Source: Niabella aurantiaca DSM 17617 (GTDB taxonomy: Bacteria; Bacteroidota; Bacteroidia; Chitinophagales; Chitinophagaceae). Taken from it: 64,000 nucleotides of DNA. The stretch is taken from contig NZ_KB893645.1 in NCBI RefSeq assembly GCF_000374125.1, positions 186,109 to 250,108 of the forward strand, given 5' to 3'. A program made the translations under genes and the position numbers. Position 1 is the stretch's first letter; each line of letters begins with the position of its first letter. The notes under the pieces were generated by a model that was given only the letters and a program-made list of their open reading frames with translations, ran no database searches and was not told the DNA's origin. Positions 1-64,000 of the stretch are shown here, piece after piece.

Positions 1-1547
1 AGGATGCCATTACGGTAACCGGCGCTTCTACCGGTTTCTGGGACTATGCCAATGTACGGCTGGCCAACCTGGCCATCCGGGATGTACAGGCCGGAACACT
101 GAGCCAGGCAGAAAAAGAGGGCATCCTGGCCCAGGCGTATTTTATGCGGGCGTACACGTATTTTTCAATGGTAAAGGAATATGGCGGCGTGCCGATCGTT
201 AAAGCGCCGCTGGACCGGTACCAGGACGACCTGGACCTGCCGCGTAATTCCACAAAGGAGTGTTTTGATTTTATTATTGAGGACCTGGACCAGGCCATTG
301 CATTGCTGCCGCAAAAGATCGAAGTTACTTCTACCGACTGGGGACATATCGATGGAAATTTTGCACAGGCATTCAAAGCCAGGGTACTCCTGTATAAAGC
401 ATCGCCGCAGTTCAATCCCTCCAATCCCTGGAACAACGCCTACCGGGCCGATGCCTATACGGAGAATAAAAAGGCATACGAAAGTCTGAAGAGCCAGGGG
501 TATGGCCTGATCGAAGATTATGGAAAAATTGCACTGGCTGAAAAGAACTCGGAGATCGTATTCCCCGTCATCAATAAGTTTCCGGGCAAAACGGCCAACT
601 GGGATTTTGGGGCCAGGCCAGGCTCGCTGAGCCGGGGCAATGCTTCCGCATGCCCCACCTGGGAATTTGTAAAAGCCTTCCCTATGAAGGACGGTAAGCT
701 GTACAATGATCCCACGGGCGCCTATTACCAATCGGATGCAGCCTTTTTGCAGTCGTACTGGAAGAACCGGGATCCCCGTTTTGAAAAATCCATTCTCTGG
801 AATGCCCGGCTATTTCCTGTAGCGGGCACTCCCAAAGGGTATAAACAATATACCAGTGTGGGCATCGCCTCGGCAAATGATAACTTTGGTGTGAATCCCA
901 ATGTAGGAGATAAATCGACCAACAACAATACCTATACCGGCTTTTTTATCCTCAAGAACTGTAACCTGAACCTGACCCAGCCCAATGTACAGCAATATGA
1001 TATTGATTTTGTACTCATGCGTTTTGCGGAAGTAATGCTGAATTATGCAGAAGCCGCCAATGAAGCGGGCCATACGGCCGACGCGCTGGTGCTGCTGCGG
1101 GAGATCCGGAAAAGAGCCGGCATTGAGCCGGGTGCGGGCGGTACCTATGGCATCACGGCCGTTTCAAGGGAGCAGGTACGGCAGGCGGTCATGAACGAGC
1201 GCAATATCGAGTTGTGTTTTGAAGGGCATCGCTTCAATGATCTGCGCCGCTGGCGGATGTTCAGCTTGCTGGATCAAAAGACCAAGAGCGGTGTAGAAGC
1301 CATTGCCATTAAAACGGACGGAACGGAAATGCCGATACTGCAGGCACAGCAGCAGGCCGGTACCTTCAGTCTTTCGGAAAACAATTTTAAATACTCCGTG
1401 GTACAGGTGCCGCAAACGGGCGTACAGAAGAACATCGTTCCGGAGAAGTATTATTTTTATCCGATTGCCCAAAGCATCATTAATAAGACCACAAAGCTGG
1501 AACAGAACAAAGATTGGGGCGGATCTTTTGATCCTACCCTGCATTGA
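1..1547 (+). CDS. SusD/RagB-family nutrient-binding outer-membrane lipoprotein, 5' end missing
   Basis: The reading frame is open from the first bases of the window (codons begin at position 3), so the gene starts upstream and the N-terminal lipobox is not visible. About 514 residues remain. The start of the visible part, with helices around the AQAYFMRAYTYF segment, matches the TPR-like SusD core. The segment NERNIELCFEGHRFNDLRRW in the last third is the hallmark of the RagB/SusD family, and the end (NKDWGGSFDP) is typical. SusD proteins sit on the cell surface and deliver glycans or other nutrients to a SusC transporter, whose gene should lie just left of the window. The substrate cannot be told. 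Confidence in the family is very high. Confidence 0.95.
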   Translation, partial: DAITVTGASTGFWDYANVRLANLAIRDVQAGTLSQAEKEGILAQAYFMRAYTYFSMVKEYGGVPIVKAPLDRYQDDLDLPRNSTKECFDFIIEDLDQAIALLPQKIEVTSTDWGHIDGNFAQAFKARVLLYKASPQFNPSNPWNNAYRADAYTENKKAYESLKSQGYGLIEDYGKIALAEKNSEIVFPVINKFPGKTANWDFGARPGSLSRGNASACPTWEFVKAFPMKDGKLYNDPTGAYYQSDAAFLQSYWKNRDPRFEKSILWNARLFPVAGTPKGYKQYTSVGIASANDNFGVNPNVGDKSTNNNTYTGFFILKNCNLNLTQPNVQQYDIDFVLMRFAEVMLNYAEAANEAGHTADALVLLREIRKRAGIEPGAGGTYGITAVSREQVRQAVMNERNIELCFEGHRFNDLRRWRMFSLLDQKTKSGVEAIAIKTDGTEMPILQAQQQAGTFSLSENNFKYSVVQVPQTGVQKNIVPEKYYFYPIAQSIINKTTKLEQNKDWGGSFDPTLH

Positions 1548-1552
1548 TCAGC

Positions 1553-1599
1553 CCGCAGGCGGGGCGCACCGGCATGGGCGGGGTCCTGCCTGCGGTATT
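1553..1599 (+). terminator. Possible terminator hairpin after the susD gene
   Basis: CCGCAGGC (1553-1560) can pair with GCCTGCGG (1588-1595), and TATTTTA follows. The loop is long (27 nt), so this is a weak candidate. The rest of 1600-1784 holds nothing I can support. Confidence 0.3.
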
Positions 1600-1784
1600 T
1601 TACCGGCCGCGGGCCGCTGCTCCTAATGGTCCGGCAACCATACCGCGGGTGTCTTTCAAAAACAGGAAGACCCGGCCGCCGTTTTTCTCCTGGGCTGTAG
1701 CTTTAAAGCACGAAGAATGGCCCCGGTTACGGGCCGGAACATAAAATGATTAAGGTACAATCTGCCGGTGTACAAAACCCTGCG

Positions 1785-2528
1785 TCAGCCTTCTTTTAGC
1801 CTAAGGAAACCGGCCGGGGCTTCCAGCATCCTGCTGCCGTACCAGCTGAACAATTCGCCGTCCACCAGCAGGATCTTTACACCGGGGAAAAGGCGCTGCA
1901 GCGCTGCCCGGTGCTTTTCGCTAAAGGGGTAGGGTTCTGAAGCAAGCAGGAGGTATTCCGGGCAAAGGGCCCGCAGCTCGTCCAGGTGTACCGTTGGGTA
2001 CCGGTTCCGGGCGGCATAAAGATTTTTGAACCCGGCCCTGCTCATCATGTCGCTGATGAATGTATCCCCGCCGGCCGTCATCCACGGGTCTTTCCAGATA
2101 AAATAGGCCGCTGTTTTTTGCGCGGGGTTTTTAAGCGCAGCAAATTCCTTTTCTATAGCGGATATCAAGGCTGTTGCTTCCGCAGTGCGTTGGGTAGCGG
2201 CACCAATGGTATGGATCATATCAAGCGCGCCCCGGTAGCTGTTCACATCCGTAACCAGCACCGGAAACCGTTCCTGCAGTGCTTCTACCTGCTCTTTTAC
2301 GTTTTCTTCCTTATTGGCAATGACCAGGTCCGGCCGGAGGGCGGCGATCTTTTCGGGGTTCAGGGTTTTGGTGCCGCCGATCCTTGTTTTGGTCCGGAAC
2401 CATGTTTGCGGATGTACACAGAATTTAGTAATGCCGGCCACTTCCTGTTCCAGGCCCAGGGTGTACAAAAGTTCTGTAACAGAGGGGACGAGCGATACGA
2501 TTTTCACGTTTCCGTTTTTGTTGAACAT
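1785..2528 (-). CDS. Helical-backbone metal/corrinoid-binding protein (BtuF/FepB fold), no signal peptide
   Basis: A 247-residue protein with the class III periplasmic-binding fold of vitamin B12 and siderophore receptors. The opening KIVSLVPSVTELLYTLGL and the later NPEKIAALRPDLVIANKEEN are the usual beta-alpha starts of the first lobe, and the second lobe contains GGDTFISDMMSRAGFKNLY. Length is typical for the short BtuF-like members. No signal peptide or lipobox is present, so as predicted it would stay in the cytoplasm; such signal-less versions occur in Bacteroidota and their role is unclear. It lies 109 bp downstream of menG on the same strand and may be cotranscribed with it. No ABC permease or ATPase is nearby. 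The ligand is unknown. Confidence 0.8.
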   Translation of the reverse strand: MFNKNGNVKIVSLVPSVTELLYTLGLEQEVAGITKFCVHPQTWFRTKTRIGGTKTLNPEKIAALRPDLVIANKEENVKEQVEALQERFPVLVTDVNSYRGALDMIHTIGAATQRTAEATALISAIEKEFAALKNPAQKTAAYFIWKDPWMTAGGDTFISDMMSRAGFKNLYAARNRYPTVHLDELRALCPEYLLLASEPYPFSEKHRAALQRLFPGVKILLVDGELFSWYGSRMLEAPAGFLRLKEG

Positions 2529-2637
2529 TCAATGCCCTGCGTTTCATAAGGTGCATGCCTTCTTTGAGCTGGTTTGAATTTGTTTAAGCTGGTTAAAATT
2601 TGAGAATGCGAATGTGAGCATCAAATCGGAAACAGAT

Positions 2638-3381
2638 TTATTTCTCCGCGGTATAAACACAGCAGATGCCAAAGGTAAGGGTACGGTACCGGGCATTGGA
2701 AAAGCCTGTTTTTTCAAGGATCGCAGTAAAATCCCTGCGCTCCGGAAATGCCCTGGCCGATTGATTCAGGTATTGATAGGCTTCCTTGTTCTGTTTTAAA
2801 AAACCGGCGATCTGTGGCGCAACCACATTCATGTAAAGCTGGTACAGCCCCTTAAAGATCCCCGGGCGGGGCCTGGAGAATTCGATGATCAGCAACTGAC
2901 CGCCGGGCTTCAGCACACGGTGCATTTCCGATAGCCCTTTTTCCAGGTGCTCAAAATTGCGCACGCCAAAGGCCGCCATCGCTGCATCAAACCGGTTGTT
3001 TTCAAACTGCAGGTTTTCGGAGTCGCCCTGTTCCAGTGTTATTTTATCGCTCAGGCCTTCTCTGGCAATTTTTTGCCGCCCCACTTCCAGCATCTGGGCA
3101 GAGATGTCCACGCCCGTAACGTGCTGCGGCTCCAGCATTTTGCAGGCCCGCAGGGCCAGGTCGCCGGTTCCGGTGGCAATGTCCAGCAGCAGCTGCGGCT
3201 CGTATTTTTTGAGCATCCGGATGGCCTTTTTGCGCCAGGCCACATCCGTGCGGCCAGAGAGTACGCGGTTGGTAAGGTCGTACCGGGGCGCAATGCGGTC
3301 AAACATTTCGGCTACCTGTTCTTTTTTTGATTTTCCGGATTCTTTAAACGGAATGATATGGTCGTGCGAAAATTCTGTCAT
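2638..3381 (-). CDS. menG: Demethylmenaquinone methyltransferase
   Basis: SAM-dependent methyltransferase of the UbiE/MenG family (247 residues), which makes menaquinone from demethylmenaquinone in the respiratory quinone pathway. The family signature near the N-terminus (VAEMFDRIAPRYDLTNRVLS) is followed by the SAM-binding DIATGTGDLAL, and by MAAFGVRNF and LKPGGQLLIIEFSRP, all in the expected order. A start six codons upstream exists (3399), but the ATG at 3381 gives MTEFSHDHI, a better N-terminus. Menaquinone rather than ubiquinone is assumed because Bacteroidota make menaquinone; ubiE is the synonym. High confidence. Confidence 0.93.
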   Translation of the reverse strand: MTEFSHDHIIPFKESGKSKKEQVAEMFDRIAPRYDLTNRVLSGRTDVAWRKKAIRMLKKYEPQLLLDIATGTGDLALRACKMLEPQHVTGVDISAQMLEVGRQKIAREGLSDKITLEQGDSENLQFENNRFDAAMAAFGVRNFEHLEKGLSEMHRVLKPGGQLLIIEFSRPRPGIFKGLYQLYMNVVAPQIAGFLKQNKEAYQYLNQSARAFPERRDFTAILEKTGFSNARYRTLTFGICCVYTAEK

Positions 3382-3653
3382 AAACCGCAAAGGTAGCAAG
3401 AATTGAACAGTGATGCGCGGGGGATTTTGCGGCCGGGTACCCGCTTTTTCCCGTTTTAAACGGGCGCCGGCCGGCCTGTAGCGGCCACCGATCCGCGCCG
3501 GGGGCTATGCTGCTGCCGGCACCCGGCAGGGGTGTTTTATTACATTCCAGTGTCGTTTTTAGGGGATTGTTTAAAGCGTAAGGAGGTGTATGGCGGGTTA
3601 CAGGCGGAGGTTTGCATTAGTGGCTGCTATTGGGCGCACCGCTTCTGTATGCT

Positions 3654-3890
3654 CTATTTGGCCGGTTTAATGATGAGGCCTGCAGCTTCCATGGGGCTGA
3701 TCAATGTGTATGCTTCTATTTTGAGGTGCCAGGCTATTTTAAAAAGGGTTTGTATTTCCGGCTGCTTAAAGTTGCGGCACCATGTGGATACGGTACCCTC
3801 CGCAACACCCAGGGCTATAGCCAATTCTTTCTGGGTCGTTTTTTGCTCTGCCAGAACCGCTTTTATCCTGTTGAAACTTTTCCCCTCCAT
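3654..3890 (-). CDS. Small XRE-family helix-turn-helix regulator
   Basis: A 78-residue protein starting at the ATG at 3890 (an ATG four codons upstream at 3902 is also possible). It consists almost entirely of a Cro/C1-type helix-turn-helix: the segment TTQKELAIALGVAEGTVSTW is the HTH, followed by CRNFKQPEIQTLFKIAWHLK, as in phage repressor-like domains. It has no other domain, so it is probably a dimeric DNA-binding protein. Two AT-rich palindromes lie 70-110 bp upstream (3961-4001), which suggests autoregulation. No phage or toxin partner gene is next to it. Its targets are unknown. Confidence 0.75.
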   Translation of the reverse strand: MEGKSFNRIKAVLAEQKTTQKELAIALGVAEGTVSTWCRNFKQPEIQTLFKIAWHLKIEAYTLISPMEAAGLIIKPAK

Positions 3891-3960
3891 ACCCTCAATC
3901 ATTGTAGAATATCGAAGATAATCAAGTGTATTTTGAATATTTTTTACTAAAAAGAATCAA

Positions 3961-4001
3961 TAGGATTTATATAAGATCCTATAAGAATTATTTATAATTC
4001 T
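3961..4001. promoter_or_regulatory. Pair of AT-rich palindromes upstream of the XRE gene
   Basis: TAGGAT (3961-3966) pairs with ATCCTA (3976-3981), and AGAATTA (3984-3990) pairs with TAATTCT (3995-4001). The second directly abuts the promoter-like TTTTGG at 4001-4006. Position between a divergent promoter and a small XRE regulator suggests operator sites; this is inference from location and symmetry only. Confidence 0.35.
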
Positions 4002-4033
4002 TTTGGAATTATTATTATTTATTTTTATTTTTG
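4002..4033 (+). promoter_or_regulatory. Bacteroidota-type promoter (TTTG-N20-TATTTTTG)
   Basis: TTTG at 4002-4005 and TATTTTTG at 4026-4033 are separated by 20 bp and match the Bacteroidota sigma-ABfr consensus TTTG...TAnnTTTG. Transcription would start near 4040 and run toward the structured RNA and the TlpA gene. Confidence 0.4.
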
Positions 4034-4127
4034 GTTCCAGAAGATTTGAATAAAATGCTATTTGGCCGAAAGATGAATCAGCCGTAATGGATTTGTTATT
4101 CAATTTTCTGGTTTGAAAAAATGGAAA

Positions 4128-4135
4128 TAGATTTG
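4128..4135 (+). promoter_or_regulatory. Minus-7 promoter element of the structured RNA
   Basis: TAGATTTG fits TAnnTTTG exactly and places a transcription start near 4141, right at the base of the long hairpin that follows. The minus-33 element is poor. Confidence 0.4.
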
Positions 4136-4140
4136 CGCTT

Positions 4141-4333
4141 CTAATAGTAGAAAGCGCCTTAACGAGTCTCGTCCCACGAACCTGACAATTTCAGCACGAG
4201 AGTAAGTTAAAGCGCCCAACTTCCCATATAAGGGGTTGGGCCTACTTACGTTTTTTGTGCTGAAGCCATTTTCGGGTGGTGGGCCTTGTCAGGGCCTGTG
4301 GGCAAAAGCGGGTAGGTTTCAGCCCCTTTTTTT
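4141..4333 (+). ncRNA. Long rod-shaped structured RNA candidate, possibly 6S-like
   Basis: This non-coding stretch folds into one nested hairpin. Outer arms GAAA/TTTC (4150-4153 with 4317-4320) enclose CCCAC/GTGGG (4173-4177 with 4298-4302), CCTGACAA/TTGTCAGG (4181-4188 with 4286-4293), TTCAGCAC/GTGCTGAA (4190-4197 with 4257-4264), GTAAGT/ACTTAC (4202-4207 with 4244-4249), CCCAAC/GTTGGG (4215-4220 with 4235-4240) and CCC/GGG with an ATATAA loop. A 21-nt strand (4265-4285) is unpaired on one side only. A promoter element ends 6 nt before it and a T-run (4326-4333) closes it. Length (~185 nt), rod shape and internal bubble resemble 6S RNA, the RNA-polymerase-binding regulator, but I cannot match it to the family consensus. 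A leader for the TlpA gene is the main alternative. Confidence 0.5.
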
Positions 4334-4625
4334 AGAGACTCATCTAACTTTTATGAGATGAGTAAACTGCTTTTACACAATGTCTGTTTACAAGCTGGCG
4401 CTTGCAATTCAGGAGGTCCGCACCATGCTCTGTACAATGCCAGGCTTGCCTGCAAACCCAAAAACCCGGTGTAATATTATAGCCGGGCGGGAGGCGGTTT
4501 TCTCATGCTAAGCCTCCCATACCCCCCGGCTTATCCGGCAAAAAATACTGCAAAAGTATTCACCCGTATACGCTGCCCGGTGAATAACCTAAACAATATT
4601 GCTTTACTTCTTAAACACTTGTAAT
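4334..4625 (+). other. Non-coding leader region with two hairpins
   Basis: Between the RNA candidate and the TlpA start there is no gene. It holds a perfect 8-bp hairpin (ACTCATCT 4338-4345 with AGATGAGT 4356-4363) and a 7-bp hairpin (GGGAGGC 4489-4495 with GCCTCCC 4512-4518). Neither is followed by a T-run. No clear TAnnTTTG element was seen just before 4626. Confidence 0.4.
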
Positions 4626-5204
4626 ATGAAAAGAACGACGCTCCTCGGCGTTATGGCATTGTTTTGCCTGGCGCTAACCGCTCAACAAAACACCCGATCA
4701 CCGTTGCTGGTAGGCGAGCGCTTACCCAATATTACGTTTCACAATATTATCAATCATACGGCGAATACAGCAACCCTATCGGGTTTTCAGCAGGATTATA
4801 CCAGGCTCGTGTTACTGGATTTCTGGAACACTACCTGTATTCCCTGTATACGGGCTTTTAAGAAGCTTAATATCTTGCAACAGCAATATAATAACCAGTT
4901 GCAGATCGTACTGGTGACGTCTGAAGATAGTATTGCCGTTAAGAACACCATTGCTAATTGGGAAATGGCCAATGGCCAAAAGCTGAATATTCCGATCATA
5001 ACAAAAGACTCGCTGTTACGCAAATACATCCGTCGGCGCTATAATCCTCATTATGCCTGGGTGGCGCCCGATGGCGTGCTGCTGGCACAGACCTCTGCTA
5101 CTTTTGTTACTCCGGATGTTGTAGCTGCGTATATGAAAACCATGCTTGCGGATGTGGAACATCGGGGCTATAAAAAACGCGATAGTAAAAGAACCAAAAA
5201 CTAA
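4626..5204 (+). CDS. TlpA-like exported thioredoxin-fold protein
   Basis: A secreted or periplasmic thioredoxin-fold protein of 192 residues. The start at 4626 gives a clean signal peptide (MKRTTLLGVMALFCLALTAQ); an ATG at 4599 would put nine extra residues in front of it. The redox motif is C71-I-P-C74 within LLDFWNTTCIPCIRAF, the standard TlpA/ResA context, followed by VTSEDSIAV and a C-terminal WVAPDGVLL. It lacks the long N-terminal domain of many Bacteroidota TlpA proteins. The stop lies 7 bp before the SusC start, so the two are cotranscribed. TlpA-SusC-SusD triplets are common in this phylum; the thioredoxin partner may keep cysteines of exported proteins reduced, but its real target is not known. 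Confidence 0.85.
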   Translation: MKRTTLLGVMALFCLALTAQQNTRSPLLVGERLPNITFHNIINHTANTATLSGFQQDYTRLVLLDFWNTTCIPCIRAFKKLNILQQQYNNQLQIVLVTSEDSIAVKNTIANWEMANGQKLNIPIITKDSLLRKYIRRRYNPHYAWVAPDGVLLAQTSATFVTPDVVAAYMKTMLADVEHRGYKKRDSKRTKN

Positions 5205-5211
5205 AAAGACC

Positions 5212-8200
5212 ATGAAGAAACATATTGTACTGGCAGCAGCCGTTTGCATGGCTGCGCTACACCTGTGCGCACAGGCGCCGGTGACAGGCTCATTGATCAG
5301 TGACCGAACCAAAGATCCTGTAAGGGGAGCGACCGTCCGTTCTTTGGCTACGGGTGCAACAGCCAAAACGAATGGGAGCGGGCACTTTAGTATAAAGCTG
5401 AAATCATTTCCGGATAGTCTGCGCTTTACCCATATCGGCTATATAACCCAAACGGTAGTGATAGCCCATCCGGGGCAGGTGGTATTGGCTGCATTAACGG
5501 AGCGTGAAGAGGAAATGGAACAGGTGTTTGTAAATACCGGCTATCAAAAACTAAAGCCCAATGAAATAAACGGGTCCGTAACGGTTATTGACAATAAAAT
5601 GCTGAACGAGCAAACGGGCACCAATATTCTGCAACGACTAAAGGGCATTACAAATGGCCTTGTTTTTAACAGTGGTAAGGTAGGCGCGGAAGGGGGAAAC
5701 AACGACATCTCCATACGGGGGCTTAGTACCATAAACGGCCCACTGGCTCCGCTGATCATCCTGGATAATTTTCCATATGAGGAAAATATCGACAATATCA
5801 ATCCCAATGATGTGGAAAGTGTTACCATCCTGAAAGATGCAGCGGCTGCCAGTATCTGGGGCGCCCGCGCAGGCAATGGGGTTATTGTGATCACCACCAA
5901 GCGAGGCAAGTATAATGACCGCCTGCGGATTAATCTGAACAGTAGTTACCTGTTTACCCGTCCGGTGGACCTGTATTCTGCAAAACAAATGCCGGTAGCG
6001 GATTACATAACATTGGAGCAAGGATTGTTTGATAAGGGGTATTTTAATGAAACGATCGACAACACTGCCACCCGTCCGGCCTTATCACCCCTGGTAGAAG
6101 TGCTGGTAAAACGGCGGGAAGGAAAGCTGAGTGATGCAGAAGCGGCGACGCAGATCGAAGCGTTGAAGCAGTACGACAGCCGGGAACAATATGCCCGGTA
6201 CTTTCAGCGCACGGGTCTTACACAACAACATTCCCTAAGCGTAAGCGGCGGCAGCGGCCAGTTTTCATGGCGGCTGGCAGGCAATTATAACCATGTGGTA
6301 GGTGCCGACCGCTCGCTTTTCGATAAAATAAATGTGCATCTCGACAACCGCATACGGCCGGTAAAGAACCTTGAGGTGGCCTTAACGGCCTATTATACCA
6401 ACAGCAGTTCGAAGGGAGGCTTGCCGAGCTTCAACTCGGTCACCAGCATTAACAGGCGTCATGTGCCCTACCTGCGTTTTATGGATGATAACGGTCAATC
6501 CATACCCATTGATCAATACCGGCGGGGCTACACAGATACGGCAGGGGGTGGACGCCTGCAAAGCTGGGATTATTACCCGCTGGAGGAGTACGAGCACAAC
6601 AATACCACCAGAGTGGTGCAGGATATGATACTGCGTGCGTCGGTGGATTATAAGATCTACAAAGGCCTTTCTTTTAATGTAGACTATCAATATCAGAAAC
6701 AATGGTCAAAAAGCAGAGCGCTTGCCGATACGGTCAGTTTTTATACACGGGATCTTATAAACCGGTTTACCAGCCTGCCTGCAAACCCGGCACTGCCGCC
6801 GGTGTATAACGTGCCCCAGGGTGCAATACTTGATCTGGCAAACGGCGCCCTTATTACAAAAAATCTTCGGGGGCAGCTCAACTTCTCGCAGCATTGGGGG
6901 CAGCACAGCATTACAGCCATATTCGGTAGTGAAATGCGTGAAGCGCTGACTGAATCGGGGGATGCGCTTACCATATATGGCTACCAGGAAGATCCGTTGT
7001 CGCAGGTGCGGGTGAACTACACGGCAGCTTTTCCCAATTATATTACCGGCAGCCCGGAGCGCATACCCAGTCGCGAGGGTGTTACCGCTTATTATATCAC
7101 CCGATTTGTAAGCACCTATGCAAACGGCTCCTATACATTCGCAAGAAGATATACGCTCAGTGGGAGTTTCCGGAAGGATGCCGCTAATGTGTTCGGATTA
7201 AAGACGAATGATAAATGGAACCCTCTTTGGTCTTCGGGTATCGGATGGCTGCTCTCCGGGGAATCGTTTTATAAAGTATCAGCGCTGCCCTATTTAAAAC
7301 TTAGGGTTACATATGGGTATAGCGGTAACCTGGATACCCGCAAAACACCGCTGCCTATATCCGGTGTAGGCAATGATCCAACTACCGGTTTCATGGTACA
7401 GCGGATCAGCAGCCTGAATAATCCTTCCCTGCGATGGGAAAAGTCAGGACAGACCAACTTCGGTATTGATTTTAGATTGGAGCAGGATGTCGTAAGCGGT
7501 TCACTGGAATATTATCAGAAAAAAGGGACCAATCTTTATGGCCCGTCTCCGCTGGACTATACGACCTGGGGACTGAGCCGTTATATTGTAAAGAACGTGG
7601 CGGATATGAAGGGGCATGGAGTGGATGTGTCCATTACGACCAAAAACCTGAACGGGAAAGTAAAGTGGAAAACCATTTGGATCTATAATTACAACACCAG
7701 TAAGACGACACGGTACTATTCCGATCAGGCAAAAGACTTTTATACTGCAAATGACGATGGGAACAGGATAAATCCCGTTATCGGCCGGCCGCTTTACTCG
7801 CTTACTGCTTATAGATGGGGCGGGCTGGATGCAAAGGGCGACCCGCAGGGTTACCTGGATGGGAAACTGAGCACAGATTATAAGGCAATTTACAGTGCAG
7901 CAGCAGCAAAGGGGCTGCAAAGCGGTGGCCTGAAATATGTCGGATCTACCGTACCGCTTCATTTTGGCTCTGTAACGAACTTCCTGGAATGGCGACAGCT
8001 ACAGCTTTCGTTCAATCTGATGTATAAGGCCGGTTATTATTTTAAGAAAGGCACATTTACTTCTGCCGAGGTGATCATGGGGGGTATGGGGCGTGCGGAT
8101 TATGCCCTGCGCTGGCAGCAGCCGGGGGATGAGGCGCATACAACCGTACCGGCATTCGTATATACCGATTACCTCCAGTTTAACGAACGGGATGGATTTT

Positions 8201-8433
8201 ATATGAATGCAGAGCCCAATGTCGTACGGGGTGATCATATACGTCTAAACTATGTGAACCTGGCTTATGAAGCAAGATTGAAAAATAAAACAGGCACTGT
8301 ACTGCGGATTTATGCAAATGCGGCCAACCTGTGGATCTTATGGCGGGCTAATAAATACAAACTGGACCCCGACGCGCCTTATGGTGATCCTGCTGCCCGG
8401 CAATACACGGTGGGAGTTAATGTTGATTTTTAA
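5212..8433 (+). CDS. SusC/RagA-family TonB-dependent outer-membrane transporter
   Basis: A 1073-residue TonB-linked transporter. The ATG at 5212 is chosen over in-frame upstream codons because it begins a signal peptide (MKKHIVLAAAVCMAALHLCA). A carboxypeptidase-regulatory-like domain (about residues 25-100) precedes the plug, which carries the SusC hallmark around residues 200-230 (NPNDVESVTILKDAAAASIW, then GARAGNGVIVITTKRGK). The long beta-barrel ends in aromatic-terminated strand VGVNVDF. It moves a large ligand through the outer membrane using TonB energy. It is flanked by the TlpA gene (7 bp) and its SusD partner (17 bp). Downstream siderophore genes make an iron-chelate ligand worth considering, but the sequence itself does not show the substrate. 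Confidence 0.95.
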   Translation: MKKHIVLAAAVCMAALHLCAQAPVTGSLISDRTKDPVRGATVRSLATGATAKTNGSGHFSIKLKSFPDSLRFTHIGYITQTVVIAHPGQVVLAALTEREEEMEQVFVNTGYQKLKPNEINGSVTVIDNKMLNEQTGTNILQRLKGITNGLVFNSGKVGAEGGNNDISIRGLSTINGPLAPLIILDNFPYEENIDNINPNDVESVTILKDAAAASIWGARAGNGVIVITTKRGKYNDRLRINLNSSYLFTRPVDLYSAKQMPVADYITLEQGLFDKGYFNETIDNTATRPALSPLVEVLVKRREGKLSDAEAATQIEALKQYDSREQYARYFQRTGLTQQHSLSVSGGSGQFSWRLAGNYNHVVGADRSLFDKINVHLDNRIRPVKNLEVALTAYYTNSSSKGGLPSFNSVTSINRRHVPYLRFMDDNGQSIPIDQYRRGYTDTAGGGRLQSWDYYPLEEYEHNNTTRVVQDMILRASVDYKIYKGLSFNVDYQYQKQWSKSRALADTVSFYTRDLINRFTSLPANPALPPVYNVPQGAILDLANGALITKNLRGQLNFSQHWGQHSITAIFGSEMREALTESGDALTIYGYQEDPLSQVRVNYTAAFPNYITGSPERIPSREGVTAYYITRFVSTYANGSYTFARRYTLSGSFRKDAANVFGLKTNDKWNPLWSSGIGWLLSGESFYKVSALPYLKLRVTYGYSGNLDTRKTPLPISGVGNDPTTGFMVQRISSLNNPSLRWEKSGQTNFGIDFRLEQDVVSGSLEYYQKKGTNLYGPSPLDYTTWGLSRYIVKNVADMKGHGVDVSITTKNLNGKVKWKTIWIYNYNTSKTTRYYSDQAKDFYTANDDGNRINPVIGRPLYSLTAYRWGGLDAKGDPQGYLDGKLSTDYKAIYSAAAAKGLQSGGLKYVGSTVPLHFGSVTNFLEWRQLQLSFNLMYKAGYYFKKGTFTSAEVIMGGMGRADYALRWQQPGDEAHTTVPAFVYTDYLQFNERDGFYMNAEPNVVRGDHIRLNYVNLAYEARLKNKTGTVLRIYANAANLWILWRANKYKLDPDAPYGDPAARQYTVGVNVDF

Positions 8434-8450
8434 CACTAAAAACGATTTTT

Positions 8451-9836
8451 ATGAAAAACCAATTATATTTTTTTATGGTAATTTTTACAGGAAGTGCTGT
8501 TCTCCTAGGGATGACGGGTTGCGCAAAATTTCTGGATAAGAAAACTTCCAACGCAATCGTTGTTCCGCAAACGGTCGCCGACCTGCAGGCATTGCTGGAT
8601 AATGCCGGACTAATGAACCAAACCAAAACCCCTGCGTCGGGGGAGGCGGCAGCAGATAATTATTTTTTGACGGCGGATTATTATAAGACTTGCTCTCCGA
8701 TAGAAAGGGCCTTTTATACATGGCAGCGGTATGATTATACGTTTGAGAACGATTGGTCGAAGGCTTACACACCGGTTTATATTGCAAACTATTGCCTGGA
8801 ACTGCTAAAAAAACAGGAGCAGAATGCGACCAATGCCGCAAGGTGGGGCAATGTATATGGAAGCGCCCTGTTTTTTCGCTCGTACTATTTCCAGCAGCTC
8901 TTATGGGTCTATGCAAAGGCTTATGATGAGGCTGCGGCTTCTGCAGACCTGGGGATTGCATTAAGACTTAGCTATGACTTTAATGAACCTTCCCGGCGGG
9001 CCAGTGTTGCCGAATGTTACCAGCAGGTTGTTAACGATACACGGGAAGCGGCGTATTACCTGCCGGATCATCCGGAGCATGCGTTCCGCCCGTCAAAAGC
9101 AGCCGCTTATGCATTGCTGGCCCGCACTTTTTTGTCCATGCGCCGCTATGACAGCGCCTATAAATATGCTGACCGCTGCCTGAAGATAAAAAATGACCTG
9201 ATCGATTTTAATCGCGATCCTGACCTGGGTACATTCAAGACGACTTATCCATTTAAAAAATTTAATAGGGAGACTGTTTTTTATACAGAAATGATGATTG
9301 GCGGTGTGTACGGCCTGGTGCTTTCCACGCGATCCAAAGTAGATACGGTTCTGTATGATAAATATGCAGAGGCTGACCTGCGAAAGAAAGCCTATTTCTT
9401 GAAATCCGGTGATTATTACCGTTTCAGGGGTAGCTATTCAAAGGCGAGTGTTCCTTTTACGGGGTTGGCGACGGATGAAATGTATTTAATAAGAGCCGAG
9501 TGCAGTGCGCGCAGAGGTGTCGAAGGATTGCAGGGAGCATTGACAGATCTCAATACCTTACTGGCGAAGCGTTATGAAAAAAGCGGATTTATCGAAGTTA
9601 CCGCTTCCACAGCTGATGCAGCGCTGAACATGATATTGGAAGAGCGCAGGAAGGAGTTGATATGGAGGGGGATCCGCTGGTCCGACATTAAGCGGCTGAA
9701 TAAGGAGGGCCGGAATATTGTGCTGGAAAAAGTGGTGGAAGGGCAACATTACCGCCTGGAGCCCAACTCCAGTTATTACGCACTACCGTTGCCAACAGAT
9801 ATCATCGACATTACTGGTATGCCGCAAAATGAATAG
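8451..9836 (+). CDS. SusD/RagB-family surface lipoprotein, partner of the SusC above
   Basis: A 461-residue lipoprotein. The signal peptide ends in LLGMTGC with the lipidated Cys at residue 24. The N-terminal part (NAIVVPQTVADLQALLDNAG) and the C-terminal EERRKELIWRGIRWSDIKRL are typical of RagB/SusD. It should cap the SusC barrel and capture ligand on the cell surface. It follows susC by 17 bp and is followed by a strong hairpin shared with the convergent DUF6520-like gene. It is shorter than many glycan SusDs (500-600 residues), which fits the pairs that sit with a TlpA gene. Confidence 0.93.
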   Translation: MKNQLYFFMVIFTGSAVLLGMTGCAKFLDKKTSNAIVVPQTVADLQALLDNAGLMNQTKTPASGEAAADNYFLTADYYKTCSPIERAFYTWQRYDYTFENDWSKAYTPVYIANYCLELLKKQEQNATNAARWGNVYGSALFFRSYYFQQLLWVYAKAYDEAAASADLGIALRLSYDFNEPSRRASVAECYQQVVNDTREAAYYLPDHPEHAFRPSKAAAYALLARTFLSMRRYDSAYKYADRCLKIKNDLIDFNRDPDLGTFKTTYPFKKFNRETVFYTEMMIGGVYGLVLSTRSKVDTVLYDKYAEADLRKKAYFLKSGDYYRFRGSYSKASVPFTGLATDEMYLIRAECSARRGVEGLQGALTDLNTLLAKRYEKSGFIEVTASTADAALNMILEERRKELIWRGIRWSDIKRLNKEGRNIVLEKVVEGQHYRLEPNSSYYALPLPTDIIDITGMPQNE

Positions 9837-9851
9837 AGCCGTGAGAAAACG

Positions 9852-9882
9852 AAACCGGCAATTCATAGGAAATTGCCGGTTC
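9852..9882. terminator. Bidirectional terminator hairpin
   Basis: ACCGGCAATT (9854-9863) pairs perfectly with AATTGCCGGT (9871-9880) around a 7-nt loop, extended by an A-T pair. On the minus strand it is followed by TTTCGTTTTC. It lies between two convergent genes and can serve both; the minus-strand use has the better U-tract. Confidence 0.75.
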
Positions 9883-9899
9883 TGTCTGGTGCTCAGGTA

Positions 9900-10331
9900 T
9901 TAGTACCTGATATTTTCAATTGAAGAAGCGGAAAATGAACTACCTGTGGTACTGTCTTTTAGACCTGAAACGTAGTTCGTGATACCGTTGGTACTGGGTG
10001 ATGCTTCAATCAATACCCGGGACGAAGGATGGGTGCTGCTCAAGTAAAGTGCCTGATCGGCTTCTGGAACTTCGATAGCAAAAGAGCATGCTGCGTCATC
10101 CTGTTCCTGTTCGCAAGCTTCTTCCGGTTCAATCAGCTCCCAGTTGCTCCGGGCTTCCACCTGTGTTTGGCTATAGCCGGTTAATTGATATTTGAAATTT
10201 AAGGTAGTCATCGTAAGTGGTTTTGCAGCAGGTTGTTTTTTGGTAAAAGCGGATGCGATACCAATAGTGAATACCAGCGCCAGCAACGGCAAAATGAATT
10301 TTAGAGTCCGGAGACTTTTTGTAGTTGTCAT
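9900..10331 (-). CDS. Small exported protein, DUF6520-like
   Basis: A 143-residue protein with a signal peptide or membrane anchor at residues 8-28 (a hydrophobic run ending GIASAFTKKQ). The mature part is acidic and Ser/Thr-rich with a cysteine pair in a loop (EACEQEQDDAACSF). This layout recalls the short DUF6520 proteins of Bacteroidota, which are secreted and of unknown function; the C-terminal extension is longer than usual. It sits between the SusD gene and the AraC regulator, on the regulator's strand, 248 bp downstream of it. That gap contains two small hairpins (10405-10422 and 10527-10542) but no clear promoter motif. Family assignment is tentative. Confidence 0.6.
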   Translation of the reverse strand: MTTTKSLRTLKFILPLLALVFTIGIASAFTKKQPAAKPLTMTTLNFKYQLTGYSQTQVEARSNWELIEPEEACEQEQDDAACSFAIEVPEADQALYLSSTHPSSRVLIEASPSTNGITNYVSGLKDSTTGSSFSASSIENIRY

Positions 10332-10579
10332 AAAATTTGAATTTAAGTAATTAAAAAAATAATGTGGCTTGTTTTACTGCGCAGTATATAAAAGCCCTTT
10401 GTTTCTGCATTTGATTATGCAGTTGATGGGTTTGAGGATGTTGCCTACTATTTTCTGCAGGTGTTCGGCACCGCCTGTTGGGGGCTGCTACAAGATTCAT
10501 CGCAGCATGTTAGTTCTTTGATTTTTTCATCTCAAAGATGAGTTGCAACGGCAGCGGTATTGTTATCCAATCGTGTTTT

Positions 10580-11566
10580 TTATTTACGAAGATGGCTGGG
10601 GTTAAAGTCGTAGTGCTTTTTAAAAGCCTTTGAAAAGTTGGAAAGTGCAGAAAAACCCATGTCCAGTGCAATATCCGTAAGCGATTCATTGGTGTAAGCT
10701 ACCCGGGTAAAGGCCTCATTCATCCGGTGCTCCTGCCAGTAACGGTAGGGCGGCTTATCAAACCGCTTCGTGAAAAGCTTTTTCAGGTAGGTCTCGTTCA
10801 TGCCGGCCTGCTGCGACAGTACCCGGAAATCCGGCTCTTCTGTAAGATCCTTGAGCAGCAATGTGCTAACACGATTGATCTGGCTGATTCTGCTTAATGA
10901 AACAATGCGACCGCCTAATTGAAGATCTGTTTTGCAGGCCAATGCGGCGCAGAGCAGCAGCTTTACGGCCAGCTCCAGTGCGGATCCATTTACTACCGGC
11001 ACCTGCAAAAGTCGTAAGATCCGGCTTGCCAGATCTACCATTTCCTGGGTGGCAAACATATGATGCGGAAATATTTGTGCGGGAATGCGGCCGGCAGCAA
11101 TGGCATCCAGAAACGGTTTTATAATCTCCGGGTAGTAAGGCTCCAGCCGCTGTAAAAAAGCTGTGGTACAATGAATGTCAAGTGTGGTGTACTGAAGACC
11201 GGGTTCGAATAGCACCTGGTCCTCAATATATGGAAGATAAAAAATATTGAATTGCGTTTCCTCCACCCAATTGTCGTACAGCGTGTGTACCCGTTGCACA
11301 ATGCTATTGTGTATAAGAAAGCTGAATTCAATAACAGCTGTGCCGGCCCTGACCTTAAACTTTCGTCGCTGTTTTACATGGTAGGTGCTGTACCAGATCT
11401 CAAAGTCCTCCATTTGTTTGTGTTGGAACAGCATGTGCCCCCAGCCTCCGGATAATGCCAGACTGGTCATGGAAGGGAGAATAAGCGATTGATGCAGGTG
11501 GGGCAGGGGCCCGGACCAAAAGAAGGCATCGTTGTCGGACGAGGTGATGTCAAACAGGTTGTTCAT
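10580..11566 (-). CDS. AraC-family transcriptional regulator of the siderophore-precursor locus
   Basis: A 328-residue regulator. The C-terminal ~100 residues hold the two AraC helix-turn-helix motifs (FRVLSQQAGMNETYLKKLF and LTDIALDMGFSALSNFSKAF), ending with HYDFNPSHLRK. The N-terminal ~220 residues are an unclassified sensor region similar in size to PchR-type iron/siderophore regulators. It is divergent from the GNAT gene, and the shared 91-bp region contains a 9-bp direct repeat with a 21-bp period, a typical AraC-type operator. It probably controls the siderophore-precursor operon and perhaps itself. Signal (iron chelate or other) is inferred from neighbours only. Confidence 0.88.
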   Translation of the reverse strand: MNNLFDITSSDNDAFFWSGPLPHLHQSLILPSMTSLALSGGWGHMLFQHKQMEDFEIWYSTYHVKQRRKFKVRAGTAVIEFSFLIHNSIVQRVHTLYDNWVEETQFNIFYLPYIEDQVLFEPGLQYTTLDIHCTTAFLQRLEPYYPEIIKPFLDAIAAGRIPAQIFPHHMFATQEMVDLASRILRLLQVPVVNGSALELAVKLLLCAALACKTDLQLGGRIVSLSRISQINRVSTLLLKDLTEEPDFRVLSQQAGMNETYLKKLFTKRFDKPPYRYWQEHRMNEAFTRVAYTNESLTDIALDMGFSALSNFSKAFKKHYDFNPSHLRK

Positions 11567-11584
11567 AAAGCTAAAGTGTTTGGT

Positions 11585-11614
11585 TATGATATCGTTTCCC
11601 TGGTATATGATATC
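11585..11614. promoter_or_regulatory. Direct-repeat operator, likely for the AraC regulator
   Basis: TATGATATC occurs at 11585-11593 and again at 11606-11614, exactly 21 bp apart, so both copies face the same side of the helix. Each is preceded by GGT. The pair lies between the AraC start (11566) and the GNAT start (11658). AraC proteins bind such spaced direct repeats with their two HTHs. Confidence 0.6.
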
Positions 11615-11657
11615 CGGTAAAATCGCAACAACGACTTATATAAAAATAAAAACAAAT

Positions 11658-12278
11658 ATGAATAAAACCAATAAAAATTTTAAAAGTGACATTTTCCCGG
11701 AGTCGGATGCCCTATTCCTTTACCGGGAACAACTGAGCGGGGATCATCTTGAATTAGGCATCCGGCAGGTGGCATTACGCAAGGACCTGGCGGTACTGCA
11801 TCGATGGGCGAATCATCCGCATGCGCATCGGTTTTGGGGAATGCAGGGTTGCACGCTTAAAACACTTTACGAGTTTTACAATCCAAGAATAGAAGCGGGA
11901 CAACTGCAACTGTTTTTCGCCTGCGTTTCCGGAATTCCGGTGGCGCTAATAGAAGCTTATCCGGTGCTGCTGTCGGAACTGGCCGGCTTGGCCGGCTTTA
12001 CGGCTAACGATTATGGTATTCATTTATTGATGGCTCCTTATCGTGAAATAAAAGCGGCAGTAGATAAGGATATTGACGGGCTTTCTGTATGGGTGCTAAA
12101 AGCGGTACAACAGATGCTGTTTGATTTTGCATCTGTGGCGCGTATTGTTGCCGAGCCGGATGAACGGAATGTCAATGCCTGCCGGCTTGCCGAAAAAGCC
12201 GGGTTCCGGTATATAAAAACCTTGCCGCTTGAAGGCAAAACGGCGCGCCTGTACATGATTGCACGCGATGAACGTTGA
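11658..12278 (+). CDS. Siderophore-type GNAT N-acyltransferase (IucB/RhbD-like)
   Basis: A 206-residue acetyltransferase of the IucB/AlcB/RhbD group (Acetyltransf_8), which transfers an acyl group from acyl-CoA to an N-hydroxylated diamine or amino acid. The start at 11658 is the ATG after an A-rich leader; upstream in-frame codons would run through the operator. Motifs of the group are visible: RWANHPHAHRFWGMQ near residues 50-65, then a segment ending AEPDERNVNACRLAEKAGFR, the acyl-CoA-binding region of GNATs. It starts a three-gene operon with the membrane protein (44 bp) and the IucD-like monooxygenase. The acyl donor and acceptor cannot be told. Confidence 0.82.
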   Translation: MNKTNKNFKSDIFPESDALFLYREQLSGDHLELGIRQVALRKDLAVLHRWANHPHAHRFWGMQGCTLKTLYEFYNPRIEAGQLQLFFACVSGIPVALIEAYPVLLSELAGLAGFTANDYGIHLLMAPYREIKAAVDKDIDGLSVWVLKAVQQMLFDFASVARIVAEPDERNVNACRLAEKAGFRYIKTLPLEGKTARLYMIARDER

Positions 12279-12322
12279 TGGAAATTCCAAATTATTTATT
12301 AAACCATATAAAATAAACCTGT

Positions 12323-13387
12323 ATGCTAACGCAATATCAACGAAAAGGCTTTTCCCTGGCCAGAGGGTTTGTAGTGCTGGTGATGCCCGCTATCCATACT
12401 GTACTGTTGTACAGTATGCTGCCTGTAAAACAAGGGCCGTTGGGTATGATCCTGGGTTTCCTGGCGGAAACTTCAGGTGCTCCATTGTTCATGCTGCTGA
12501 TGGGACTGTTTCTGGCCCTCGGCCGGGAGAAACCTTTCGGATACATTTTTAAACGATTCCTCATGTTGCTGGCGGCAGGATACCTGCTGAACAGCCTGAA
12601 GTTTTTGGTGCCCTATGGCATGGGTTGGATCCCGCTGCAGTTCCTGATAGATAACGGGCTACCCATAAATGAAAAAACACCGGCATGGCTATTTTTAACC
12701 GGGGATATCCTTCAGTTTGCAGCCATAGCCTATGTCTGTTGTGCGCTGTTGAAAAAACTGATAAAAAGTATTATCGGGTATGGCGTCATTTTTCTTGTTG
12801 TGTTATTGGTGGCACCCTTTACCTGGGAGCTGCATAGCAACGGAATATTATCCATGCCACTGGCGCTGCTTAACGGAACGCCGCCATACACCTTCTTCCC
12901 GTTGTTTCCCTGGCTCCTGTATCCCCTGGCAGGATTGATCACAGGAGCATTGTTGTTCAATACCAGCAACGTGCCGTTTAATAGACTGCTGTGTTTTCTG
13001 GCAATTGGATTTACGCTGGCCGGATATGCGCTGGCACTTACGGAACCTGCACACTGGAAAGCTGAGTTTTACCGGTTGGGCAGGGGAGGTACTTTGTTTC
13101 ACATCGGTTTGGCATTAGCCTGGGTATGGCTGTTTCAGGTGCTGGCTAAAAAGCTACCGGATAATTATTTGTTTCACTTATTGCAATGGCTTAGCGACCA
13201 TATTCTGCTTGTGTATATATTGCAATGGATCGTTATTTTCTGGTGCTTTCCCCTGTTCGGATATAATCGCCTGCAAACCTTCCCGTCTGTGCTGGCATTG
13301 TGCGCCACTACCAGTGCCAGCTTCCTCATCCTGTTTTTTGCGTTAACGGTTTCAAAAAAAATCCGGCAGTCCTATGAGAAAGCCTAA
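12323..13387 (+). CDS. Polytopic membrane protein, HGSNAT/acyltransferase-like
   Basis: A 354-residue integral membrane protein with about ten hydrophobic segments. The N-terminus (RKGFSLARGFVVLVMPAIHT, then a Pro/Leu-rich helix with SGAPLFMLLMGLFLAL) resembles heparan-alpha-glucosaminide N-acetyltransferase-like proteins (DUF1624/HGSNAT_cat), where a His in the first membrane helix takes part in acyl transfer. Between a siderophore acyltransferase and an N-hydroxylase it may modify or export the siderophore or precursor. It overlaps the next gene by 14 bp, so translation is coupled. Family is tentative; membrane location is clear. Confidence 0.65.
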   Translation: MLTQYQRKGFSLARGFVVLVMPAIHTVLLYSMLPVKQGPLGMILGFLAETSGAPLFMLLMGLFLALGREKPFGYIFKRFLMLLAAGYLLNSLKFLVPYGMGWIPLQFLIDNGLPINEKTPAWLFLTGDILQFAAIAYVCCALLKKLIKSIIGYGVIFLVVLLVAPFTWELHSNGILSMPLALLNGTPPYTFFPLFPWLLYPLAGLITGALLFNTSNVPFNRLLCFLAIGFTLAGYALALTEPAHWKAEFYRLGRGGTLFHIGLALAWVWLFQVLAKKLPDNYLFHLLQWLSDHILLVYILQWIVIFWCFPLFGYNRLQTFPSVLALCATTSASFLILFFALTVSKKIRQSYEKA

Positions 13388-14675
13388 TGAGATCTATGAT
13401 ATAGCCGGTATTGGCGTGGGTCCGTTTAATCTGGGGCTGGCAGCCTTGTGCCAGCCTGTTACATCATTGAAGACCGTGTTTCTGGAGCAAAAGCCGGAGT
13501 TCAATTGGCATACCGGCATGCTGTTGCCCGGCAGCACTTTACAGGTATCTTACCTGGCTGATCTGGTAACACTTGCCGATCCTTGCAGTGCCTTTAGTTA
13601 TTTAAACTATCTGCGAAAACAGGGGCGCTTATTGCAGTTTGGCATTTATGAGAACAATGTGATCACCCGGCGCGAATATAACCGGTATTGTCGCTGGGTA
13701 TGTAGCCAGCTCACGAATCTTCGGTTTAATTGTTGTGTTACAGGCATTACTTATGAGGACAACAGAAAATGTTATGCAGTAAGGAGTATGCATCCCGTTA
13801 CCGGCGTAACTCAGACTACGTATGCCCGGCATGTCGTCATTGGCATCGGAACACAACCGTCAATACCTGCTTTTGCAAAACCTTTTGTAGGTACCCGGCT
13901 TCTGCACTCTTCTCGTTATCTGGAGCACCGTGCTGATATCTTGTGTTCGAAGCAGGTTGCGGTCGTCGGATCGGGACAAAGCGCAGCGGAGATCTTTTAT
14001 GATCTGCTGCAGACGCACACAGGAGAAGAAAAAGAGTTGTACTGGCTGACCCGGTCAGATCGGTTTTATGCAATGGAGCATACAAAGTTGAGCTTTGAAA
14101 TGGCTACACCGGCTTACATCGATCATTTCTACAACCTGTCGGAAACGCGAAAGCCCATTACCATACAGCGGCAGGATGCTTTATATAAAGGCATTAACTA
14201 TCAGCTGATCAATGCCATTTACGACCGGTTGTATGAGCAAATGACGGAAGGAGTTACTGCCCCTGTTACTTTAATGACCAATGTGGTATTACAGGAGATA
14301 CATCCCGCGAAGCAAGGGCATTGGCTACTGTGCTTTTACCATAAAGAACAGGAGATGTTGTTTGAGCAGGAGGCAGAACACGTGATCCTGGCTACAGGAT
14401 ATCAAACAATAACACCTTCCTTTCTGGAGCCACTGAATACCCGGATCCGCTACAATACATGCGGCAATTTTAAAATATCGCGGCACTACACGATCGATGA
14501 AGAAGACACTTTGTTTGTGCAGAATGCAGAAATGCATACCCATGGGTTTACCGCTCCTGAATTGGGTCTTGGCCCTTACAGGAATGCAGTGATCATCAAT
14601 ACGGTTTTGGGAACAGCCTGCTATCCGGTAGACGGACAAACTGTTTTTCAGCAATTCGGTGCACCGCGATGCTGA
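13374..14675 (+). CDS. Lysine/ornithine N-monooxygenase, IucD/PvdA family
   Basis: Flavin-dependent N-hydroxylating monooxygenase (433 residues) that oxidises the side-chain amine of lysine, ornithine or a diamine with NADPH and O2, the first step in hydroxamate siderophore synthesis. The FAD site is G12-I-G14-V-G16-PFNLGLA; the NADPH site is VVGSGQSAAEIFYDLL from about residue 197; the FATGY-like motif appears as LATGYQT; the C-terminal HTHGFTAPELGLGPYRNA is conserved in the family. It overlaps the membrane-protein gene by 14 bp. No NIS synthetase, NRPS, decarboxylase or dedicated siderophore receptor follows: the next gene is smc. Whether the substrate is lysine, ornithine, cadaverine or putrescine cannot be read. 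Confidence 0.92.
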   Translation: MRKPNEIYDIAGIGVGPFNLGLAALCQPVTSLKTVFLEQKPEFNWHTGMLLPGSTLQVSYLADLVTLADPCSAFSYLNYLRKQGRLLQFGIYENNVITRREYNRYCRWVCSQLTNLRFNCCVTGITYEDNRKCYAVRSMHPVTGVTQTTYARHVVIGIGTQPSIPAFAKPFVGTRLLHSSRYLEHRADILCSKQVAVVGSGQSAAEIFYDLLQTHTGEEKELYWLTRSDRFYAMEHTKLSFEMATPAYIDHFYNLSETRKPITIQRQDALYKGINYQLINAIYDRLYEQMTEGVTAPVTLMTNVVLQEIHPAKQGHWLLCFYHKEQEMLFEQEAEHVILATGYQTITPSFLEPLNTRIRYNTCGNFKISRHYTIDEEDTLFVQNAEMHTHGFTAPELGLGPYRNAVIINTVLGTACYPVDGQTVFQQFGAPRC

Positions 14676-14879
14676 TCCTTAAGAAAGAGGCGGGAGTAAG
14701 GGATGCCTGACTTCTGCCGTTTGACTGTCACCGGTTGAAAAGCCGCATACTGATCCCCCGGAACAATCCGCCTTACAAAGCGGTGAGCCAGGCGAAGGCG
14801 TTTGTCGGAAAAATTTCCCCCAAACAGGGTATAAGACATGCCGCCCGCAGCGGAGCAACCCCGGTATGCCAAAAATGCG
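14676..14879. other. Non-coding gap after the siderophore operon
   Basis: No gene, terminator or promoter that I can support was seen here. The DnaA-box-like cluster follows directly. Confidence 0.4.
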
Positions 14880-14941
14880 TTATCCACCGGTTTTCCACAT
14901 TTTTAGCCTGTTTTCCACGACGGGTTGTGCAAAAACAGGCT
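14880..14941. promoter_or_regulatory. Cluster of DnaA-box-like 9-mers before smc
   Basis: Four near-matches to the DnaA box TTATNCACA lie within 55 bp: TTATCCACC (14880-14888), TTTTCCACA (14891-14899) and TTTTCCACG (14911-14919) on the plus strand and TTTTGCACA on the minus strand (14926-14934). The last two are embedded in an inverted repeat, AGCCTGTTTT (14905-14914) with AAAACAGGCT (14932-14941). The cluster ends 56 bp before the smc start. It may be a DnaA-binding regulatory site, part of an origin, or a hairpin that resembles one by chance. Confidence 0.35.
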
Positions 14942-14997
14942 TCCGCATTGGGGCGGGAACCGTTATTTTCGCCTTTACATTAAAATAGGAAAATACT

Positions 14998-17900
14998 GTG
15001 CGTTTAAAAAGTCTTGAAATAAAGGGATTTAAAAGTTTTGCCGATAAAACGGTCGTTAATTTCGACGACAATATTACCGGTATTGTAGGGCCGAACGGGT
15101 GCGGAAAATCCAATATTGTGGACAGCATCCGCTGGGTGATCGGCGAGCAGAAGATCAGCGCCCTGCGAAGCGAAAACCTGGACTCCCTGGTGTTTAACGG
15201 GTCCAAGACCCGCTCCGCCAGCGGCCTGGCGGAGGTAAGCCTCACTTTTGAGAACACCAAGAACCTGCTGCCCACAGAGTTCAGCACCGTGCGCATCACC
15301 CGTAAGTTTTATAAAAGCGGCGAAAGCGAGTACCGCCTTAATGATGTGCAGTGCCGCCTGAAGGACATCCAGAACCTGTTTATGGATACGGGGGTAAGCA
15401 CAGACTCCTATGCCATTATAGCGCTGGATATGGTGGACGACCTTATTAAGGACAAGGACAACAGCCGCCGCCGCATGCTGGAGCAGGCCGCCGGCATCTC
15501 CATATACAAAACCCGTAAAAAAGAAGCCAAACAAAAGCTGGATGCTACAGAGCAGGACCTGAACCGTATTGAAGACCTGCTGTTTGAAATAAACAACCAG
15601 CTAAAGGCCCTGGAAAGCCAGGCCCGCAAGGCTGAAAAATACCACGAGATAAAAAAAGAATACCGCGAGGTAAGCATAGAGCTGGCCAAAGCGGCGCTGG
15701 AGGGCTTTAACCTTACCTATAAGGAGCTGAACGACCAGCAGCAGGCAGAAACCGACCGCTCCGTAAAGCTGGAGGCGGAGATTGCCACGGCCGAAGCGCA
15801 TATAGAGCAGGAGAAGCTGGTGTTTATTGAAAAAGAACGGGCCCTGCAAAGCATGCAGGCCGCGTATAACGAGCTGGTGCAGCAGGTGCGCACCAGGGAG
15901 GGCGATAAGAACCTGGCCGTACAGCGCCTGCAATACCTGAAGGAGCGGGAAACCGGCCTGCAGGAATTTCTTTCCAAATCCGATGCCCAGCTAAAGGGCA
16001 TAGAGGAAAGCATTGCCTTTACCCGGCAGCAGGTGGGCGACGAGGAGCTGGCATATGAGGGGCTGACGGAGCAGCTGGAGAACTTTAGGGATGAAGTAAC
16101 CCGCAGGCGCAATGTACTGGATGAGCAGCGCCACGGGGTGGATAGCCTGCGTATGGAGTACCAGCAGGTACAGCGGGACCAGTTTGAGGCAGAAAAAAAA
16201 GTAGCGGTGGCCGATACCTCCGTACAAAACCTGCAACGCACCATTGGCCAGATGGAAGATGAATCCGCACAGCGGGAGGAGTTCCTGCAAAAAGTACGGA
16301 CAGACCACGGTTTAAAAGAGCGGGAGCTGGAGGAGCGGAACGCATCGCTGGAGCAGCTGCAGGCCCACCATGACCATACCAAAGAGCAGATCCTGCAAAC
16401 GCAGGGCATTGTAGAGGAGCTGCGCAACCGGCTGGCAGACGAAACCCGTGTGCTGGATGCCAAACGCAATGAGCACGACCTGCTCAAAAGCATGATCGAC
16501 TCCATGGAGGGCTACCCGGAAAGTGTAAAATTCCTGCACAACAATAAAGAATGGAACACCAATGCGCCCATCCTTTCGGATATTTTATATGTAAAAGAAG
16601 AATACCGCACCGCGCTGGAAAACGTGCTGGAGCCCTACCTGAACTATTACGTGGTGGATGACCTGCAGCAGGGGCTGCGGGCCGTGCATTTGCTCAGCGA
16701 TCAGAAAAAAGGAAAGGCCAATTTCTTTTTGCTGAATAGGATAGAAGAAATGGGGGGCGAAAATACCCACAGCCTGCAGGGCGCCACTCCTGCGCTGGAG
16801 GTAATAGAGGTAGAGGACCGGTACCGCAAGCTGGCGGCGCACCTGCTGGGCAACGTGTTTGTAGCCGAGGGCGAGGAAGCGCTGCAGAACAGCAACGGAT
16901 CGGTGGTGATAGAAAAGCAGGGCAAATTTGTAAAAGGCCGGTTTACCCTTACCGGCGGCAGCGTGGGGTTGATTGAAGGCAAGAAGATAGGCCGGGTAAA
17001 GAACCTGGAAAAACTGCAGGAAGATATAGCCGCGCAGGATGAAGTGGTGCAAAACCTGCGGGCACAGATACAGGCGCGCCACAACGAGGTGATTGCCTTT
17101 AATGAAGACCTGCGGGAGAATGCCATTAAGGAAACGCAAAAAGAGATACAGGAGCTGACCAATGCCGTGTTTGCCCTGCAAAACCGGAGCGAGAACCTGC
17201 AAAGCCAGCAAAGCGTGGCAAAGAACCGGCTGGAGGAGCTTGCAGAACAATTGCAAAGTACGCAAAGCTCCATAGCCGGCGTGCGCCAGTCGCTGGCAGC
17301 GTTTACGGAGATATTGCAGCAGAATGCCAACAAGCTTGCAGAAGCAGAAGAAACCTTTAAGCAGGCAGAAGCCGGCTACCAGGAAGCTACCGCCCAGTTT
17401 AACGAGTTTAACCTGAACGTAACCCGCCAGCAAAGCAAGGTGACCGCCTTAAAGCAGGAGCTGAATTTTAAGACCAACCAGCTGGAGGAGCTGAAGCGCC
17501 AGATAGAGCAAAGCACGGTGCAGCTGTCCGATACCGGCGGGGAGATCGTGAGCTCTGAAAATGCGCTGAAGGAGATCGAGGAAAACCTGCTGAACCTGGT
17601 CCGCAGCCGGGAGCAGGACCAGCAAACGCTCAACGAGGCCGACCAGGCCTACTACAATATGCGGAATGTGCTCAATGAAAAAGAAAGCGGGCTGCGGCAT
17701 AAGATAAGGGAGAAGGAGCAGGTAGAGCACCTGCTGGCGGCCATTAAGGATAAGCTGAACGAGCTGAAGCTGCAGCTGGCCGGTACCCGCGAGCGGCTGA
17801 ACGTGGAGTTTAAGATCCAGATCGAAGACATCCTGGACGACCCGCGCAATACCGAAGTGGCTACGGAAGAGCTGCAGGAAAAGGCGGACCGGATGAAGAA

Positions 17901-18528
17901 GCGCCTGGAAAACCTGGGTGAGGTGAACCCGACGGCCATTGAAGCCTTTACCGAAATGAAAAAGCGCTACGAGTTTATTGTAGAGCAGAAGAGCGACCTG
18001 GTAAATGCCAAGGAAAGCCTGTTAAAGACCATTGAAGAGGTAGAGGCCACCGCCAACCAGAAGTTCCTGGATACCTTTAACCAGGTACGGGAGAATTTTC
18101 AGAAAGTATTTAAATCGCTGTTTACAGAGGACGATCAGTGCGACCTGGTATTGGAGAACCCGGAAAACCTTGCAGATACGGGTATTGATGTAGTGGCAAA
18201 ACCAAAAGGGAAACGCCCGACCTCATTAACACAGCTGAGCGGGGGAGAGCGGACCCTTACGGCAACCGCGCTGCTGTTTGCCATCTACCTGATCAAGCCG
18301 GCGCCTTTCTGTATCCTGGATGAGGTGGATGCCCCGCTGGATGATGCCAATGTGGGCAAGTTTACCAACATGATCCGCCAGTTTAGCGAAAACTCGCAGT
18401 TCATTATTGTAACCCACAATAAAACCACCATGAGCACCGTGGATGTGATCTACGGGGTAACCATGCAGGAGCCCGGTGTAAGCAAGCTGGTAAGCGTGGA
18501 TTTCCGCAGTCTTGCGGCACAGAATTAG
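14998..18528 (+). CDS. smc: Chromosome segregation ATPase SMC
   Basis: A full-length 1176-residue SMC protein, the core of bacterial condensin that extrudes DNA loops. The N-terminal ATPase half carries Walker A GPNGCGKSN at residues 31-39. Two long coiled coils flank the hinge (about residues 505-665, starting YPESVKFLHNN). The C-terminal half has the ABC signature LSGGERT from about residue 1080 and Walker B with the catalytic Glu in ILDEVDAPLDD (about 1105-1115). Start is GTG at 14998, which places MRLKSLEIKGFKSF at the N-terminus as in other SMCs. No scpA or scpB gene is adjacent. Very high confidence. Confidence 0.97.
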   Translation: MRLKSLEIKGFKSFADKTVVNFDDNITGIVGPNGCGKSNIVDSIRWVIGEQKISALRSENLDSLVFNGSKTRSASGLAEVSLTFENTKNLLPTEFSTVRITRKFYKSGESEYRLNDVQCRLKDIQNLFMDTGVSTDSYAIIALDMVDDLIKDKDNSRRRMLEQAAGISIYKTRKKEAKQKLDATEQDLNRIEDLLFEINNQLKALESQARKAEKYHEIKKEYREVSIELAKAALEGFNLTYKELNDQQQAETDRSVKLEAEIATAEAHIEQEKLVFIEKERALQSMQAAYNELVQQVRTREGDKNLAVQRLQYLKERETGLQEFLSKSDAQLKGIEESIAFTRQQVGDEELAYEGLTEQLENFRDEVTRRRNVLDEQRHGVDSLRMEYQQVQRDQFEAEKKVAVADTSVQNLQRTIGQMEDESAQREEFLQKVRTDHGLKERELEERNASLEQLQAHHDHTKEQILQTQGIVEELRNRLADETRVLDAKRNEHDLLKSMIDSMEGYPESVKFLHNNKEWNTNAPILSDILYVKEEYRTALENVLEPYLNYYVVDDLQQGLRAVHLLSDQKKGKANFFLLNRIEEMGGENTHSLQGATPALEVIEVEDRYRKLAAHLLGNVFVAEGEEALQNSNGSVVIEKQGKFVKGRFTLTGGSVGLIEGKKIGRVKNLEKLQEDIAAQDEVVQNLRAQIQARHNEVIAFNEDLRENAIKETQKEIQELTNAVFALQNRSENLQSQQSVAKNRLEELAEQLQSTQSSIAGVRQSLAAFTEILQQNANKLAEAEETFKQAEAGYQEATAQFNEFNLNVTRQQSKVTALKQELNFKTNQLEELKRQIEQSTVQLSDTGGEIVSSENALKEIEENLLNLVRSREQDQQTLNEADQAYYNMRNVLNEKESGLRHKIREKEQVEHLLAAIKDKLNELKLQLAGTRERLNVEFKIQIEDILDDPRNTEVATEELQEKADRMKKRLENLGEVNPTAIEAFTEMKKRYEFIVEQKSDLVNAKESLLKTIEEVEATANQKFLDTFNQVRENFQKVFKSLFTEDDQCDLVLENPENLADTGIDVVAKPKGKRPTSLTQLSGGERTLTATALLFAIYLIKPAPFCILDEVDAPLDDANVGKFTNMIRQFSENSQFIIVTHNKTTMSTVDVIYGVTMQEPGVSKLVSVDFRSLAAQN

Positions 18529-18617
18529 GTTTTTAGAGGGTGCAAGGGGTGATTGATTCTACCTGTTAAGGTTCACAAATTTGTCCCTGCCGGAATATAG
18601 TTGTTATAAATAGGGAG

Positions 18618-18742
18618 GTTGTATCAAAAGTCTTTCATTTGTCATTGGCAACCTGTTTCCGTATCTGATAATAGTTATCTATCAATAGATCCTGAAACAA
18701 GTTCAGAACGACAACACGCTATAAAGCGACTTTTGATACCAT
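18618..18742. repeat. MITE-like element with terminal inverted repeats
   Basis: GTATCAAAAGT (18621-18631) and ACTTTTGATAC (18729-18739) are perfect 11-bp inverted ends; with flanks the ends match at about 14 of 17 positions. The ~120-bp element has no coding potential. Its interior includes AGTTCAGAACGACAA (18700-18714) and CAATAGATCCTGAAACA (18683-18699), which recur in inverted order and orientation at 51467-51521. It lies in the gap after smc. Confidence 0.55.
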
Positions 18743-18804
18743 CTCTTTTTTTATGCCCTTTTTTAAACCGGTCATTTGTACTATGTCCCCCGGATCTCCC
18801 CGTC

Positions 18805-18834
18805 GCCCGTAATACAAAGATTACCGGGCTTTTT
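18805..18834 (+). terminator. Intrinsic terminator downstream of smc
   Basis: GCCCGTAAT (18805-18813) pairs with ATTACCGGGC (18820-18829, one bulged base), and TTTTT follows at once. It lies 277 bp after the smc stop, beyond the MITE-like element, so it may end the smc transcript. The rest of 18835-19155 holds a GC-rich hairpin (about 18999-19024) and no gene. Confidence 0.65.
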
Positions 18835-19155
18835 CACAAAAAAATATGCCAACTGCTGATCTTCATCAGCCATGGATAACGACCACTCCGTAATTTTGCT
18901 TTTCATAAAGATCGATCATCCATTAATACCTGCACCATGTTTAACGAACGGGTAAGGCTGAGGCGGTAAAACCGGTTAAAGATGGAATGGCGGCGGGCGC
19001 CGGCGGCTTTACCAAAGCCGGCGACAGCAAGGCGGTGTTGCCGGCCCTGACGGCATGTGCCGGAAGCGGCACCGGGCCGGCCTGCCCGTTTTAGGGAAAC
19101 AGGATCAATGAAACCGGATAGAGCTTTAAACAACCAAAATGTTAAGATACTTTTT

Positions 19156-21261
19156 ATGCCTGTATTTAATAAGTCGAGAGCCTTTGTGGTGAAGCTGATC
19201 ATTTTATGCGTATTTGCCCTTATTATTGCGCAGCTGGTCAACCTGCAGCTGGTTAACCGGAAATACCTGGAGCTGGCAAAGGACAATGCCGTTTTTCAAA
19301 AGATCATTTACCCGGAGCGGGGGATCATTTATGACAGGAAGGGAAGGGCCATTTTGAATAACACCATCATGTTTGACCTGGTAGTGACCCCTGCAGAGGT
19401 GAAGAACCTGGATACGGCAGCTTTCTGTAATCTTATGGAGATCGATACGGCGATGTTCAGAACCCGCATCATAAGTGCCATTATAAAAAACTCCCGTATG
19501 CGGCCTTCTGTATTTCAATCGTTGCTGACACCGGAGGTACAGGCACGCTTTGAAGAGAACAGCTGGCGCTTTCCCGGTTTTGCCTTACAGCAACGGCCGG
19601 TGCGTACCTATCCGTACCATGCAGGGGCACATTTCCTGGGGTATATCGGAGAAGTGGATGCAAAAGATATTGAACGGTCGGGCAACTTTTACCGGCCGGG
19701 CGATTATGCGGGTAAGAACGGGCTGGAATATAATTATGAAGGCGTGCTGATGGGGCGGCGTGGTGTGCAGTACATGATCAAAGATAACAGGAACCGCCTG
19801 GTGGGGCATTATGAAAATGGTGATTTTGATACGACCGCGATTGCGGGAAAAGGACTAAAAACCTACCTGGATGTTGACCTGCAGGTGCTGGCTGAAAGGC
19901 TGATGGCTAATAAAGTGGGGGCGGTGGTAGCACTGGATCCGAAAACCGGAGGCATACTGGCCATGACATCCGGCCCCGTCTTCAACCCCAACGATCTTAC
20001 CGGACCGCAAAAAAATGCCCATTATGCAAAAATGGCGTTGGATGTGCGGGCTCCGCTATTGAACAGGGGGATCAAAGGGCGGTATCCGCCCGGCTCTACT
20101 TTTAAACCGCTGGGCGGTTTGGTTGCATTGGATGAAGGGGTCATTACACCTGCCTCTGGTTATCCCTGCCGGGGAGGATATGATGCCTGTGGCAGAAGGG
20201 TAGGATGCCTGGAGTCCTGGGCCGGGCATGCAGATAACCTGCGCCTGGCCATTGCCCATTCCTGTAACGCTTTTTTTATGAATGCATATCGCCTTACCGT
20301 TGATAATCCGGAGTACGGAGATGTAAAACGGGGCTATGAAAAATGGGAGGAGTATATGCATAAGCTGGGGTTGGGAGTACGCCTTGGGGTAGACCTGCCC
20401 AGCGAAGACAAGGGTAAGATACCCACCGTAGGGGATTATGATGAAGACTATAAAGGCAATTGGAGCTCCTGTACCAACCTTACCCTGGGAATAGGGCAGG
20501 ACAAGATGCTGGCTACACCCCTGCAGCTGGCCAATGCAGTATGCATTATTGCGAACAGGGGTTATTATTATATTCCTCATTTTGTAGACAGCATAGAAGA
20601 AGAAACACCTGCCGATGCACAGGCATTGCAGAGATACCGGCAACGGCAGGAAACGCTGACGCATATTTCTGCAGCAGCCTATGATGCCATTATTAATGGA
20701 ATGAACGATGTGGTGACACAGGGTACCGCAAAGGTGGCGGCTATCCCCGGTATAGACGTATGCGCAAAGACAGGCACAGCGGAAAACGCCACCGTACTGG
20801 ATGGGAAGCGTATAGAGCTGAAGGATAATTCCATGTTTATTTGTTTTGCACCCAGGGATAACCCAAAGATCGCCATAGCGGTGGCCGTGGAGAATGCCGG
20901 CTATGGAGGCACCTGGGCCGGGCCTATTGCACGCATACTGATGGAGCGATACCTGCTGGACAGCCTGACCAACAAAAGCAAGGCCGACCTGGAACGGATT
21001 GCCCGGGCCAACCTGATACCCTGGTATTTTGAACGCCTGCAATATAAAACGGACTCCATAAGGGCCGAGCAATGGACCAAACTTACAAAAGATAGTACCC
21101 GGCTGCGCCGGTTTCTAAAGCACGCCGGGCGCCCCGCAGCAAAAAAAACTGATAGTACGGGAGTTGCAATGGACCTGCCTTCCGGAAAGGCAATGCTGCC
21201 AGCCCGGAAACAACGGACTTTTGAGCCGGTATGGGCCGGCATTTCCCTTCGCTCAGAATAA
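19156..21261 (+). CDS. mrdA: Penicillin-binding protein 2 (peptidoglycan transpeptidase)
   Basis: Class B penicillin-binding protein of the elongation machinery; cross-links peptidoglycan stem peptides in the periplasm. From the ATG at 19156 (MPVFNKSRAF) it has 701 residues; an ATG at 19108 would add 16. A single membrane helix (about 11-30) is followed by the PBP dimer domain beginning PERGIIYDRKGRAILNN, and the transpeptidase domain with S314-T-F-K317, S369-C-N371 and K538-T-G540. The C-terminal tail (residues ~640-701) is long, basic and low in complexity. It stands alone here, without mreCD or rodA, which usually flank it in Bacteroidota. Confidence 0.93.
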   Translation: MPVFNKSRAFVVKLIILCVFALIIAQLVNLQLVNRKYLELAKDNAVFQKIIYPERGIIYDRKGRAILNNTIMFDLVVTPAEVKNLDTAAFCNLMEIDTAMFRTRIISAIIKNSRMRPSVFQSLLTPEVQARFEENSWRFPGFALQQRPVRTYPYHAGAHFLGYIGEVDAKDIERSGNFYRPGDYAGKNGLEYNYEGVLMGRRGVQYMIKDNRNRLVGHYENGDFDTTAIAGKGLKTYLDVDLQVLAERLMANKVGAVVALDPKTGGILAMTSGPVFNPNDLTGPQKNAHYAKMALDVRAPLLNRGIKGRYPPGSTFKPLGGLVALDEGVITPASGYPCRGGYDACGRRVGCLESWAGHADNLRLAIAHSCNAFFMNAYRLTVDNPEYGDVKRGYEKWEEYMHKLGLGVRLGVDLPSEDKGKIPTVGDYDEDYKGNWSSCTNLTLGIGQDKMLATPLQLANAVCIIANRGYYYIPHFVDSIEEETPADAQALQRYRQRQETLTHISAAAYDAIINGMNDVVTQGTAKVAAIPGIDVCAKTGTAENATVLDGKRIELKDNSMFICFAPRDNPKIAIAVAVENAGYGGTWAGPIARILMERYLLDSLTNKSKADLERIARANLIPWYFERLQYKTDSIRAEQWTKLTKDSTRLRRFLKHAGRPAAKKTDSTGVAMDLPSGKAMLPARKQRTFEPVWAGISLRSE

Positions 21262-21301
21262 ATTAAAGGACTGCTGACATAAGGCTGTCATCTGCCCAAA
21301 A

Positions 21302-21309
21302 TAGCTTTG
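21302..21309 (+). promoter_or_regulatory. Minus-7 promoter element (TAGCTTTG)
   Basis: An exact TAnnTTTG match 30 bp before the small gene at 21339. No TTTG was seen 20 bp upstream, so only half of the promoter is supported. Confidence 0.35.
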
Positions 21310-21338
21310 TATCGTTAAATCACTTAAATCTGAATGAT

Positions 21339-21551
21339 ATGACAACAATGGCTCAGAGGCATGTGAATGATCTGCACGCGGTCCTGTACCGCTTGCTGGT
21401 ACAGGGTGCCACATCCCGGCAGCGCCCCGCAGATCATGGCGAAGGGAGTGGGTATTTTGAGATGACATCCGTCCTGGACCCGTTTGGGTCCGTTTTCAGG
21501 ATGATGACCGGTAAACAGGAAACAGGTACTAAAAAAGATAAAACCCGCTAA
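21339..21551 (+). CDS. Small hypothetical protein upstream of the YdeI-like gene
   Basis: A 70-residue reading frame (MTTMAQRHVNDLHAVL...) that ends 2 bp before the next ATG, with a promoter-like element 30 bp ahead of its start. It has no signal peptide, no membrane segment and no motif I recognise; the C-terminal end is basic (GTKKDKTR). The first half could form an amphipathic helix. The position and promoter support it as a real gene, but codon evidence alone is weak. Confidence 0.4.
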   Translation: MTTMAQRHVNDLHAVLYRLLVQGATSRQRPADHGEGSGYFEMTSVLDPFGSVFRMMTGKQETGTKKDKTR

Positions 21552-21553
21552 CC

Positions 21554-21925
21554 ATGGAAATAAAAGATGGCAGGATTGCTGTATATGCCAAAACACGCCG
21601 CCAGTGGCGGAGCTGGCTGCAAAAAAATGCCGGTAAGCAGGAGCCGGTGTGGCTGATCCTTTTTCATAAAGGCTGCAGCACACCCTCGGTAGACCGGATT
21701 GCGGCAACGGAAGAGGCGCTTTGTTTTGGGTGGATCGACAGCCTCTGTAAAAAACGGGATGCCGAAAGTTATTACCTTACGTTTTCGCCCCGCAACCCGC
21801 GGAAAAGTAACTGGAGCCTCCCCAATATAGAGCGGGCAAAGCGCATGATTGCCGAAGGAAAGATGACGGAAGAGGGCCTGCGGCTGATTGCCATAGCAAA
21901 GGTAAAGGGCCTGTGGCAGGAGTAA
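21554..21925 (+). CDS. YdeI/OmpD-associated-like protein, C-terminally truncated
   Basis: A 123-residue protein matching the N-terminal two thirds of the YdeI/OmpD-associated family: LILFHKGCSTPSVDRIAATE, EEALCFGWIDSLCKKRDAES, then FSPRNPRKSNWS and NIERAKRMIAEGKMTEEGL. Family members usually run to ~190-200 residues, with a C-terminal OmdA-type segment that is absent here; the stop follows KVKGLWQE and only 7 bp separate it from the convergent scoB gene. It may be a decayed gene or a short functional form. The family is linked to peptide/bacteriocin protection in annotation, but its biochemistry is not established. Confidence 0.65.
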   Translation: MEIKDGRIAVYAKTRRQWRSWLQKNAGKQEPVWLILFHKGCSTPSVDRIAATEEALCFGWIDSLCKKRDAESYYLTFSPRNPRKSNWSLPNIERAKRMIAEGKMTEEGLRLIAIAKVKGLWQE

Positions 21926-21932
21926 GGAGGGC

Positions 21933-22592
21933 CTATACCAGTTTTATTTCCGGCACATCGCCTTTAACCACCAGCCGGCCTTCAGTGGCCTTTTGTATGT
22001 CTTCTACGGATACGCCGGGCGCGCGCTCCAGCAATACAAATCCTTCATCGGTGATTTCCAATACCGCCAGATCGCTTACGATTTTTTTAATGCATTTTAC
22101 ACCGGTAAGGGGCAGGGTACATTGCTTTAATAGTTTGGATTGCCCGTCCTTGCTCGTATGCTGCATGGCTACGATGATGTTCTTAGCCGCAGCCACCAGG
22201 TCCATCGCCCCACCCATGCCTTTTACCATTTTCCCGGGGATCTTCCAGCTGGCGATATCGCCGGTATCGCTTACTTCAAAGGCACCCAGTACGGTAAGAT
22301 CGATGTGGCCGCCGCGGATCATGGCAAAGCTGGTGGCCGAATCAAAATAAACGCCGCCGGGCAGCAGGGTAACAGTTTGTTTGCCGGCATTGATCAGGTC
22401 CGGATCGGCCATGCCTTTTTGGGGGAAGGGCCCCATGCCCAGCATGCCGTTCTCCGACTGCAATACCACCTCGATCCCTTCCGGAATATAGTTGGCTACC
22501 AGGGTAGGGATGCCGATGCCGAGGTTTACATAGTAACCGTCTTTCAATTCCTGAGCAATGCGTTGTGCGATCTGTTGTTTTGTGAGGCTCAT
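21933..22592 (-). CDS. scoB: Succinyl-CoA:3-ketoacid CoA-transferase subunit B
   Basis: Beta subunit (219 residues) of the heteromeric CoA-transferase that moves CoA from succinyl-CoA to acetoacetate. The catalytic Glu is E47 in VVLQSENGMLGMGP; the opening YVNLGIGIPTLVANYIPEG and the later GGHIDLTVLGAFEVSDTGDI are typical of SCOT-B/AtoA. It is the last gene of the leucine-degradation run and uses the acetoacetate released by HMG-CoA lyase. It lies 101 bp downstream of scoA, with a 12-bp inverted repeat in the gap. Confidence 0.93.
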   Translation of the reverse strand: MSLTKQQIAQRIAQELKDGYYVNLGIGIPTLVANYIPEGIEVVLQSENGMLGMGPFPQKGMADPDLINAGKQTVTLLPGGVYFDSATSFAMIRGGHIDLTVLGAFEVSDTGDIASWKIPGKMVKGMGGAMDLVAAAKNIIVAMQHTSKDGQSKLLKQCTLPLTGVKCIKKIVSDLAVLEITDEGFVLLERAPGVSVEDIQKATEGRLVVKGDVPEIKLV

Positions 22593-22610
22593 TTTTTTGT
22601 TTTTTTAACG

Positions 22611-22698
22611 AGTAGGAAATAGGGAGTGGCTAGTGGGGAGTGGTTAGCAGGAGCGCAGCAAGTAACGAATGAGGTTATACTGCTTGCTATTTCCTACT
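22611..22698. repeat. Inverted repeat in the scoA-scoB gap
   Basis: AGTAGGAAATAG (22611-22622) and CTATTTCCTACT (22687-22698) are perfect 12-bp inverted repeats 64 nt apart. One arm contains the scoA stop codon. Between the arms, short repeats of the CCACTCCC kind occur. In the mRNA this would form a stable stem, which could adjust the ratio of the two subunits or simply be a small repeat insertion. Confidence 0.55.
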
Positions 22699-23386
22699 GG
22701 CTTTCCGTCAGCTGCTCGATCCTTTTTTCATAATCCGTTCCCTGGAAGATCCGTGTTATGTAAATACCGGGGGTGTGGATCTGCATGGGATCCAATTGTC
22801 CGGCAGGCACCAGTTCTTCCACTTCCGCAATGGTAATCTTCCCGGCAGTGGCCATGGGATGATTGAAATTGCGGGCCGTTTCCTTATATATAAGATTGCC
22901 ATGAGTATCGCCCTTCCAGGCTTTGATGAGGGCGAAATCGGCTTTCAGCGCATGTTCCAGCAGATGTGGCTTGCCGTTGAATTCCCGCACTTCCTTTCCC
23001 TCCGCCACTTCGGTGCCGTACCCCGCTGGTACATAAAAGGCAGGAATGCCCGCCCCGCCCGCACGGCAGCGCTCCGCCAGCGTACCCTGCGGGATCAGCT
23101 CCACTTCCAGCTCGCCGTGTAAAAGCTGCCGCTCAAATTCGGCGTTTTCCCCTACATAAGAGGCGATCATTTTCCGGATCTGTTTTTTTTGCAGAAGGAG
23201 GCCGAGCCCGAAATCGTCCACGCCGGCGTTGTTGGAAATACAGGTGAGCTCCCGGAGATCCGTTTCCGTGATTGCCATAATGCAATTCTCAGGGATGCCG
23301 CAAAGCCCGAAGCCCCCCACCATCAGCGTCATACCGCTTTTGATACCGGCGATAGCTTCCTTCGCATTTTTTACAACTTTGTTCAT
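22694..23386 (-). CDS. scoA: Succinyl-CoA:3-ketoacid CoA-transferase subunit A
   Basis: Alpha subunit (230 residues) of the acetoacetate CoA-transferase. The start at 23386 gives [18 protein letters not shown]; an upstream frame extension to 23428 runs through a repeat and is not used. The CoA-binding [10 protein letters not shown] is at residues 24-33, and [19 protein letters not shown] and [12 protein letters not shown] are family segments. Together with scoB it converts acetoacetate plus succinyl-CoA to acetoacetyl-CoA and succinate, closing leucine and ketone-body use. Confidence 0.93.
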
Positions 23387-23400
23387 ATGATTTATTTTTT

Positions 23401-23480
23401 GCCACCAACACACTAAGTCGCAAAGCATTACCAGGAGGGGTGATCTTTATATTTTCTTTGTGCCTTCATGTCTTTGTGGC
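23401..23480. repeat. Inverted pair of CCACAAAGACAC-type repeats
   Basis: Positions 23401-23425 and 23456-23480 are imperfect inverted copies (about 19 of 25 match) of a GCCACAAAGACACTAAG-like repeat. Similar short repeats are frequent between genes in many Bacteroidota. It lies in the 101-bp gap upstream of scoA. Confidence 0.55.
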
Positions 23481-23487
23481 GGGATTT

Positions 23488-24084
23488 TTAAAAATGATAC
23501 ACCATGCCAACGCCGTTTTCTGTAGCGGCAAATTCCGGTGCTGCATGCTTCCACGAGCCGTTCCGTTTTTGATGGCTTCCGCACATGACCACATCAAATA
23601 AGAGCAGCCCCGCACCCTGAACGAGCAGCGCATTTCCATAACCCCTGTTCCTCGCCGGATTTTTTGCGTGCCCTGCCCGGGACCTTAAAAACACTCCGGT
23701 GCCCATATACAGCAGGTCGAGTCCTCCATTAATAGCGTATAATTTTTTTACATTTTTATAAGCCCGGTATTTATCGGCATCCGAAGGGGACAGGTTTTTT
23801 TCCTTTTTGACGCGCATGAGTCCTAAAACGCCAATGCCGGTATTGACCACACCCCATAAAGCATTCATAGTATGAAATGCTTTGACCTCCGTATTGTTTG
23901 TACTGAGGGCTCCGATAATACCGCTGCCCATATTGACCACACCCCATCCGGAGAGCACCCACATGCCCCTCCTGTTGGTTTCGATCCGTTGCTGGTGCAG
24001 CGCATCAATATTCCATGCGTGGTTTTGCTGTGCCTGTGAAAAGCAGAAGGAGCAACTGAAGAACAGAATATATAAAAACTTCAT
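23488..24084 (-). CDS. Membrane protein, DUF6992-like
   Basis: A 198-residue protein with a signal peptide (MKFLYILFFSCSFCFSQAQ) and four hydrophobic segments: GMWVLSGWGVVNMGSGIIGA, ALWGVVNTGIGVLGL, INGGLDLLYMGTGVF and NALLVQGAGLLLFDVV. The Gly-rich spacing within them suggests tight helix packing. The layout resembles DUF6992 membrane proteins of Bacteroidota, function unknown. It sits between HMG-CoA lyase (32 bp) and scoA inside the leucine cluster, on the same strand, so it is probably cotranscribed, but a metabolic role is not evident. Confidence 0.6.
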   Translation of the reverse strand: MKFLYILFFSCSFCFSQAQQNHAWNIDALHQQRIETNRRGMWVLSGWGVVNMGSGIIGALSTNNTEVKAFHTMNALWGVVNTGIGVLGLMRVKKEKNLSPSDADKYRAYKNVKKLYAINGGLDLLYMGTGVFLRSRAGHAKNPARNRGYGNALLVQGAGLLLFDVVMCGSHQKRNGSWKHAAPEFAATENGVGMVYHF

Positions 24085-24116
24085 AACCTTTTTTTACGTA
24101 AGTTACGATATCCGGT

Positions 24117-24983
24117 TTAAGATTTCAGCGGGTTGAAATCGGGGTACGCAGCAGCGATCTGCAGAATGCGGCTTTCATCCAGTCCGGTTGCAATATGATT
24201 ATTACGAAAATATTGCAACAACGTAAGTGTATTCACATTGCCCAGTAGCTCATAGCCCGTGAGCGGGCAACCTCCCAGGCCGTTGATGACCCCGTCAAAA
24301 CTGCGGCAGCCAGCCTTCCAGGCAGCATCGATCTTTGCAGGCGCTTCTTCGGGAAGCGTATGCAGGTGAAGCCCCAGTTCCACACCGGGAAAGCGCGGGA
24401 TCAGGGGTTTAAAAATTTGATAGATCACTTCCGGCGTTCCCAGTCCGGTAGTATCGGATAAGGTTATGGTTTGAACGCCTTTGTTTGCCAGCAAATAAAC
24501 AGCATCCTGTATCATAAATTGTGACCATTCATCACCATAGGGATTTCCGAAAGCCATGCTGATATATACCCGGAGGCTTTTTCCGCTGCCCTGGCTGATA
24601 TCGGCAATTTCATTTAGCACATGCAGCACTTTAGAAGAATCGGAATGGATATTCCGTTCCAGGAAGGTGTTGGAGATCGAATAAGGGAACCCCAGGATGT
24701 CCACCTTTTGTTGAGCGGCGGCCTCAGCAGCTCCCCGTTCGTTTCCGATAATGGCCAGCAATTTGGTAGCCGATCCTTCTTTATGGACCCCTTCCAGTAC
24801 TTTGGCAGACTCCGCCATTTGGGGCACGGCTTTTGGGGACACAAAACTTCCGAAATCGATCACGTCGAAGCCGGCCTGCATCAGTTCATTGATATAGGCA
24901 GCCCGTTTTTCGGGTGAGATGGTATAAGACAATCCCTGTTGTGCATCGCGGGGGCATTCGGTTATTTTTAGTTCATTGTTCAT
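24117..24983 (-). CDS. mvaB: Hydroxymethylglutaryl-CoA lyase
   Basis: Splits HMG-CoA into acetyl-CoA and acetoacetate, the last leucine-specific step. The 288-residue TIM-barrel protein has the substrate/metal region ITECPRDAQQG (usual form E-x-GPRDGLQ), SFVSPKAVPQMA, the metal-binding HLHT, and the flexible catalytic loop GLGGCP with its conserved Cys. The N-terminal EVGPRDGLQ motif is altered (ECPRDAQQG), but the Arg-Asp pair remains. The start codon lies within a run of ATGAAC repeats. The downstream membrane-protein gene is 32 bp away. Confidence 0.9.
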   Translation of the reverse strand: MNNELKITECPRDAQQGLSYTISPEKRAAYINELMQAGFDVIDFGSFVSPKAVPQMAESAKVLEGVHKEGSATKLLAIIGNERGAAEAAAQQKVDILGFPYSISNTFLERNIHSDSSKVLHVLNEIADISQGSGKSLRVYISMAFGNPYGDEWSQFMIQDAVYLLANKGVQTITLSDTTGLGTPEVIYQIFKPLIPRFPGVELGLHLHTLPEEAPAKIDAAWKAGCRSFDGVINGLGGCPLTGYELLGNVNTLTLLQYFRNNHIATGLDESRILQIAAAYPDFNPLKS

Positions 24984-25022
24984 GGTTCATAGTAGGTTTT
25001 CTATATCTACCGGAAGCTTTCT

Positions 25023-25247
25023 TTATAAAGAATTACGAAGTTTAGTGATCATTTTGCGTCGTAACTCATAGTCCTCATATAATTTTTTAAACAACTGTTC
25101 TGTAATATAGTTTCTCTTTTTAGATAAAAACAGCCCGGTCACTACTTCAATAGCCGAACGCAGGGCGATATTTAAGAATTGCTTAAATACAGGAATGGTT
25201 TGCCCGGTTTTTATTGCTTCCGGTTGCGTCCGTTCACTCAGAAACGG
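25023..25247 (-). pseudogene. Remnant of a four-helix-bundle protein (23S rRNA IVP-like family)
   Basis: The minus strand encodes about 70 residues in one open frame ending at 25023 with no start codon. Segments are FKQFLNIALRSAIEVVTGL, FLSKKRNYITEQLFKKLY and ELRRKMITKLRNSL. These match the last two thirds of the small four-helix-bundle family (TIGR02436), where an N-terminal helix pair ending in an AEGS-like motif would precede; here it is missing and a TGA closes the frame upstream. It fills most of the 305-bp gap between mvaB and the acyl-CoA dehydrogenase gene. It is a decayed insertion, not a working gene. Confidence 0.65.
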
Positions 25248-25289
25248 GTTTCAGGTAAAAACCATTAACCATGAACTATCGCCCATGAA

Positions 25290-26435
25290 CTATAATCCTA
25301 ATTGTTTCGCGATCACGATCCGTTGTATCTCTGAAGTGCCTTCGCCGATCTGCAACAACCGCTGATCGCGGTAAAAGCGCTCTATGTCATACTCCTTCAT
25401 CAACCCGTAGCCACCATGCAGCTGTACGGCGGCATCGGTCACTTCCCTGGCAATTTCTGAGCAATAAAGCTTGGCCATGGCGGCCTCTTTTGTAAAGGGC
25501 TGCCCGGTATCTTTCAGCCAGCAGGCCTTATATAAAAAAGTACGCGCCAGCTCTATTTTCAGCGCCATATCCGCCAGCTTGAACTGGTTCGCCTGGAAGG
25601 ACGCAATGGTGTTGCCGAATTGGCGGCGTTCCTGCGCATAACTCAATGCCATTTCAAAAGCGCCCTGGGCGCAACCCAGTCCCATAGCAGCAATGCTCAG
25701 CCGGCCGGCGTCCAGCGTACGCAGCATGATCTTTGATCCTTCACCCACCGGTCCCAGCGTATGTGACCTTGGGACGCGACAGTCGTCAAAGAACAATTGG
25801 GCCGTATCACTGGCGCGCCACATCATTTTGCCGTGCATGGACTGTTGGGTGAAGCCGGCTGTATTGCGGTCCACAATAATGGTCGTGAATTCTTTTTTGC
25901 CATTGACTTCGTTGGTTACCGCCTGCACTGTAGTGCCGCGGTTCAGCGCAACCGAACCATTGGTGATGAAGATCTTGCTGCCGTTGATCACCCACTGATC
26001 ACCGTCGACCTTTGCTGTTGTCTTTGATGCTCTTGAATCGCTGCCCGCACCGGGTTCTGTTAAACCAAACGACCATAATGCCGTGCCGGTACAGAGCTGG
26101 GGCAGGTATTGCAGCTTTTGCTCCTCCGTACCGTAATTGTAAATGGGGCCAATACCCAGGGAGTTATGGGCTGCGAGTGTTGCTGCCTGGGATCCGTCTA
26201 TACGGGCTATTTCCTCTACGGCGATGATATAGGCAAGGTAGTCCATACCGGCGCCTCCGTATTTTTCGGGAAGGTAAATGCCCATCAGGCCCAGCTCGCC
26301 CATCTGCCGGGTAAGCTCCGGGGAAAACTGCTCTTTTTCATCCAGCTCCTGTGCCTGCGGTTTAATGTTCTTTTCGGCAAATGACCGCACCATATCCCGG
26401 ATTGCCTGATGCTCTTCGCTTAATGTGTAGTCCAT
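25290..26435 (-). CDS. Acyl-CoA dehydrogenase, isovaleryl-CoA dehydrogenase by context
   Basis: FAD-dependent acyl-CoA dehydrogenase (381 residues). Domain order is normal: N-terminal helices, beta domain with LWSFGLTEPGAGSDSRAS and WVINGSKIFITNG, C-terminal helices with AVQLHGGYGLMKEYDIERFY. Next to the carboxylase, hydratase and lyase genes it should oxidise isovaleryl-CoA to methylcrotonyl-CoA. However, the catalytic base seems to be E365 in IGEGTSE, the position used by short-chain enzymes; classical isovaleryl-CoA dehydrogenase has GAGT there and uses a Glu in an LDLER segment, which here reads LDAGR. So the enzyme is of the short/branched-chain type, and its preference may be broader. 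Context makes a leucine role likely. Confidence 0.85.
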   Translation of the reverse strand: MDYTLSEEHQAIRDMVRSFAEKNIKPQAQELDEKEQFSPELTRQMGELGLMGIYLPEKYGGAGMDYLAYIIAVEEIARIDGSQAATLAAHNSLGIGPIYNYGTEEQKLQYLPQLCTGTALWSFGLTEPGAGSDSRASKTTAKVDGDQWVINGSKIFITNGSVALNRGTTVQAVTNEVNGKKEFTTIIVDRNTAGFTQQSMHGKMMWRASDTAQLFFDDCRVPRSHTLGPVGEGSKIMLRTLDAGRLSIAAMGLGCAQGAFEMALSYAQERRQFGNTIASFQANQFKLADMALKIELARTFLYKACWLKDTGQPFTKEAAMAKLYCSEIAREVTDAAVQLHGGYGLMKEYDIERFYRDQRLLQIGEGTSEIQRIVIAKQLGL

Positions 26436-26474
26436 ATTAAAATCTATCTTTTATCATTTTTTTGTTTCTTTGAT

Positions 26475-26600
26475 CCCGGTTCATATTTTCACGAACCCGG
26501 TAGTTGGCGGGGGCCGCATCTTTACGGATCGCTTTCATATATCTTCTTTGGCTCCTTCGGCCTCCGTCCATATATCCTGGTTTGGGTCTTCACAAACCAG
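26475..26600. repeat. Two REP-like hairpins in the gap upstream of the acyl-CoA dehydrogenase
   Basis: CCGGTTC (26476-26482) pairs with GAACC-CGG (26493-26500), and CTGGTTTG (26577-26584) pairs perfectly with CAAACCAG (26593-26600). Both share the GGTT...AACC core that also appears at 61161-61180. The 206-bp gap between the carboxylase and dehydrogenase genes holds nothing else I can name. Confidence 0.5.
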
Positions 26601-26641
26601 TTAGAGTCTATTGTCCAGATCCTTATCTGAATTTCCTGCCC

Positions 26642-28654
26642 TCACGAGCCGGCAGAGGGCGTCTTGTTATCCATGTCTTCTATATGGATCAATGTGGTGA
26701 TGGCATCTACTTTATCGCCCTCAGCCACTGCAATGGCAGTGACCACCCCATCTTTCGGACTCAGGATATTGTTCTCCATCTTCATGGCCTCCACAATCAG
26801 TAAGAGCTCGCCCGTCTTTACCGCAGACCCGGCTACCACAGCTACCTTGATCACTTTGCCCGGCATGGGTGCACAAATATTGCCGGCTGTTGCAGCAATG
26901 GCGGATGGCGGAGGTAAGGTTTCATCTGCTATATGCAAAATATCGTTGCGCGTCACCGTATAATCCGATCCATGATAACGTACCATAAATACCCCTGGCG
27001 TGGTTTCAAAAATATGTACCGGATGCAGCTGCTGATCCAGTATAAGATGGAATTGCTGCGCTTCCGTTGGGGTAAGCGTTGCGCTGATGAGCGCTGCATC
27101 ATATTCAAAATTGACGCTAAAGGGTGATTGCCGGCGGATCATAACAGCGATCTCCCGCCCGTCTGCGTTCAGCTTTATTTGCTGAACAGGGCGCCAGTAG
27201 CCGATCGCTTCCCAGATAGAAGCAGGTTCCTTTTCATGGGGAAGCAGGCTGAATACCAGTGCGGCTGCCAGCGGGATCCGTATATCTTCCGCTTTTTTCC
27301 GGTTCTCAAACTGCTGCAACAAACCGGCCAGGTGGGTGTCGATGTATTTTGTGGAGATCCGGTTCCCTGTAAAATCGGGGTGATGCAGCAGCGCCGATAA
27401 AAAAGCGATATTGTTTTTGATGCCATAGATAAAATACTGCTGCAATGCCTCGATCATCCTTACCCGGGCGGCCTCGCGATCTGTTCCCCAGGTGATCAGT
27501 TTTGCGATCATGGGATCAAAGTCTCCCGTAACCGTTGCGCCCTGCTGCAGCTGCATGCCGTCGATGCGGATGTTTTCGCCCTGGGGTTCTTTATAAAAGA
27601 GCAGGGTGCCCGGAGCGGGTAAGAACTGCTGTTCCGGGTCCTCTGCATAAATGCGGCATTCAATGGCGTGCCCTTTCTGACGGATATCGTTTTGCTGAAG
27701 GCTCAGCGGCTCCCCACGGGCAATACGGATCTGCTGTTCCACCATGTCGATACCGGTGGTCTGTTCTGTAACCGGATGCTCCACCTGAATCCGGGTGTTC
27801 ATTTCGAGAAAGTAAAAGCTAAGGTCAGGGTCTACTAAGAACTCAAGAGTGCCCGCGCTTCGGTAACCGATAGCGGCCGCCAGTTGTACGGCGGCATTAC
27901 AGATCTGTTCCCGTATTTGCGGCGTAAGGGTAGGGGACGGCGCCTCCTCAATGATCTTCTGATGTCTTCGCTGTAATGAGCATTCCCGTTCGTATAAGTG
28001 AATGATGTGGCCGTGCTGATCTCCCAGTACCTGCACTTCCACATGCCGGGGGGCTGCAATATATTTTTCAATATAAACGGTATCATCGCCAAAATAGTTT
28101 CTTGCTTCCCGTGCGGTCGCTTCCAGGGCGTCTTTTAATGCTGCTTCCTCCTGCACCACGCGCATTCCTTTTCCACCCCCGCCGGCGGCGGCCTTTATCA
28201 GCAGTGGAAAACCCACTGAGCCGGAATGTGCCATCAGCTCCTGTACGGTGCCCGTAATGCCAGGTGTAACCGGTACCCCGGCTGCCATTGCCGTTTGCCT
28301 TGCGGCGATCTTATTGCCCATTGCCTCCATAGCCTCCGGTGTAGGTCCGATAAAAATAATCCCCTGATCCCTGCAGGCTTTTGCAAACGCCGCATTCTCG
28401 GAAAGAAATCCATAGCCGGGGTGAATGGCATCTGCACGAACGGCTTTTGCTGCAGCAATGATGTTATTGCCATTCAGATAGGTTTCGCTGAGCGATTGCC
28501 CTTCCAGTAATATTGTTTCGTCTGCTTCATTCAGGTAGGCAGCGCCGACATCCTGGGGGGCATAGACCAGTACGGTGCTGATCTGCATTTTTTTTGCAGT
28601 CCGGATAATGCGTAAGGCGATTTCGCCGCGGTTTGCTATGAGGATCTTATTCAT
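26642..28654 (-). CDS. mccA: Methylcrotonyl-CoA carboxylase, biotin-containing alpha subunit
   Basis: A 670-residue fusion of biotin carboxylase and biotin carrier domains that carboxylates its own biotin with ATP and bicarbonate, then hands it to the beta subunit to make 3-methylglutaconyl-CoA. The N-terminal MNKILIANRGEIALRIIRTA, ATP-grasp glycine loop KAAAGGGGKGMR, ERECSLQRRHQKIIEEAP and EMNTRIQVEHPVTE are diagnostic. The biotin site is AMKME with Lys at residue 625. Propionyl-CoA carboxylase alpha is similar, but the adjacent methylglutaconyl hydratase and HMG-CoA lyase point to leucine. It lies 45 bp from the hydratase gene. Confidence 0.9.
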   Translation of the reverse strand: MNKILIANRGEIALRIIRTAKKMQISTVLVYAPQDVGAAYLNEADETILLEGQSLSETYLNGNNIIAAAKAVRADAIHPGYGFLSENAAFAKACRDQGIIFIGPTPEAMEAMGNKIAARQTAMAAGVPVTPGITGTVQELMAHSGSVGFPLLIKAAAGGGGKGMRVVQEEAALKDALEATAREARNYFGDDTVYIEKYIAAPRHVEVQVLGDQHGHIIHLYERECSLQRRHQKIIEEAPSPTLTPQIREQICNAAVQLAAAIGYRSAGTLEFLVDPDLSFYFLEMNTRIQVEHPVTEQTTGIDMVEQQIRIARGEPLSLQQNDIRQKGHAIECRIYAEDPEQQFLPAPGTLLFYKEPQGENIRIDGMQLQQGATVTGDFDPMIAKLITWGTDREAARVRMIEALQQYFIYGIKNNIAFLSALLHHPDFTGNRISTKYIDTHLAGLLQQFENRKKAEDIRIPLAAALVFSLLPHEKEPASIWEAIGYWRPVQQIKLNADGREIAVMIRRQSPFSVNFEYDAALISATLTPTEAQQFHLILDQQLHPVHIFETTPGVFMVRYHGSDYTVTRNDILHIADETLPPPSAIAATAGNICAPMPGKVIKVAVVAGSAVKTGELLLIVEAMKMENNILSPKDGVVTAIAVAEGDKVDAITTLIHIEDMDNKTPSAGS

Positions 28655-28699
28655 TGGAGTACGAGGTCAATTGCGAAAAATAAAATTGTCCGGAGCGGG

Positions 28700-29479
28700 T
28701 TATATCCAGTTGGGTTTTCGTTTTTCAAAAAACGCCTGCATGCCCTCCTGTCCTTCGGTAGAACTGCGGGCCCTGGCGATCGCTTCCACGGTATAAGGAA
28801 TTGCCGTTTCCGGTTCTTTTTCCGACAGATGATGCAATAGCCGTTTACAGGCGGCAATGGAGTTGGGTCCGCCCTGCAGCAATTCCTGTACCAGCTCCGC
28901 CACCTTGCTTTCCAGCTCCATTTCCTGCAATACCTGGTTGATGAGCCCAGCCTGCGCGGCTTCTTTTGCATGAAATTGCCGGCCTGTGAGCATGAGTTCC
29001 TTTGCGGTTGCTTCCCCGGTCCTTTTTAAGATATAGGGCGCTATGGTGGCAGGTACCAGCCCCAGTCGTACTTCAGAAAAGGCAAAGAGGGTATCATCGC
29101 CGGCATAAGCAAAATCGCAGGCAGCGAGCAAACCGTTGGCGCCTCCCATTGCTGCACCATGTACCACAGCGATCGTAGGCTTAGGGGTGTTATAAACGGT
29201 TTGGAAACAGCGGGCCAGCTGCCGGTTCTCTTCCAGGCTTTCTTCATAGCCGGATGTTGCGGTGGCCTTCATCCACTTCAGGTCTGCGCCGGCGCAAAAT
29301 ACCTTGCCACGCCCTCGCAGGGTGATCACACGTACGGCGTTGTCGGCACCCAGGGTTTCAAATACATGGATCAATTCTTCGATCATCATATTATTAAGCG
29401 CATTGCGCACCTCCGGCCGGTTCAGCCATACGGTGGCAATGCGATAATGCTGTTCTGTTTCGATGGTTGTATATGTCAT
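28700..29479 (-). CDS. liuC: Methylglutaconyl-CoA hydratase (crotonase family)
   Basis: A 259-residue enoyl-CoA hydratase that turns 3-methylglutaconyl-CoA into HMG-CoA. The oxyanion-hole segments are FCAGADLKWM and HGAAMGGANGLLAACDF. The segment EVRLGLVPATIAPYIL is the form seen in AUH/LiuC-type methylglutaconyl-CoA hydratases, where other crotonases have a different helix. The Lys residues of the AUH basic patch cannot be judged by eye. It directly precedes mccA; the carboxylase beta gene is 1.4 kb upstream because a transposase and repeats lie between. Confidence 0.87.
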   Translation of the reverse strand: MTYTTIETEQHYRIATVWLNRPEVRNALNNMMIEELIHVFETLGADNAVRVITLRGRGKVFCAGADLKWMKATATSGYEESLEENRQLARCFQTVYNTPKPTIAVVHGAAMGGANGLLAACDFAYAGDDTLFAFSEVRLGLVPATIAPYILKRTGEATAKELMLTGRQFHAKEAAQAGLINQVLQEMELESKVAELVQELLQGGPNSIAACKRLLHHLSEKEPETAIPYTVEAIARARSSTEGQEGMQAFFEKRKPNWI

Positions 29480-29492
29480 TGTTTGATAGATC

Positions 29493-30007
29493 GCCCCTAT
29501 GGGGCTGGTTAAAATATTTGAATTGCGGGTCTACCAACAGAAGGTCCCGCTGGGACCGGATGGCTTCTGTTTGATTCGTATGTTTATTACGTGTCCATGG
29601 TTTTTCGAATGCCCCGCTGGGGCCGGTTGGGTCCTTTGCTATCGATGTGTTTATGATGTATTCATCTTTGAACGTTTTATTCTACCGATAGAAGGTTCCG
29701 CTGGGACCGGATGGCTTCTGTTTGATTCATATGTTTTATGACGTGTCCATGGTTTTTCGAATGCCCCGCTGGGGCCGGTTGGGTTCTTTGCTATCGATGT
29801 GTTTATGATGTATTCATCTTTGAACGTTTTATTCCTACCGGTAGATGGTCCTGCTGAGACCGGCTGGGTCCTTTGTATCCTCGGCCATATATTTTCGCTG
29901 CCCGGTCGTACTATTGATCAACCCGTTTTATTTATGGCGCCGTAGGTGCCCGTTACGGGTAGCCTGTTGTATGCGGGAATCCGGAGCCCCGTAGGGGCGA
30001 CCTGTTA
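29493..30007. repeat. REP array, left of the transposase
   Basis: Serial GC-rich palindromes with 3-nt loops: GCCCC-TAT-GGGGC (29493-29505), GGTCCC-GCT-GGGACC (29543-29557), GCCCC-GCT-GGGGC (29611-29623), GGTTCC-GCT-GGGACC (29694-29708), another GCCCC-GCT-GGGGC at 29763-29775, and CCCC-GTA-GGGG near 29990. A ~151-bp unit is tandemly duplicated (29540-29690 and 29691-29843). The last part (29771-30007) recurs beyond the transposase. No coding sequence is present. Confidence 0.8.
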
Positions 30008-30466
30008 AAACGGGTTTTTGAAAATGTATTGTTCATCGTATTCAATTTCGAATTGTTTTAGAAGATCCAAATATTCTTCTCTGAAATTTTTCTTTGAATG
30101 ATGTTGTTCCTGATTTTTAATGTAGGTAATGACACCCGGCACCTGCGATTTACTATATGAAAAAGCACCGTAGCCTTCCTGCCATTCAAATTTTCCTTTG
30201 ATGAATCTTCTTTCATTAATCCATTTTGAAGAATCGCCTTTTATATGCTGCAATAAATCGGATAAGGATTGTGTGGGACGCATCCCGATCAATATATGCA
30301 GGTGATCGGGCATCCCGTTTATAATAAGCAACTTATGCGTCTTGTTTTGAACAATGGCGGTTATATATTTATACAATTCATCTTTCCAGGAATGCTCAAT
30401 AAGGGATTGCCTGTATTTGACGGCGAATACCAATTGAATGTGAATTTGTGTATATGTGTTTGCCAT
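30005..30466 (-). CDS. REP-associated tyrosine transposase (IS200/Y1 type)
   Basis: A 153-residue HUH-type single-strand transposase. The HUH pair is H55-L-H57 in NGMPDHLHILI, and the catalytic tyrosine is probably Y115 in GVITYIKNQEQHH. The opening THIQLVFAVKYR-like segment (TYTQIHIQLVFAVKYRQS) is typical of IS200/RAYT proteins. It is embedded in palindromic repeats on both sides, and its stop codon lies inside the left repeat copy, as expected for RAYTs that mobilise REP sequences. It interrupts the leucine run between liuC and mccB. The frame is intact, so it may still be active. Confidence 0.88.
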   Translation of the reverse strand: MANTYTQIHIQLVFAVKYRQSLIEHSWKDELYKYITAIVQNKTHKLLIINGMPDHLHILIGMRPTQSLSDLLQHIKGDSSKWINERRFIKGKFEWQEGYGAFSYSKSQVPGVITYIKNQEQHHSKKNFREEYLDLLKQFEIEYDEQYIFKNPF

Positions 30467-30522
30467 GATTTGTTTATATGCCGCCTCTACGAGGCTTGAT
30501 TAAATTTTTATCCGTGGGGTCA

Positions 30523-30775
30523 CCAACAGATGGCCCCGCCGGGGCCGGTCGGGTTCTTTGCTATCGATGTGTTTATGATGTATTCATCTTTGAACGGTTT
30601 ATTCTACCGGTAGATGGTCCCGCTGGGACCGGATGAGTCCTTTGAATCATCTGCCGTATATTTTCGCTGCCCGGTCATACTATTGATCAGCCCGTTTTAT
30701 TTATGGCGCCGTAGGTGCCGCTATGGGCAGCCTGTTGTACGTGGAAATCCGGAGCCCCGTAGGGGCGACCTGTTA
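30523..30775. repeat. REP array, right of the transposase (direct repeat of the left block)
   Basis: GGCCCC-GCC-GGGGCC sits near 30531-30545, GGTCCC-GCT-GGGACC at 30616-30630, and CCCC-GTA-GGGG near 30755-30765. Positions 30541-30775 repeat 29771-30007 with few differences (about 235 bp), so the transposase is bounded by long direct repeats. Positions 30776-30892 hold a further sequence with a GTGTGCGACGCAACG-like core that looks like another intergenic repeat. Confidence 0.78.
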
Positions 30776-30892
30776 CCATGCATGCACAAAAGCACAAGTG
30801 TGCGACGCAACGAGGCTGCCACCTGCACTACAGCTGGGTACATAAAAACCCGGTTATCCCATTGGCTGCCTGCTAACCCCTTCATGAGCTTG

Positions 30893-32554
30893 TTACATCC
30901 TGAATACCCCATTTTTTGTTTCCTCCCATTTTTTATTTAAAGAAACGGCAATGCCCAGTGCGATGATCTTCCGGGTATCCACCGGATCAATAATGCCATC
31001 GTCCCACAACCGGGCCGTGCTGTAATAAGCGGACCCTTCCGTTTCGTATTTTTTCAGGATCGATCGGCGCAGGGTTTCTTTTTCTGTTTCCGGGAACTCT
31101 TTGCCCGCGGCCTTTAGCTGCTCTTCTTTTACGGTGGTCAGTACGCCTGCTGCCTGCTCGCCGCCCATTACCGATATCTTGGCATGCGGCCACATAAATA
31201 GGAACCGGGGATCATAGGCGCGACCGCACATAGCATAGTTGCCCGCACCAAAGGACCCGCCAACTACCACGGTGAATTTGGGAACCCCGGCATTGGCGAC
31301 GGCGTGCACCATCTTGGCACCATCGCGGGCAATGCCTTTGTGCTCGTATTCCTTGCCTACAATAAAGCCGGTGATATTCTGTAAAAATAGAATAGGTGTT
31401 TGCCGCGCGGTGCAGAGCTCTATAAAATGGGCACCTTTTAAGGCCGATTCTCCAAACAGCACACCGTTGTTGGCAATGATGCCCACCGGGTAGCCTAGGA
31501 TATGCGCAAAACCGGTGACCAGCGTAGGAGCATAAGCGGCTTTGAATTCATGAAAAAGGCTGCCATCCACCAGTCGTGCGATGATCTCCCTGGCATCCAC
31601 CTGTTTTTTCAGATCTGTTGACACCAGTCCGTAAAGCTCCTGTGGATCGTACAATGGATCCTCCGGCGTAACCTGCTCCAGTGGCTGTACTTCCGGCTGT
31701 TTAAAGGTCCGGATGATATTCCTGCAAATGACCAGCGCATGGGGATCGTTCTCTGCAATATGGTCGGCCACTCCGGAAACCGAAGTGTGCACCACGGCGC
31801 CACCCAGTTCTTCTGCCGTTACTTCCTCGCCGGTAGCGGCTTTTACCAGGGGCGGACCACCAATAAAAATGGTGCCCTGGTTCCGCACGATGATGGTTTC
31901 ATCACTCATGGCCGGAACATAGGCCCCGCCTGCGGTACAAGAGCCCATCACGATGGCGATCTGGGGAATGCCGGCAGCGGACATTCTTGCCTGGTTGTAA
32001 AAGAAACGGCCAAAATCATGGCGGTCTGGAAATACCTTATCCTGCTCCGGCAAAAAGGCCCCGCCGGAGTCCACCATATAAATGCAGGGAAGCTGATTGT
32101 CCAGGGCAATCTCTTGTGCCCGTACATGCTTTTTTATGGTCAGCTCCATATAAGTGCCGCCTTTTACGGTGGCATCGTTAGCAATGATCATCACCATACG
32201 CCCGTGTACGGCGCCGATCCCGGTGATGATGCCTGCCGATGGAAATTGATTGTCATACATGCCAAAGGCAGCGAGGGGCGAAAGCTCCAGGAAGGGCGTG
32301 TTTGGGTCCAGCAGCTGATCTACCCGCTCCCTTGCCAGCAGTTTCCCTCTTTTTTTATGTTTCTGAACGGAAGGCAGGTCCTCATTATGCAGCAAGCTTT
32401 TCATATGCTGAGCGTACTGCTCCAGCAACTGCCGGTAGGCACGCTGATTTTCATTAAATGCGGCAGAACAGATATCTACCATTGATTGGATCCGGTACAC
32501 GACGCTATTTTTTTGTTCCTCTAAAGTTATACGAAGTAAGGGAAAATTTTTCAT
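30893..32554 (-). CDS. mccB: Methylcrotonyl-CoA carboxylase, carboxyltransferase beta subunit
   Basis: Carboxyltransferase subunit (553 residues from the first ATG at 32554; a TTG four codons upstream is an alternative). It moves carboxyl from biotin to methylcrotonyl-CoA. Visible family segments: [57 protein letters not shown], then [22 protein letters not shown] and [19 protein letters not shown]; this latter set is the MccB rather than the PccB form. It is the first gene of the leucine run as transcribed. A perfect 14-bp palindrome lies just before its start and may be an operator. Confidence 0.93.
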
Positions 32555-32559
32555 ATAAG

Positions 32560-32573
32560 CTAACAATTGTTAG
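32560..32573. promoter_or_regulatory. Perfect palindrome at the head of the leucine cluster
   Basis: CTAACAATTGTTAG is a perfect 14-bp palindrome 5 bp upstream of the mccB ATG. Its shape and length suit a dimeric repressor such as a TetR-family protein. No regulator gene is adjacent and no second copy was seen in the cluster. Confidence 0.45.
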
Positions 32574-32830
32574 TTGCGGATTGAAACTTTGTATGCCCGG
32601 GCAATAAAGATGGTGGTGTTTTTTGAGCGCCGGCCGCAGTGCTGCTATCAGCAGCGTTGTGTCACTCCCTTGTGCTGCAGTGCAGGCAGGAACTAATATA
32701 TAGGTTGTGTCTACAGCATGCGCACGGAAATGGCACCGGGCACGGAATACCCATATTAAAATCGGGCCAACAGTCGCTGGCTGCATAAAAGATTATTTGT
32801 TAACTTTAAGGGCAGCTAAATGATAACACC

Positions 32831-33904
32831 ATGTCAAAAACAACCAGGCAACTGTTTCAATCTGTCCGGACACTGATCCTGCACGCTCAGCAGCATGTTG
32901 TTCGTAACGTTAATACCGCAATGCTCATTACTTATTTTGAGATTGGAAGGAATATTGTCGAATATGAACTCAAGGGCAATCCCAGGGCGGGATACGCAGA
33001 TCAAACGATCCGCCAGTTAAGTGCTGAACTAACGAAGGAGTTTGGGAAGGGGTATTCAAAATCGAACCTGGAATACATGCGTCAGTTTTATTCTACCTAC
33101 GAAAAACGAATTGTCCAATCACTGATTGGACAATCTTCAAAATCCACTAAAACGGTATCAATTGCAAAGCGATCATCGGTCCGGTCGGTAAAGAACCTGC
33201 CCCACGTGCCGTTTTCACTGAGTTGGACCCACTATCTTCAATTGCTGAAAATAGATGATGAAAAGGAGCGCGATTTTTATGAGATAGAAGCCGTTCAGAA
33301 TAATTGGAGCGTAAGAGAACTGATCCGGCAATACAACGCCTCCCTTTATGAGCGCCTGGTGCTGAGCCTGGATAAAAGAACGGTGAAAAAACTGGCGAAA
33401 AAAGGACAGATCATTGAACAGCCTATCGATGCATTAAAAAGTCACTATGTACTGGAATTCCTGAATCTGAACGAGAATGAAAGCTATACTGAAAGTGAAC
33501 TGGAAGCTGCTATCATCAATAAACTGGAGCATTTTATGCTCGAACTGGGAAAAGGTTTTTTATTCGAAGGACGGCAACGCCGTTTTACATTTGAAGGTGA
33601 CAGTTTCTATGTGGATCTTGTTTTCTACAACCGCTTATTAAAATGTTTCGTCCTTTTTGATCTGAAGATTGGAAAACTCACGCATCAGGACATTGGTCAA
33701 ATGCAAATGTATGTGAACTTTTATGACCGGAAGATAAAGACCCGGGTCGAAAAACCGACCATCGGTGTTATCCTGTGTAAAGAGGAGAATAAAACAGTAG
33801 TGGAATTTACCCTGCCTGAAAATAACAGAAGCATCTTTGCAAAAGAATATAAAGCCGTATTTCCCAGCAAAGAGGCCCTGAAGCGACAGGTTAACGGAAC
33901 GTAA
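32831..33904 (+). CDS. YhcG-family PDDEXK nuclease (DUF1016)
   Basis: A 357-residue protein with the two-part YhcG layout: an N-terminal helical/winged domain with NTAMLITYFEIGRNIVEYEL and AELTKEFGKGYSKSNLEYMR, and a C-terminal PDDEXK-type nuclease domain where YVDLVFYN is followed by LFDLKIGKLTHQDIGQMQMY. The middle has LSWTHYLQLLKIDDEKERDF. Members are common single-gene accessory nucleases, often near restriction or toxin loci; here none is adjacent. A repeated CAATC/GATTG bit in the linker (about residues 95-105) is part of the coding sequence. It stands alone between mccB and the GH92 gene. Confidence 0.88.
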   Translation: MSKTTRQLFQSVRTLILHAQQHVVRNVNTAMLITYFEIGRNIVEYELKGNPRAGYADQTIRQLSAELTKEFGKGYSKSNLEYMRQFYSTYEKRIVQSLIGQSSKSTKTVSIAKRSSVRSVKNLPHVPFSLSWTHYLQLLKIDDEKERDFYEIEAVQNNWSVRELIRQYNASLYERLVLSLDKRTVKKLAKKGQIIEQPIDALKSHYVLEFLNLNENESYTESELEAAIINKLEHFMLELGKGFLFEGRQRRFTFEGDSFYVDLVFYNRLLKCFVLFDLKIGKLTHQDIGQMQMYVNFYDRKIKTRVEKPTIGVILCKEENKTVVEFTLPENNRSIFAKEYKAVFPSKEALKRQVNGT

Positions 33905-33983
33905 TCAACAGCCACACCGGATAGGGGCCTGATGATATTTTTTTTTAACTGTAAATTGAAACACGCTGATTCATCCAAAGCCG

Positions 33984-33991
33984 TATTTTTG
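33984..33991 (+). promoter_or_regulatory. Minus-7 promoter element of the GH92 gene
   Basis: TATTTTTG matches TAnnTTTG and predicts a start near 33998, 43 bp before the GH92 ATG. The nearest TTG (33956-33958) is 25 bp upstream, longer than ideal. Confidence 0.4.
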
Positions 33992-34040
33992 TAAAAGGTT
34001 GCAAAAACGATTTTGTTATTCAAAAATAGTATTATTGCGC

Positions 34041-36326
34041 ATGAAGAAGATTGCACGCTACACCCTTTTGATCCTGACCGGGGGATTTTCGCTCCTGCTG
34101 CAGGCTCAAAAGAATGATCCTGCTGAGCTGGTGAACCCACTTATGGGCACCCAGTCCAAACCCAGTCTTTCCAATGGGAATACGTATCCTGCGGTGGGTG
34201 TGCCCTGGGGTATGAACCTGTGGAGCGCACAAACGGGTAAAATGGGCGATGGCTGGATGTACACTTACGACGCTGATAAGATCCGCGGGTTTAAACAAAC
34301 CCACCAGCCCTCTCCATGGATGAATGATTATGGCCAGATCTCCATCATGCCGGTTACCGGAAAAATGGAATTTGAGCAGGATGCCCGCGCCAGCTGGTTC
34401 TCGCATAAGGCAGAAGTTGCCAAACCCTATTATTACAGTGTGTACCTGGCAGACCATGATGTTACAACCGAGTTGACGCCCACAGAACGGGCCGCCCAAT
34501 TCCGGTTCACCTTTCCAAAGACCGATAGCTCTTTTATCGTGATCGATGCCTTTGACAAGGGATCTTATATTAAGATCATCCCCTCAGAAAAAAAGATCAT
34601 CGGGTACTCTACCAAACATGCGCGCGGGCCCCTGCCGGGGTTTAAAAATTATTTTGTGATCTATTTTGATAAGCCTTTTGCCAATGCCCATACCTGGGAG
34701 GGTAATAAGCTCAATGAATCGGCACTGGAAATAACGGCCGATCACAGCGGGGCGATCGTTGGGTTTAGAACCACAAAGGGCGAAAAGGTGCACATGAAGA
34801 TCGGTACTTCTTTTATCAGCTTTGATCAGGCGGAGCTGAACCTGCAGCGGGAGCTGGCAGCAGACGGTTTTGAACAAACCATGGTCAAAGCAAAAAGATT
34901 GTGGAATGAGCGCCTGGGAAGGATCGAGATCGAAGGCGCTTCCACCGACCAGCTCCGGACCTTTTATTCGGCCATGTACCGGACGCTGTTCTTTCCGCAT
35001 AAGATGTATGAGCTGGATGCTTCGAACCAGGTAGTACATTACAGTCCGCACAACGGCAAGATCCTCCCCGGCTACCGCTTTTCGGGTACCGGCTTCTGGG
35101 ACACTTTCCGGGCATTGTATCCGTTCCTCAATTTCCTGTATCCGTCGATCAATAAAGAAATGCAGGCGGGTCTGGTAAATGATTACAAAGAAGGCGGATG
35201 GCTGCCGGAATGGAGCAGCCCGGGGTATTCCGATGTAATGGTGGGCAATAATTCCGCATCGGTGGTATCTGATGCCTATTTAAAAGGATTGAGGGGATAT
35301 GATATCAACACCCTGTACGAGGCGTTGCTGCACGGTGCCAACAATGAGGGGCCACGGGCCACGGGCCGGAGAGGCGTGGAGTATTACAACGAGCTGGGCT
35401 ATGTGCCCTATGATGTAAAGATCAATGAAAATGCGGCACGTACGCTGGAATATGCCTACGATGATTTTACCATCTACCAGTTGGGCAGGGCCCTGGGCCG
35501 GCCTAAGGCGGAACTGGAGCTGTATAAAAAACGCTCCCGGAACTATAAAAACCTTTTTGATCCGGAACACAACCTGATGCGTGGCAAGAATAAGGATGGC
35601 AAATTTCAAAGCCCTTTTAATCCTTATAAATGGGGCGACGCGTTTACGGAAGGGAATAGCTGGCATTACTCCTGGAGCGTGTTTCACGATATACAGGGGC
35701 TGATCGACCTGATGGGTGGTAAGTCCAATTTTGTAAAACAGCTGGATAATGTATTCAGTTTGCCTCCGGTTTTTGACGACAGTTATTATGGCGGCGTCAT
35801 CCATGAGATCCGCGAAATGCAGATCGCCCATATGGGCCAGTATGCACATGGCAACCAGCCGATACAGCATATGATCTATCTGTATAACTATGCCGGCGCG
35901 CCCTGGAAGGCGCAATATTGGGTACGGGAAACCATGAATCGTATGTATAAATCTACACCGGATGGTTACTGCGGCGATGAGGACAACGGACAAACCAGCG
36001 CCTGGTATGTATTTTCAGCATTGGGCTTTTACCCGGTAACACCGGGTGTGGACCAGTATGTGGTGGGTGCACCGCTGTTTAAAAAAGCAATAGTGCACCT
36101 GGAGAACGGCAAAAAGATCATCATCAACGCCCCGGCCAACAGCGACCGCAACCGGTATGTACAATCGGCTACGTTTAACGGGCAGGTGTATAGTAAAAAC
36201 TGGTTCAGTTTCAGTGCGTTACAGAAGGGTGCCGTGATCAACTTTGCTATGGGCGCGCAACCCAATAAAACCCGTGGTACGGCTGATAAGGACGTGCCTT
36301 ATTCCATGAGTCGCGACGATCAATAA
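34041..36326 (+). CDS. GH92 alpha-mannosidase, secreted
   Basis: A 761-residue exo-acting, calcium-dependent mannosidase of family GH92, which removes alpha-linked mannose from N-glycans or yeast mannan. The ATG at 34041 starts a signal peptide (MKKIARYTLLILTGGFSLLL). Family segments: VNPLMGTQSKPSLSNGNTYP near the N-terminus, HQPSPWMNDYGQISIMPVTG, FWDTFRALYPFLNFLYP, WSSPGYSDVMVGNNSASVVS and the C-terminal CGDEDNGQTSAWYVFSALGF. It is a single gene with its own promoter element and a strong terminator. The exact linkage is not readable. Confidence 0.93.
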   Translation: MKKIARYTLLILTGGFSLLLQAQKNDPAELVNPLMGTQSKPSLSNGNTYPAVGVPWGMNLWSAQTGKMGDGWMYTYDADKIRGFKQTHQPSPWMNDYGQISIMPVTGKMEFEQDARASWFSHKAEVAKPYYYSVYLADHDVTTELTPTERAAQFRFTFPKTDSSFIVIDAFDKGSYIKIIPSEKKIIGYSTKHARGPLPGFKNYFVIYFDKPFANAHTWEGNKLNESALEITADHSGAIVGFRTTKGEKVHMKIGTSFISFDQAELNLQRELAADGFEQTMVKAKRLWNERLGRIEIEGASTDQLRTFYSAMYRTLFFPHKMYELDASNQVVHYSPHNGKILPGYRFSGTGFWDTFRALYPFLNFLYPSINKEMQAGLVNDYKEGGWLPEWSSPGYSDVMVGNNSASVVSDAYLKGLRGYDINTLYEALLHGANNEGPRATGRRGVEYYNELGYVPYDVKINENAARTLEYAYDDFTIYQLGRALGRPKAELELYKKRSRNYKNLFDPEHNLMRGKNKDGKFQSPFNPYKWGDAFTEGNSWHYSWSVFHDIQGLIDLMGGKSNFVKQLDNVFSLPPVFDDSYYGGVIHEIREMQIAHMGQYAHGNQPIQHMIYLYNYAGAPWKAQYWVRETMNRMYKSTPDGYCGDEDNGQTSAWYVFSALGFYPVTPGVDQYVVGAPLFKKAIVHLENGKKIIINAPANSDRNRYVQSATFNGQVYSKNWFSFSALQKGAVINFAMGAQPNKTRGTADKDVPYSMSRDDQ

Positions 36327-36365
36327 TAATGACGATCAATAAGAATATTACAGAACTATACGCAT

Positions 36366-36399
36366 ATCCGGCTTCTAATCAGGAAGCCGGATCTTTTTG
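36366..36399 (+). terminator. Intrinsic terminator of the GH92 gene
   Basis: ATCCGGCTTC (36366-36375) pairs perfectly with GAAGCCGGAT (36383-36392) around a 7-nt loop and is followed by CTTTTTG. Confidence 0.85.
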
Positions 36400-36442
36400 A
36401 TCTATCTGTTGCAGAGTGCGTTAAGATTGCGGTTCTTCTTTT

Positions 36443-36715
36443 TCAGCTACGCACTGCTCTGTAAGGGACACCGGATGAACTTGAGGTCGCAATTTGCGAC
36501 ATCAGGCTGTGGAACTCTTTTTGTCTGAGCGTAAACATAAAGTCTTTTGGAAAACGGTTAAGATAGCGTTTTACCTGTTCATTCAGGCGCCGGGCTTCTA
36601 CTCTGTACATTTCTGCCAGGTCCTGGTCCTGCATTATTTTTTGCCCCCGGACAACGTAGATCGGGTTTAAGATCTTTTGTTCAGCTATCAGGAGTTGCAG
36701 TTCTTTCTTAGCCAT
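36443..36715 (-). pseudogene. ORF6N-domain protein, truncated by a frameshift
   Basis: A 90-residue N-terminal fragment of a phage/mobile-type ORF6N (KilA-N-like) DNA-binding protein: IYVVRGQKIMQDQDLAEMYR, LNEQVKRYLNRFPKDFMFTL and a degenerate SQIATSS segment. Intact relatives continue PYAFTEQGVAML. Here the frame reads VPYRAVRS and stops, while another frame a few bases on encodes TEQCVAEKEE. This shows a small deletion of about 7 bp at the PY-TEQ junction. The rest of the gene is absent. It lies in the gap between the GH92 terminator and the maoC operon. Confidence 0.7.
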
Positions 36716-36956
36716 GGTATTGTTTTTTTTCTTTAGGATTGCTGCTTTATAAAGGTCGCTAAAATATGCCGTAAGAGGATAAAAGATCCTTTTGTTCGGA
36801 TATGAAAGTATGAGCCTGTTGACCTGTTACCGCTCATAGTAAAATCTTCCATTAGCTTAGTGAATCCTAACATTTCCCGGCAAAGCGATTCGATCTATTT
36901 TCGATCTGTTGGCAAAAGGTAGTATTGCGCCCGGTAGCCATTTTAAACGCTGTCAT

Positions 36957-37406
36957 ATGGCTGTAAAGATATATTTTGAAGATTTTGTGCCGGGAGAAAA
37001 GCGAACAACTACCGGGAGGACCATTACCGAGGCGGATATTGTATTGCATGCCGGACAGACCGGGGATTTTTATCCGCACCACATGGATGCAGAATGGTGC
37101 AAAACACAGCCCTTTAAACAGCGGATCGCACATGGTACCCTTATCTTTAGCATAGCCGTAGGATCAACCGCCGGGGTGATCAATGAAGTGGCCATGACTT
37201 ATGGCTATGAGCGGCTACGGTTCATAGCCCCGGTATTTATCCATGATACGATAAAAACAACCCTCACCATTAAAGAAAAAAAAGCGCACAAAAAGCCGGG
37301 GTACGGTATTGTGTCGGAGCTGCTGGAAGTGCATAACCAGGAAGGACAGCTGGTGATGGTTTGCGAGCATTTATTGCTGGTGGAAAAAAAGGAGCAGCAT
37401 GGATAA
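36957..37406 (+). CDS. MaoC-like (R)-hydratase domain protein
   Basis: A 149-residue hot-dog-fold protein, starting at the ATG at 36957. The hydratase-2 motif is GDFYPHHMD, giving catalytic candidates D37 and H42, followed by [18 protein letters not shown]. Such proteins add or remove water from 2-enoyl-CoA or related thioesters. It is the first gene of the seven-gene operon and overlaps the next gene by 8 bp. With two CoA-transferases downstream it probably dehydrates or hydrates a sugar-acid-derived CoA thioester, but the substrate is unknown. Family members next to CaiB genes include mesaconyl-CoA-type hydratases. Confidence 0.87.
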
Positions 37407-38550
37407 GGTGGTATTAAAAGGCATCGCCTGGGATCACAGTAGGGGTATGGTACCCCTTCAGGCAGCAGCTCAGCGTTTCAGCGAGCTGCACCCGAATGTA
37501 CAGGTACTGTGGGAAAAACGCAGCCTGCAGGCTTTTGCAGATTATTCCATTGAGAAGCTGACAGAAACTTATGACCTGCTGATCATCGATCATCCCTGGG
37601 CGGGCAGCGCTTCGGTAACCAATTGCGTGCTGCCGTTGAACGAATACCTTCCCGAAGTTTTCCTAAAGGAGCTGCAGTTGCATTCAGTGGGCGCTTCGCA
37701 CAACAGCTATGCTTACGATGGCGGTCAGTGGGCGCTGGCCATTGATGCGGCAACGCCCGTGGCCAGCATGCGACCGGATCTCTTGCAGCAACACCAGGTG
37801 CCGCAAACCTGGGAGGATGTAATGGCCATTGCAGAAAAAGGAAAAGCTGCGGCACCAGCCATCCCCATCGACCTGCTGATGAATTTTTATACCTTTGGCC
37901 GGGCGCATGGCGGCAGTCTGTTCGAAAACGGAGAGGTGATTGATACAAAAGCGGGTATTGCTGCATTGAATACGATGAAAGCGTTCTATAGCCTGCTGGA
38001 CCGTCGCTTTTTTTCGATGAACCCCATAGCCGTTGCAGAAGCCATGAGCAATACCGACGACTACGGGTATTGCCCCTTTGCCTACGGATATTCCAATTAT
38101 TCAAGAAAACATTATAGCAGGCAAACACTGGTATACACAAATGTTGTTACATTCAACCGACAGCCCCTTCAGACCACATTGGGCGGCACCGGTATTGCCG
38201 TTTCGGCACACAGCCGCCAGCCCGCCATTGCCGTGGATTTTGTGCAATTTGTTTGTTCTCCGGAATGGCAGGGAACGGAGTATATCCTGACCGGCGGGCA
38301 ACCGGGATATGATTTTGGTTATGATGATGAAGTGAACAACCGGGTATGTAACGGATTTTTTAAAAACACCCGGGCAACCCTTGAGCGCGCTTATATACGT
38401 CCGCGTTATCACGGGTACCTGCACTTCCAGGATGCCGGGGGATTTTATATCCAGGAATATTTAAAGGGCAATACCCAGTCACCGCAAACAGTACTTACTA
38501 AATTAAATACGCTTTATGCGGAAAGCTTAAAATTGGAAGCGATCCTATGA
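37399..38550 (+). CDS. Extracellular-type solute-binding protein without signal peptide
   Basis: A 383-residue protein of the family 1 (sugar-type) solute-binding fold: [20 protein letters not shown] at the start, [39 protein letters not shown], then [15 protein letters not shown] and a C-terminal lobe with [24 protein letters not shown]. Unlike transport receptors it has no signal peptide or lipobox, and no ABC permease or ATPase lies in the window. It overlaps the maoC gene by 8 bp and the first CoA-transferase gene by 4 bp, so translation is coupled to a catabolic operon. It may be a cytosolic sugar/sugar-acid binder or have been recruited for catalysis. The role is unknown. Confidence 0.82.
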
Positions 38551-39689
38551 ACCAGCTACCACTAAACGGATTAATTGTGTTGGAGTTCAGCCAGTATTTG
38601 TCCGGCCCTTCAGGGGGGCTGCGACTGGCAGATCTTGGTGCACGCGTTATAAAAATTGAACGGCCGCAGGGCGGTGATCCCTGCCGGAGACTGGCCGTAA
38701 AGAACTTGTGGGTGGACGGGGATGCGCTTAATTTCCACGCCATCAACCGCAATAAAGAAAGCTTTACGGCGGATCTGAAAAATAAGGAAGATCTGGAACT
38801 GGTCAAAAAGCTGATCCGGAAAGCGGATGTAATCACCCATAATTTCCGGCCGGGTGTAATGGAAAAAATAGGCCTGGCTTACAAGGATGTAAAGGCGGTT
38901 AATGAAAAGATCATTTATGCGGAGATCAGTGGTTTTGGCCGCAGGGGCCCCTGGGCGAAAAAGCCGGGGCAGGACCTGCTGGTGCAGTCGTTGTCGGGGC
39001 TCGCCTATACCACGGGAAATGGCGGCGGGGCACCGGTTCCGTTTGGCCTGTCGGCAGTAGATTCTATTAGCGGTATTCACCTGGTGCAGGCCATACTGGG
39101 CGCATTGATCCGCAGACAGCGTGAAGGAAAGGGGGCGTATATTGAGCTCAGCCTGATCGAGTCCGCCATCGGGATGCAGTTTGAATTGTTTACCACCTTC
39201 TTTCACAGCAGGAACAGCATTCACCGCAGCAAGGTCAATAACGGCAACCCCCTATTGGGTGCCCCTTATGGAATTTATAAAACGGCGGATCATTTTCTTT
39301 CGCTGGCAATGATGGAACTCAGGGACCTGGCGGCGGCATTGGATTGGGAAGAGCTGAACGCGTTTGACCAGCAGGATGTTTTTCAGAAACGGGATGAAAT
39401 AAAGACACTGATCGCAAAGAAATTAAAAACCAATACAACCCGGCACTGGCTGGACCGGCTGCGTAGGAACGGGTTGTGGGCGGCTGCTGTTTATAGCTGG
39501 AAGGATCTTGATCAAACCGAGGGATACCAGGTATTAAAAATGGAGCAGGAGCTACAGGTAGGTGGTAAAACGATCCGCACCACGAGATGTCCGATTACGC
39601 TGAACGGGGAAAAATTGGTTTCGGCAAAAGCGGCGCCTGCGCTGGGAGCCGACAGGGAAGCGATCATTAAACATTTAATGGAGGGATAG
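38547..39689 (+). CDS. CaiB/BaiF-family (class III) CoA-transferase, first of two
   Basis: A 380-residue class III CoA-transferase that moves CoA between organic acids. The N-terminal LNGLIVLEFSQYLSGPSGGL and LADLGARVIKIERPQGGDPC, and VITHNFRPGVMEKIGL are family segments. The expected catalytic Asp is D172 in SAVDSISGIHLVQAILGAL. It overlaps the solute-binding gene by 4 bp and abuts its paralogue with no gap. These proteins are interlocked dimers; the pair could form a heteromer or serve two substrates. Confidence 0.92.
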   Translation: MNQLPLNGLIVLEFSQYLSGPSGGLRLADLGARVIKIERPQGGDPCRRLAVKNLWVDGDALNFHAINRNKESFTADLKNKEDLELVKKLIRKADVITHNFRPGVMEKIGLAYKDVKAVNEKIIYAEISGFGRRGPWAKKPGQDLLVQSLSGLAYTTGNGGGAPVPFGLSAVDSISGIHLVQAILGALIRRQREGKGAYIELSLIESAIGMQFELFTTFFHSRNSIHRSKVNNGNPLLGAPYGIYKTADHFLSLAMMELRDLAAALDWEELNAFDQQDVFQKRDEIKTLIAKKLKTNTTRHWLDRLRRNGLWAAAVYSWKDLDQTEGYQVLKMEQELQVGGKTIRTTRCPITLNGEKLVSAKAAPALGADREAIIKHLMEG

Positions 39690-40865
39690 ATGAACTTTCT
39701 AAACGATATTTTGGTGGTTGACTTCAGCCAGTTCCTTTCGGGGCCATCGGCATCCTTAACGCTTGCCGATCTGGGCGCGCGGGTGATCAAGGTCGAGCGC
39801 CCCGTTACCGGTGATATCTGCCGGGAACTGTATGTGTCGGATGTGGTCATCGATGGGGCGTCCTCGATCTTTCAGGCGATCAACCGGAGTAAAGAAAGTT
39901 ATACAGCTGATCTGAAAAATGCAGCAGATCTGATTAAAATAAAGAAACTGCTGAAGCGTGCGGATGTGGTGATTCATAACTTCCGCCCGGGTGTAATAGA
40001 GCGGCTGGGATTGGATTACCAAACGGTGAAACAGCTTAATCCGTCTGTGGTGTATGCCAGTATCAGCGGTTTTGGTGCAGAAGGCCCCTGGAAAGATCTG
40101 CCGGGGCAGGACCTGTTATTGCAGTCGGCAACCGGTATAGCATTGCTGAACAATACCGCTCACGAAAACCCCACCCCCCTGGGTGTTTCCATTGTGGACA
40201 TCTTATCCGGGGCGCATCTTGCACAGGGGATCTTATCCCTGCTGTATCAGAAAATGGTTTCAGGAACGGGGGGCGAAGTACAGGTAAGCATGCTGGAAAG
40301 TGCACTTGATTTTCAGTTTGAATTGTTGACCTGCTATTACAATGATGGTCATGACCTGCCGCAGCGCAGTACCGTGAACGGTGGTCATCCTTATGTGGGC
40401 GCTCCCTATGGTATTTATAAAACAGCCGATTCCTGGCTGGCCCTGGCCATGACGGACATTGTAGTACTGGGGCAGCTGACGGATTGCTATGCACTGCTGG
40501 CCTATACCAACAGGGATGAATGGTTTACCCGGCGCGATGCGATCAAGCAGGTACTGGCAGCGCATTTGCAGCAGCGGTCTACAAAGGAATGGCTGGCGGT
40601 ACTGGAGCCGGCCGACATCTGGTGCTCGGAAGTGCTGGACTATACCGGGTTGAGGAACCATCCGGCCTATAAGGAGCTGGAGATGGAAATGACGGTAAAG
40701 AACAGCAACGGCACGGTCATTACGACCACGCGCTGCCCCTTTAAGATCGACGGGCAGCTGCTCACCAGTACAACGGGTGCCCCGCTGCTGGGTGAACATA
40801 CAAATGCCATTGATAAAGAATTTGGATTAAATCAATTGCAAAAAGAGGGCGCTGTAGTATCTTAG
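39690..40865 (+). CDS. CaiB/BaiF-family (class III) CoA-transferase, second of two
   Basis: A 391-residue paralogue of the preceding enzyme, clearly similar along its length: LVVDFSQFLSGPSASLTLAD, VVIHNFRPGVIERLG, and catalytic Asp D170 in SIVDILSGAHLAQGIL. The start codon follows the previous stop directly. Both copies keep the catalytic Asp, so neither looks like an inactive partner. After its stop comes a 103-bp gap with a REP-like element, then the amidohydrolase gene. Confidence 0.92.
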   Translation: MNFLNDILVVDFSQFLSGPSASLTLADLGARVIKVERPVTGDICRELYVSDVVIDGASSIFQAINRSKESYTADLKNAADLIKIKKLLKRADVVIHNFRPGVIERLGLDYQTVKQLNPSVVYASISGFGAEGPWKDLPGQDLLLQSATGIALLNNTAHENPTPLGVSIVDILSGAHLAQGILSLLYQKMVSGTGGEVQVSMLESALDFQFELLTCYYNDGHDLPQRSTVNGGHPYVGAPYGIYKTADSWLALAMTDIVVLGQLTDCYALLAYTNRDEWFTRRDAIKQVLAAHLQQRSTKEWLAVLEPADIWCSEVLDYTGLRNHPAYKELEMEMTVKNSNGTVITTTRCPFKIDGQLLTSTTGAPLLGEHTNAIDKEFGLNQLQKEGAVVS

Positions 40866-40916
40866 GCAATTGTTTGTTTAAAGTTTCATATTTGAGGTTA
40901 GAATGACTAAAAATTA

Positions 40917-40953
40917 TCCCGCAGGGATGTACTATTGATAGCCCCATAGGGGT
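40917..40953. repeat. REP-like element within the sugar-acid operon
   Basis: TCCC-GCA-GGGA (40917-40927) and CCCC-ATA-GGGG (40942-40952) are two small palindromes separated by TACTATTGAT, a string also found in the REP arrays beside the transposase near 29909 and 30679. It is a satellite copy of that family. Confidence 0.65.
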
Positions 40954-40968
40954 GATATATTGGTAATT

Positions 40969-41826
40969 ATGATCATCGACACACATATACATATCTGGGA
41001 TACGACAAAATCATCCTACGGCTGGTTGTCCGGCGCGCCGGAACTATTGAAACGTACATATGCGATCGGCGAGCTGGATGCAGCAAGAAAAGCGGCTGGC
41101 ATTAGTGCTGGTATCTTTGTACAGGCAGATGTGCAGATGGAGGATTCCTTCCATATGCTGGATGTAGCCCGGAGCACAGACTGGATCAAAGGTGTGGTGA
41201 GCTGGTTGCCGCTGGCCGATACGGAACGTACGGTAGCCCTGCTGGAACAGCGGCTGTTGAAGGACGAATACTTTGCAGGCGTACGCCACCTCATTCATGA
41301 TGAAAACGATCCGCAATGGTTATTGCAGCCCGCAGTGATCGCAAGCCTGAAAGTACTGGCGGCTCGTAATATTCCGTATGATGTGGTGGGGGTGCTGCCG
41401 GAACATATTGAAACTATTTTAAAAGTGGCGGAACAGGTTCCTGAACTACGTATGGTTTTTGACCATCTGAATGCCCCTCCCATTAGCAGCGGCACACGTT
41501 ATGGACAATGGGGCACATTGATGCAGGAGGCTGCAAAGAATAAAAATATATATGCGAAAATATCCGGGCTGGGAACGGTAGCGGGCACTGAAAAGTTTAC
41601 TGTGGATCGGCTGAAACCTTATATTGAATTTGTCCTGGAACATTTCGGCGCCGATCGTTGTTTTTGCGGTGGTGACTGGCCGGTATCCTTACTGGCAGGG
41701 GATTATGTGTACACCTGGGATGTTTATAAAAAAGTATGGTCGTCATTGCTGGCGGCTGAAGCACTGGAGAACGTGTACGCCGGCAATGCGATCCGATTTT
41801 ACAACCTGAAGCTGGATCAGTCTTAA
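40969..41826 (+). CDS. Amidohydrolase-family lactonase (fuconolactonase/rhamnonolactonase-like)
   Basis: A 285-residue TIM-barrel hydrolase of the amidohydrolase-2 group (COG3618 type), which includes L-fucono-lactonase, L-rhamnono-lactonase and pyrone-dicarboxylate lactonase. Start at 40969 (MIIDTHIHIWDTT). Metal and active-site segments: DTHIHIWD, FVQADVQMED, GVRHLIHDEND, MVFDHLNAPPI and a late CGGDWPVSLLAGDY with the conserved Asp. It lies 2 bp before the transporter gene. In a sugar operon with a dehydrogenase, opening a sugar lactone to the acid is the expected reaction; the sugar is unproven. Confidence 0.87.
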   Translation: MIIDTHIHIWDTTKSSYGWLSGAPELLKRTYAIGELDAARKAAGISAGIFVQADVQMEDSFHMLDVARSTDWIKGVVSWLPLADTERTVALLEQRLLKDEYFAGVRHLIHDENDPQWLLQPAVIASLKVLAARNIPYDVVGVLPEHIETILKVAEQVPELRMVFDHLNAPPISSGTRYGQWGTLMQEAAKNKNIYAKISGLGTVAGTEKFTVDRLKPYIEFVLEHFGADRCFCGGDWPVSLLAGDYVYTWDVYKKVWSSLLAAEALENVYAGNAIRFYNLKLDQS

Positions 41827-41828
41827 AA

Positions 41829-42857
41829 ATGCAATTATTCAACGGCATATTTTTCCACGGGGTAGGTGCTTCATCTGCGGCACTGTGCTATACACCCGAA
41901 AAAAAAGTACGGGGCTGGTCCTGGCAAACATATTGGCTGGCACAGGCGGCCGTTTGCTGGCTGATCCTGCCGGTGGTGGTAGCCCTGATCACAGTGCCGT
42001 CCCTGGATGTGGTTTTACAGGAAGCGCCGCGGACAGCCATGATCCGGTCCTTCCTGCTGGGTATGGCCTATGGCGTTGGCGGAACAGCATTTGGCATGGC
42101 CATTCGTTACATTGGCTTTTCACTGACCTACGCGGTCTCCGTCGGGTTGTCCTGTGTGCTGGGCACATTGGTCCCGCCGGTAATGGACGGTTCCATCAGC
42201 ACGGTGATAAAAGGCACCGGGGGAAACTGGATCCTTACCGGGGTTTTTCTGGGTGCGGTGGGAATTGCTTTTTGCGGGGTTGCCGGCCGGATGAAAGAAA
42301 AAGAAAACAGCGCGGCCACGCAGGGCTATTCTTTTAAGAAAGGGCTGCCCTTGTGTATATTGGCCGGTATCCTCTCCGCTTTTTATGGTTTTGCCATCAA
42401 TGCGGGGAAGCCCGTTTCGGATCTTGCTGCCGCGCATGGAGCAGGAAATTTCCAGGTGAATGCGGTATATATTTTCTCCAATTCAGGTGCTTTTCTAACC
42501 ACACTGGTTTACTCATTGTACCTGCATCGGAAAAACCGCACATTCGGGGAATACAGACGTGCAGCGGTGCCGGGAGCACTAACCACCAATTATTTGATGG
42601 CCACACTTACCGGTTTTTTTTGGTACGGACAGTTTTTTTTCTATGGGCTCGGGCATGTAAACCTGGGCAGGTACGAGTTTTCCAGCTGGGCCATACACAT
42701 GATCCTGCTGGTGCTGTTCAGCGCGATAGTCGGAATGGTACTGAAGGAATGGAAGTTTACAAAAGCACGCACCAGGCGGGTGTTGGCAGGGGCGCTGCTG
42801 GTCTTGCTGCTTTCCGTAATACTGTTAACCTATGGTAATTATAAAGGAGGATCCTGA
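41829..42857 (+). CDS. rhaT: RhaT-type L-rhamnose/sugar-proton symporter family permease
   Basis: A 342-residue inner-membrane protein with about ten hydrophobic helices of the RhaT family (drug/metabolite superfamily). Recognised segments are GIFFHGVGASSAALCYTPEK (the first helix, compare FHxxGAxxAAxFYxPxK in RhaT), SFLLGMAYGVGGTAFGMAIR and CILAGILSAFYGFAINAGKP. It should bring a sugar such as L-rhamnose or a related 6-deoxy or L-sugar into the cytoplasm with protons. No rhamnose isomerase, kinase or aldolase lies here, so the operon may import a different sugar or degrade it without phosphorylation. Confidence 0.88.
   Translation: MQLFNGIFFHGVGASSAALCYTPEKKVRGWSWQTYWLAQAAVCWLILPVVVALITVPSLDVVLQEAPRTAMIRSFLLGMAYGVGGTAFGMAIRYIGFSLTYAVSVGLSCVLGTLVPPVMDGSISTVIKGTGGNWILTGVFLGAVGIAFCGVAGRMKEKENSAATQGYSFKKGLPLCILAGILSAFYGFAINAGKPVSDLAAAHGAGNFQVNAVYIFSNSGAFLTTLVYSLYLHRKNRTFGEYRRAAVPGALTTNYLMATLTGFFWYGQFFFYGLGHVNLGRYEFSSWAIHMILLVLFSAIVGMVLKEWKFTKARTRRVLAGALLVLLLSVILLTYGNYKGGS
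42843..42850 (+). promoter_or_regulatory. Strong Shine-Dalgarno site before the dehydrogenase gene
   Basis: AAAGGAGG ends 8 bp before the ATG at 42859 and helps to choose this start. Such clear purine-rich sites are unusual in Bacteroidota, where many genes lack one. It lies inside the end of the rhaT gene. Confidence 0.6.
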
Positions 42858-42858
42858 T

Positions 42859-43905
42859 ATGAATGACCAGGCGATTGGTATATGTATAATTGGAGCGGGG
42901 GGTATTGTAAATGATGCGCACCTGCCGGCGTACCGGATGGCGGGTTTTCATGTAAAAGGCATTGTAAACCGCAACAAACAAAAGGCGGAGGCGCTTGCTG
43001 CAAAATTTTCCATCCCGCGGGTATACGATTCGCTGGAAGCAATGGTAGCAGATCAGGATGAACAGGTGATCTATGATTATGCGCTGCCCGCCTCGGAAAC
43101 GGTGGGGGTATTGCGGCAGCTGCCCGATGGCGCGGCCGTGCTGATCCAAAAACCCCTGGGCGAAAGCATTGAAGAAGCGAGGGCCATACGGGAAACGGCA
43201 CACGCAAAAAAAATGCTGGCAGGTGTCAACTTCCAGCTTCGTTTTGCACCCTTTGTCCTCGAAGCAAAAAAAATGATCAGCGCGGGACAGATCGGTACGC
43301 TTACCGATATAGAGATTTATGTGAATGTGTATACACCCTGGAACCTCTGGTCGTTCCTGTTTGAAAAGCCGCGCATGGAGATCAATTACCATAGCGTTCA
43401 TTATATAGATCTGATACGGTCCTTTCTTGGAAATCCGGCTGGTGTATATGCCAAAACATACAAGCACCCCGATTCTTTACAACTGGCTTCTGTTAAAAGT
43501 ACCATCATTATGGATTACGGCAACTTCATCAGGGCCACTATCCATACCAATCACCATCATGATTTTGGGTATCAGCACCAGGAATCCTATATAAAAATAG
43601 AGGGTACCGGGGGCGCTGTTAAAATGAGCCTGGGTGTGCTGATCAATTACCCGCATGGCATTCCCGATACATTTGAATATATAACAGCCGTTCCGGGGGA
43701 AGTCCCCGAATGGCGGTCAAAGAAAATAGACGGCTCCTGGTTTCCCCATGCCTTCATTGGTACCATGGAGCAGATGATCCGGGCAAAGAAAGGGCTCATC
43801 GAAATGCCTGAAAACAATATTGATGATGCTTTCGATACGATGAGATGCGTGGAAGCTGCTTACATCAGCAGCGAACGGGGAGGGGTTTTATTGTCCTCTG
43901 TATAA
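42859..43905 (+). CDS. Gfo/Idh/MocA-family sugar oxidoreductase
   Basis: A 348-residue NAD(P)-dependent dehydrogenase of the Gfo/Idh/MocA family. The Rossmann motif is GICIIGAGGIVNDAHLPAY; the QKPLGES segment replaces the usual EKP motif with QKP (Lys kept); NYHSVHYIDLIRSFLG supplies the usual acidic/His catalytic region. Start at 42859, preceded by a strong ribosome site and one base after the rhaT stop. It lacks a signal peptide, so it acts in the cytoplasm, where it could oxidise an imported sugar to the lactone for the amidohydrolase. Cofactor and sugar are unknown. It is the last gene of the operon. Confidence 0.9.
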   Translation: MNDQAIGICIIGAGGIVNDAHLPAYRMAGFHVKGIVNRNKQKAEALAAKFSIPRVYDSLEAMVADQDEQVIYDYALPASETVGVLRQLPDGAAVLIQKPLGESIEEARAIRETAHAKKMLAGVNFQLRFAPFVLEAKKMISAGQIGTLTDIEIYVNVYTPWNLWSFLFEKPRMEINYHSVHYIDLIRSFLGNPAGVYAKTYKHPDSLQLASVKSTIIMDYGNFIRATIHTNHHHDFGYQHQESYIKIEGTGGAVKMSLGVLINYPHGIPDTFEYITAVPGEVPEWRSKKIDGSWFPHAFIGTMEQMIRAKKGLIEMPENNIDDAFDTMRCVEAAYISSERGGVLLSSV

Positions 43906-43990
43906 TAAACCCGCAGTCAATCTTATTGTACGGGCTCCTGTGCACCTGTCCGGCGGGTCTTTGCCAGCCGAAACCCTGCAGCAGCTGCGG

Positions 43991-44020
43991 ATGAGCCATC
44001 TGCCCCGGGGCAGTCCTCAT
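43991..44020. other. Palindromic hairpin between the operon and the next glycosidase
   Basis: CTGCCCCGGGGCAG (44000-44013) is a perfect palindrome, flanked by ATGAG (43991-43995) and CTCAT (44016-44020). There is no T-run. It could slow transcription after the dehydrogenase gene or be another REP-like element. Confidence 0.35.
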
Positions 44021-44080
44021 AAACCGGACACAGGCGGTGGTGATGGAACTGACCAAAAACCCGGGGAAATCATATAAGCG

Positions 44081-46810
44081 ATGAAGTACAGAATGCATAA
44101 ACGGATGAGAGGGGTATTAACGATTATTTTGCTGGTGGCCACCGTGCCGTTATCTGCCCTGGCCGCAAAGGAAAAAGTCACCATCGGGATTTCGTCAAAT
44201 GCGACGGAACGGGTGAAGTATGGCGCAGCGCAATTGAAAAGCGGGCTTATAGCGGCAGGCTATGAAACAAGGCTTACTGCATCCGCAGAACCGGTAAGCG
44301 GCACCTGGATCCGCCTGTCTACTTCCGGCAAAGGCAAAAAGGAAAGCTTTTCCATTGAAGCAAAGGACAACCAGGTACTGATAACAGGAGCTGATGCCAC
44401 CGGAACCCTGTATGGATGTCTGGAGTTGGCGGACCGTATTAAAACGAACGGTACCCTTCCGGGAACGCTGTCATTCTCCGATGCTCCTGAAATGGTGCTG
44501 CGCGGGGAATGCATCGGTATTCAGAAGCCCTATTACCTGCCCGGGCACAATGTGTATGAATATCCCTATACGCCCCAGACCTTCCCCTGGCTGTATGACA
44601 AAAAATTATGGATGCAGGTGCTGGATTCGATGGTGCACAACCGGATGAATTCATTATACCTCTGGAACGGGCATCCCTTTGCATCGCTGGTAAGGCTGAA
44701 GGATTATCCTTATGCAGTGGAGGTGGATGAAGCTACTTTTAAAAAAAACGAAGAAATGTACCGCTTCCTGACCACGGAAGCAGATAAGCGTGGCATCTGG
44801 GTGATACAGATGTTTTACAATATTATTGTATCAAAGCCTTTTGCAGAAAAGAACCACCTGAAAACACAGGAACGCGAGCGGCCGATCATTCCCCTGATTG
44901 CGGATTATACCCGTAAGTCGATCGCGGCCTTTGTAGAAAAGTATCCCAATGTAGGGCTGATGGTTTGCCTGGGTGAAGCGATGGAAGGAGTGGGCAATGA
45001 CGATATCGAGTGGTTTACAAAAACCATCATTCCCGGTGTACGGGATGGTATGAAGGCGCTGGGCATCAAAGAAGAACCGCCGATCGTATTGCGTGCGCAT
45101 GATACCGACGCCCCTTCTGTAATGAAAGCAGCGCTACCCCTGTATAAGAATTTATATACCGAAGCAAAGTTCAATGGTGAAGCATTGACGATGCCCAGAC
45201 CAAGAGGTGAATGGGCAAGGCTCCACCAGACATTGAGCCGGCTGGGGAGTGTGCACATTGCCAATGTACATATCCTGGCCAACCTGGAGCCATTCCGTTA
45301 CGGATCGCCGGATTTTATTCAGCAAAGTGTAGCGGGAATGAATGAAGTGCTGGGTGCCCACGGATTGCATCTGTACCCGGAATCATCGTATTGGGACTGG
45401 CCCTATAGCGCCGACCGTATCAATGGAGGAAAGCGCCTGTTGCAGATAGAGCGCGACTGGATCTGGTATAAGGCCTGGGGCCGGTATGCGTGGCAATCGA
45501 AACGCAGCCGCAGGGAGGAGATCCGTTACTGGAGCAGGTTGATGGGCGACCAGTTCGGAGTTGGCAAAGAAGAAGGTGCCGCCATTTTGCAGGCTTACGA
45601 AGCAATGGGCCAGATCGCTCCCAAGCTGTTGCGACGCTTTGGCATTACAGATGGCAACCGCCAAACGCTGACCTTGGGGATGCTGATGACGCAGCTGATC
45701 AATCCCTACCGATATGGCCTGTTTACCCTGTTGTATGAAGGGGAGAGTCCGGAAGGCGAAATGCTGATCGATTATGCCGATAAGGAATGGAAGGGCATTG
45801 CCCATCATGGAGAAACACCGGTACAGGTGGCACATGAAGTGCGGGCGCATGGCGATGCTGCAGTAGCGGCTTTGAAGACGATCGGGCGGGTGACAAAAAA
45901 CAAGGACGAGTTTGCGCGCATTGAAAACGATGCGGCCTGCTACCGGGCCCTTGCCTATCATTATGCGGCAAAAGCTGAAGCGGCCCTATGGGTGTTGCGG
46001 TATAAATATTCGGACGATATAAACGACCTTGAAAAAGCATTGCCTTTATTAAAGGAGAGTATGAACTGGTACCGGAAGCTGGTGGACCTTACGAAGGGTA
46101 CTTATCTCTATGCCAACAGTATGCAAACCAAACAGCGGAAGATCCCCATCCGTGGGGTGGACGGCACTTTTAAAACATGGGAGGAAGTGCTGGTCCCGTT
46201 TGAGCAGGAGCTGAAAGTGTTTCAACACAGGCTGGATTCCTTAAAAAAGAACCCGCAGGAAAATGCCGTGCAGGTAAAGGCCTACACGGCTGCCAAAATA
46301 ATGAACAAGGACAAGCCGGTAGCGGCATTTGTGATCGACAGCCTGGTGCAACCTTTTTCGGATACCGCCTGGGCCATCAGGTCCTACGCGCCCGAACTGA
46401 AGGGGTTGAAGGGGCTGAAGCTTTCTTATAAAGCACAGCTGCAAAATGGAACATTCTATACGTTCAGCAATACCCGCCCCGTAAAAGTGCTGGTAGGCTT
46501 TTTCCAACCGCAGAAGGCGGCCTTTTCGAAAGATACGCTTTACCTGAAGGCGCCCGAACTGGAAACGAATGCGCTGGCCAACGATTATGGCCAGGCAGAA
46601 ACCAAGATCGCCAATGCGCTGGTGATACCCGGTATGCCGCAATTAAATGTGCATATGTACGAATTTAAGCCGGGCATCAATACGCTTAAGCTCGGCAAAG
46701 GAGTAGCCATCGTATTGGGATTTATAGAAGGCAGTCAACCCATAAAAGTTTACGATGCAGGCTTGTATGAAAGTGGCAATAGAAAGCAGGTGGACTGGCT
46801 GTTTGAGTAA
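44081..46810 (+). CDS. Large secreted glycosidase, alpha-galacturonidase-type (GH67/GH115-like)
   Basis: A 909-residue exported protein with a signal peptide (hydrophobic run RGVLTIILLVATVPLSALAA). Residues ~30-145 look like the alpha/beta N-terminal domain seen before GH67/GH20/GH115 barrels (ADATGTLYGCLELADRI). The centre (about 150-480) fits a TIM barrel, with PYTPQTFPWLYDKKLWMQVL, HNRMNSLYLWNGHPFASLVR and LMVCLGEAMEGVGNDD, the last offering acidic catalytic candidates. The C-terminal half is helical then beta. Similar Bacteroidota proteins are annotated as alpha-galacturonidases; I rely on recollection for that. The neighbouring GH28 polygalacturonase supports a uronic-acid substrate. Three start codons exist (44081, 44093, 44105). 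Confidence 0.65.
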   Translation: MKYRMHKRMRGVLTIILLVATVPLSALAAKEKVTIGISSNATERVKYGAAQLKSGLIAAGYETRLTASAEPVSGTWIRLSTSGKGKKESFSIEAKDNQVLITGADATGTLYGCLELADRIKTNGTLPGTLSFSDAPEMVLRGECIGIQKPYYLPGHNVYEYPYTPQTFPWLYDKKLWMQVLDSMVHNRMNSLYLWNGHPFASLVRLKDYPYAVEVDEATFKKNEEMYRFLTTEADKRGIWVIQMFYNIIVSKPFAEKNHLKTQERERPIIPLIADYTRKSIAAFVEKYPNVGLMVCLGEAMEGVGNDDIEWFTKTIIPGVRDGMKALGIKEEPPIVLRAHDTDAPSVMKAALPLYKNLYTEAKFNGEALTMPRPRGEWARLHQTLSRLGSVHIANVHILANLEPFRYGSPDFIQQSVAGMNEVLGAHGLHLYPESSYWDWPYSADRINGGKRLLQIERDWIWYKAWGRYAWQSKRSRREEIRYWSRLMGDQFGVGKEEGAAILQAYEAMGQIAPKLLRRFGITDGNRQTLTLGMLMTQLINPYRYGLFTLLYEGESPEGEMLIDYADKEWKGIAHHGETPVQVAHEVRAHGDAAVAALKTIGRVTKNKDEFARIENDAACYRALAYHYAAKAEAALWVLRYKYSDDINDLEKALPLLKESMNWYRKLVDLTKGTYLYANSMQTKQRKIPIRGVDGTFKTWEEVLVPFEQELKVFQHRLDSLKKNPQENAVQVKAYTAAKIMNKDKPVAAFVIDSLVQPFSDTAWAIRSYAPELKGLKGLKLSYKAQLQNGTFYTFSNTRPVKVLVGFFQPQKAAFSKDTLYLKAPELETNALANDYGQAETKIANALVIPGMPQLNVHMYEFKPGINTLKLGKGVAIVLGFIEGSQPIKVYDAGLYESGNRKQVDWLFE

Positions 46811-46882
46811 AATGATACCTCCGGCTGGTGTCCGCACGGGCCGGATGATAAAATAAAGACCATGAACAATATTAAATTCTAT

Positions 46883-48436
46883 ATGAAAAAAGCTTTTTTA
46901 CTGTGCTGCCTGGCTGTTGCCGGAAGCTGGATATCGGCGCAGTCCTATTTTGACATAACCCGCTTCGGCGCCAAAAAGGACAGCAGCGCCAAAGCAACGG
47001 CAGCGATCGCAAAAGCCATTAAGGCGGCATCTGCGGCCGGAGGGGGAACGGTGTACTTTCCTGCAGGAAAATACCTTACCGGTCCCATTCATTTAAAAAG
47101 CAACATCACCCTGCTGATCGATGCCGGCGCCGAACTGCATTTCAGTGATGACTTCGATGATTACCTGCCCATGGTGGAAAGCCGGTACGAAGGGGTGGAT
47201 GTGACCAGTTTTTCCCCGTTGTTTTATGCCAACGGGGTGGAGAATATTGCCATAACCGGGAGAGGCACCCTTTATGGTCATGGTAAGAAATGGTGGGATT
47301 TTGTTGAAGGATATAAAGAAGGGCAACCGCGTTCCAAATGGCAGCTGGAGTTTGACCGGTTGAACAAGAATATTCTTTTGCCGGATGATCCGAAGCAAAT
47401 GAAACGCGGATTTTTGCGACCACCCTTTATCCAGTTCATGCATAGTAAGAATATCCTGATCCAGGGGATCACGATACGCAATTCACCGTTCTGGACCATC
47501 AACCCGCAGTTTTGCGATAATGTAACGGTGCACGCTGTTACCATCATCAACCCCGGCCGGAATGCACCCAATACCGACGGTATCAATCCCGAAAGCTGCC
47601 GCAATGTGCACATCAGCGATTGCCATATCAGCGTGGGTGATGACTGCATTACTATTAAATCGGGAAAAGATGCCCCCGGGCGTGCAAAAGCCCGGCCGGC
47701 CGAGAATTATACGATCACGAATTGTACCATGCTCAGCGGGCATGGGGGGGTGGTGATCGGCAGCGAGATGAGCGGCGGCGTTAAAAAGATCGCGATCAGT
47801 AACTGTATTTTTGATGGTACCGACCGTGGCATCCGCATTAAAACGACCCGTGGCAGGGGCGGCGTGGTGGAAGATATACGGGTAAGCAATATTGTGATGA
47901 AGAATATAGGGCAGCAGGCCATTGTGCTGGATATGGAGTATGCAAAGGCTCCGGAAGAACCGGTGTCTGAGCGGACGCCCCGTTTCCGGAACATCCGGTT
48001 GAGCAATATCACTGCTTATACCAAAGAAGCAATGTATGTGAACGGACTAAAGGAAATGCCGGTGTCAGAGATCAGTCTGAATGATGTGGTCTTTGAGGCC
48101 GAGCGGGGCATTACCCTGAAAAATGCTGCGGATATTTCATTCAGTAATGTGCGGGTGAATACGCAAACCGGGCCGGCATTAAAAGCAGATGCCACAGAAC
48201 GGCTCACGATCCTTAATTTTGAGGCGGCCCGGCTTCCGGCGGACGTTCCGCTGCTGCGGTTAAATGATGTGAAAGGCGCACGCATCCAGGATTGCTGGCC
48301 GTTTGACAGGGCACAGCAATTTGCCGAGATCACGGGAGCGGAAACGGAGCATCTTCTGTTTGAGGATAACGTGGTAACCAATGAGCAGATCAGGCTGGGT
48401 AGTGAAGTGAAAAAAGAGGCGGTAAAGATGGATTAG
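46883..48436 (+). CDS. GH28 polygalacturonase-family protein, secreted
   Basis: A 517-residue right-handed beta-helix enzyme of GH28, which hydrolyses galacturonosyl (or rhamnogalacturonan) linkages in pectin. The ATG at 46883 starts a signal peptide (MKKAFLLCCLAVAGSWISA). All GH28 catalytic motifs are in order: N230-T-D-G, G252-D253-D254, G-H287-G and R318-I-K320. The length fits exo-acting bacterial members. It lies 72 bp after the large glycosidase gene and 106 bp before the GH95 gene, all on one strand. Confidence 0.93.
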   Translation: MKKAFLLCCLAVAGSWISAQSYFDITRFGAKKDSSAKATAAIAKAIKAASAAGGGTVYFPAGKYLTGPIHLKSNITLLIDAGAELHFSDDFDDYLPMVESRYEGVDVTSFSPLFYANGVENIAITGRGTLYGHGKKWWDFVEGYKEGQPRSKWQLEFDRLNKNILLPDDPKQMKRGFLRPPFIQFMHSKNILIQGITIRNSPFWTINPQFCDNVTVHAVTIINPGRNAPNTDGINPESCRNVHISDCHISVGDDCITIKSGKDAPGRAKARPAENYTITNCTMLSGHGGVVIGSEMSGGVKKIAISNCIFDGTDRGIRIKTTRGRGGVVEDIRVSNIVMKNIGQQAIVLDMEYAKAPEEPVSERTPRFRNIRLSNITAYTKEAMYVNGLKEMPVSEISLNDVVFEAERGITLKNAADISFSNVRVNTQTGPALKADATERLTILNFEAARLPADVPLLRLNDVKGARIQDCWPFDRAQQFAEITGAETEHLLFEDNVVTNEQIRLGSEVKKEAVKMD

Positions 48437-48542
48437 TATTTTCCGCAGATAGCGCGGATTGCCTCAGAGACCAGCGGGTGAAAATTTTACGCGACGCTAC
48501 AGATCGGCTTTTACCGGATCATTATTTATTTAATATAAGCAA

Positions 48543-51371
48543 ATGAAGAAGTATAAGGGTATTTTATTGTTGACGGCGCTCTTTTTGGGAATATCAGTAA
48601 CCCGGTCACAGGATCTGAAACTTTGGTACGACCGGCCCGCGGCCGAATGGGTAGAAGCATTGCCCATCGGGAATGGTCGTTTGGGAGCCATGGTTTTCGG
48701 AGGCGTGGCCGATGACCGGATCCAGTTCAATGAAGAAACACTGTGGTCCGGAGGACCGCGCGATTATAACCGGAAGGGAGCGTATAAATACCTCGATTCG
48801 ATAAGAGGTTTATTGTTTGCCGGTAAACAAAGACAAGCCGAAGATCTGGCCGGCCGGGAATTTTTGGGACTGAAATCAGCCGAAGGCGACCGCGCCGCCT
48901 GGACCACAAAGATGAAGGCTATTCTGAAACAAAAGAATAATCCCTCCGGGGCAAGCTATAACGACCGCGATTGGAAACGGATTCATGTGCCCAACTATGA
49001 CGGCTGGGAAAAAGAAGGGATTGGAGAACTGGATGGTGCCGTATGGTTCCGCACCGGCTTTGAGCTGCCCGCAGGTTGGAAGGGTAAGTCGTTGGAGCTG
49101 GATCTGAACAAGATCGCTGAGCAGGATATCACTTTTGTAAACGGCGTTAAGGTAGGCGCACAGAACAACGGAGAGGCGCGCATATACAACGTGCCGGCCA
49201 CCGCATTAAAGGCGGGTAAAAACAATATTGCCATCCTGGTGCTGAATGTTGCCGGAAAAGGCGGGATCCTTGGGTATAAGGATACCAGTAGGCCCATTGG
49301 TATTTATCCCGCCGGAAAACCGGAAGAAAAATTATCACTGAACGGTCAGTGGAAGTATTGGATCCAATCTGACAAAGTGCCCGCGGTAGGAGAGTACCAG
49401 GCCCGTTATCAGCCTTTTGGCGATGTGCATTTTTATTTTGATGTGGATGCGTCATCAGTTACGGAATACCGGCGCACACTGAACCTGGAAGATGCGGAGT
49501 TGACCACCTCTTATAAGAGCGGCGGCACAAGGTTTAAGCGCACATATATTGCCAGTGTACCCGATCAGGTGATCGCGGTAAACCTTACGGCCGACAAAGC
49601 CGGGGCGATCAGCTTTGAAACGGCACTTTCCAGTCCGCACCGGAGTTATACTCTGAAACAAACGGACCCCCATACCGTGGCGCTTCATGTACAGGTAAAG
49701 GACGGGGCCTTGTTTGGAGACAGCTATGTGCGGGTGACAACGAAGAACGGAAATATTGCTGTAAAAGACAACCGGCTTGTGGTACGCAATGCCGATGAAG
49801 CAACCGTATGGATAACGGCAGCGACCAATTACCGCAACTATAAAGATGTGTCCGGGCAACCTGCTGCGCTTTGTAAAGCGGCATTGCAAAAAATAGGGCA
49901 AAAGGCTTTTGCCGCGGTACTGCACGATCATATAAAAGAATACCAGCAATATTTTCATACGCTTTCCCTGGATTTTTACAACAAGTCGATACCGACGGAT
50001 AACACACAGTTGTCCACGGACCAGCGGCTGGCGCAGTTCTCCCGTTCCGGGGATCCGGGGTTTGTAGCACTGTACCTCCAGTACGGGCGATACCTGCTTA
50101 TCAGCAGTTCGCGGCCGGGAACCTATCCGGCGAATTTGCAGGGCATCTGGAACGACCTGTTGTCCCCACCCTGGGGCAGCAAGTACACAACGAATATCAA
50201 TGCGGAGATGAACTACTGGCCGGCAGAATTGCTGGGACTGTCGCCCCTGCACAGCGCATTTTTTAAGATGACGCAGGAAGTGGCTGCGTCCGGGCGCAAA
50301 ACGGCAAAAGAATATTACAATGCTCCCGGCTGGGTATTGCACCACAATACTGATCTCTGGCGGGGCACCGCACCCATCAATGCCTCCAATCACGGCATCT
50401 GGGTTACGGGGGGCGCCTGGTTCTGCGAGCATCTTTGGGAACATTACCTGTTTACAAAAGACGAACGCTTTTTAAAAGACACTGCTTATCCCATTATGAA
50501 GGACGCAGCGTTGTTCTTTAATACCTTCCTGATCAAAGACCCGGTGAGCGGTTACCTCATCAGCACCCCTTCCAACTCGCCCGAACAGGGCGGACTGGTA
50601 GCGGGCCCCACGATGGACCACCAGATCATCCGTGCCCTGTTCCAAAATACCATCGAAGCATCCAAGATCCTGGGCAGGGATGCTGCATTCAGGAAAGAGC
50701 TTGAAGATAAATATTCCCGGATCGTACCCAATAAGATCGGGCGTTATGGCCAGTTGCAGGAATGGATGCAGGATGTGGATGATACCACCAACAAGCACCG
50801 TCATGTATCGCATCTTTGGGGTGTTTATCCCGGAAATGAGATCAACTGGGAAAAAACGCCGGACCTGATGAAAGCCGCCCGCCAGTCGCTGATCTATCGC
50901 GGCGATGCCGCCACGGGCTGGAGCCTGGGCTGGAAGATCAACCTGTGGGCGCGCTTCAAAGACGGCAATCATACCTACAAACTGATCCAGATGTTGCTGA
51001 GCCCGGCGGGGAGAGGCGCCGGCAGCTATCCCAATTTATTTGATGCGCATCCACCGTTCCAGATCGATGGCAATTTCGGCGGAGCCGCCGGTATTGGCGA
51101 AATGCTGCTGCAGTCCCATACCGGTTTTATCGATATTCTCCCGGCCTTGCCGGATGCATTGCCCGGTGGCCGGATCAATGGCATTCATGCACGCGGAGGA
51201 CTGATACTGGATCTGAAATGGGAAAACAAACAGCTGACAGCACTTACCATAAAGGCCGTTGCGGATGGCAAAGTCACCCTGCGCTACAATGGTGTGGTGC
51301 TGCCTTTTGCATTTAAAAAAGGGAAAAGCTATAAAATTGCCCTTGATCTTAAAAGCGTGGAGGCGTTATAA
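48543..51371 (+). CDS. GH95-family alpha-L-fucosidase/galactosidase with inserted jelly-roll domain
   Basis: A 942-residue exported hydrolase of GH95, which removes terminal alpha-L-fucose or alpha-L-galactose. Signal peptide, then the family start AEWVEALPIGNGRLGAMVFG and QFNEETLWSGGP. The (alpha/alpha)6 barrel holds TNINAEMNYWPAELLGLS and TPSNSPEQGG, plus DGNFGGAAGIGEMLLQ near the end. Residues ~111-283 are an insertion not found in ordinary GH95: a beta-sandwich resembling the sugar-binding domain of GH2 or sialate-esterase proteins (GAVWFRTGFELP, DITFVNGVKVG, LNGQWKYWI). After it the normal fold resumes at YQPFGDVHFYF. This explains the length, ~150 residues above usual. Confidence 0.9.
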   Translation: MKKYKGILLLTALFLGISVTRSQDLKLWYDRPAAEWVEALPIGNGRLGAMVFGGVADDRIQFNEETLWSGGPRDYNRKGAYKYLDSIRGLLFAGKQRQAEDLAGREFLGLKSAEGDRAAWTTKMKAILKQKNNPSGASYNDRDWKRIHVPNYDGWEKEGIGELDGAVWFRTGFELPAGWKGKSLELDLNKIAEQDITFVNGVKVGAQNNGEARIYNVPATALKAGKNNIAILVLNVAGKGGILGYKDTSRPIGIYPAGKPEEKLSLNGQWKYWIQSDKVPAVGEYQARYQPFGDVHFYFDVDASSVTEYRRTLNLEDAELTTSYKSGGTRFKRTYIASVPDQVIAVNLTADKAGAISFETALSSPHRSYTLKQTDPHTVALHVQVKDGALFGDSYVRVTTKNGNIAVKDNRLVVRNADEATVWITAATNYRNYKDVSGQPAALCKAALQKIGQKAFAAVLHDHIKEYQQYFHTLSLDFYNKSIPTDNTQLSTDQRLAQFSRSGDPGFVALYLQYGRYLLISSSRPGTYPANLQGIWNDLLSPPWGSKYTTNINAEMNYWPAELLGLSPLHSAFFKMTQEVAASGRKTAKEYYNAPGWVLHHNTDLWRGTAPINASNHGIWVTGGAWFCEHLWEHYLFTKDERFLKDTAYPIMKDAALFFNTFLIKDPVSGYLISTPSNSPEQGGLVAGPTMDHQIIRALFQNTIEASKILGRDAAFRKELEDKYSRIVPNKIGRYGQLQEWMQDVDDTTNKHRHVSHLWGVYPGNEINWEKTPDLMKAARQSLIYRGDAATGWSLGWKINLWARFKDGNHTYKLIQMLLSPAGRGAGSYPNLFDAHPPFQIDGNFGGAAGIGEMLLQSHTGFIDILPALPDALPGGRINGIHARGGLILDLKWENKQLTALTIKAVADGKVTLRYNGVVLPFAFKKGKSYKIALDLKSVEAL

Positions 51372-51387
51372 CGATCCATGAATGCTC

Positions 51388-51416
51388 ATTGGCGGGTGCG
51401 ATCCGCACCCATCAAT
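51388..51416. other. Hairpin after the GH95 gene
   Basis: GGGTGCG (51394-51400) and CGCACCC (51404-51410) pair around a 3-nt loop, extended by ATTG (51388-51391) with CAAT (51413-51416). No T-run follows, so it is either a weak terminator or a REP-like palindrome. Confidence 0.5.
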
Positions 51417-51466
51417 GTGAATTATTTTCACTGCCGGGGCTGACCCTGAAATCTGTTCATAGAAGA

Positions 51467-51521
51467 TTGTCGTTCCGAACTCCCGGGACGAGCGGTCAGA
51501 CAGGTGTTTCAGCATCTATTG
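51467..51521. repeat. Second copy of the interior of the MITE-like repeat
   Basis: TTGTCGTTCCGAACT (51467-51481) and TGTTTCAGCATCTATTG (51505-51521) match the reverse complement of 18700-18714 (14 of 15) and 18683-18699 (16 of 17). A 23-nt insert separates them here. The remaining gap up to 51750 holds nothing I can identify. Confidence 0.55.
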
Positions 51522-51750
51522 GCAATCCGGTGCCGCATTGGATGCTGAAAATGATCCCGGATTTCCGGCACCACATGAACCCGGCCGGCTTCCTGCCTTG
51601 CCGGTTAATGACCCGCAGCCCAACGGCTTTAAAAAAGATCCCGAAGCGATTGTTTTGAAGAATACCGGCCGGGGCAATGAGTGCCGTTGCGGGATAGGGA
51701 GCGGGCCTGCTTGAAACACCGGCGGCAATGTAAAGGCTGCTGGCAAAAAA

Positions 51751-54060
51751 TCATTGCAGCATATTCACGATATCTTTCTCCCGGCTTTGTGGAACGACTT
51801 TAAGCGCCGTCAGTTTGCCGTTCTTTAAAATACCAGCTACCGTTGTTTGTCCGGGTGCGTGCAGCTTAAAGGATACATCCCATTCCTTTGGCCAGGCCGG
51901 AAAGAGGTAGAGCTTGTCATCAACGGCCTGCAACAGCATTTCCTGCAGGCCGATCATACCGGAGCCGCCCCAGTTATGATCGGGTACCCAATCATAGCCC
52001 GGCCCCCAGAAGGCAGGAAAGCGACGGCCGCTGTCCTGCAGTTTTAAGATCGTCAGCCGTTTGGCCTCCTTCGTTAATCCAAGCCGGGCGGCAAAAATAT
52101 TGTCCTGCTTCCAACCCACATGACTTCTGAACTTCAGGGCGAAACTGTCCAGCTGGTAGGTATTGATGGCCGTATCCAACCCGGGCCTGCCCACGCCGAA
52201 AATACCCCAGGGGAAAACAGGATAAAGCATCGCCGATTCGGTATTGTTCACCCGCGCCCAAACCCGGGCCGGCGCGATGGTGGTTTTGCCGTGATACTGC
52301 ATATAGGGGATCGGCGGGATCCGTTTCAGGAACTCCCCGAAATAATTTCTTTCTTCAGCGGTTAAATAAACCGGGGCCGACAATAATTTCCGGATCACCG
52401 TTTTTAAAGCGGCAATGGTAGAGCTGGCGTTGTACGCCATTTTGAACGTTTCGGCGCCAGACCCCGGGTATAATACCAGGTGACCGTCCTGGTCCAGTAC
52501 TTTATTGCCTCTTTTTTGGGCCAGGTACCGGTAGTGCTCATCAAAGAAAATAAGACAGCTCTTGATCAGCGGAAGATAGGGGTCTATGTTCGCTCCTTCA
52601 TAGTTGCGGGTTTCGAGGATCATCATACAAAATTCGAGTACCGTGTCCCATTCATATTCCAGCCAGGCATTGTATTCCATGCCCGGGTCAAATCCCCCGG
52701 GGCGTTTCCAGCCATATTCGGTAGGGTTGGGTAATCCGAAATTTTCGATCTGCTCGTTAAAATTGGCACCCTTATGATTCCAGTAAAGGCTGCTGCGCAA
52801 TGTTGCCGTTTGCAATAACCGGTTATAAAAATCAAACTGCGGCTTCATCATATCCGCGTCCCCGCTTTTGAGCATAGGCCAGTACACCAGGCGCTGGTTC
52901 TGAGCGGTAAAAGTGCCACCACCCCAGTTGCGATGATCCGGTGTGCCGTTGATACTGCTGTCGGTAAACAGGGGATCAACTGTGAAGAGGCCGCCATTGA
53001 ATTTTGTAGGGTAAGCGCCGTAGGCATTGGCCGCGAGGAGATACCGGAAGAGCTGGTAATTGCGCCCTACCTGCCAGGCGGTGTCTGCAGGAGTTTTTTT
53101 ATCCGGACGGATACAGATATAGCTCCGGTTCCAGAATTGCCGCCACCACTGCTCCGTAGCCGCCCGGTCTGCTTTTGCTGCCCGGCTTTTCAGAGCCAGG
53201 TGTTGCAGCTCCTTCAGCCAGGTATTCAGGCTGCCGGTTTGGTTGTTGTGTAAAACAACCCGCAGCTCATGGTACTTTTGGGCCTTGCGGCTTTTCAGGT
53301 ACCAGCTCTTAAAAGGCGTGGCCGTATAAACGCCGTTACCCGTCCTTTCTTTGATAAAGCCTGCTCCTTCAACAATGCCTCCGGATGTAAGCCGTCTGAG
53401 CGGATTGAACAGCTGTTGTTTGACGGTGGCCAGCTTTTGTTGTGTTACAGCGGCATCAAATACTGTGGAGTCCGTATTGCGGTGAAAAAAAAGGATGCGG
53501 TTGTCATCGAAGCGAACGGAATCTTTTTTGGTCATCACTTTTACATGGCCGGCCCATTTCCAGGAATTGGCATTGTTTTCTTTGCCCTTCTGCGGCCGGT
53601 CGGCAAACCGCCAGTTCTCATAGATGGCTTCGGCAGTAACCGGAACGGAACCGTTGATCTCTATATGGATTACCGGCTGGGAAACGGAAACCCAAACCCG
53701 CAGCTCTGCGGCCCCGTTTTTGTTTTTTGTCCGGATGACGGCAACTCCCTTTTGGAGGTCCAGTTCCTGCCGGAAAGAGCCGTTTGCAAAAAGATCAGGA
53801 TATAACCGGATCCGGAGGCGCCCCCCTTTTAACAGGGTATTGTTCTCATCAAAGGCGCCGCTGCGGGAAAAATAGAGCAGCACCTCGTTGTTTTCCACCC
53901 ATAGGTTGGTGCCGATGGAACCACCGCCTACGGGCATGGATCCCGAGGCGTTTTTACTCTGGCTGTTCCAGGTGATGTTATAGTCTTTTATAGCAGGCTG
54001 CGCGACACTCCTGTGCGGGAAGAAAAAAAGAAAAACAGTACAGATAAGGAACCGGAGCAT
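51751..54060 (-). CDS. DUF5703-domain glycosidase-like protein, secreted
   Basis: A 769-residue exported protein. Signal peptide MLRFLICTVFLFFFPHRSVA is followed by a DUF5703-type N-terminal domain (NITWNSQSKNASGSMPVGGG, IGTNLWVENNEVLLYFSRSG). The C-terminal half looks like a six-hairpin (alpha/alpha)6 barrel: WGGGTFTAQNQRLVYWPML, SLYWNHKGANFNEQIENFGL, MEYNAWLEYEWDTVLEFCMM and DHNWGGSGMIGLQEMLLQ. Related proteins are placed near GH95 and GH65-like hydrolases, but no activity is established for DUF5703. It is divergent from the AraC regulator gene and is probably controlled by it. Confidence 0.82.
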   Translation of the reverse strand: MLRFLICTVFLFFFPHRSVAQPAIKDYNITWNSQSKNASGSMPVGGGSIGTNLWVENNEVLLYFSRSGAFDENNTLLKGGRLRIRLYPDLFANGSFRQELDLQKGVAVIRTKNKNGAAELRVWVSVSQPVIHIEINGSVPVTAEAIYENWRFADRPQKGKENNANSWKWAGHVKVMTKKDSVRFDDNRILFFHRNTDSTVFDAAVTQQKLATVKQQLFNPLRRLTSGGIVEGAGFIKERTGNGVYTATPFKSWYLKSRKAQKYHELRVVLHNNQTGSLNTWLKELQHLALKSRAAKADRAATEQWWRQFWNRSYICIRPDKKTPADTAWQVGRNYQLFRYLLAANAYGAYPTKFNGGLFTVDPLFTDSSINGTPDHRNWGGGTFTAQNQRLVYWPMLKSGDADMMKPQFDFYNRLLQTATLRSSLYWNHKGANFNEQIENFGLPNPTEYGWKRPGGFDPGMEYNAWLEYEWDTVLEFCMMILETRNYEGANIDPYLPLIKSCLIFFDEHYRYLAQKRGNKVLDQDGHLVLYPGSGAETFKMAYNASSTIAALKTVIRKLLSAPVYLTAEERNYFGEFLKRIPPIPYMQYHGKTTIAPARVWARVNNTESAMLYPVFPWGIFGVGRPGLDTAINTYQLDSFALKFRSHVGWKQDNIFAARLGLTKEAKRLTILKLQDSGRRFPAFWGPGYDWVPDHNWGGSGMIGLQEMLLQAVDDKLYLFPAWPKEWDVSFKLHAPGQTTVAGILKNGKLTALKVVPQSREKDIVNMLQ

Positions 54061-54064
54061 ACTA

Positions 54065-54089
54065 TATAATTGTTGTTTTTACAATTATA
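54065..54089. promoter_or_regulatory. Inverted repeat at the start of the DUF5703 gene
   Basis: TATAATTGT (54065-54073) and ACAATTATA (54081-54089) are perfect 9-bp inverted repeats 4 bp upstream of the ATG at 54060. The minus-strand TATAATTG is one base off TAnnTTTG, so operator and promoter may overlap. Confidence 0.45.
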
Positions 54090-54216
54090 AAATTAAAGAG
54101 AAATGTCTTTCGGGCCATGCAGATGGCTTGATTTTCACAAATTACCGGAATTTACCGGGAAACGGCGGAGGGGCAGGGGCCGGCCCTGCAAAAGGATTGC
54201 GGCGAATGCGGGAGCG

Positions 54217-54251
54217 CTGTTTTCCCCGTGGCCGGCCATACGGGAAAACAG
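54217..54251. other. Strong cruciform in the DUF5703-AraC intergenic region
   Basis: CTGTTTTCCCCGT (54217-54229) pairs with ACGGGAAAACAG (54240-54251) with one bulge; the loop contains the palindrome GGCCGGCC. It lies about 115 bp before the AraC gene, with no T-run. Terminator, operator or mobile palindrome are all possible. Apart from this and the repeat at 54065, the 305-bp region shows nothing clear. Confidence 0.5.
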
Positions 54252-54365
54252 GGTGCAGGCCGCCCGCTCAAAGGTATTGCTGCCGCCGGTGATCACAAAT
54301 ATGCCCCTAAACTTGACGGAAAGCCAAAAGTTTATTATTATTGATCTGGTTTTTGTCGCAGCTGT

Positions 54366-55277
54366 ATGGAACAAACAGAAAATAAACAAGGGTCCTTTAA
54401 AAATATCTGGTATGGCATCGGGCGTAAGCGGATCGAGATCCCCTACCCGGTGCTGCGGGATAAGATCCTGAAGGACCCGCTGCTGACGAGCCTGTATATT
54501 TCCAGCCTGGGGTTCTATCCCAATGCAAAAGCGCACTTTACCAAGCGGAAAAAAGGGCTTCCCGGTGATATGCTGTTTTATTGTGTGGATGGCCACGGTT
54601 TTTTTGAGTATAAGGGAGAGCGGTTTGATGTGGGCCCCAATGAGTTCTTTATACTGCCCTGTAATGAAGCGCATGCATACGGGTCTATCGAGAGGGATCC
54701 CTGGAGCATTTACTGGATCCACTTTGGAGGTATGAACCTTCCGTATTTTAACGAGATGAACGCGGTAAAGGACAGTTTTAAACCTACCCGCGTAAAGGAC
54801 AACGGGGAGATCCCGGCGCTTTTTAATAAAATGTATGCGGCACTGGAGTTGGGTTACAGCGCGGATAACCTGTATTTTGCCAACCTGGGATTGCGGCAGT
54901 TCTTTTCCTATTTTATCTACAACAGCAGGCATTATCCCATTGTTGAAAAGAAGGAGCTGGACGCAGTGGACAGCGCCATTTTATACATGCAGGAGCGTTT
55001 GCAGGAAAGCATTACATTAAAGGACCTGAGTCGGCATTCCAACTATTCGGTGTCGCGCTTTTCCAATCTGTTCAAGCAAAAGACCGGTTATGCCCCGATG
55101 GATTACTTCATGCAGATGAAGATCCAGCAGGCCTGCCAGCTGCTCGATTTTACAGATAAGGCCATTAAAGATGTGGCCATCACCATGGGTTTTGACGATC
55201 CTTATTATTTTTCGAAGCGGTTCAAACAGGTGATCGGGATGCCCCCATTGAAATACAGGGCGATTAAAAAAGATTAA
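54366..55277 (+). CDS. AraC-family transcriptional regulator with cupin sensor
   Basis: A 303-residue sugar-type AraC regulator. The N-terminal ~150 residues match the AraC-binding cupin domain (GDMLFYCVDGHGFFEYKGER, then VGPNEFFILPCNEAHAYGS and WSIYWIHFGG), and the C-terminal ~100 hold two HTHs (LKDLSRHSNYSVSRFSNLFK and IKDVAITMGFDDPYYFSKRF). The pattern is that of carbohydrate-sensing activators. It is divergent from the DUF5703 gene and 7 bp upstream of the phosphatase-like lipoprotein gene, so it is likely to control both. Confidence 0.93.
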   Translation: MEQTENKQGSFKNIWYGIGRKRIEIPYPVLRDKILKDPLLTSLYISSLGFYPNAKAHFTKRKKGLPGDMLFYCVDGHGFFEYKGERFDVGPNEFFILPCNEAHAYGSIERDPWSIYWIHFGGMNLPYFNEMNAVKDSFKPTRVKDNGEIPALFNKMYAALELGYSADNLYFANLGLRQFFSYFIYNSRHYPIVEKKELDAVDSAILYMQERLQESITLKDLSRHSNYSVSRFSNLFKQKTGYAPMDYFMQMKIQQACQLLDFTDKAIKDVAITMGFDDPYYFSKRFKQVIGMPPLKYRAIKKD

Positions 55278-55284
55278 AAAGTTT

Positions 55285-56097
55285 ATGAGAAAATTCAGCG
55301 CAGTCGTATTCCTGATCGTGTTAGCCATGGTCTCCTGTGCCCGCAAAAGCACGCCCGCAAAGAGCCATTCCGGCATGGATGTCCTTACTTTCATGTCGTA
55401 CAACGTGCATCACTGTAACCCGCCTTCCAAACCGGGTGTTATCGATGTAGATGCGGTGGTGAATGTGATTAAACGGGAGCACCCGGATGTGGTAGCCTTA
55501 CAGGAGATCGATGTGAACACCGGCCGCTCCGGAAAGATCAACCAGGCCGCCTTATTATCGGAAAAGACCGGCTATCATTCTTTTCATTTTTCAAAGTCCA
55601 TCGACCACGATGGCGGCGATTACGGCATCATGATCCTTTCGAAATATCCGTTGTCGGATGCGGAAACGCATAAACTGCCCACCGACCCGGCCACCGGTGG
55701 AGAGCCCCGGGTATTGTCGTTGGCTACCGTGACACTGCCTGGCGGAAAAAAAATAAGGATTGCATCCACACACCTGGATTTTCATGGAAAAACCAACAGC
55801 AAATTGCAGATGACCGAAGTGAACAGGATCCTTGCAGATGAAAAGTTGCCGGTGATCATTGGAGGCGACTTTAATGCGACCGAAAAGAGCGCGACCATCC
55901 AACTGCTGGATCAGGCCTTTACCCGCACCTGCAAAAACTGTGCATTCACAATCGCAGAAGGCAAGGAAAAGCAGGCCATCGACTTTATCGCCTACAAACC
56001 CGGCAGCGCATTTTCGGTGCTTTTGCACCGGGTAGTGGATGAAGATTATGCGTCCGATCACCGGCCGGTACAGGCGGTTCTAAAAATAAATTTTTAA
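55285..56097 (+). CDS. Endonuclease/exonuclease/phosphatase-family lipoprotein
   Basis: A 270-residue surface or periplasmic lipoprotein of the EEP superfamily (DNase I/sphingomyelinase fold). The lipobox is AMVSC with Cys at residue 18. Catalytic segments in order: MSYNVHHCNP, VVALQEIDVNTGRS, IIGGDFNATEKS and DEDYASDHRPVQAVL. Substrates in this family range from nucleic acids to phosphoesters; in a polysaccharide-utilisation context it may remove phosphate from a glycan or scavenge it. It is cotranscribed with the AraC gene (7 bp). Confidence 0.9.
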   Translation: MRKFSAVVFLIVLAMVSCARKSTPAKSHSGMDVLTFMSYNVHHCNPPSKPGVIDVDAVVNVIKREHPDVVALQEIDVNTGRSGKINQAALLSEKTGYHSFHFSKSIDHDGGDYGIMILSKYPLSDAETHKLPTDPATGGEPRVLSLATVTLPGGKKIRIASTHLDFHGKTNSKLQMTEVNRILADEKLPVIIGGDFNATEKSATIQLLDQAFTRTCKNCAFTIAEGKEKQAIDFIAYKPGSAFSVLLHRVVDEDYASDHRPVQAVLKINF

Positions 56098-56121
56098 TAA
56101 AGGCACTGGCCGGTATATATT

Positions 56122-56164
56122 ATCCGTTGCGGAACGGATGCTCTTGTTGTACGTGTTATCTTTG
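56122..56164 (+). promoter_or_regulatory. Hairpin and minus-7 element before the AI-2E-family gene
   Basis: ATCCGTT (56122-56128) pairs perfectly with AACGGAT (56133-56139) around GCGG, a possible terminator for the lipoprotein gene though without a T-run. TATCTTTG at 56157-56164 fits TAnnTTTG and would start a transcript about 90 bp before the next gene. Confidence 0.45.
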
Positions 56165-56261
56165 TATAGACTTTACAACGGGGTTTAAGATATGAAGACC
56201 GCGGCCCTTTAACAACAATGTAAATGATCGCAGGAACAGTTGTTCCTGTAAACAGAACCCT

Positions 56262-57329
56262 ATGCCTGATTTCAACGTTAGGATAAAACAGATGCTTACA
56301 TTGCTGATCCTCCTGGGATTGATCTTCCTGGCGGGGAAGGAGCTGGTGCCCTTTTTGCCCGGGTTGCTGGGGGCCGTTACCCTGTATATTATCAGCCGCA
56401 GGCTTTACTTTACTATGGTCTTTCAAAAAAAGTGGAGCAAGGCATGGGTAGCGATCGGGTATATATTTTTTTACCTCATTATTTTCCTGATCCCCTTTAC
56501 CGTTGCGGTAACATTGATCAGCCCCAAGATCAACAAAGCGCTTCAGAACCCGGAGGCGATCATCGAAACAGGAAAGCACGTGATCACGACCATTCAAAAT
56601 AAGATCGGTCTGCGGCTTTTATCGGAAAACGCATTATCTGATATGGTGAAACGGGCCACGGCCGCCATTCCCAAATTGTTAAACAGCACTATAAACATTA
56701 TCTCTAACCTTGCCATTATGTTGTTTATCCTGTACTACATGCTGGTACGGGGCAGTGAAATAGAACGGTACCTGAGCAATGTGATCCCGTTAAAGCGCAA
56801 CAACATCCATCTGCTTTCTGTTGAAACGAAGAAACTGGTGATCTCCAATGCGCTGGGGGTCCCTTTTATATCCATTATACAGGGGCTGGTAGCCACACTG
56901 GGCTATTTTTTATTTGGTGTAAAGGACTGGGGGCTGTATGGTTTTATAACCGGCGTTTGTGCATTTTTCCCGGTAGTGGGCACGATGATCGTTTGGGTGC
57001 CCCTTGTATTGTATATGTATGCGAGCGGCGATGTGATGAACGCTGTTTTACTGGGAATATACAGTATTATTGCAACAGGTAATATTGATTATGTGGCGCG
57101 TGTTACGTTGTTAAAGAAGATGGCGAATGTGCACCCTGTGATAACGATACTGGGCGTGCTGGTTGGGCTGGGGCTTTTTGGATTCATCGGGCTGATATTC
57201 GGGCCGCTGCTGATCAATTATATCATTGTGCTGTATGATATTTATATGAACGAGTTTGTATATAACGAGCCGGCCCCCCTGTCGCCGGAAGAAGAACTGC
57301 TCAGTACAAAAATGGAGAAAAAAAAGTGA
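56262..57329 (+). CDS. AI-2E-family (YdiK/TqsA/PerM-type) membrane permease
   Basis: A 355-residue inner-membrane protein of the AI-2E transporter superfamily with about seven or eight helices. Segments: LLILLGLIFLAGKELVPFLP at the start, the middle non-membrane part (PEAIIETGKHVITTIQNKIG), LVISNALGVPFISIIQGLVA and the conserved ITILGVLVGLGLFGFIGLIF-like end. Members export small molecules or ions; some relatives are sodium/proton antiporters. AI-2 transport is not implied by the name. It is flanked by the lipoprotein gene and a sulfatase gene but has no obvious part in glycan use. Confidence 0.88.
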   Translation: MPDFNVRIKQMLTLLILLGLIFLAGKELVPFLPGLLGAVTLYIISRRLYFTMVFQKKWSKAWVAIGYIFFYLIIFLIPFTVAVTLISPKINKALQNPEAIIETGKHVITTIQNKIGLRLLSENALSDMVKRATAAIPKLLNSTINIISNLAIMLFILYYMLVRGSEIERYLSNVIPLKRNNIHLLSVETKKLVISNALGVPFISIIQGLVATLGYFLFGVKDWGLYGFITGVCAFFPVVGTMIVWVPLVLYMYASGDVMNAVLLGIYSIIATGNIDYVARVTLLKKMANVHPVITILGVLVGLGLFGFIGLIFGPLLINYIIVLYDIYMNEFVYNEPAPLSPEEELLSTKMEKKK

Positions 57330-57330
57330 C

Positions 57331-57365
57331 GCGCCGTTTTATTGCTTCGGCGTTAAACCCTTTTT
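57331..57365 (+). terminator. Weak terminator after the permease gene
   Basis: GCGCCG (57331-57336) can pair with CGGCGT (57348-57353), and TTTTT begins at 57361, separated by seven bases. The stem is short, so this is tentative. TAAATTTG at 57390-57397 is a possible minus-7 element for the sulfatase, which would leave a leader of only a few bases. Confidence 0.35.
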
Positions 57366-57405
57366 ATAAATACGGGTCTGAGAATGTTGTAAATTTGAAA
57401 GTTTC

Positions 57406-59433
57406 ATGAATAAATTATTATGGATCCTTTTTCTGGGAATTTCCGTTCACGCTGCCGGGCAGCGGACGGCGGCAGGCCATGCGCCCAATATCATTTTTAT
57501 CCTGGTGGATGACCTGGGATACGGCGATGTGGGTGTCTTTCATCAGAACGCACGGAAGGCCCTGAATGACCCGGCCGTACCGTTTATGGTAACCCCCTCA
57601 CTGGACCGGATGGCTTCCGGCGGTGCGGTATTTACACAACAATACGCCAACGCACCGGTATGTGTATCATCAAGATCTTCCCTACTGACGGGCGTTACAC
57701 AGGGGCATGCGGTTGTACGCAACAACCAGTTTGATAAGGCGCTGGAGGACAATTATACCATTGCATCCACCCTGAAGGCGGCGGGATATCGTACGGTGGC
57801 TATTGGGAAATGGGGATTGCAGGGAGCCGGTAAAAAAGACTGGCCGGGCCACCCGCTGAAAAGAGGCTTTGATGATTACTACGGATACATACGGCACAGC
57901 GACGGACATGAGCATTATCCCAAAGAAGGACTGTACCGGAAGACCAAAGAGGTCTATGATGATACCGTGAATGTTACCAGCGGGCTGGATAAGTGCTATA
58001 CCGGTGATCTCTGGACCGCGCGTGCCAAACAGTGGATCATTGAGCACGGGAAAGCAAAAAAAAGAACCCCGTTCTTTATGTATCTGGCTTATGATACACC
58101 GCATGCGGTCATCGAACTGCCCACCCAGGCGTATCCTGCAGGAGGCGGCCTTACAGGAGGGCTGAAATGGATTGGTAAACCCGGACATATGATCAATACG
58201 GCTTCGGGAGCGATCGATTCCTGGATGGCCCCCGAGTTTAGGCAGGCGCAGTACCTGGATAAGACCACCGGGAAAATGACGCCATGGAAAGATGTCAACA
58301 AGCGGTATGCTACGGTGGTACAGCGGCTCGATGCCCAGGTGGGCGATCTGCTGCAGCTGCTGAAGGACCTGAAGATCGATGAAAATACAATCGTGGTTTT
58401 TGCCTCCGACAATGGTCCCTCACAGGAATCTTACCTGAAAGAAGATTATACGCCTGAATTTTTCCAGGGCTATGGTCCCTTTGACGGCATCAAGCGGGAT
58501 CAATGGGAGGGCGGAATGCGCACGCCTGCCATCGTACAGTGGAAAGGAACCATAACGCCGGGAAAGACCGTGGGCCTGCCTTCTTTTCTCTCAGACTGGA
58601 TGCCTACCTTCCTCGATGCGGCCGGCATGGCAGCGCCGGCAAGAACAGACGGCGTATCATTGCTGCCGGTACTTACGGGTAAAGGGATACAGCAAAAGCA
58701 AACATTGTATTCGGAATATTTCTTCGAAGGCAAAACGCCCGGTTATGCCGATTTTGAACAAGGTCACCGCAACCGGATGCGGAACCAGATGCAGTTCATC
58801 CGCGAAGGTGATTATGTGGGCGTGCGTTATGACATCAAGAACAGCAATGATGATTTTGAGATCTATAACGTGGTCAGCGATCCGAAAGAGAAGCAGAACC
58901 GGGCCGCCGGACTTCCGGAACTGCAGCAAAAATTTAAGGCCGGGGTATTGCAGATGCGCCGGGCATCGGCTGCGGCGCCCCGACCATACGATACCGCCCT
59001 GGTTCCCCCGGTTCCGGAAAATAATGCCCGGAAGGGAGTGCAGTACCGGTTCTATAAGGATAATTCCCCGTGGGTGCCGCAAACGGCCATGTTAAAGCCG
59101 GTAAGAACGGTAACCGGCAAGGACCTGAAAGGAACGGCTACAAAAATAACATGGGTTACAGAGGCAACAGGGTATCTGAAGATCGCAAAGGATGGTTTGT
59201 ACACGTTTGAGGTAAGCACCGGCGGAAAGGCATTCTTACGGATACACGACATTGCTGTTGCAGATGCCGATTATGGATATACACCGGGCAGGGAAGTGAC
59301 CGGCCGGCTGTTTCTGAAAGCGGGCCTGCATCCGTTCACCCTTATCTCAAAAGGAGCCGGTCCGACAACCGGTCTTTACTGGAGCGGTCCGGGATTTGAA
59401 AAACGGTTGGTGCAGGCACAGGATCTTTACTGA
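57406..59433 (+). CDS. S1-family sulfatase with PA14-like C-terminal domain
   Basis: A 675-residue exported type I sulfatase, cleaving sulfate esters from glycans. Signal peptide, then NIIFILVDDLGYGDVGVF (metal-binding Asp pair). The formylglycine site reads C86-V-S-S-R90; the usual motif is C-x-P/A-x-R, so the third residue is Ser instead. Downstream FGKWGLQ-like AIGKWGLQGAG, FASDNGPSQE and EGGMRTPAIVQW are normal. The last ~130 residues (from GVQYRFYKDN to the end) form a PA14-like sugar-binding domain (ATGYLKIAKDGLYTFEVSTG, LKAGLHPFTLI, GLYWSGPG). It is followed by another sulfatase gene 46 bp on. Confidence 0.9.
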   Translation: MNKLLWILFLGISVHAAGQRTAAGHAPNIIFILVDDLGYGDVGVFHQNARKALNDPAVPFMVTPSLDRMASGGAVFTQQYANAPVCVSSRSSLLTGVTQGHAVVRNNQFDKALEDNYTIASTLKAAGYRTVAIGKWGLQGAGKKDWPGHPLKRGFDDYYGYIRHSDGHEHYPKEGLYRKTKEVYDDTVNVTSGLDKCYTGDLWTARAKQWIIEHGKAKKRTPFFMYLAYDTPHAVIELPTQAYPAGGGLTGGLKWIGKPGHMINTASGAIDSWMAPEFRQAQYLDKTTGKMTPWKDVNKRYATVVQRLDAQVGDLLQLLKDLKIDENTIVVFASDNGPSQESYLKEDYTPEFFQGYGPFDGIKRDQWEGGMRTPAIVQWKGTITPGKTVGLPSFLSDWMPTFLDAAGMAAPARTDGVSLLPVLTGKGIQQKQTLYSEYFFEGKTPGYADFEQGHRNRMRNQMQFIREGDYVGVRYDIKNSNDDFEIYNVVSDPKEKQNRAAGLPELQQKFKAGVLQMRRASAAAPRPYDTALVPPVPENNARKGVQYRFYKDNSPWVPQTAMLKPVRTVTGKDLKGTATKITWVTEATGYLKIAKDGLYTFEVSTGGKAFLRIHDIAVADADYGYTPGREVTGRLFLKAGLHPFTLISKGAGPTTGLYWSGPGFEKRLVQAQDLY

Positions 59434-59479
59434 TCCGCGGCCTGGGTAAAGACGCCCGGCTGCGGCCGCCGTTCGTGGT

Positions 59480-60913
59480 TTGATGATCATTCGTCAATAT
59501 ATATTTTACAGGATCATTGGGGTGCTGCTTTTTGCCGGCGCCTGTTTTTGGGCGCCGGCGCAAACAAGACCGAACATCGTGCTCATTCTTGCCGATGATC
59601 TCGGGTATATGGATTGCGGCTTTACAGGAAGCAGGAAGTTTGAAACGCCGGTCATTGACGGCTTATCCCGGCAGGGTATGGTCTTTACGCAGGCATATGC
59701 TGCTGCAGGAAATTGCGCGCCTTCCCGGGCCTGTTTAATGAGCGGGCTTTATACGCCCCGGCATGGTGTATATGCGGTAGGAAGTACCACACGGGGCCCA
59801 AAAGACCGGATGCGGCTGCTTCCGGTTCCCAATACCGCCAGCCTGCGGCCGGATATTGTTACCATGGCAGAGGCGCTGAAGGCGAAGGGGTATGCAACCG
59901 GCCTTTTTGGCAAATGGCATCTTGGAAAAGGTGCAACGACCAGCCCGCAGGCACAGGGCTTTGATACTTATGTAGACACACGGCTGCCCAACCCGAATAA
60001 AAGGCGAAATGAACCTGACGACCCCAAAGGGATCTTTTCGCTGACCGAAGCGGCGCTGGATTTTATGAAACAGAACAAACGCCAGCCGTTTTTTGTTTTC
60101 CTGTCGCATCATGCCATCCATAGCGCCCAGGAAGCAAGGCCTGCAACGCTGGCGCGGTTCCGGAAACGGGGATTGACAGGGCGCGAGGCGTTGTATGCGG
60201 CCTGCATTTATGATCTGGATGAAAGTATTGGCAAGGTGCTGCACTACCTGGGTGATGAAAAACAGGCATCAAATACTTTAGTGATTTTTACCAGCGACAA
60301 CGGGGCTACGCAGGAATCTTCACAGGAGCCCCTGCGTGGAAATAAAGGATGTTATTATGAAGGCGGCATCCGCGAGCCGTTTGTGGCATACTGGCCCGGA
60401 GTGATACGGCCGGGCAGTGTAAGCCATATGCCGGTGATCAATATTGATCTGTACCCGACCTTTCTGGCTCTTGCAGGCGCCGCCGGTCCGAAGCTGGACG
60501 GGGAAAACCTGATGCCATTGCTTAGGGGGAAGGCGGTCCAAACCCGGCGGTCGGCCTTATACTGGCATTTCCCGGGCTATCTGGATAAGCCGGTGATCCG
60601 GGGCCGGGATTCCCTGTTCCGCTCAAGACCTGTTTCCGTAATGCGCAGGGACAACTGGAAACTACACCTCTATCATGAAGAATGGTTGCTGGATGGCGGT
60701 GCGGCTGCCATCGATCGCAATAACGCCGTCGAATTGTACGATCTGGCAACAGACGAAGGCGAGCGTAACAATCTTGCATTGCATAATAAACCCAAACGCG
60801 ATGAGCTGCTGAAAGAATTGTTGCAGTGGATACAGCAAACAAAAGCACCCCTGCCGCAGCCGTTAAATGACCGCAAACAATTGGAGCAAAAAAATGATGC
60901 CAGGGCTGAATGA
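59480..60913 (+). CDS. S1-family sulfatase
   Basis: A 477-residue exported sulfatase. Signal peptide ends near ACFWAPAQ. The metal-binding start is NIVLILADDLGYMDCGF, and the formylglycine motif is canonical: C79-A-P-S-R83 in NCAPSRACLMSGLY, followed by FGKWHLG. TSDNGATQESS, GGIREPFVAYWPG and a late LYWHFPG are family segments. It lies 46 bp after the first sulfatase and is probably cotranscribed. The two differ in length and domain content, so they are not simple duplicates. The target sulfate position is unknown. Confidence 0.93.
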   Translation: MMIIRQYIFYRIIGVLLFAGACFWAPAQTRPNIVLILADDLGYMDCGFTGSRKFETPVIDGLSRQGMVFTQAYAAAGNCAPSRACLMSGLYTPRHGVYAVGSTTRGPKDRMRLLPVPNTASLRPDIVTMAEALKAKGYATGLFGKWHLGKGATTSPQAQGFDTYVDTRLPNPNKRRNEPDDPKGIFSLTEAALDFMKQNKRQPFFVFLSHHAIHSAQEARPATLARFRKRGLTGREALYAACIYDLDESIGKVLHYLGDEKQASNTLVIFTSDNGATQESSQEPLRGNKGCYYEGGIREPFVAYWPGVIRPGSVSHMPVINIDLYPTFLALAGAAGPKLDGENLMPLLRGKAVQTRRSALYWHFPGYLDKPVIRGRDSLFRSRPVSVMRRDNWKLHLYHEEWLLDGGAAAIDRNNAVELYDLATDEGERNNLALHNKPKRDELLKELLQWIQQTKAPLPQPLNDRKQLEQKNDARAE

Positions 60914-61278
60914 CCCTGACAATTTTTTTGCAGGGGATACAGACCTTTATATGAACAATGATGCTGCTGCGTATATCAGCGAAACAACCGGCCTGGAGCA
61001 GCGGAAAATGAATAATGGACGGGTATTGATATAGGTATCTGTTTGTGAAGACACCATGGCCGTCAGGTTAAACATAGGTCTATCTCCATAAAATGTAGCA
61101 TCAATCAACCTTTGATAATAGACCGGTATCTATTTTATTAAAATGGCTTTCCTGTTAAAGGGTTTGTGGAGACACAAACCTTGGTCCGCGCCCTGGGGCA
61201 GTGTCCTCATTGCCCGGCCCATAAATGGATAAAAATAATTTTGATGCCGGTTCAGTATAGACCAGCGGATAACTCCCT
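60914..61278. other. Gap between convergent genes with a REP-like hairpin
   Basis: No gene is visible. GGTTTGTG (61161-61168) pairs perfectly with CACAAACC (61173-61180) around GAGA, a GNRA-type loop. A related, broken copy (GTTTGTGAAGACACC) lies near 61042-61056. The hairpin could end transcripts of the convergent sulfatase and GH43 genes, but no T-run follows it; similarity to 26577-26600 points to a small palindromic repeat family. Confidence 0.5.
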
Positions 61279-62367
61279 TCACCTGGTTGTGGGGCCGGCT
61301 ACCTTTAATACACCGTTTTGATCGATCTCCATCGGATCAATGAATACCACCCGTTCATCGCCCGTCTTGCTGGTGCGGCCGTGGTAGACACAATACATCT
61401 GTTTACCATCCGGCGAAAAAGTGATGCTGTTATGCCCCGTTCCCGTAACGATTCCGCCCGCTTCAACATTCTTTTGCAGCACGGGATTATTGGCTGCTTT
61501 TTTAAATGGGCCCAACGGACTCTTGGAAGTGGCATATCCCACCGCATAGTTCTTTCCGCCAAAATAATTGGCGGAGTACATCATATAATAAAGATCCCGG
61601 TGTTTAAAAATAAAAGAGCCTTCGGTCCAGCGCCGGTTCACTTCCTTTGAAGTAACGGAACGGCTTTCCCATTCTGATTGCCGGTCGCTCATCTTTACCG
61701 GCGGGCGCAGCAAAAGAACCGGCTCGCCGATAACGCCGCTGAAGTCCGGTTTCAGCTCCACACCATATACCCAGCTTTCTTCGATCTCATTGAACCAACC
61801 TTTTTTGCGGGCCCAGTCGGCGATCTCGCTCTTGACAGGGTGTTTATAACAGCAGCGGGAATAGTAGAGATACACTTTTCCGCCGGGCTCAAATAATACG
61901 TTGGCGTCAATGACCGGGTAACCCGGATCAAAGACCGGGCGATCATGCAGGTCGGTAAAAGGTCCCGTGGGCCGGTCTGCAACGGCTACGCCTATTTTAA
62001 AATTCTCCAGCTCGTTGGTTGGGTTTTCCTTCCATTGGGCACTGTAAAACAAATAGAACTTTCCATTCCGCTCATATACTTCCGGCGCCCAGAAGGAATG
62101 GATGCCCCATCCGTTCTTATTGTTGCCGGAGTAGACCTGCCCCTCCGGCTTCCAGTTTACCAGGTCGGTTGAGGAGTAGGCGCTGAAACCTTTCTTCGCC
62201 CCGCCACCGGTCCCGTACATATAGTATCGGTCTCCCTTTACGTGCAATACATAGGGGTCGCCAAACTGAACCGGCAAGGGGTTGTGCGATGTTTTCTGCA
62301 GCGCGTCCTGCGCCAGGCCCTGGTGCAGGTATGCGATAAAGAGGAGTACCGGAATGATTCGTTTCAT
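61279..62367 (-). CDS. GH43-family glycosidase, secreted
   Basis: A 362-residue five-bladed beta-propeller hydrolase of GH43 type. Signal peptide MKRIIPVLLFIAYLHQGLA. Catalytic residues are recognisable: D37 in QFGDPYVL, D154 in VIDANVLFEPGG (pKa-modulating Asp) and E249 in RWTEGSFIFKHRDLYYMMYS. SFWAPEVYERNGKFYLFYS is also typical. Members act on arabinosyl, xylosyl or galactosyl linkages; the linkage cannot be assigned. It lies 9 bp downstream of the third sulfatase gene, in the same transcript. Confidence 0.9.
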   Translation of the reverse strand: MKRIIPVLLFIAYLHQGLAQDALQKTSHNPLPVQFGDPYVLHVKGDRYYMYGTGGGAKKGFSAYSSTDLVNWKPEGQVYSGNNKNGWGIHSFWAPEVYERNGKFYLFYSAQWKENPTNELENFKIGVAVADRPTGPFTDLHDRPVFDPGYPVIDANVLFEPGGKVYLYYSRCCYKHPVKSEIADWARKKGWFNEIEESWVYGVELKPDFSGVIGEPVLLLRPPVKMSDRQSEWESRSVTSKEVNRRWTEGSFIFKHRDLYYMMYSANYFGGKNYAVGYATSKSPLGPFKKAANNPVLQKNVEAGGIVTGTGHNSITFSPDGKQMYCVYHGRTSKTGDERVVFIDPMEIDQNGVLKVAGPTTR

Positions 62368-62376
62368 GTGTAAAAT

Positions 62377-63828
62377 TTAATGGATCGCGTGTACCTTTTT
62401 TTGCCAGCTGCGGAGTTCAGTATCCAGGGTGCTCACTTTGTCCGGGTAGGCAGCCGACAGATCGGTATGCTCACCAGGGTCCTGATCCAGGTTGTATAGT
62501 TCTTTATGTCCGTCGTCAAAAAAGGAGATCAGCTTCCAGGCCCCGCTGCGGATGCTGCCTGCGGATCGCCCGCCCAGGAAATGCGGCTTGTCCAGCGGGT
62601 AATGCCAGTAAAAGCCGCGGGCGGACAAAGCCGTCTGCGGATCCCGGAACAATGGCGCAAAGGAAACCCCGTCCAGCGGTTGATGATTCCCTGCTGCACC
62701 CGTCAGCTCCATCAGCGTGGGGTAAATATCATAGTTGGCAAGCGGCTGGGTGCAAACGCTGCCGCTCTTTACTTTCCCTGGCCACCAGGCAATAAACGGC
62801 TCGCGGACACCGCCTTCGTATAAGGTACTTTTGCCGCCGCGGAACGGAGCGTTGGTGGTGATCGTGGTTTCCCCGCCGTTATCACTGGTAAAGATCAAAA
62901 GTGTGTTCTGGTCAAGCCCCAGTTCCCGGAGCAGGTGCACGACAGCGCCAACACCCTCGTCAATTACTTTCAGCTGCGCTGCCAGGTGAGGGTTGTTTTG
63001 CGGGGCCTTTGATCCGGCCGGCCATTTTTTGTAGGGATCATTTTCCGGGTTCTTACGGGTAGGGGGGCTGGTGCCTGCGCTTTTTTTTTGCTGAAAATGG
63101 CGGACCAGCTCCGGCTTGCCGTGCACGGTTGTATGAACGGCATAGTGGCTGAGGAATAGGAAGAAAGGCCGCTGCCGGTTCCGTTTGATAAAATCGAGCG
63201 CTTCCAGATTCTGCCGGTCGGTAATGTATTCATGTGCGCCCGGCAACCGTTTTTTGATCTCGTGGTTAAAATCGTAGGGATAAAAATAAGTACCTTCTCC
63301 AATACCTCGGTTCTCACTGACCAGTACTTCGTCAAAGCCGTGCCGGTCTGGCAGGGTTTCCTCCGGTGCGCCTTCTTTTATGTAACCGGAAAGATGCCAT
63401 TTGCCGACAATGCCGGTGTGATATCCTCTTGCCTTTAAAAGTTCAGGCAGTGTAACATAGCCGGTATCCAGGTGTTGCGCGGCCCGGGGGCGGAGGTAAT
63501 CGGTAATGCCGATCCGGGCGGGGTACTGCCCCGTCATCAATGCGGCGCGGTAGGGCGAACAAACGGGGGCTGCTGCATAAAAGCAGGAGAACCGCATCCC
63601 CTCCCTGGCCAACCGGTCCAGTGCAGGTGTTTCGTTAAACGTATTGCCATAGCTGCCCAGCTCGCTGTATCCCAAGTCGTCTGCCAGGATATAAATGATA
63701 TTGGGCTGCTGCTCTTGTGCGGCTGTTGCCACTGCGATGAGCAGAAGGCAGATGAAGCCCGTCATTCTTTTTATGACCCGGAAAAATGACCCCAAGCCAT
63801 CGGGGGTATCCTTAAAATACTTGTTCAT
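62377..63828 (-). CDS. S1-family sulfatase, cotranscribed with the GH43 gene
   Basis: A sulfatase of 483 residues from the ATG at 63828, or 462 from an internal ATG at 63765. The latter begins a standard signal peptide (MTGFICLLLIAVATAAQ); the longer form has 21 mostly polar residues ahead, so the shorter start is preferred though both are possible. The formylglycine motif is canonical, C90-S-P-Y-R94 (long-form numbering), in APVCSPYRAALMTGQYPARI. GYSELGSYG, VGKWHLSG and LIFTSDNGGETT are family segments. The gene precedes the GH43 gene by 9 bp. In glycan loci a sulfatase normally clears sulfate so that a glycosidase can act; the GH43 partner fits. Confidence 0.92.
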   Translation of the reverse strand: MNKYFKDTPDGLGSFFRVIKRMTGFICLLLIAVATAAQEQQPNIIYILADDLGYSELGSYGNTFNETPALDRLAREGMRFSCFYAAAPVCSPYRAALMTGQYPARIGITDYLRPRAAQHLDTGYVTLPELLKARGYHTGIVGKWHLSGYIKEGAPEETLPDRHGFDEVLVSENRGIGEGTYFYPYDFNHEIKKRLPGAHEYITDRQNLEALDFIKRNRQRPFFLFLSHYAVHTTVHGKPELVRHFQQKKSAGTSPPTRKNPENDPYKKWPAGSKAPQNNPHLAAQLKVIDEGVGAVVHLLRELGLDQNTLLIFTSDNGGETTITTNAPFRGGKSTLYEGGVREPFIAWWPGKVKSGSVCTQPLANYDIYPTLMELTGAAGNHQPLDGVSFAPLFRDPQTALSARGFYWHYPLDKPHFLGGRSAGSIRSGAWKLISFFDDGHKELYNLDQDPGEHTDLSAAYPDKVSTLDTELRSWQKKVHAIH

Positions 63829-63959
63829 CTGACAAACCTTTACTGTAGCCGCAAATTACCCGTTCAAAACCGGAGGGGCTAAAACAATTGTGGAAAGATA
63901 TGGAAATATTGTGTTTTTGATCTGCAGGCAAAAAAATTAATCACTTTTAAGTCTATCTA

Positions 63960-63991
63960 TTTGGTAGACTAATTAAAGTCTACTAAGTTTG
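63960..63991 (+). promoter_or_regulatory. Bacteroidota-type promoter reading off the right edge
   Basis: TTTG (63960-63963) and TAAGTTTG (63984-63991) are 20 bp apart, an exact TTTG-N20-TAnnTTTG promoter with start near 63998. The spacer contains the inverted repeat GTAGACT (63964-63970) with AGTCTAC (63977-63983), a good candidate operator. The gene it drives begins beyond 64000. Confidence 0.65.
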
Positions 63992-64000
63992 TAGGATAAA

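Follow-up and report, generated by a model that had tools for sequence, protein, structure and literature searches.

Gene organization of the cassette

The ORF list and family profiles of the window, the whole stretch of 64,000 nt that was analysed, located a cassette of seven ORFs at positions 36957-43905, all on the plus strand. The cassette and the genes downstream of it were as follows.

36957..37406, plus strand: MaoC-type (hydratase 2) dehydratase, 149 aa (PF01575, 82.4 bits), with the active-site motif residues Asp37 and His42 conserved
37399..38550, plus strand: solute-binding-protein (SBP)-like protein without a signal peptide, 383 aa, probably cytosolic (PF01547/PF13416)
38547..39689, plus strand: class III CoA-transferase, paralogue 1 (Cai1), with Asp172 (PF02515, 314.4 bits)
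39690..40865, plus strand: class III CoA-transferase, paralogue 2 (Cai2), with Asp170 (PF02515, 306.4 bits)
40866..40968, no strand: 103-bp gap, not a repeated element (one genomic copy, up to 3 mismatches)
40969..41826, plus strand: Amidohydrolase_2 protein of the fucono-lactonase kind (AmH; PF04909, 124.8 bits), with HxH and GDW motifs
41829..42857, plus strand: RhaT-family sugar permease (PF06379, 210 bits)
42832..43905, plus strand: Gfo/Idh/MocA dehydrogenase (Gfo; PF01408, PF22725), whose start may be 42859
44081..46810, plus strand: next gene, GH138 alpha-D-galacturonidase (NF049878, 1413.8 bits, over the curated cut-off of 1300)
46862..48436, plus strand: GH28 glycosidase of pectin type, context (PF00295, 168.8 bits)
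48543..51371, plus strand: GH95 glycosidase, context (PF22124, 573 bits)

The ORFs, family profiles and junctions agreed with the original prediction of seven tightly packed plus-strand genes of these families. Neighbouring genes were at most 2 bp apart at five of the six junctions: the MaoC and SBP genes overlapped by 8 bp and the SBP and Cai1 genes by 4 bp, the Cai1 and Cai2 genes adjoined directly (0 bp), the amidohydrolase and RhaT-like genes were separated by 2 bp, and the RhaT-like and Gfo genes overlapped by 26 bp, or lay 1 bp apart if Gfo begins at the ATG at 42859. The sole exception was the 103-bp gap between the Cai2 and amidohydrolase genes, which had been presumed to be filled by a REP element. 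This candidate was rejected, as the 41-bp core of the gap was single-copy in the 5.9-Mb genome even with up to 3 mismatches; the 22-bp end of the gap occurred once within the window. No structured RNAs or tRNAs were detected across the window.

Conservation of the cassette

The gene neighbourhood was compared at 67 loci, which were matches of directed searches rather than a random sample; the plasmid loci were hand-picked, S. meliloti pSymB was included twice (L034 and L096, with L035 omitted), L108 and L109 were near relatives, and L081 was left out because its SBP gene runs off the contig. All seven genes in the window order were found at 23 of the 67 loci, the window included (19 exactly, and four with one extra homologue alongside). 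As the same seven genes recur in the same order at these loci, their grouping is far beyond chance. The idea that they are joined only in this genome was contradicted by the comparison, since many genomes share them as a conserved unit.

At distances of up to 9 kb from the SBP gene, a CoA-transferase gene was present at 64 loci, MaoC at 51, the amidohydrolase at 43, the RhaT-like permease at 31, and Gfo at 54, a count that may include loose homologues. The SBP gene stood without a nearby CoA-transferase gene at three loci (L082, L091 and L102), and the cassettes of three genomes (G077, G109 and G180) retained MaoC, both CoA-transferases, the amidohydrolase and Gfo and had neither SBP nor transporter. 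The core consisted of the class III CoA-transferase and the SBP, usually accompanied by Gfo and MaoC, and extended to Cytophagales, Puniceicoccaceae and alphaproteobacteria. The Puniceicoccaceae locus L003 held Gfo, SBP, CaiB, two MaoC and RhaT genes, as well as genes for an amidohydrolase homologue (29%), a protein of the DHDPS family and a BMC protein. In type-B clusters, SBPs and CoA-transferases of these families were accompanied by a crotonase instead of MaoC.

Fucose-type gene clusters held the core at seven of 13 chosen alphaproteobacterial loci (S. meliloti pSymB, Shinella, Roseibium, Thalassospira, Nitratireductor, Martelella and Pararhizobium); the other six were not of this type. 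These seven carried the CaiB-SBP pair, Gfo, MaoC, IclR and L-rhamnose mutarotase within one region. Also annotated were an amidohydrolase in six (all but Shinella), L-fuconate dehydratase and SDR in six (all but Thalassospira), and FAH in five. In S. meliloti, the CaiB-SBP pair lay approximately 18 kb from the Gfo-MaoC pair with unrelated genes between them; in strain 1021, a laboratory standard, the SBP, a CoA-transferase and MaoC each had a homologue, and a close strain also had Gfo.

MaoC protein and CoA-transferases

The MaoC domain with its Asp and His placed the first protein in the MaoC/hydratase 2 family. All 54 homologues that were aligned had both residues, five of the 59 having been left out as short or weak, and the nearest solved chain was 4ffu (E = 1.5e-52). 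Cai1 and Cai2 belonged to the CaiB/BaiF family fold (PF02515), and their conserved Asp, which we take to be the catalytic Asp of class III CoA-transferases, was found in all 111 aligned homologues. Judged by their sequences, Cai1 and Cai2 are old paralogues, and the Cai1 clade had a support of 99 in the tree. The two were fused in frame in one relative, which suggests that they form a heteromer here too.

Sugar-related enzymes and transporter

The amidohydrolase scored 143.7 bits against NF052480 (L-fucono-1,5-lactonase; cut-off 400) and matched PDB 4dlf at 3.8e-20. The permease met the PF06379 family profile and scored 312.8 bits against NF010024 (RhaT L-rhamnose symporter), under the equivalog cut-off of 468. 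The best NCBIfam match of Gfo reached 53.6 bits of a cut-off of 355, so that all three proteins stayed under the specific NCBIfam cut-offs; all 57 aligned homologues of Gfo shared its QKP motif, His190 and Asp193. In other loci the RhaT-like permease was replaced by a FucP homologue. FucP of locus L071 scored 383.7 against TIGR00885, above the cut-off of 280.4, and its homologues (67-76%) were present at seven further loci. The dehydrogenase, the lactonase-family protein, the RhaT/FucP swap and the fucose-type neighbours in alphaproteobacteria all fit the oxidative sugar-acid logic that had been proposed.

The original prediction also had the sugar acid bypass an enolase-type dehydratase, and this part stood with a reservation. 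No enolase- or IlvD-type aldonate dehydratase was encoded among the seven genes, and a close (58-59%) homologue of L-fuconate dehydratase was absent from 34 of the 35 Chitinophagaceae genomes with the cassette, although such a close homologue was rare across the family anyway (2 of 195 genomes); on the other side, a homologue of 38-59% was present in eight of the 35, including the genome of the window. At the fucose-type loci of alphaproteobacteria the module is no simple replacement of the dehydratase, because six of the seven also hold L-fuconate dehydratase. FAH, encoded outside the operon, was found in 33 of the 35 cassette genomes versus 76 of the 160 others, and was common in the family overall (109 of 195).

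Link to rhamnogalacturonan-II

The gene following the cassette matched BPa0997 (PDB 6hzf/6hze), presumably a GH138 enzyme, with 1020 bits. Among 195 Chitinophagaceae genomes, for which the lists were compiled by hand, the CoA-transferase pair was present in 35, GH138 in 36 and both in 34. The number 35 was obtained from 38 genomes with a CoA-transferase match by removing three (G045, G124 and G090) with a single divergent copy (35-38%). This association gave a Fisher probability of 1.9e-34, in which kinship is not accounted for, and a Jaccard index of 0.92 versus 0.37 for any GH95; the full-length GH95 subgroup to which the GH95 gene of the window belongs was confined to GH138 genomes, 34 of the 36 having it. 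In 31 of the 34 genomes, the pair and GH138 were on one contig within 77 kb. When the SBP was used as the marker instead, 34 genomes had the SBP, 36 had GH138 and 31 had both, corresponding at the genus level to 22, 23 and 20 of 101. Of 12 further SBP-encoding Bacteroidota genomes, five had no GH138. The pectin-type context noticed earlier was narrowed to rhamnogalacturonan-II (RG-II) through the adjoining GH138, and the conserved linkage points to the intracellular side of RG-II digestion. GH138 indicates the polymer, not the sugar.

Putative pathway

Our preferred reading, to which we give slightly less than an even chance, is an oxidative route like that for fucose or L-galactose, acting on an RG-II sugar, in which the CoA-transferase and MaoC would replace the enolase-type dehydratase. 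The substrate may be a deoxy-type L-sugar (L-fucose or L-galactose-like) released from RG-II, which would be imported by the RhaT- or FucP-type permease, oxidized at C1 to the lactone by Gfo/Idh/MocA and opened to the aldonate by the amidohydrolase. The heteromeric class III CoA-transferase (Cai1/Cai2) would then form the aldonyl-CoA thioester, and MaoC would remove water across C2-C3 to give 2-keto-3-deoxy-aldonyl-CoA, a step that the acidity of the alpha-proton in the thioester would favour. In carnitine metabolism, CaiB transfers CoA in a cycle with CaiD. By analogy, the CoA-transferase may hand CoA from the product to the next aldonate; CoA would therefore be catalytic, and the net result would equal that of an enolase-type aldonate dehydratase. 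The keto-acid would be cleaved by SDR and FAH encoded elsewhere or, in Puniceicoccaceae, by the neighbouring DHDPS-type aldolase. The earlier wording of a sugar-to-acyl-CoA pathway may accordingly mislead, as CoA is perhaps catalytic, as in the CaiB/CaiD cycle, and not the end product.

The pathway interpretation as first made was retained for the conserved unit, the oxidative logic and the RG-II context, and given up for the REP element and for the SBP as a transport part. Its statement that no described pathway has this exact set agreed with our literature search, whose coverage lay outside preprints and most subscription journals and which found neither a pathway matching the gene set nor anything on fuconyl-, rhamnonyl-, galactonyl-, gluconyl-, aldonyl- or xylonyl-CoA.

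The CoA thioester might instead serve epimerization rather than net dehydration, with C2 or C3 inverted by elimination and re-addition on MaoC or by racemase-like CaiB-family chemistry, and the epimer passed to an ordinary enolase-type dehydratase. The alphaproteobacterial loci in which the module is accompanied by L-fuconate dehydratase and another MR/MLE enzyme, the alpha-methylacyl-CoA racemases among CaiB-family chains and the nine MR_MLE_C matches in the genome of the window (eight over the cut-off) would be consistent with this. We nevertheless regard it as unlikely, as both paralogues were nearest to transferases in NCBIfam, and Cai1 also in PDB, the CoA-transferase Asp was invariant, and we know of no such epimerization.

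A little less likely is a non-sugar acid, for example a dicarboxylate, as the substrate of the CoA-transferase and MaoC, whose genes would then only sit in one operon with those of an independent sugar oxidation pair. In NCBIfam, the models closest to Cai1 and Cai2 were indeed succinate-glutarate and oxalate CoA-transferases, far below their cut-offs, and that of MaoC was PaaZ; but the presence of Gfo and MaoC near the SBP at most loci (54 and 51 of 67) and of two unrelated sugar permease families adjoining the same core argues against such a separation.

RG-II contains aceric acid and 2-O-methyl-fucose. In a further reading, a rare sugar of this kind would be the substrate, and the CoA module would serve to process what is out of reach of ordinary aldonate dehydratases; elimination from 2-O-methyl-fuconate, for instance, would yield an enol ether losing methanol. 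This reading, which we consider improbable, would account for the tight GH138 link, the module standing beside annotated L-fuconate dehydratase in six alphaproteobacterial loci and the second MaoC of some loci, whereas related cassettes were found in Persicobacter and Roseibium, for which RG-II seems an unlikely food, and no methanol-oxidizing partner was noticed in passing.

Solute-binding-protein-like protein

The profile built from 44 SBP homologues matched the trehalose/maltose-binding protein 1eu8 at 1.3e-21. The fold family was assigned from such sequence profiles, and the predicted structure (from 4 sequences; mean pLDDT 46.1) was not used. Database records label relatives of this protein as extracellular or ABC-transporter substrate-binding proteins.

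With the N-termini fixed at the residue matching Met1 of the SBP of the window, a hydrophobic N-terminus was found in 0 of 67 homologues versus 10 of 12 ABC-linked exported controls; the two controls below 1.8 included one (L100) that seems to be annotated too short. Simple export was rejected on this comparison. The SBP frames are open further upstream at several loci (L001, L002, L034, L090 and others), and the trimmed start at L034 is not on a start codon; when the earliest possible start codons were used instead, one homologue (L082) showed a hydrophobic stretch (1.99, 12-residue window). An export signal was found in 0 of 13 members of a second SBP family. No ABC permease or ATPase partner was encoded among the operon genes of the window, and the annotated loci of Rufibacter and Persicobacter had no ABC genes either. 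The earlier view of the SBP as a transport part was abandoned, as the protein lacks both a signal peptide and adjoining ABC genes.

An unusual export pathway by which the SBP could still leave the cytosol and supply the RhaT-type permease, as its Pfam class of extracellular SBPs and the ABC transporters of the alphaproteobacterial loci might suggest, is very improbable given the 67 homologues, the ABC genes missing from the loci named above and the alphaproteobacterial ABC operons, which carry their own SBP, exported in most. From its sequence, the SBP seems to work inside the cell, where it probably binds the sugar acid as a partner of the CoA-transferase or as a sensor.

Taken more broadly, the cassette may represent a new sugar-acid catabolism, in which a heteromeric CoA-transferase and MaoC or crotonase dehydrate aldonates in a self-renewing CoA cycle, with cytosolic partners of binding-protein fold as sugar-acid-binding subunits or sensors. 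This claim, which would cover at least Bacteroidota, Verrucomicrobiota, Pseudomonadota and (type B) Actinomycetota and form the intracellular arm of RG-II digestion in Chitinophagaceae, is put forward tentatively and we hold it to be rather doubtful as a whole. If true, a CoA-cycling aldonate dehydratase would be new chemistry for a step otherwise carried out by metal-dependent enolase- or IlvD-type enzymes, and an intracellular family of binding-protein fold beside CoA-transferases would correct automatic annotation.

Comparison with known systems

The SBP of the cassette belongs over its full length to the sequence family of ABC solute-binding proteins of the 1eu8 kind, from which it differs in the missing signal peptide, in the lack of adjoining ABC genes in the window and in a start that overlaps within a CoA-transferase operon. 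Sets of itaconate or mesaconate CoA-transferase and MaoC hydratase (NF038241 RipB, NF041294) consist of the same two protein families, but the scores here were well short of the cut-offs (60.5 of 340, and 156.6 and 165.4 of 700, respectively), and sugar genes stand beside these two families here. Both CaiB-family chains of benzylsuccinate CoA-transferase (PDB 9fn0) matched Cai1; in the cassette, however, both paralogues retain the Asp, and the substrate class is another. The CaiB/CaiD carnitine cycle resembles the cassette in combining a class III CoA-transferase with a member of an acyl-CoA dehydratase family, which is crotonase in the type-B relatives, whereas the window has MaoC and no crotonase, a sugar context, two CoA-transferase paralogues and the SBP partner. 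The oxidative L-fucose/L-rhamnose pathway has in common with the cassette a predicted sugar dehydrogenase, an amidohydrolase of the fucono-lactonase family and putative RhaT/FucP import, and the core stands beside L-fuconate dehydratase and SDR at six chosen alphaproteobacterial loci; in place of an enolase- or IlvD-type dehydratase, the cassette has two CoA-transferases, MaoC and an unexported SBP.

Organization and conservation of the cassette

Gene and domain calls confirmed the seven-gene run predicted on the plus strand of the window. The cassette and other genes of the window are as follows.

24117-32566, minus strand: HMGL-like protein, acyl-CoA dehydrogenase, biotin carboxylase, enoyl-CoA hydratase and carboxyl transferase (leucine/isovalerate-type route)
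36957-43905, plus strand: MaoC, solute-binding-protein-like protein (SBP), two class III CoA-transferases (Cai1 and Cai2), Amidohydrolase_2 protein (AmH), RhaT-family permease and Gfo/Idh/MocA dehydrogenase (Gfo)
51751-54060, minus strand: DUF5703 protein
57406-63828: two sulfatases on the plus strand, one sulfatase and a GH43 on the minus strand

Five of the six junctions within the cassette were overlapping or spaced by 2 bp or less, and the remaining one was a 103-bp gap. A REP element had been proposed to fill this gap, but a genome-wide copy check detected no repeated element there. The window is located on contig C21 of the 5.9-Mb genome, and the nearest named relatives were Niabella pedocola and a Niabella MAG (82% SBP identity), which, with the family labels of L001 and L002, suggests a Niabella-like member of Chitinophagaceae. 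Contig C1 of the same genome (G000) carried a separate sugar-acid cluster (L123:7181-13877) composed of two SDR genes, an MR/MLE protein gene, an MFS transporter gene and an FAH gene.

The search for SBP detected matches in 34 of 195 genomes of the family Chitinophagaceae, in 16 of 296 genomes drawn across the phylum (four of the 16 from the same family), at three loci in a scan of genome contigs, one from Puniceicoccaceae, and in 145 of 72,556 plasmid records, chiefly from Sinorhizobium. The 67 loci compared were a non-random sample made up of matches from our own searches; the genes found within 9 kb of SBP were those for CoA-transferase (64 loci), Gfo (54), MaoC (51), AmH (43) and RhaT (31). 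The complete set in the window order was found at 23 of the 67 loci, demonstrating a conserved unit; the original prediction was to be abandoned if the genes were joined only in this genome, which was not the case. A group of neighboring proteins, each of approximately 303 aa, recurred at L052:4240-5145 and seven other loci, and the one member tested was an AraC-type regulator.

The class III CoA-transferase Asp was kept in all 111 aligned homologues, both paralogues counted. MaoC homologues retained Asp and His in 54/54 aligned sequences, and Gfo homologues retained QKP, His and Asp in 57/57. Such conservation does not prove activity. AmH, Gfo and RhaT scored below the cut-off of each specific NCBIfam model, and their substrates could therefore not be read from their names.

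SBP homologues without export signal

The SBP protein started directly at the first strand, with the N-terminal consensus GITWxHSRG. With caveats on start-site assignment, a hydrophobic N-terminus was absent from all 67 SBP homologues and from all 13 proteins of a second SBP family, compared with its presence in 10 of 12 control SBPs from ABC operons of the same loci. This second family, encoded at 13 loci (L036:17556-18803 and 12 others), occupied the AmH position of cassettes that carry two CoA-transferase genes; the gene order in Rufibacter and Persicobacter was SBP, CoA-transferase, CoA-transferase, second SBP and Gfo. Along most of the sequence, both families matched the trehalose/maltose-binding-protein family; they also matched one another with 97.5% probability. 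Twenty-seven columns were invariant among 44 aligned SBPs with identity down to 30%. The cassettes of three family genomes (G077, G109 and G180) possessed MaoC, Cai1, Cai2, AmH and Gfo but neither SBP nor transporter, and SBP is therefore an accessory component there and not an indispensable enzyme. L128, L129 and L130 are SBP-less, transporter-less cassettes from three family genomes. In Microvirga (L102:10985-13170), a cassette-type SBP gene overlapped a mannonate-dehydratase-like gene; SMP-30, SDR and aldose-1-epimerase genes were present at this locus, and no CoA-transferase gene was found nearby.

Duplication of the CoA-transferase

In a quick tree of 111 rows, the Bacteroidota CoA-transferases formed two clades (support 99 and 91), each including family and non-family members, while the single-copy alphaproteobacterial and Puniceicoccaceae proteins fell outside both. 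This topology argues for an old duplication with both copies retained. In genome G027, Cai1 and Cai2 were joined in one open frame of 795 codons, which favors a Cai1/Cai2 heteromer, although this fusion, seen in a single assembly, may be a sequencing error.

Link to rhamnogalacturonan-II

The next gene after the cassette (44081-46810) encodes a protein that passed the alpha-galacturonidase model NF049878 and matched BPa0997, a GH138 enzyme acting on rhamnogalacturonan-II (RG-II). A GH138 homologue was found near the cassette at 21 of 51 loci examined, the window not counted, and within 220 bp of it at 14 of the 21. In the 195 family genomes, the CoA-transferase pair was present in 35 (38 minus three divergent single matches), GH138 in 36 and both in 34, giving a Jaccard index of 0.92, compared with 0.37 for a control with any GH95 (95 genomes). 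The pair and GH138 shared a contig in 31 of the 34 genomes, at most 77 kb apart, and lay within 8.5 kb in 20 of these. Among 12 SBP-bearing Bacteroidota genomes outside the family, GH138 was found in seven, always on the same contig and 64-87 kb away, and was not found in the other five. By these co-occurrence data, the link to RG-II is strong inside the family and partial outside it. In a published network analysis, GH138 was tied to GH137, GH139, GH142 and GH143 in RG-II debranching (PMC7922503).

Candidate substrate

The cassette transporter was either RhaT-like or FucP; the FucP of L071 passed TIGR00885, and seven further loci had its homologue (67-76%). Genes for IclR and L-rhamnose mutarotase shared a single region with the core at seven of 13 chosen alphaproteobacterial loci. 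These seven fucose-type loci included annotated amidohydrolase in six, L-fuconate dehydratase and SDR in six, and FAH in five. In Sinorhizobium meliloti, approximately 18 kb separated the CaiB-SBP pair from Gfo-MaoC, and FAH scored 425.7 against the cut-off of 500 in the 2,4-didehydro-3-deoxy-L-rhamnonate hydrolase model. S. meliloti ABS7 also had leucine/isovalerate-type genes, similar to those of the window, approximately 4 kb past its L-fuconate dehydratase, a proximity probably due to chance. The phylum of Puniceicoccaceae has microcompartments for fucose and rhamnose, and the Puniceicoccaceae locus L003 encoded, next to the cassette (14441-16108), a DHDPS-family protein and another protein carrying two BMC shell domains. 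The transporter type, the alphaproteobacterial neighbors, the FAH score and the L003 genes point, short of proof, to a 6-deoxy-L-hexose or L-galactose.

Proposed pathway

In the proposed pathway, Gfo would oxidize the aldose to the lactone, AmH would convert the lactone to the acid, Cai1/2 would form the CoA thioester of the sugar acid and MaoC would dehydrate it, with CoA then handed on. Five clusters (type-B; L101, L103, L107, L108 and L109) combined CoA-transferase and unexported SBP with an enoyl-CoA hydratase (crotonase) in place of MaoC, as expected if the partner of these SBP and CoA-transferase families dehydrates an acyl-CoA; SDR and aldose-1-epimerase genes adjoined them, as did FAH in three of the five. 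The type-B clusters form a sister system of the cassette. FAH, the proposed lower step, was present in 33 of 35 cassette genomes versus 76 of 160 other family genomes. No close L-fuconate dehydratase homologue was found in 34 of the 35 cassette genomes, and some homologue with 38-59% identity was present in eight; close homologues were rare family-wide (2/195). The main weak point of this mechanism is that six alphaproteobacterial loci retain L-fuconate dehydratase, and the module must therefore do something extra there. It is because of these loci that two other explanations, epimerization via the CoA thioester and a rare RG-II sugar as the substrate, have to be considered beside dehydration by MaoC.

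Comparison with known systems

No publication on this gene set or on six aldonyl-CoA compounds was found in the literature searched. To our knowledge, there is no prior description of this gene combination, of a pair of predicted cytosolic SBPs or of a CoA-based route for aldonates. The component families are already known, and that the cassette represents something of a new kind is a possibility we consider less likely than not.
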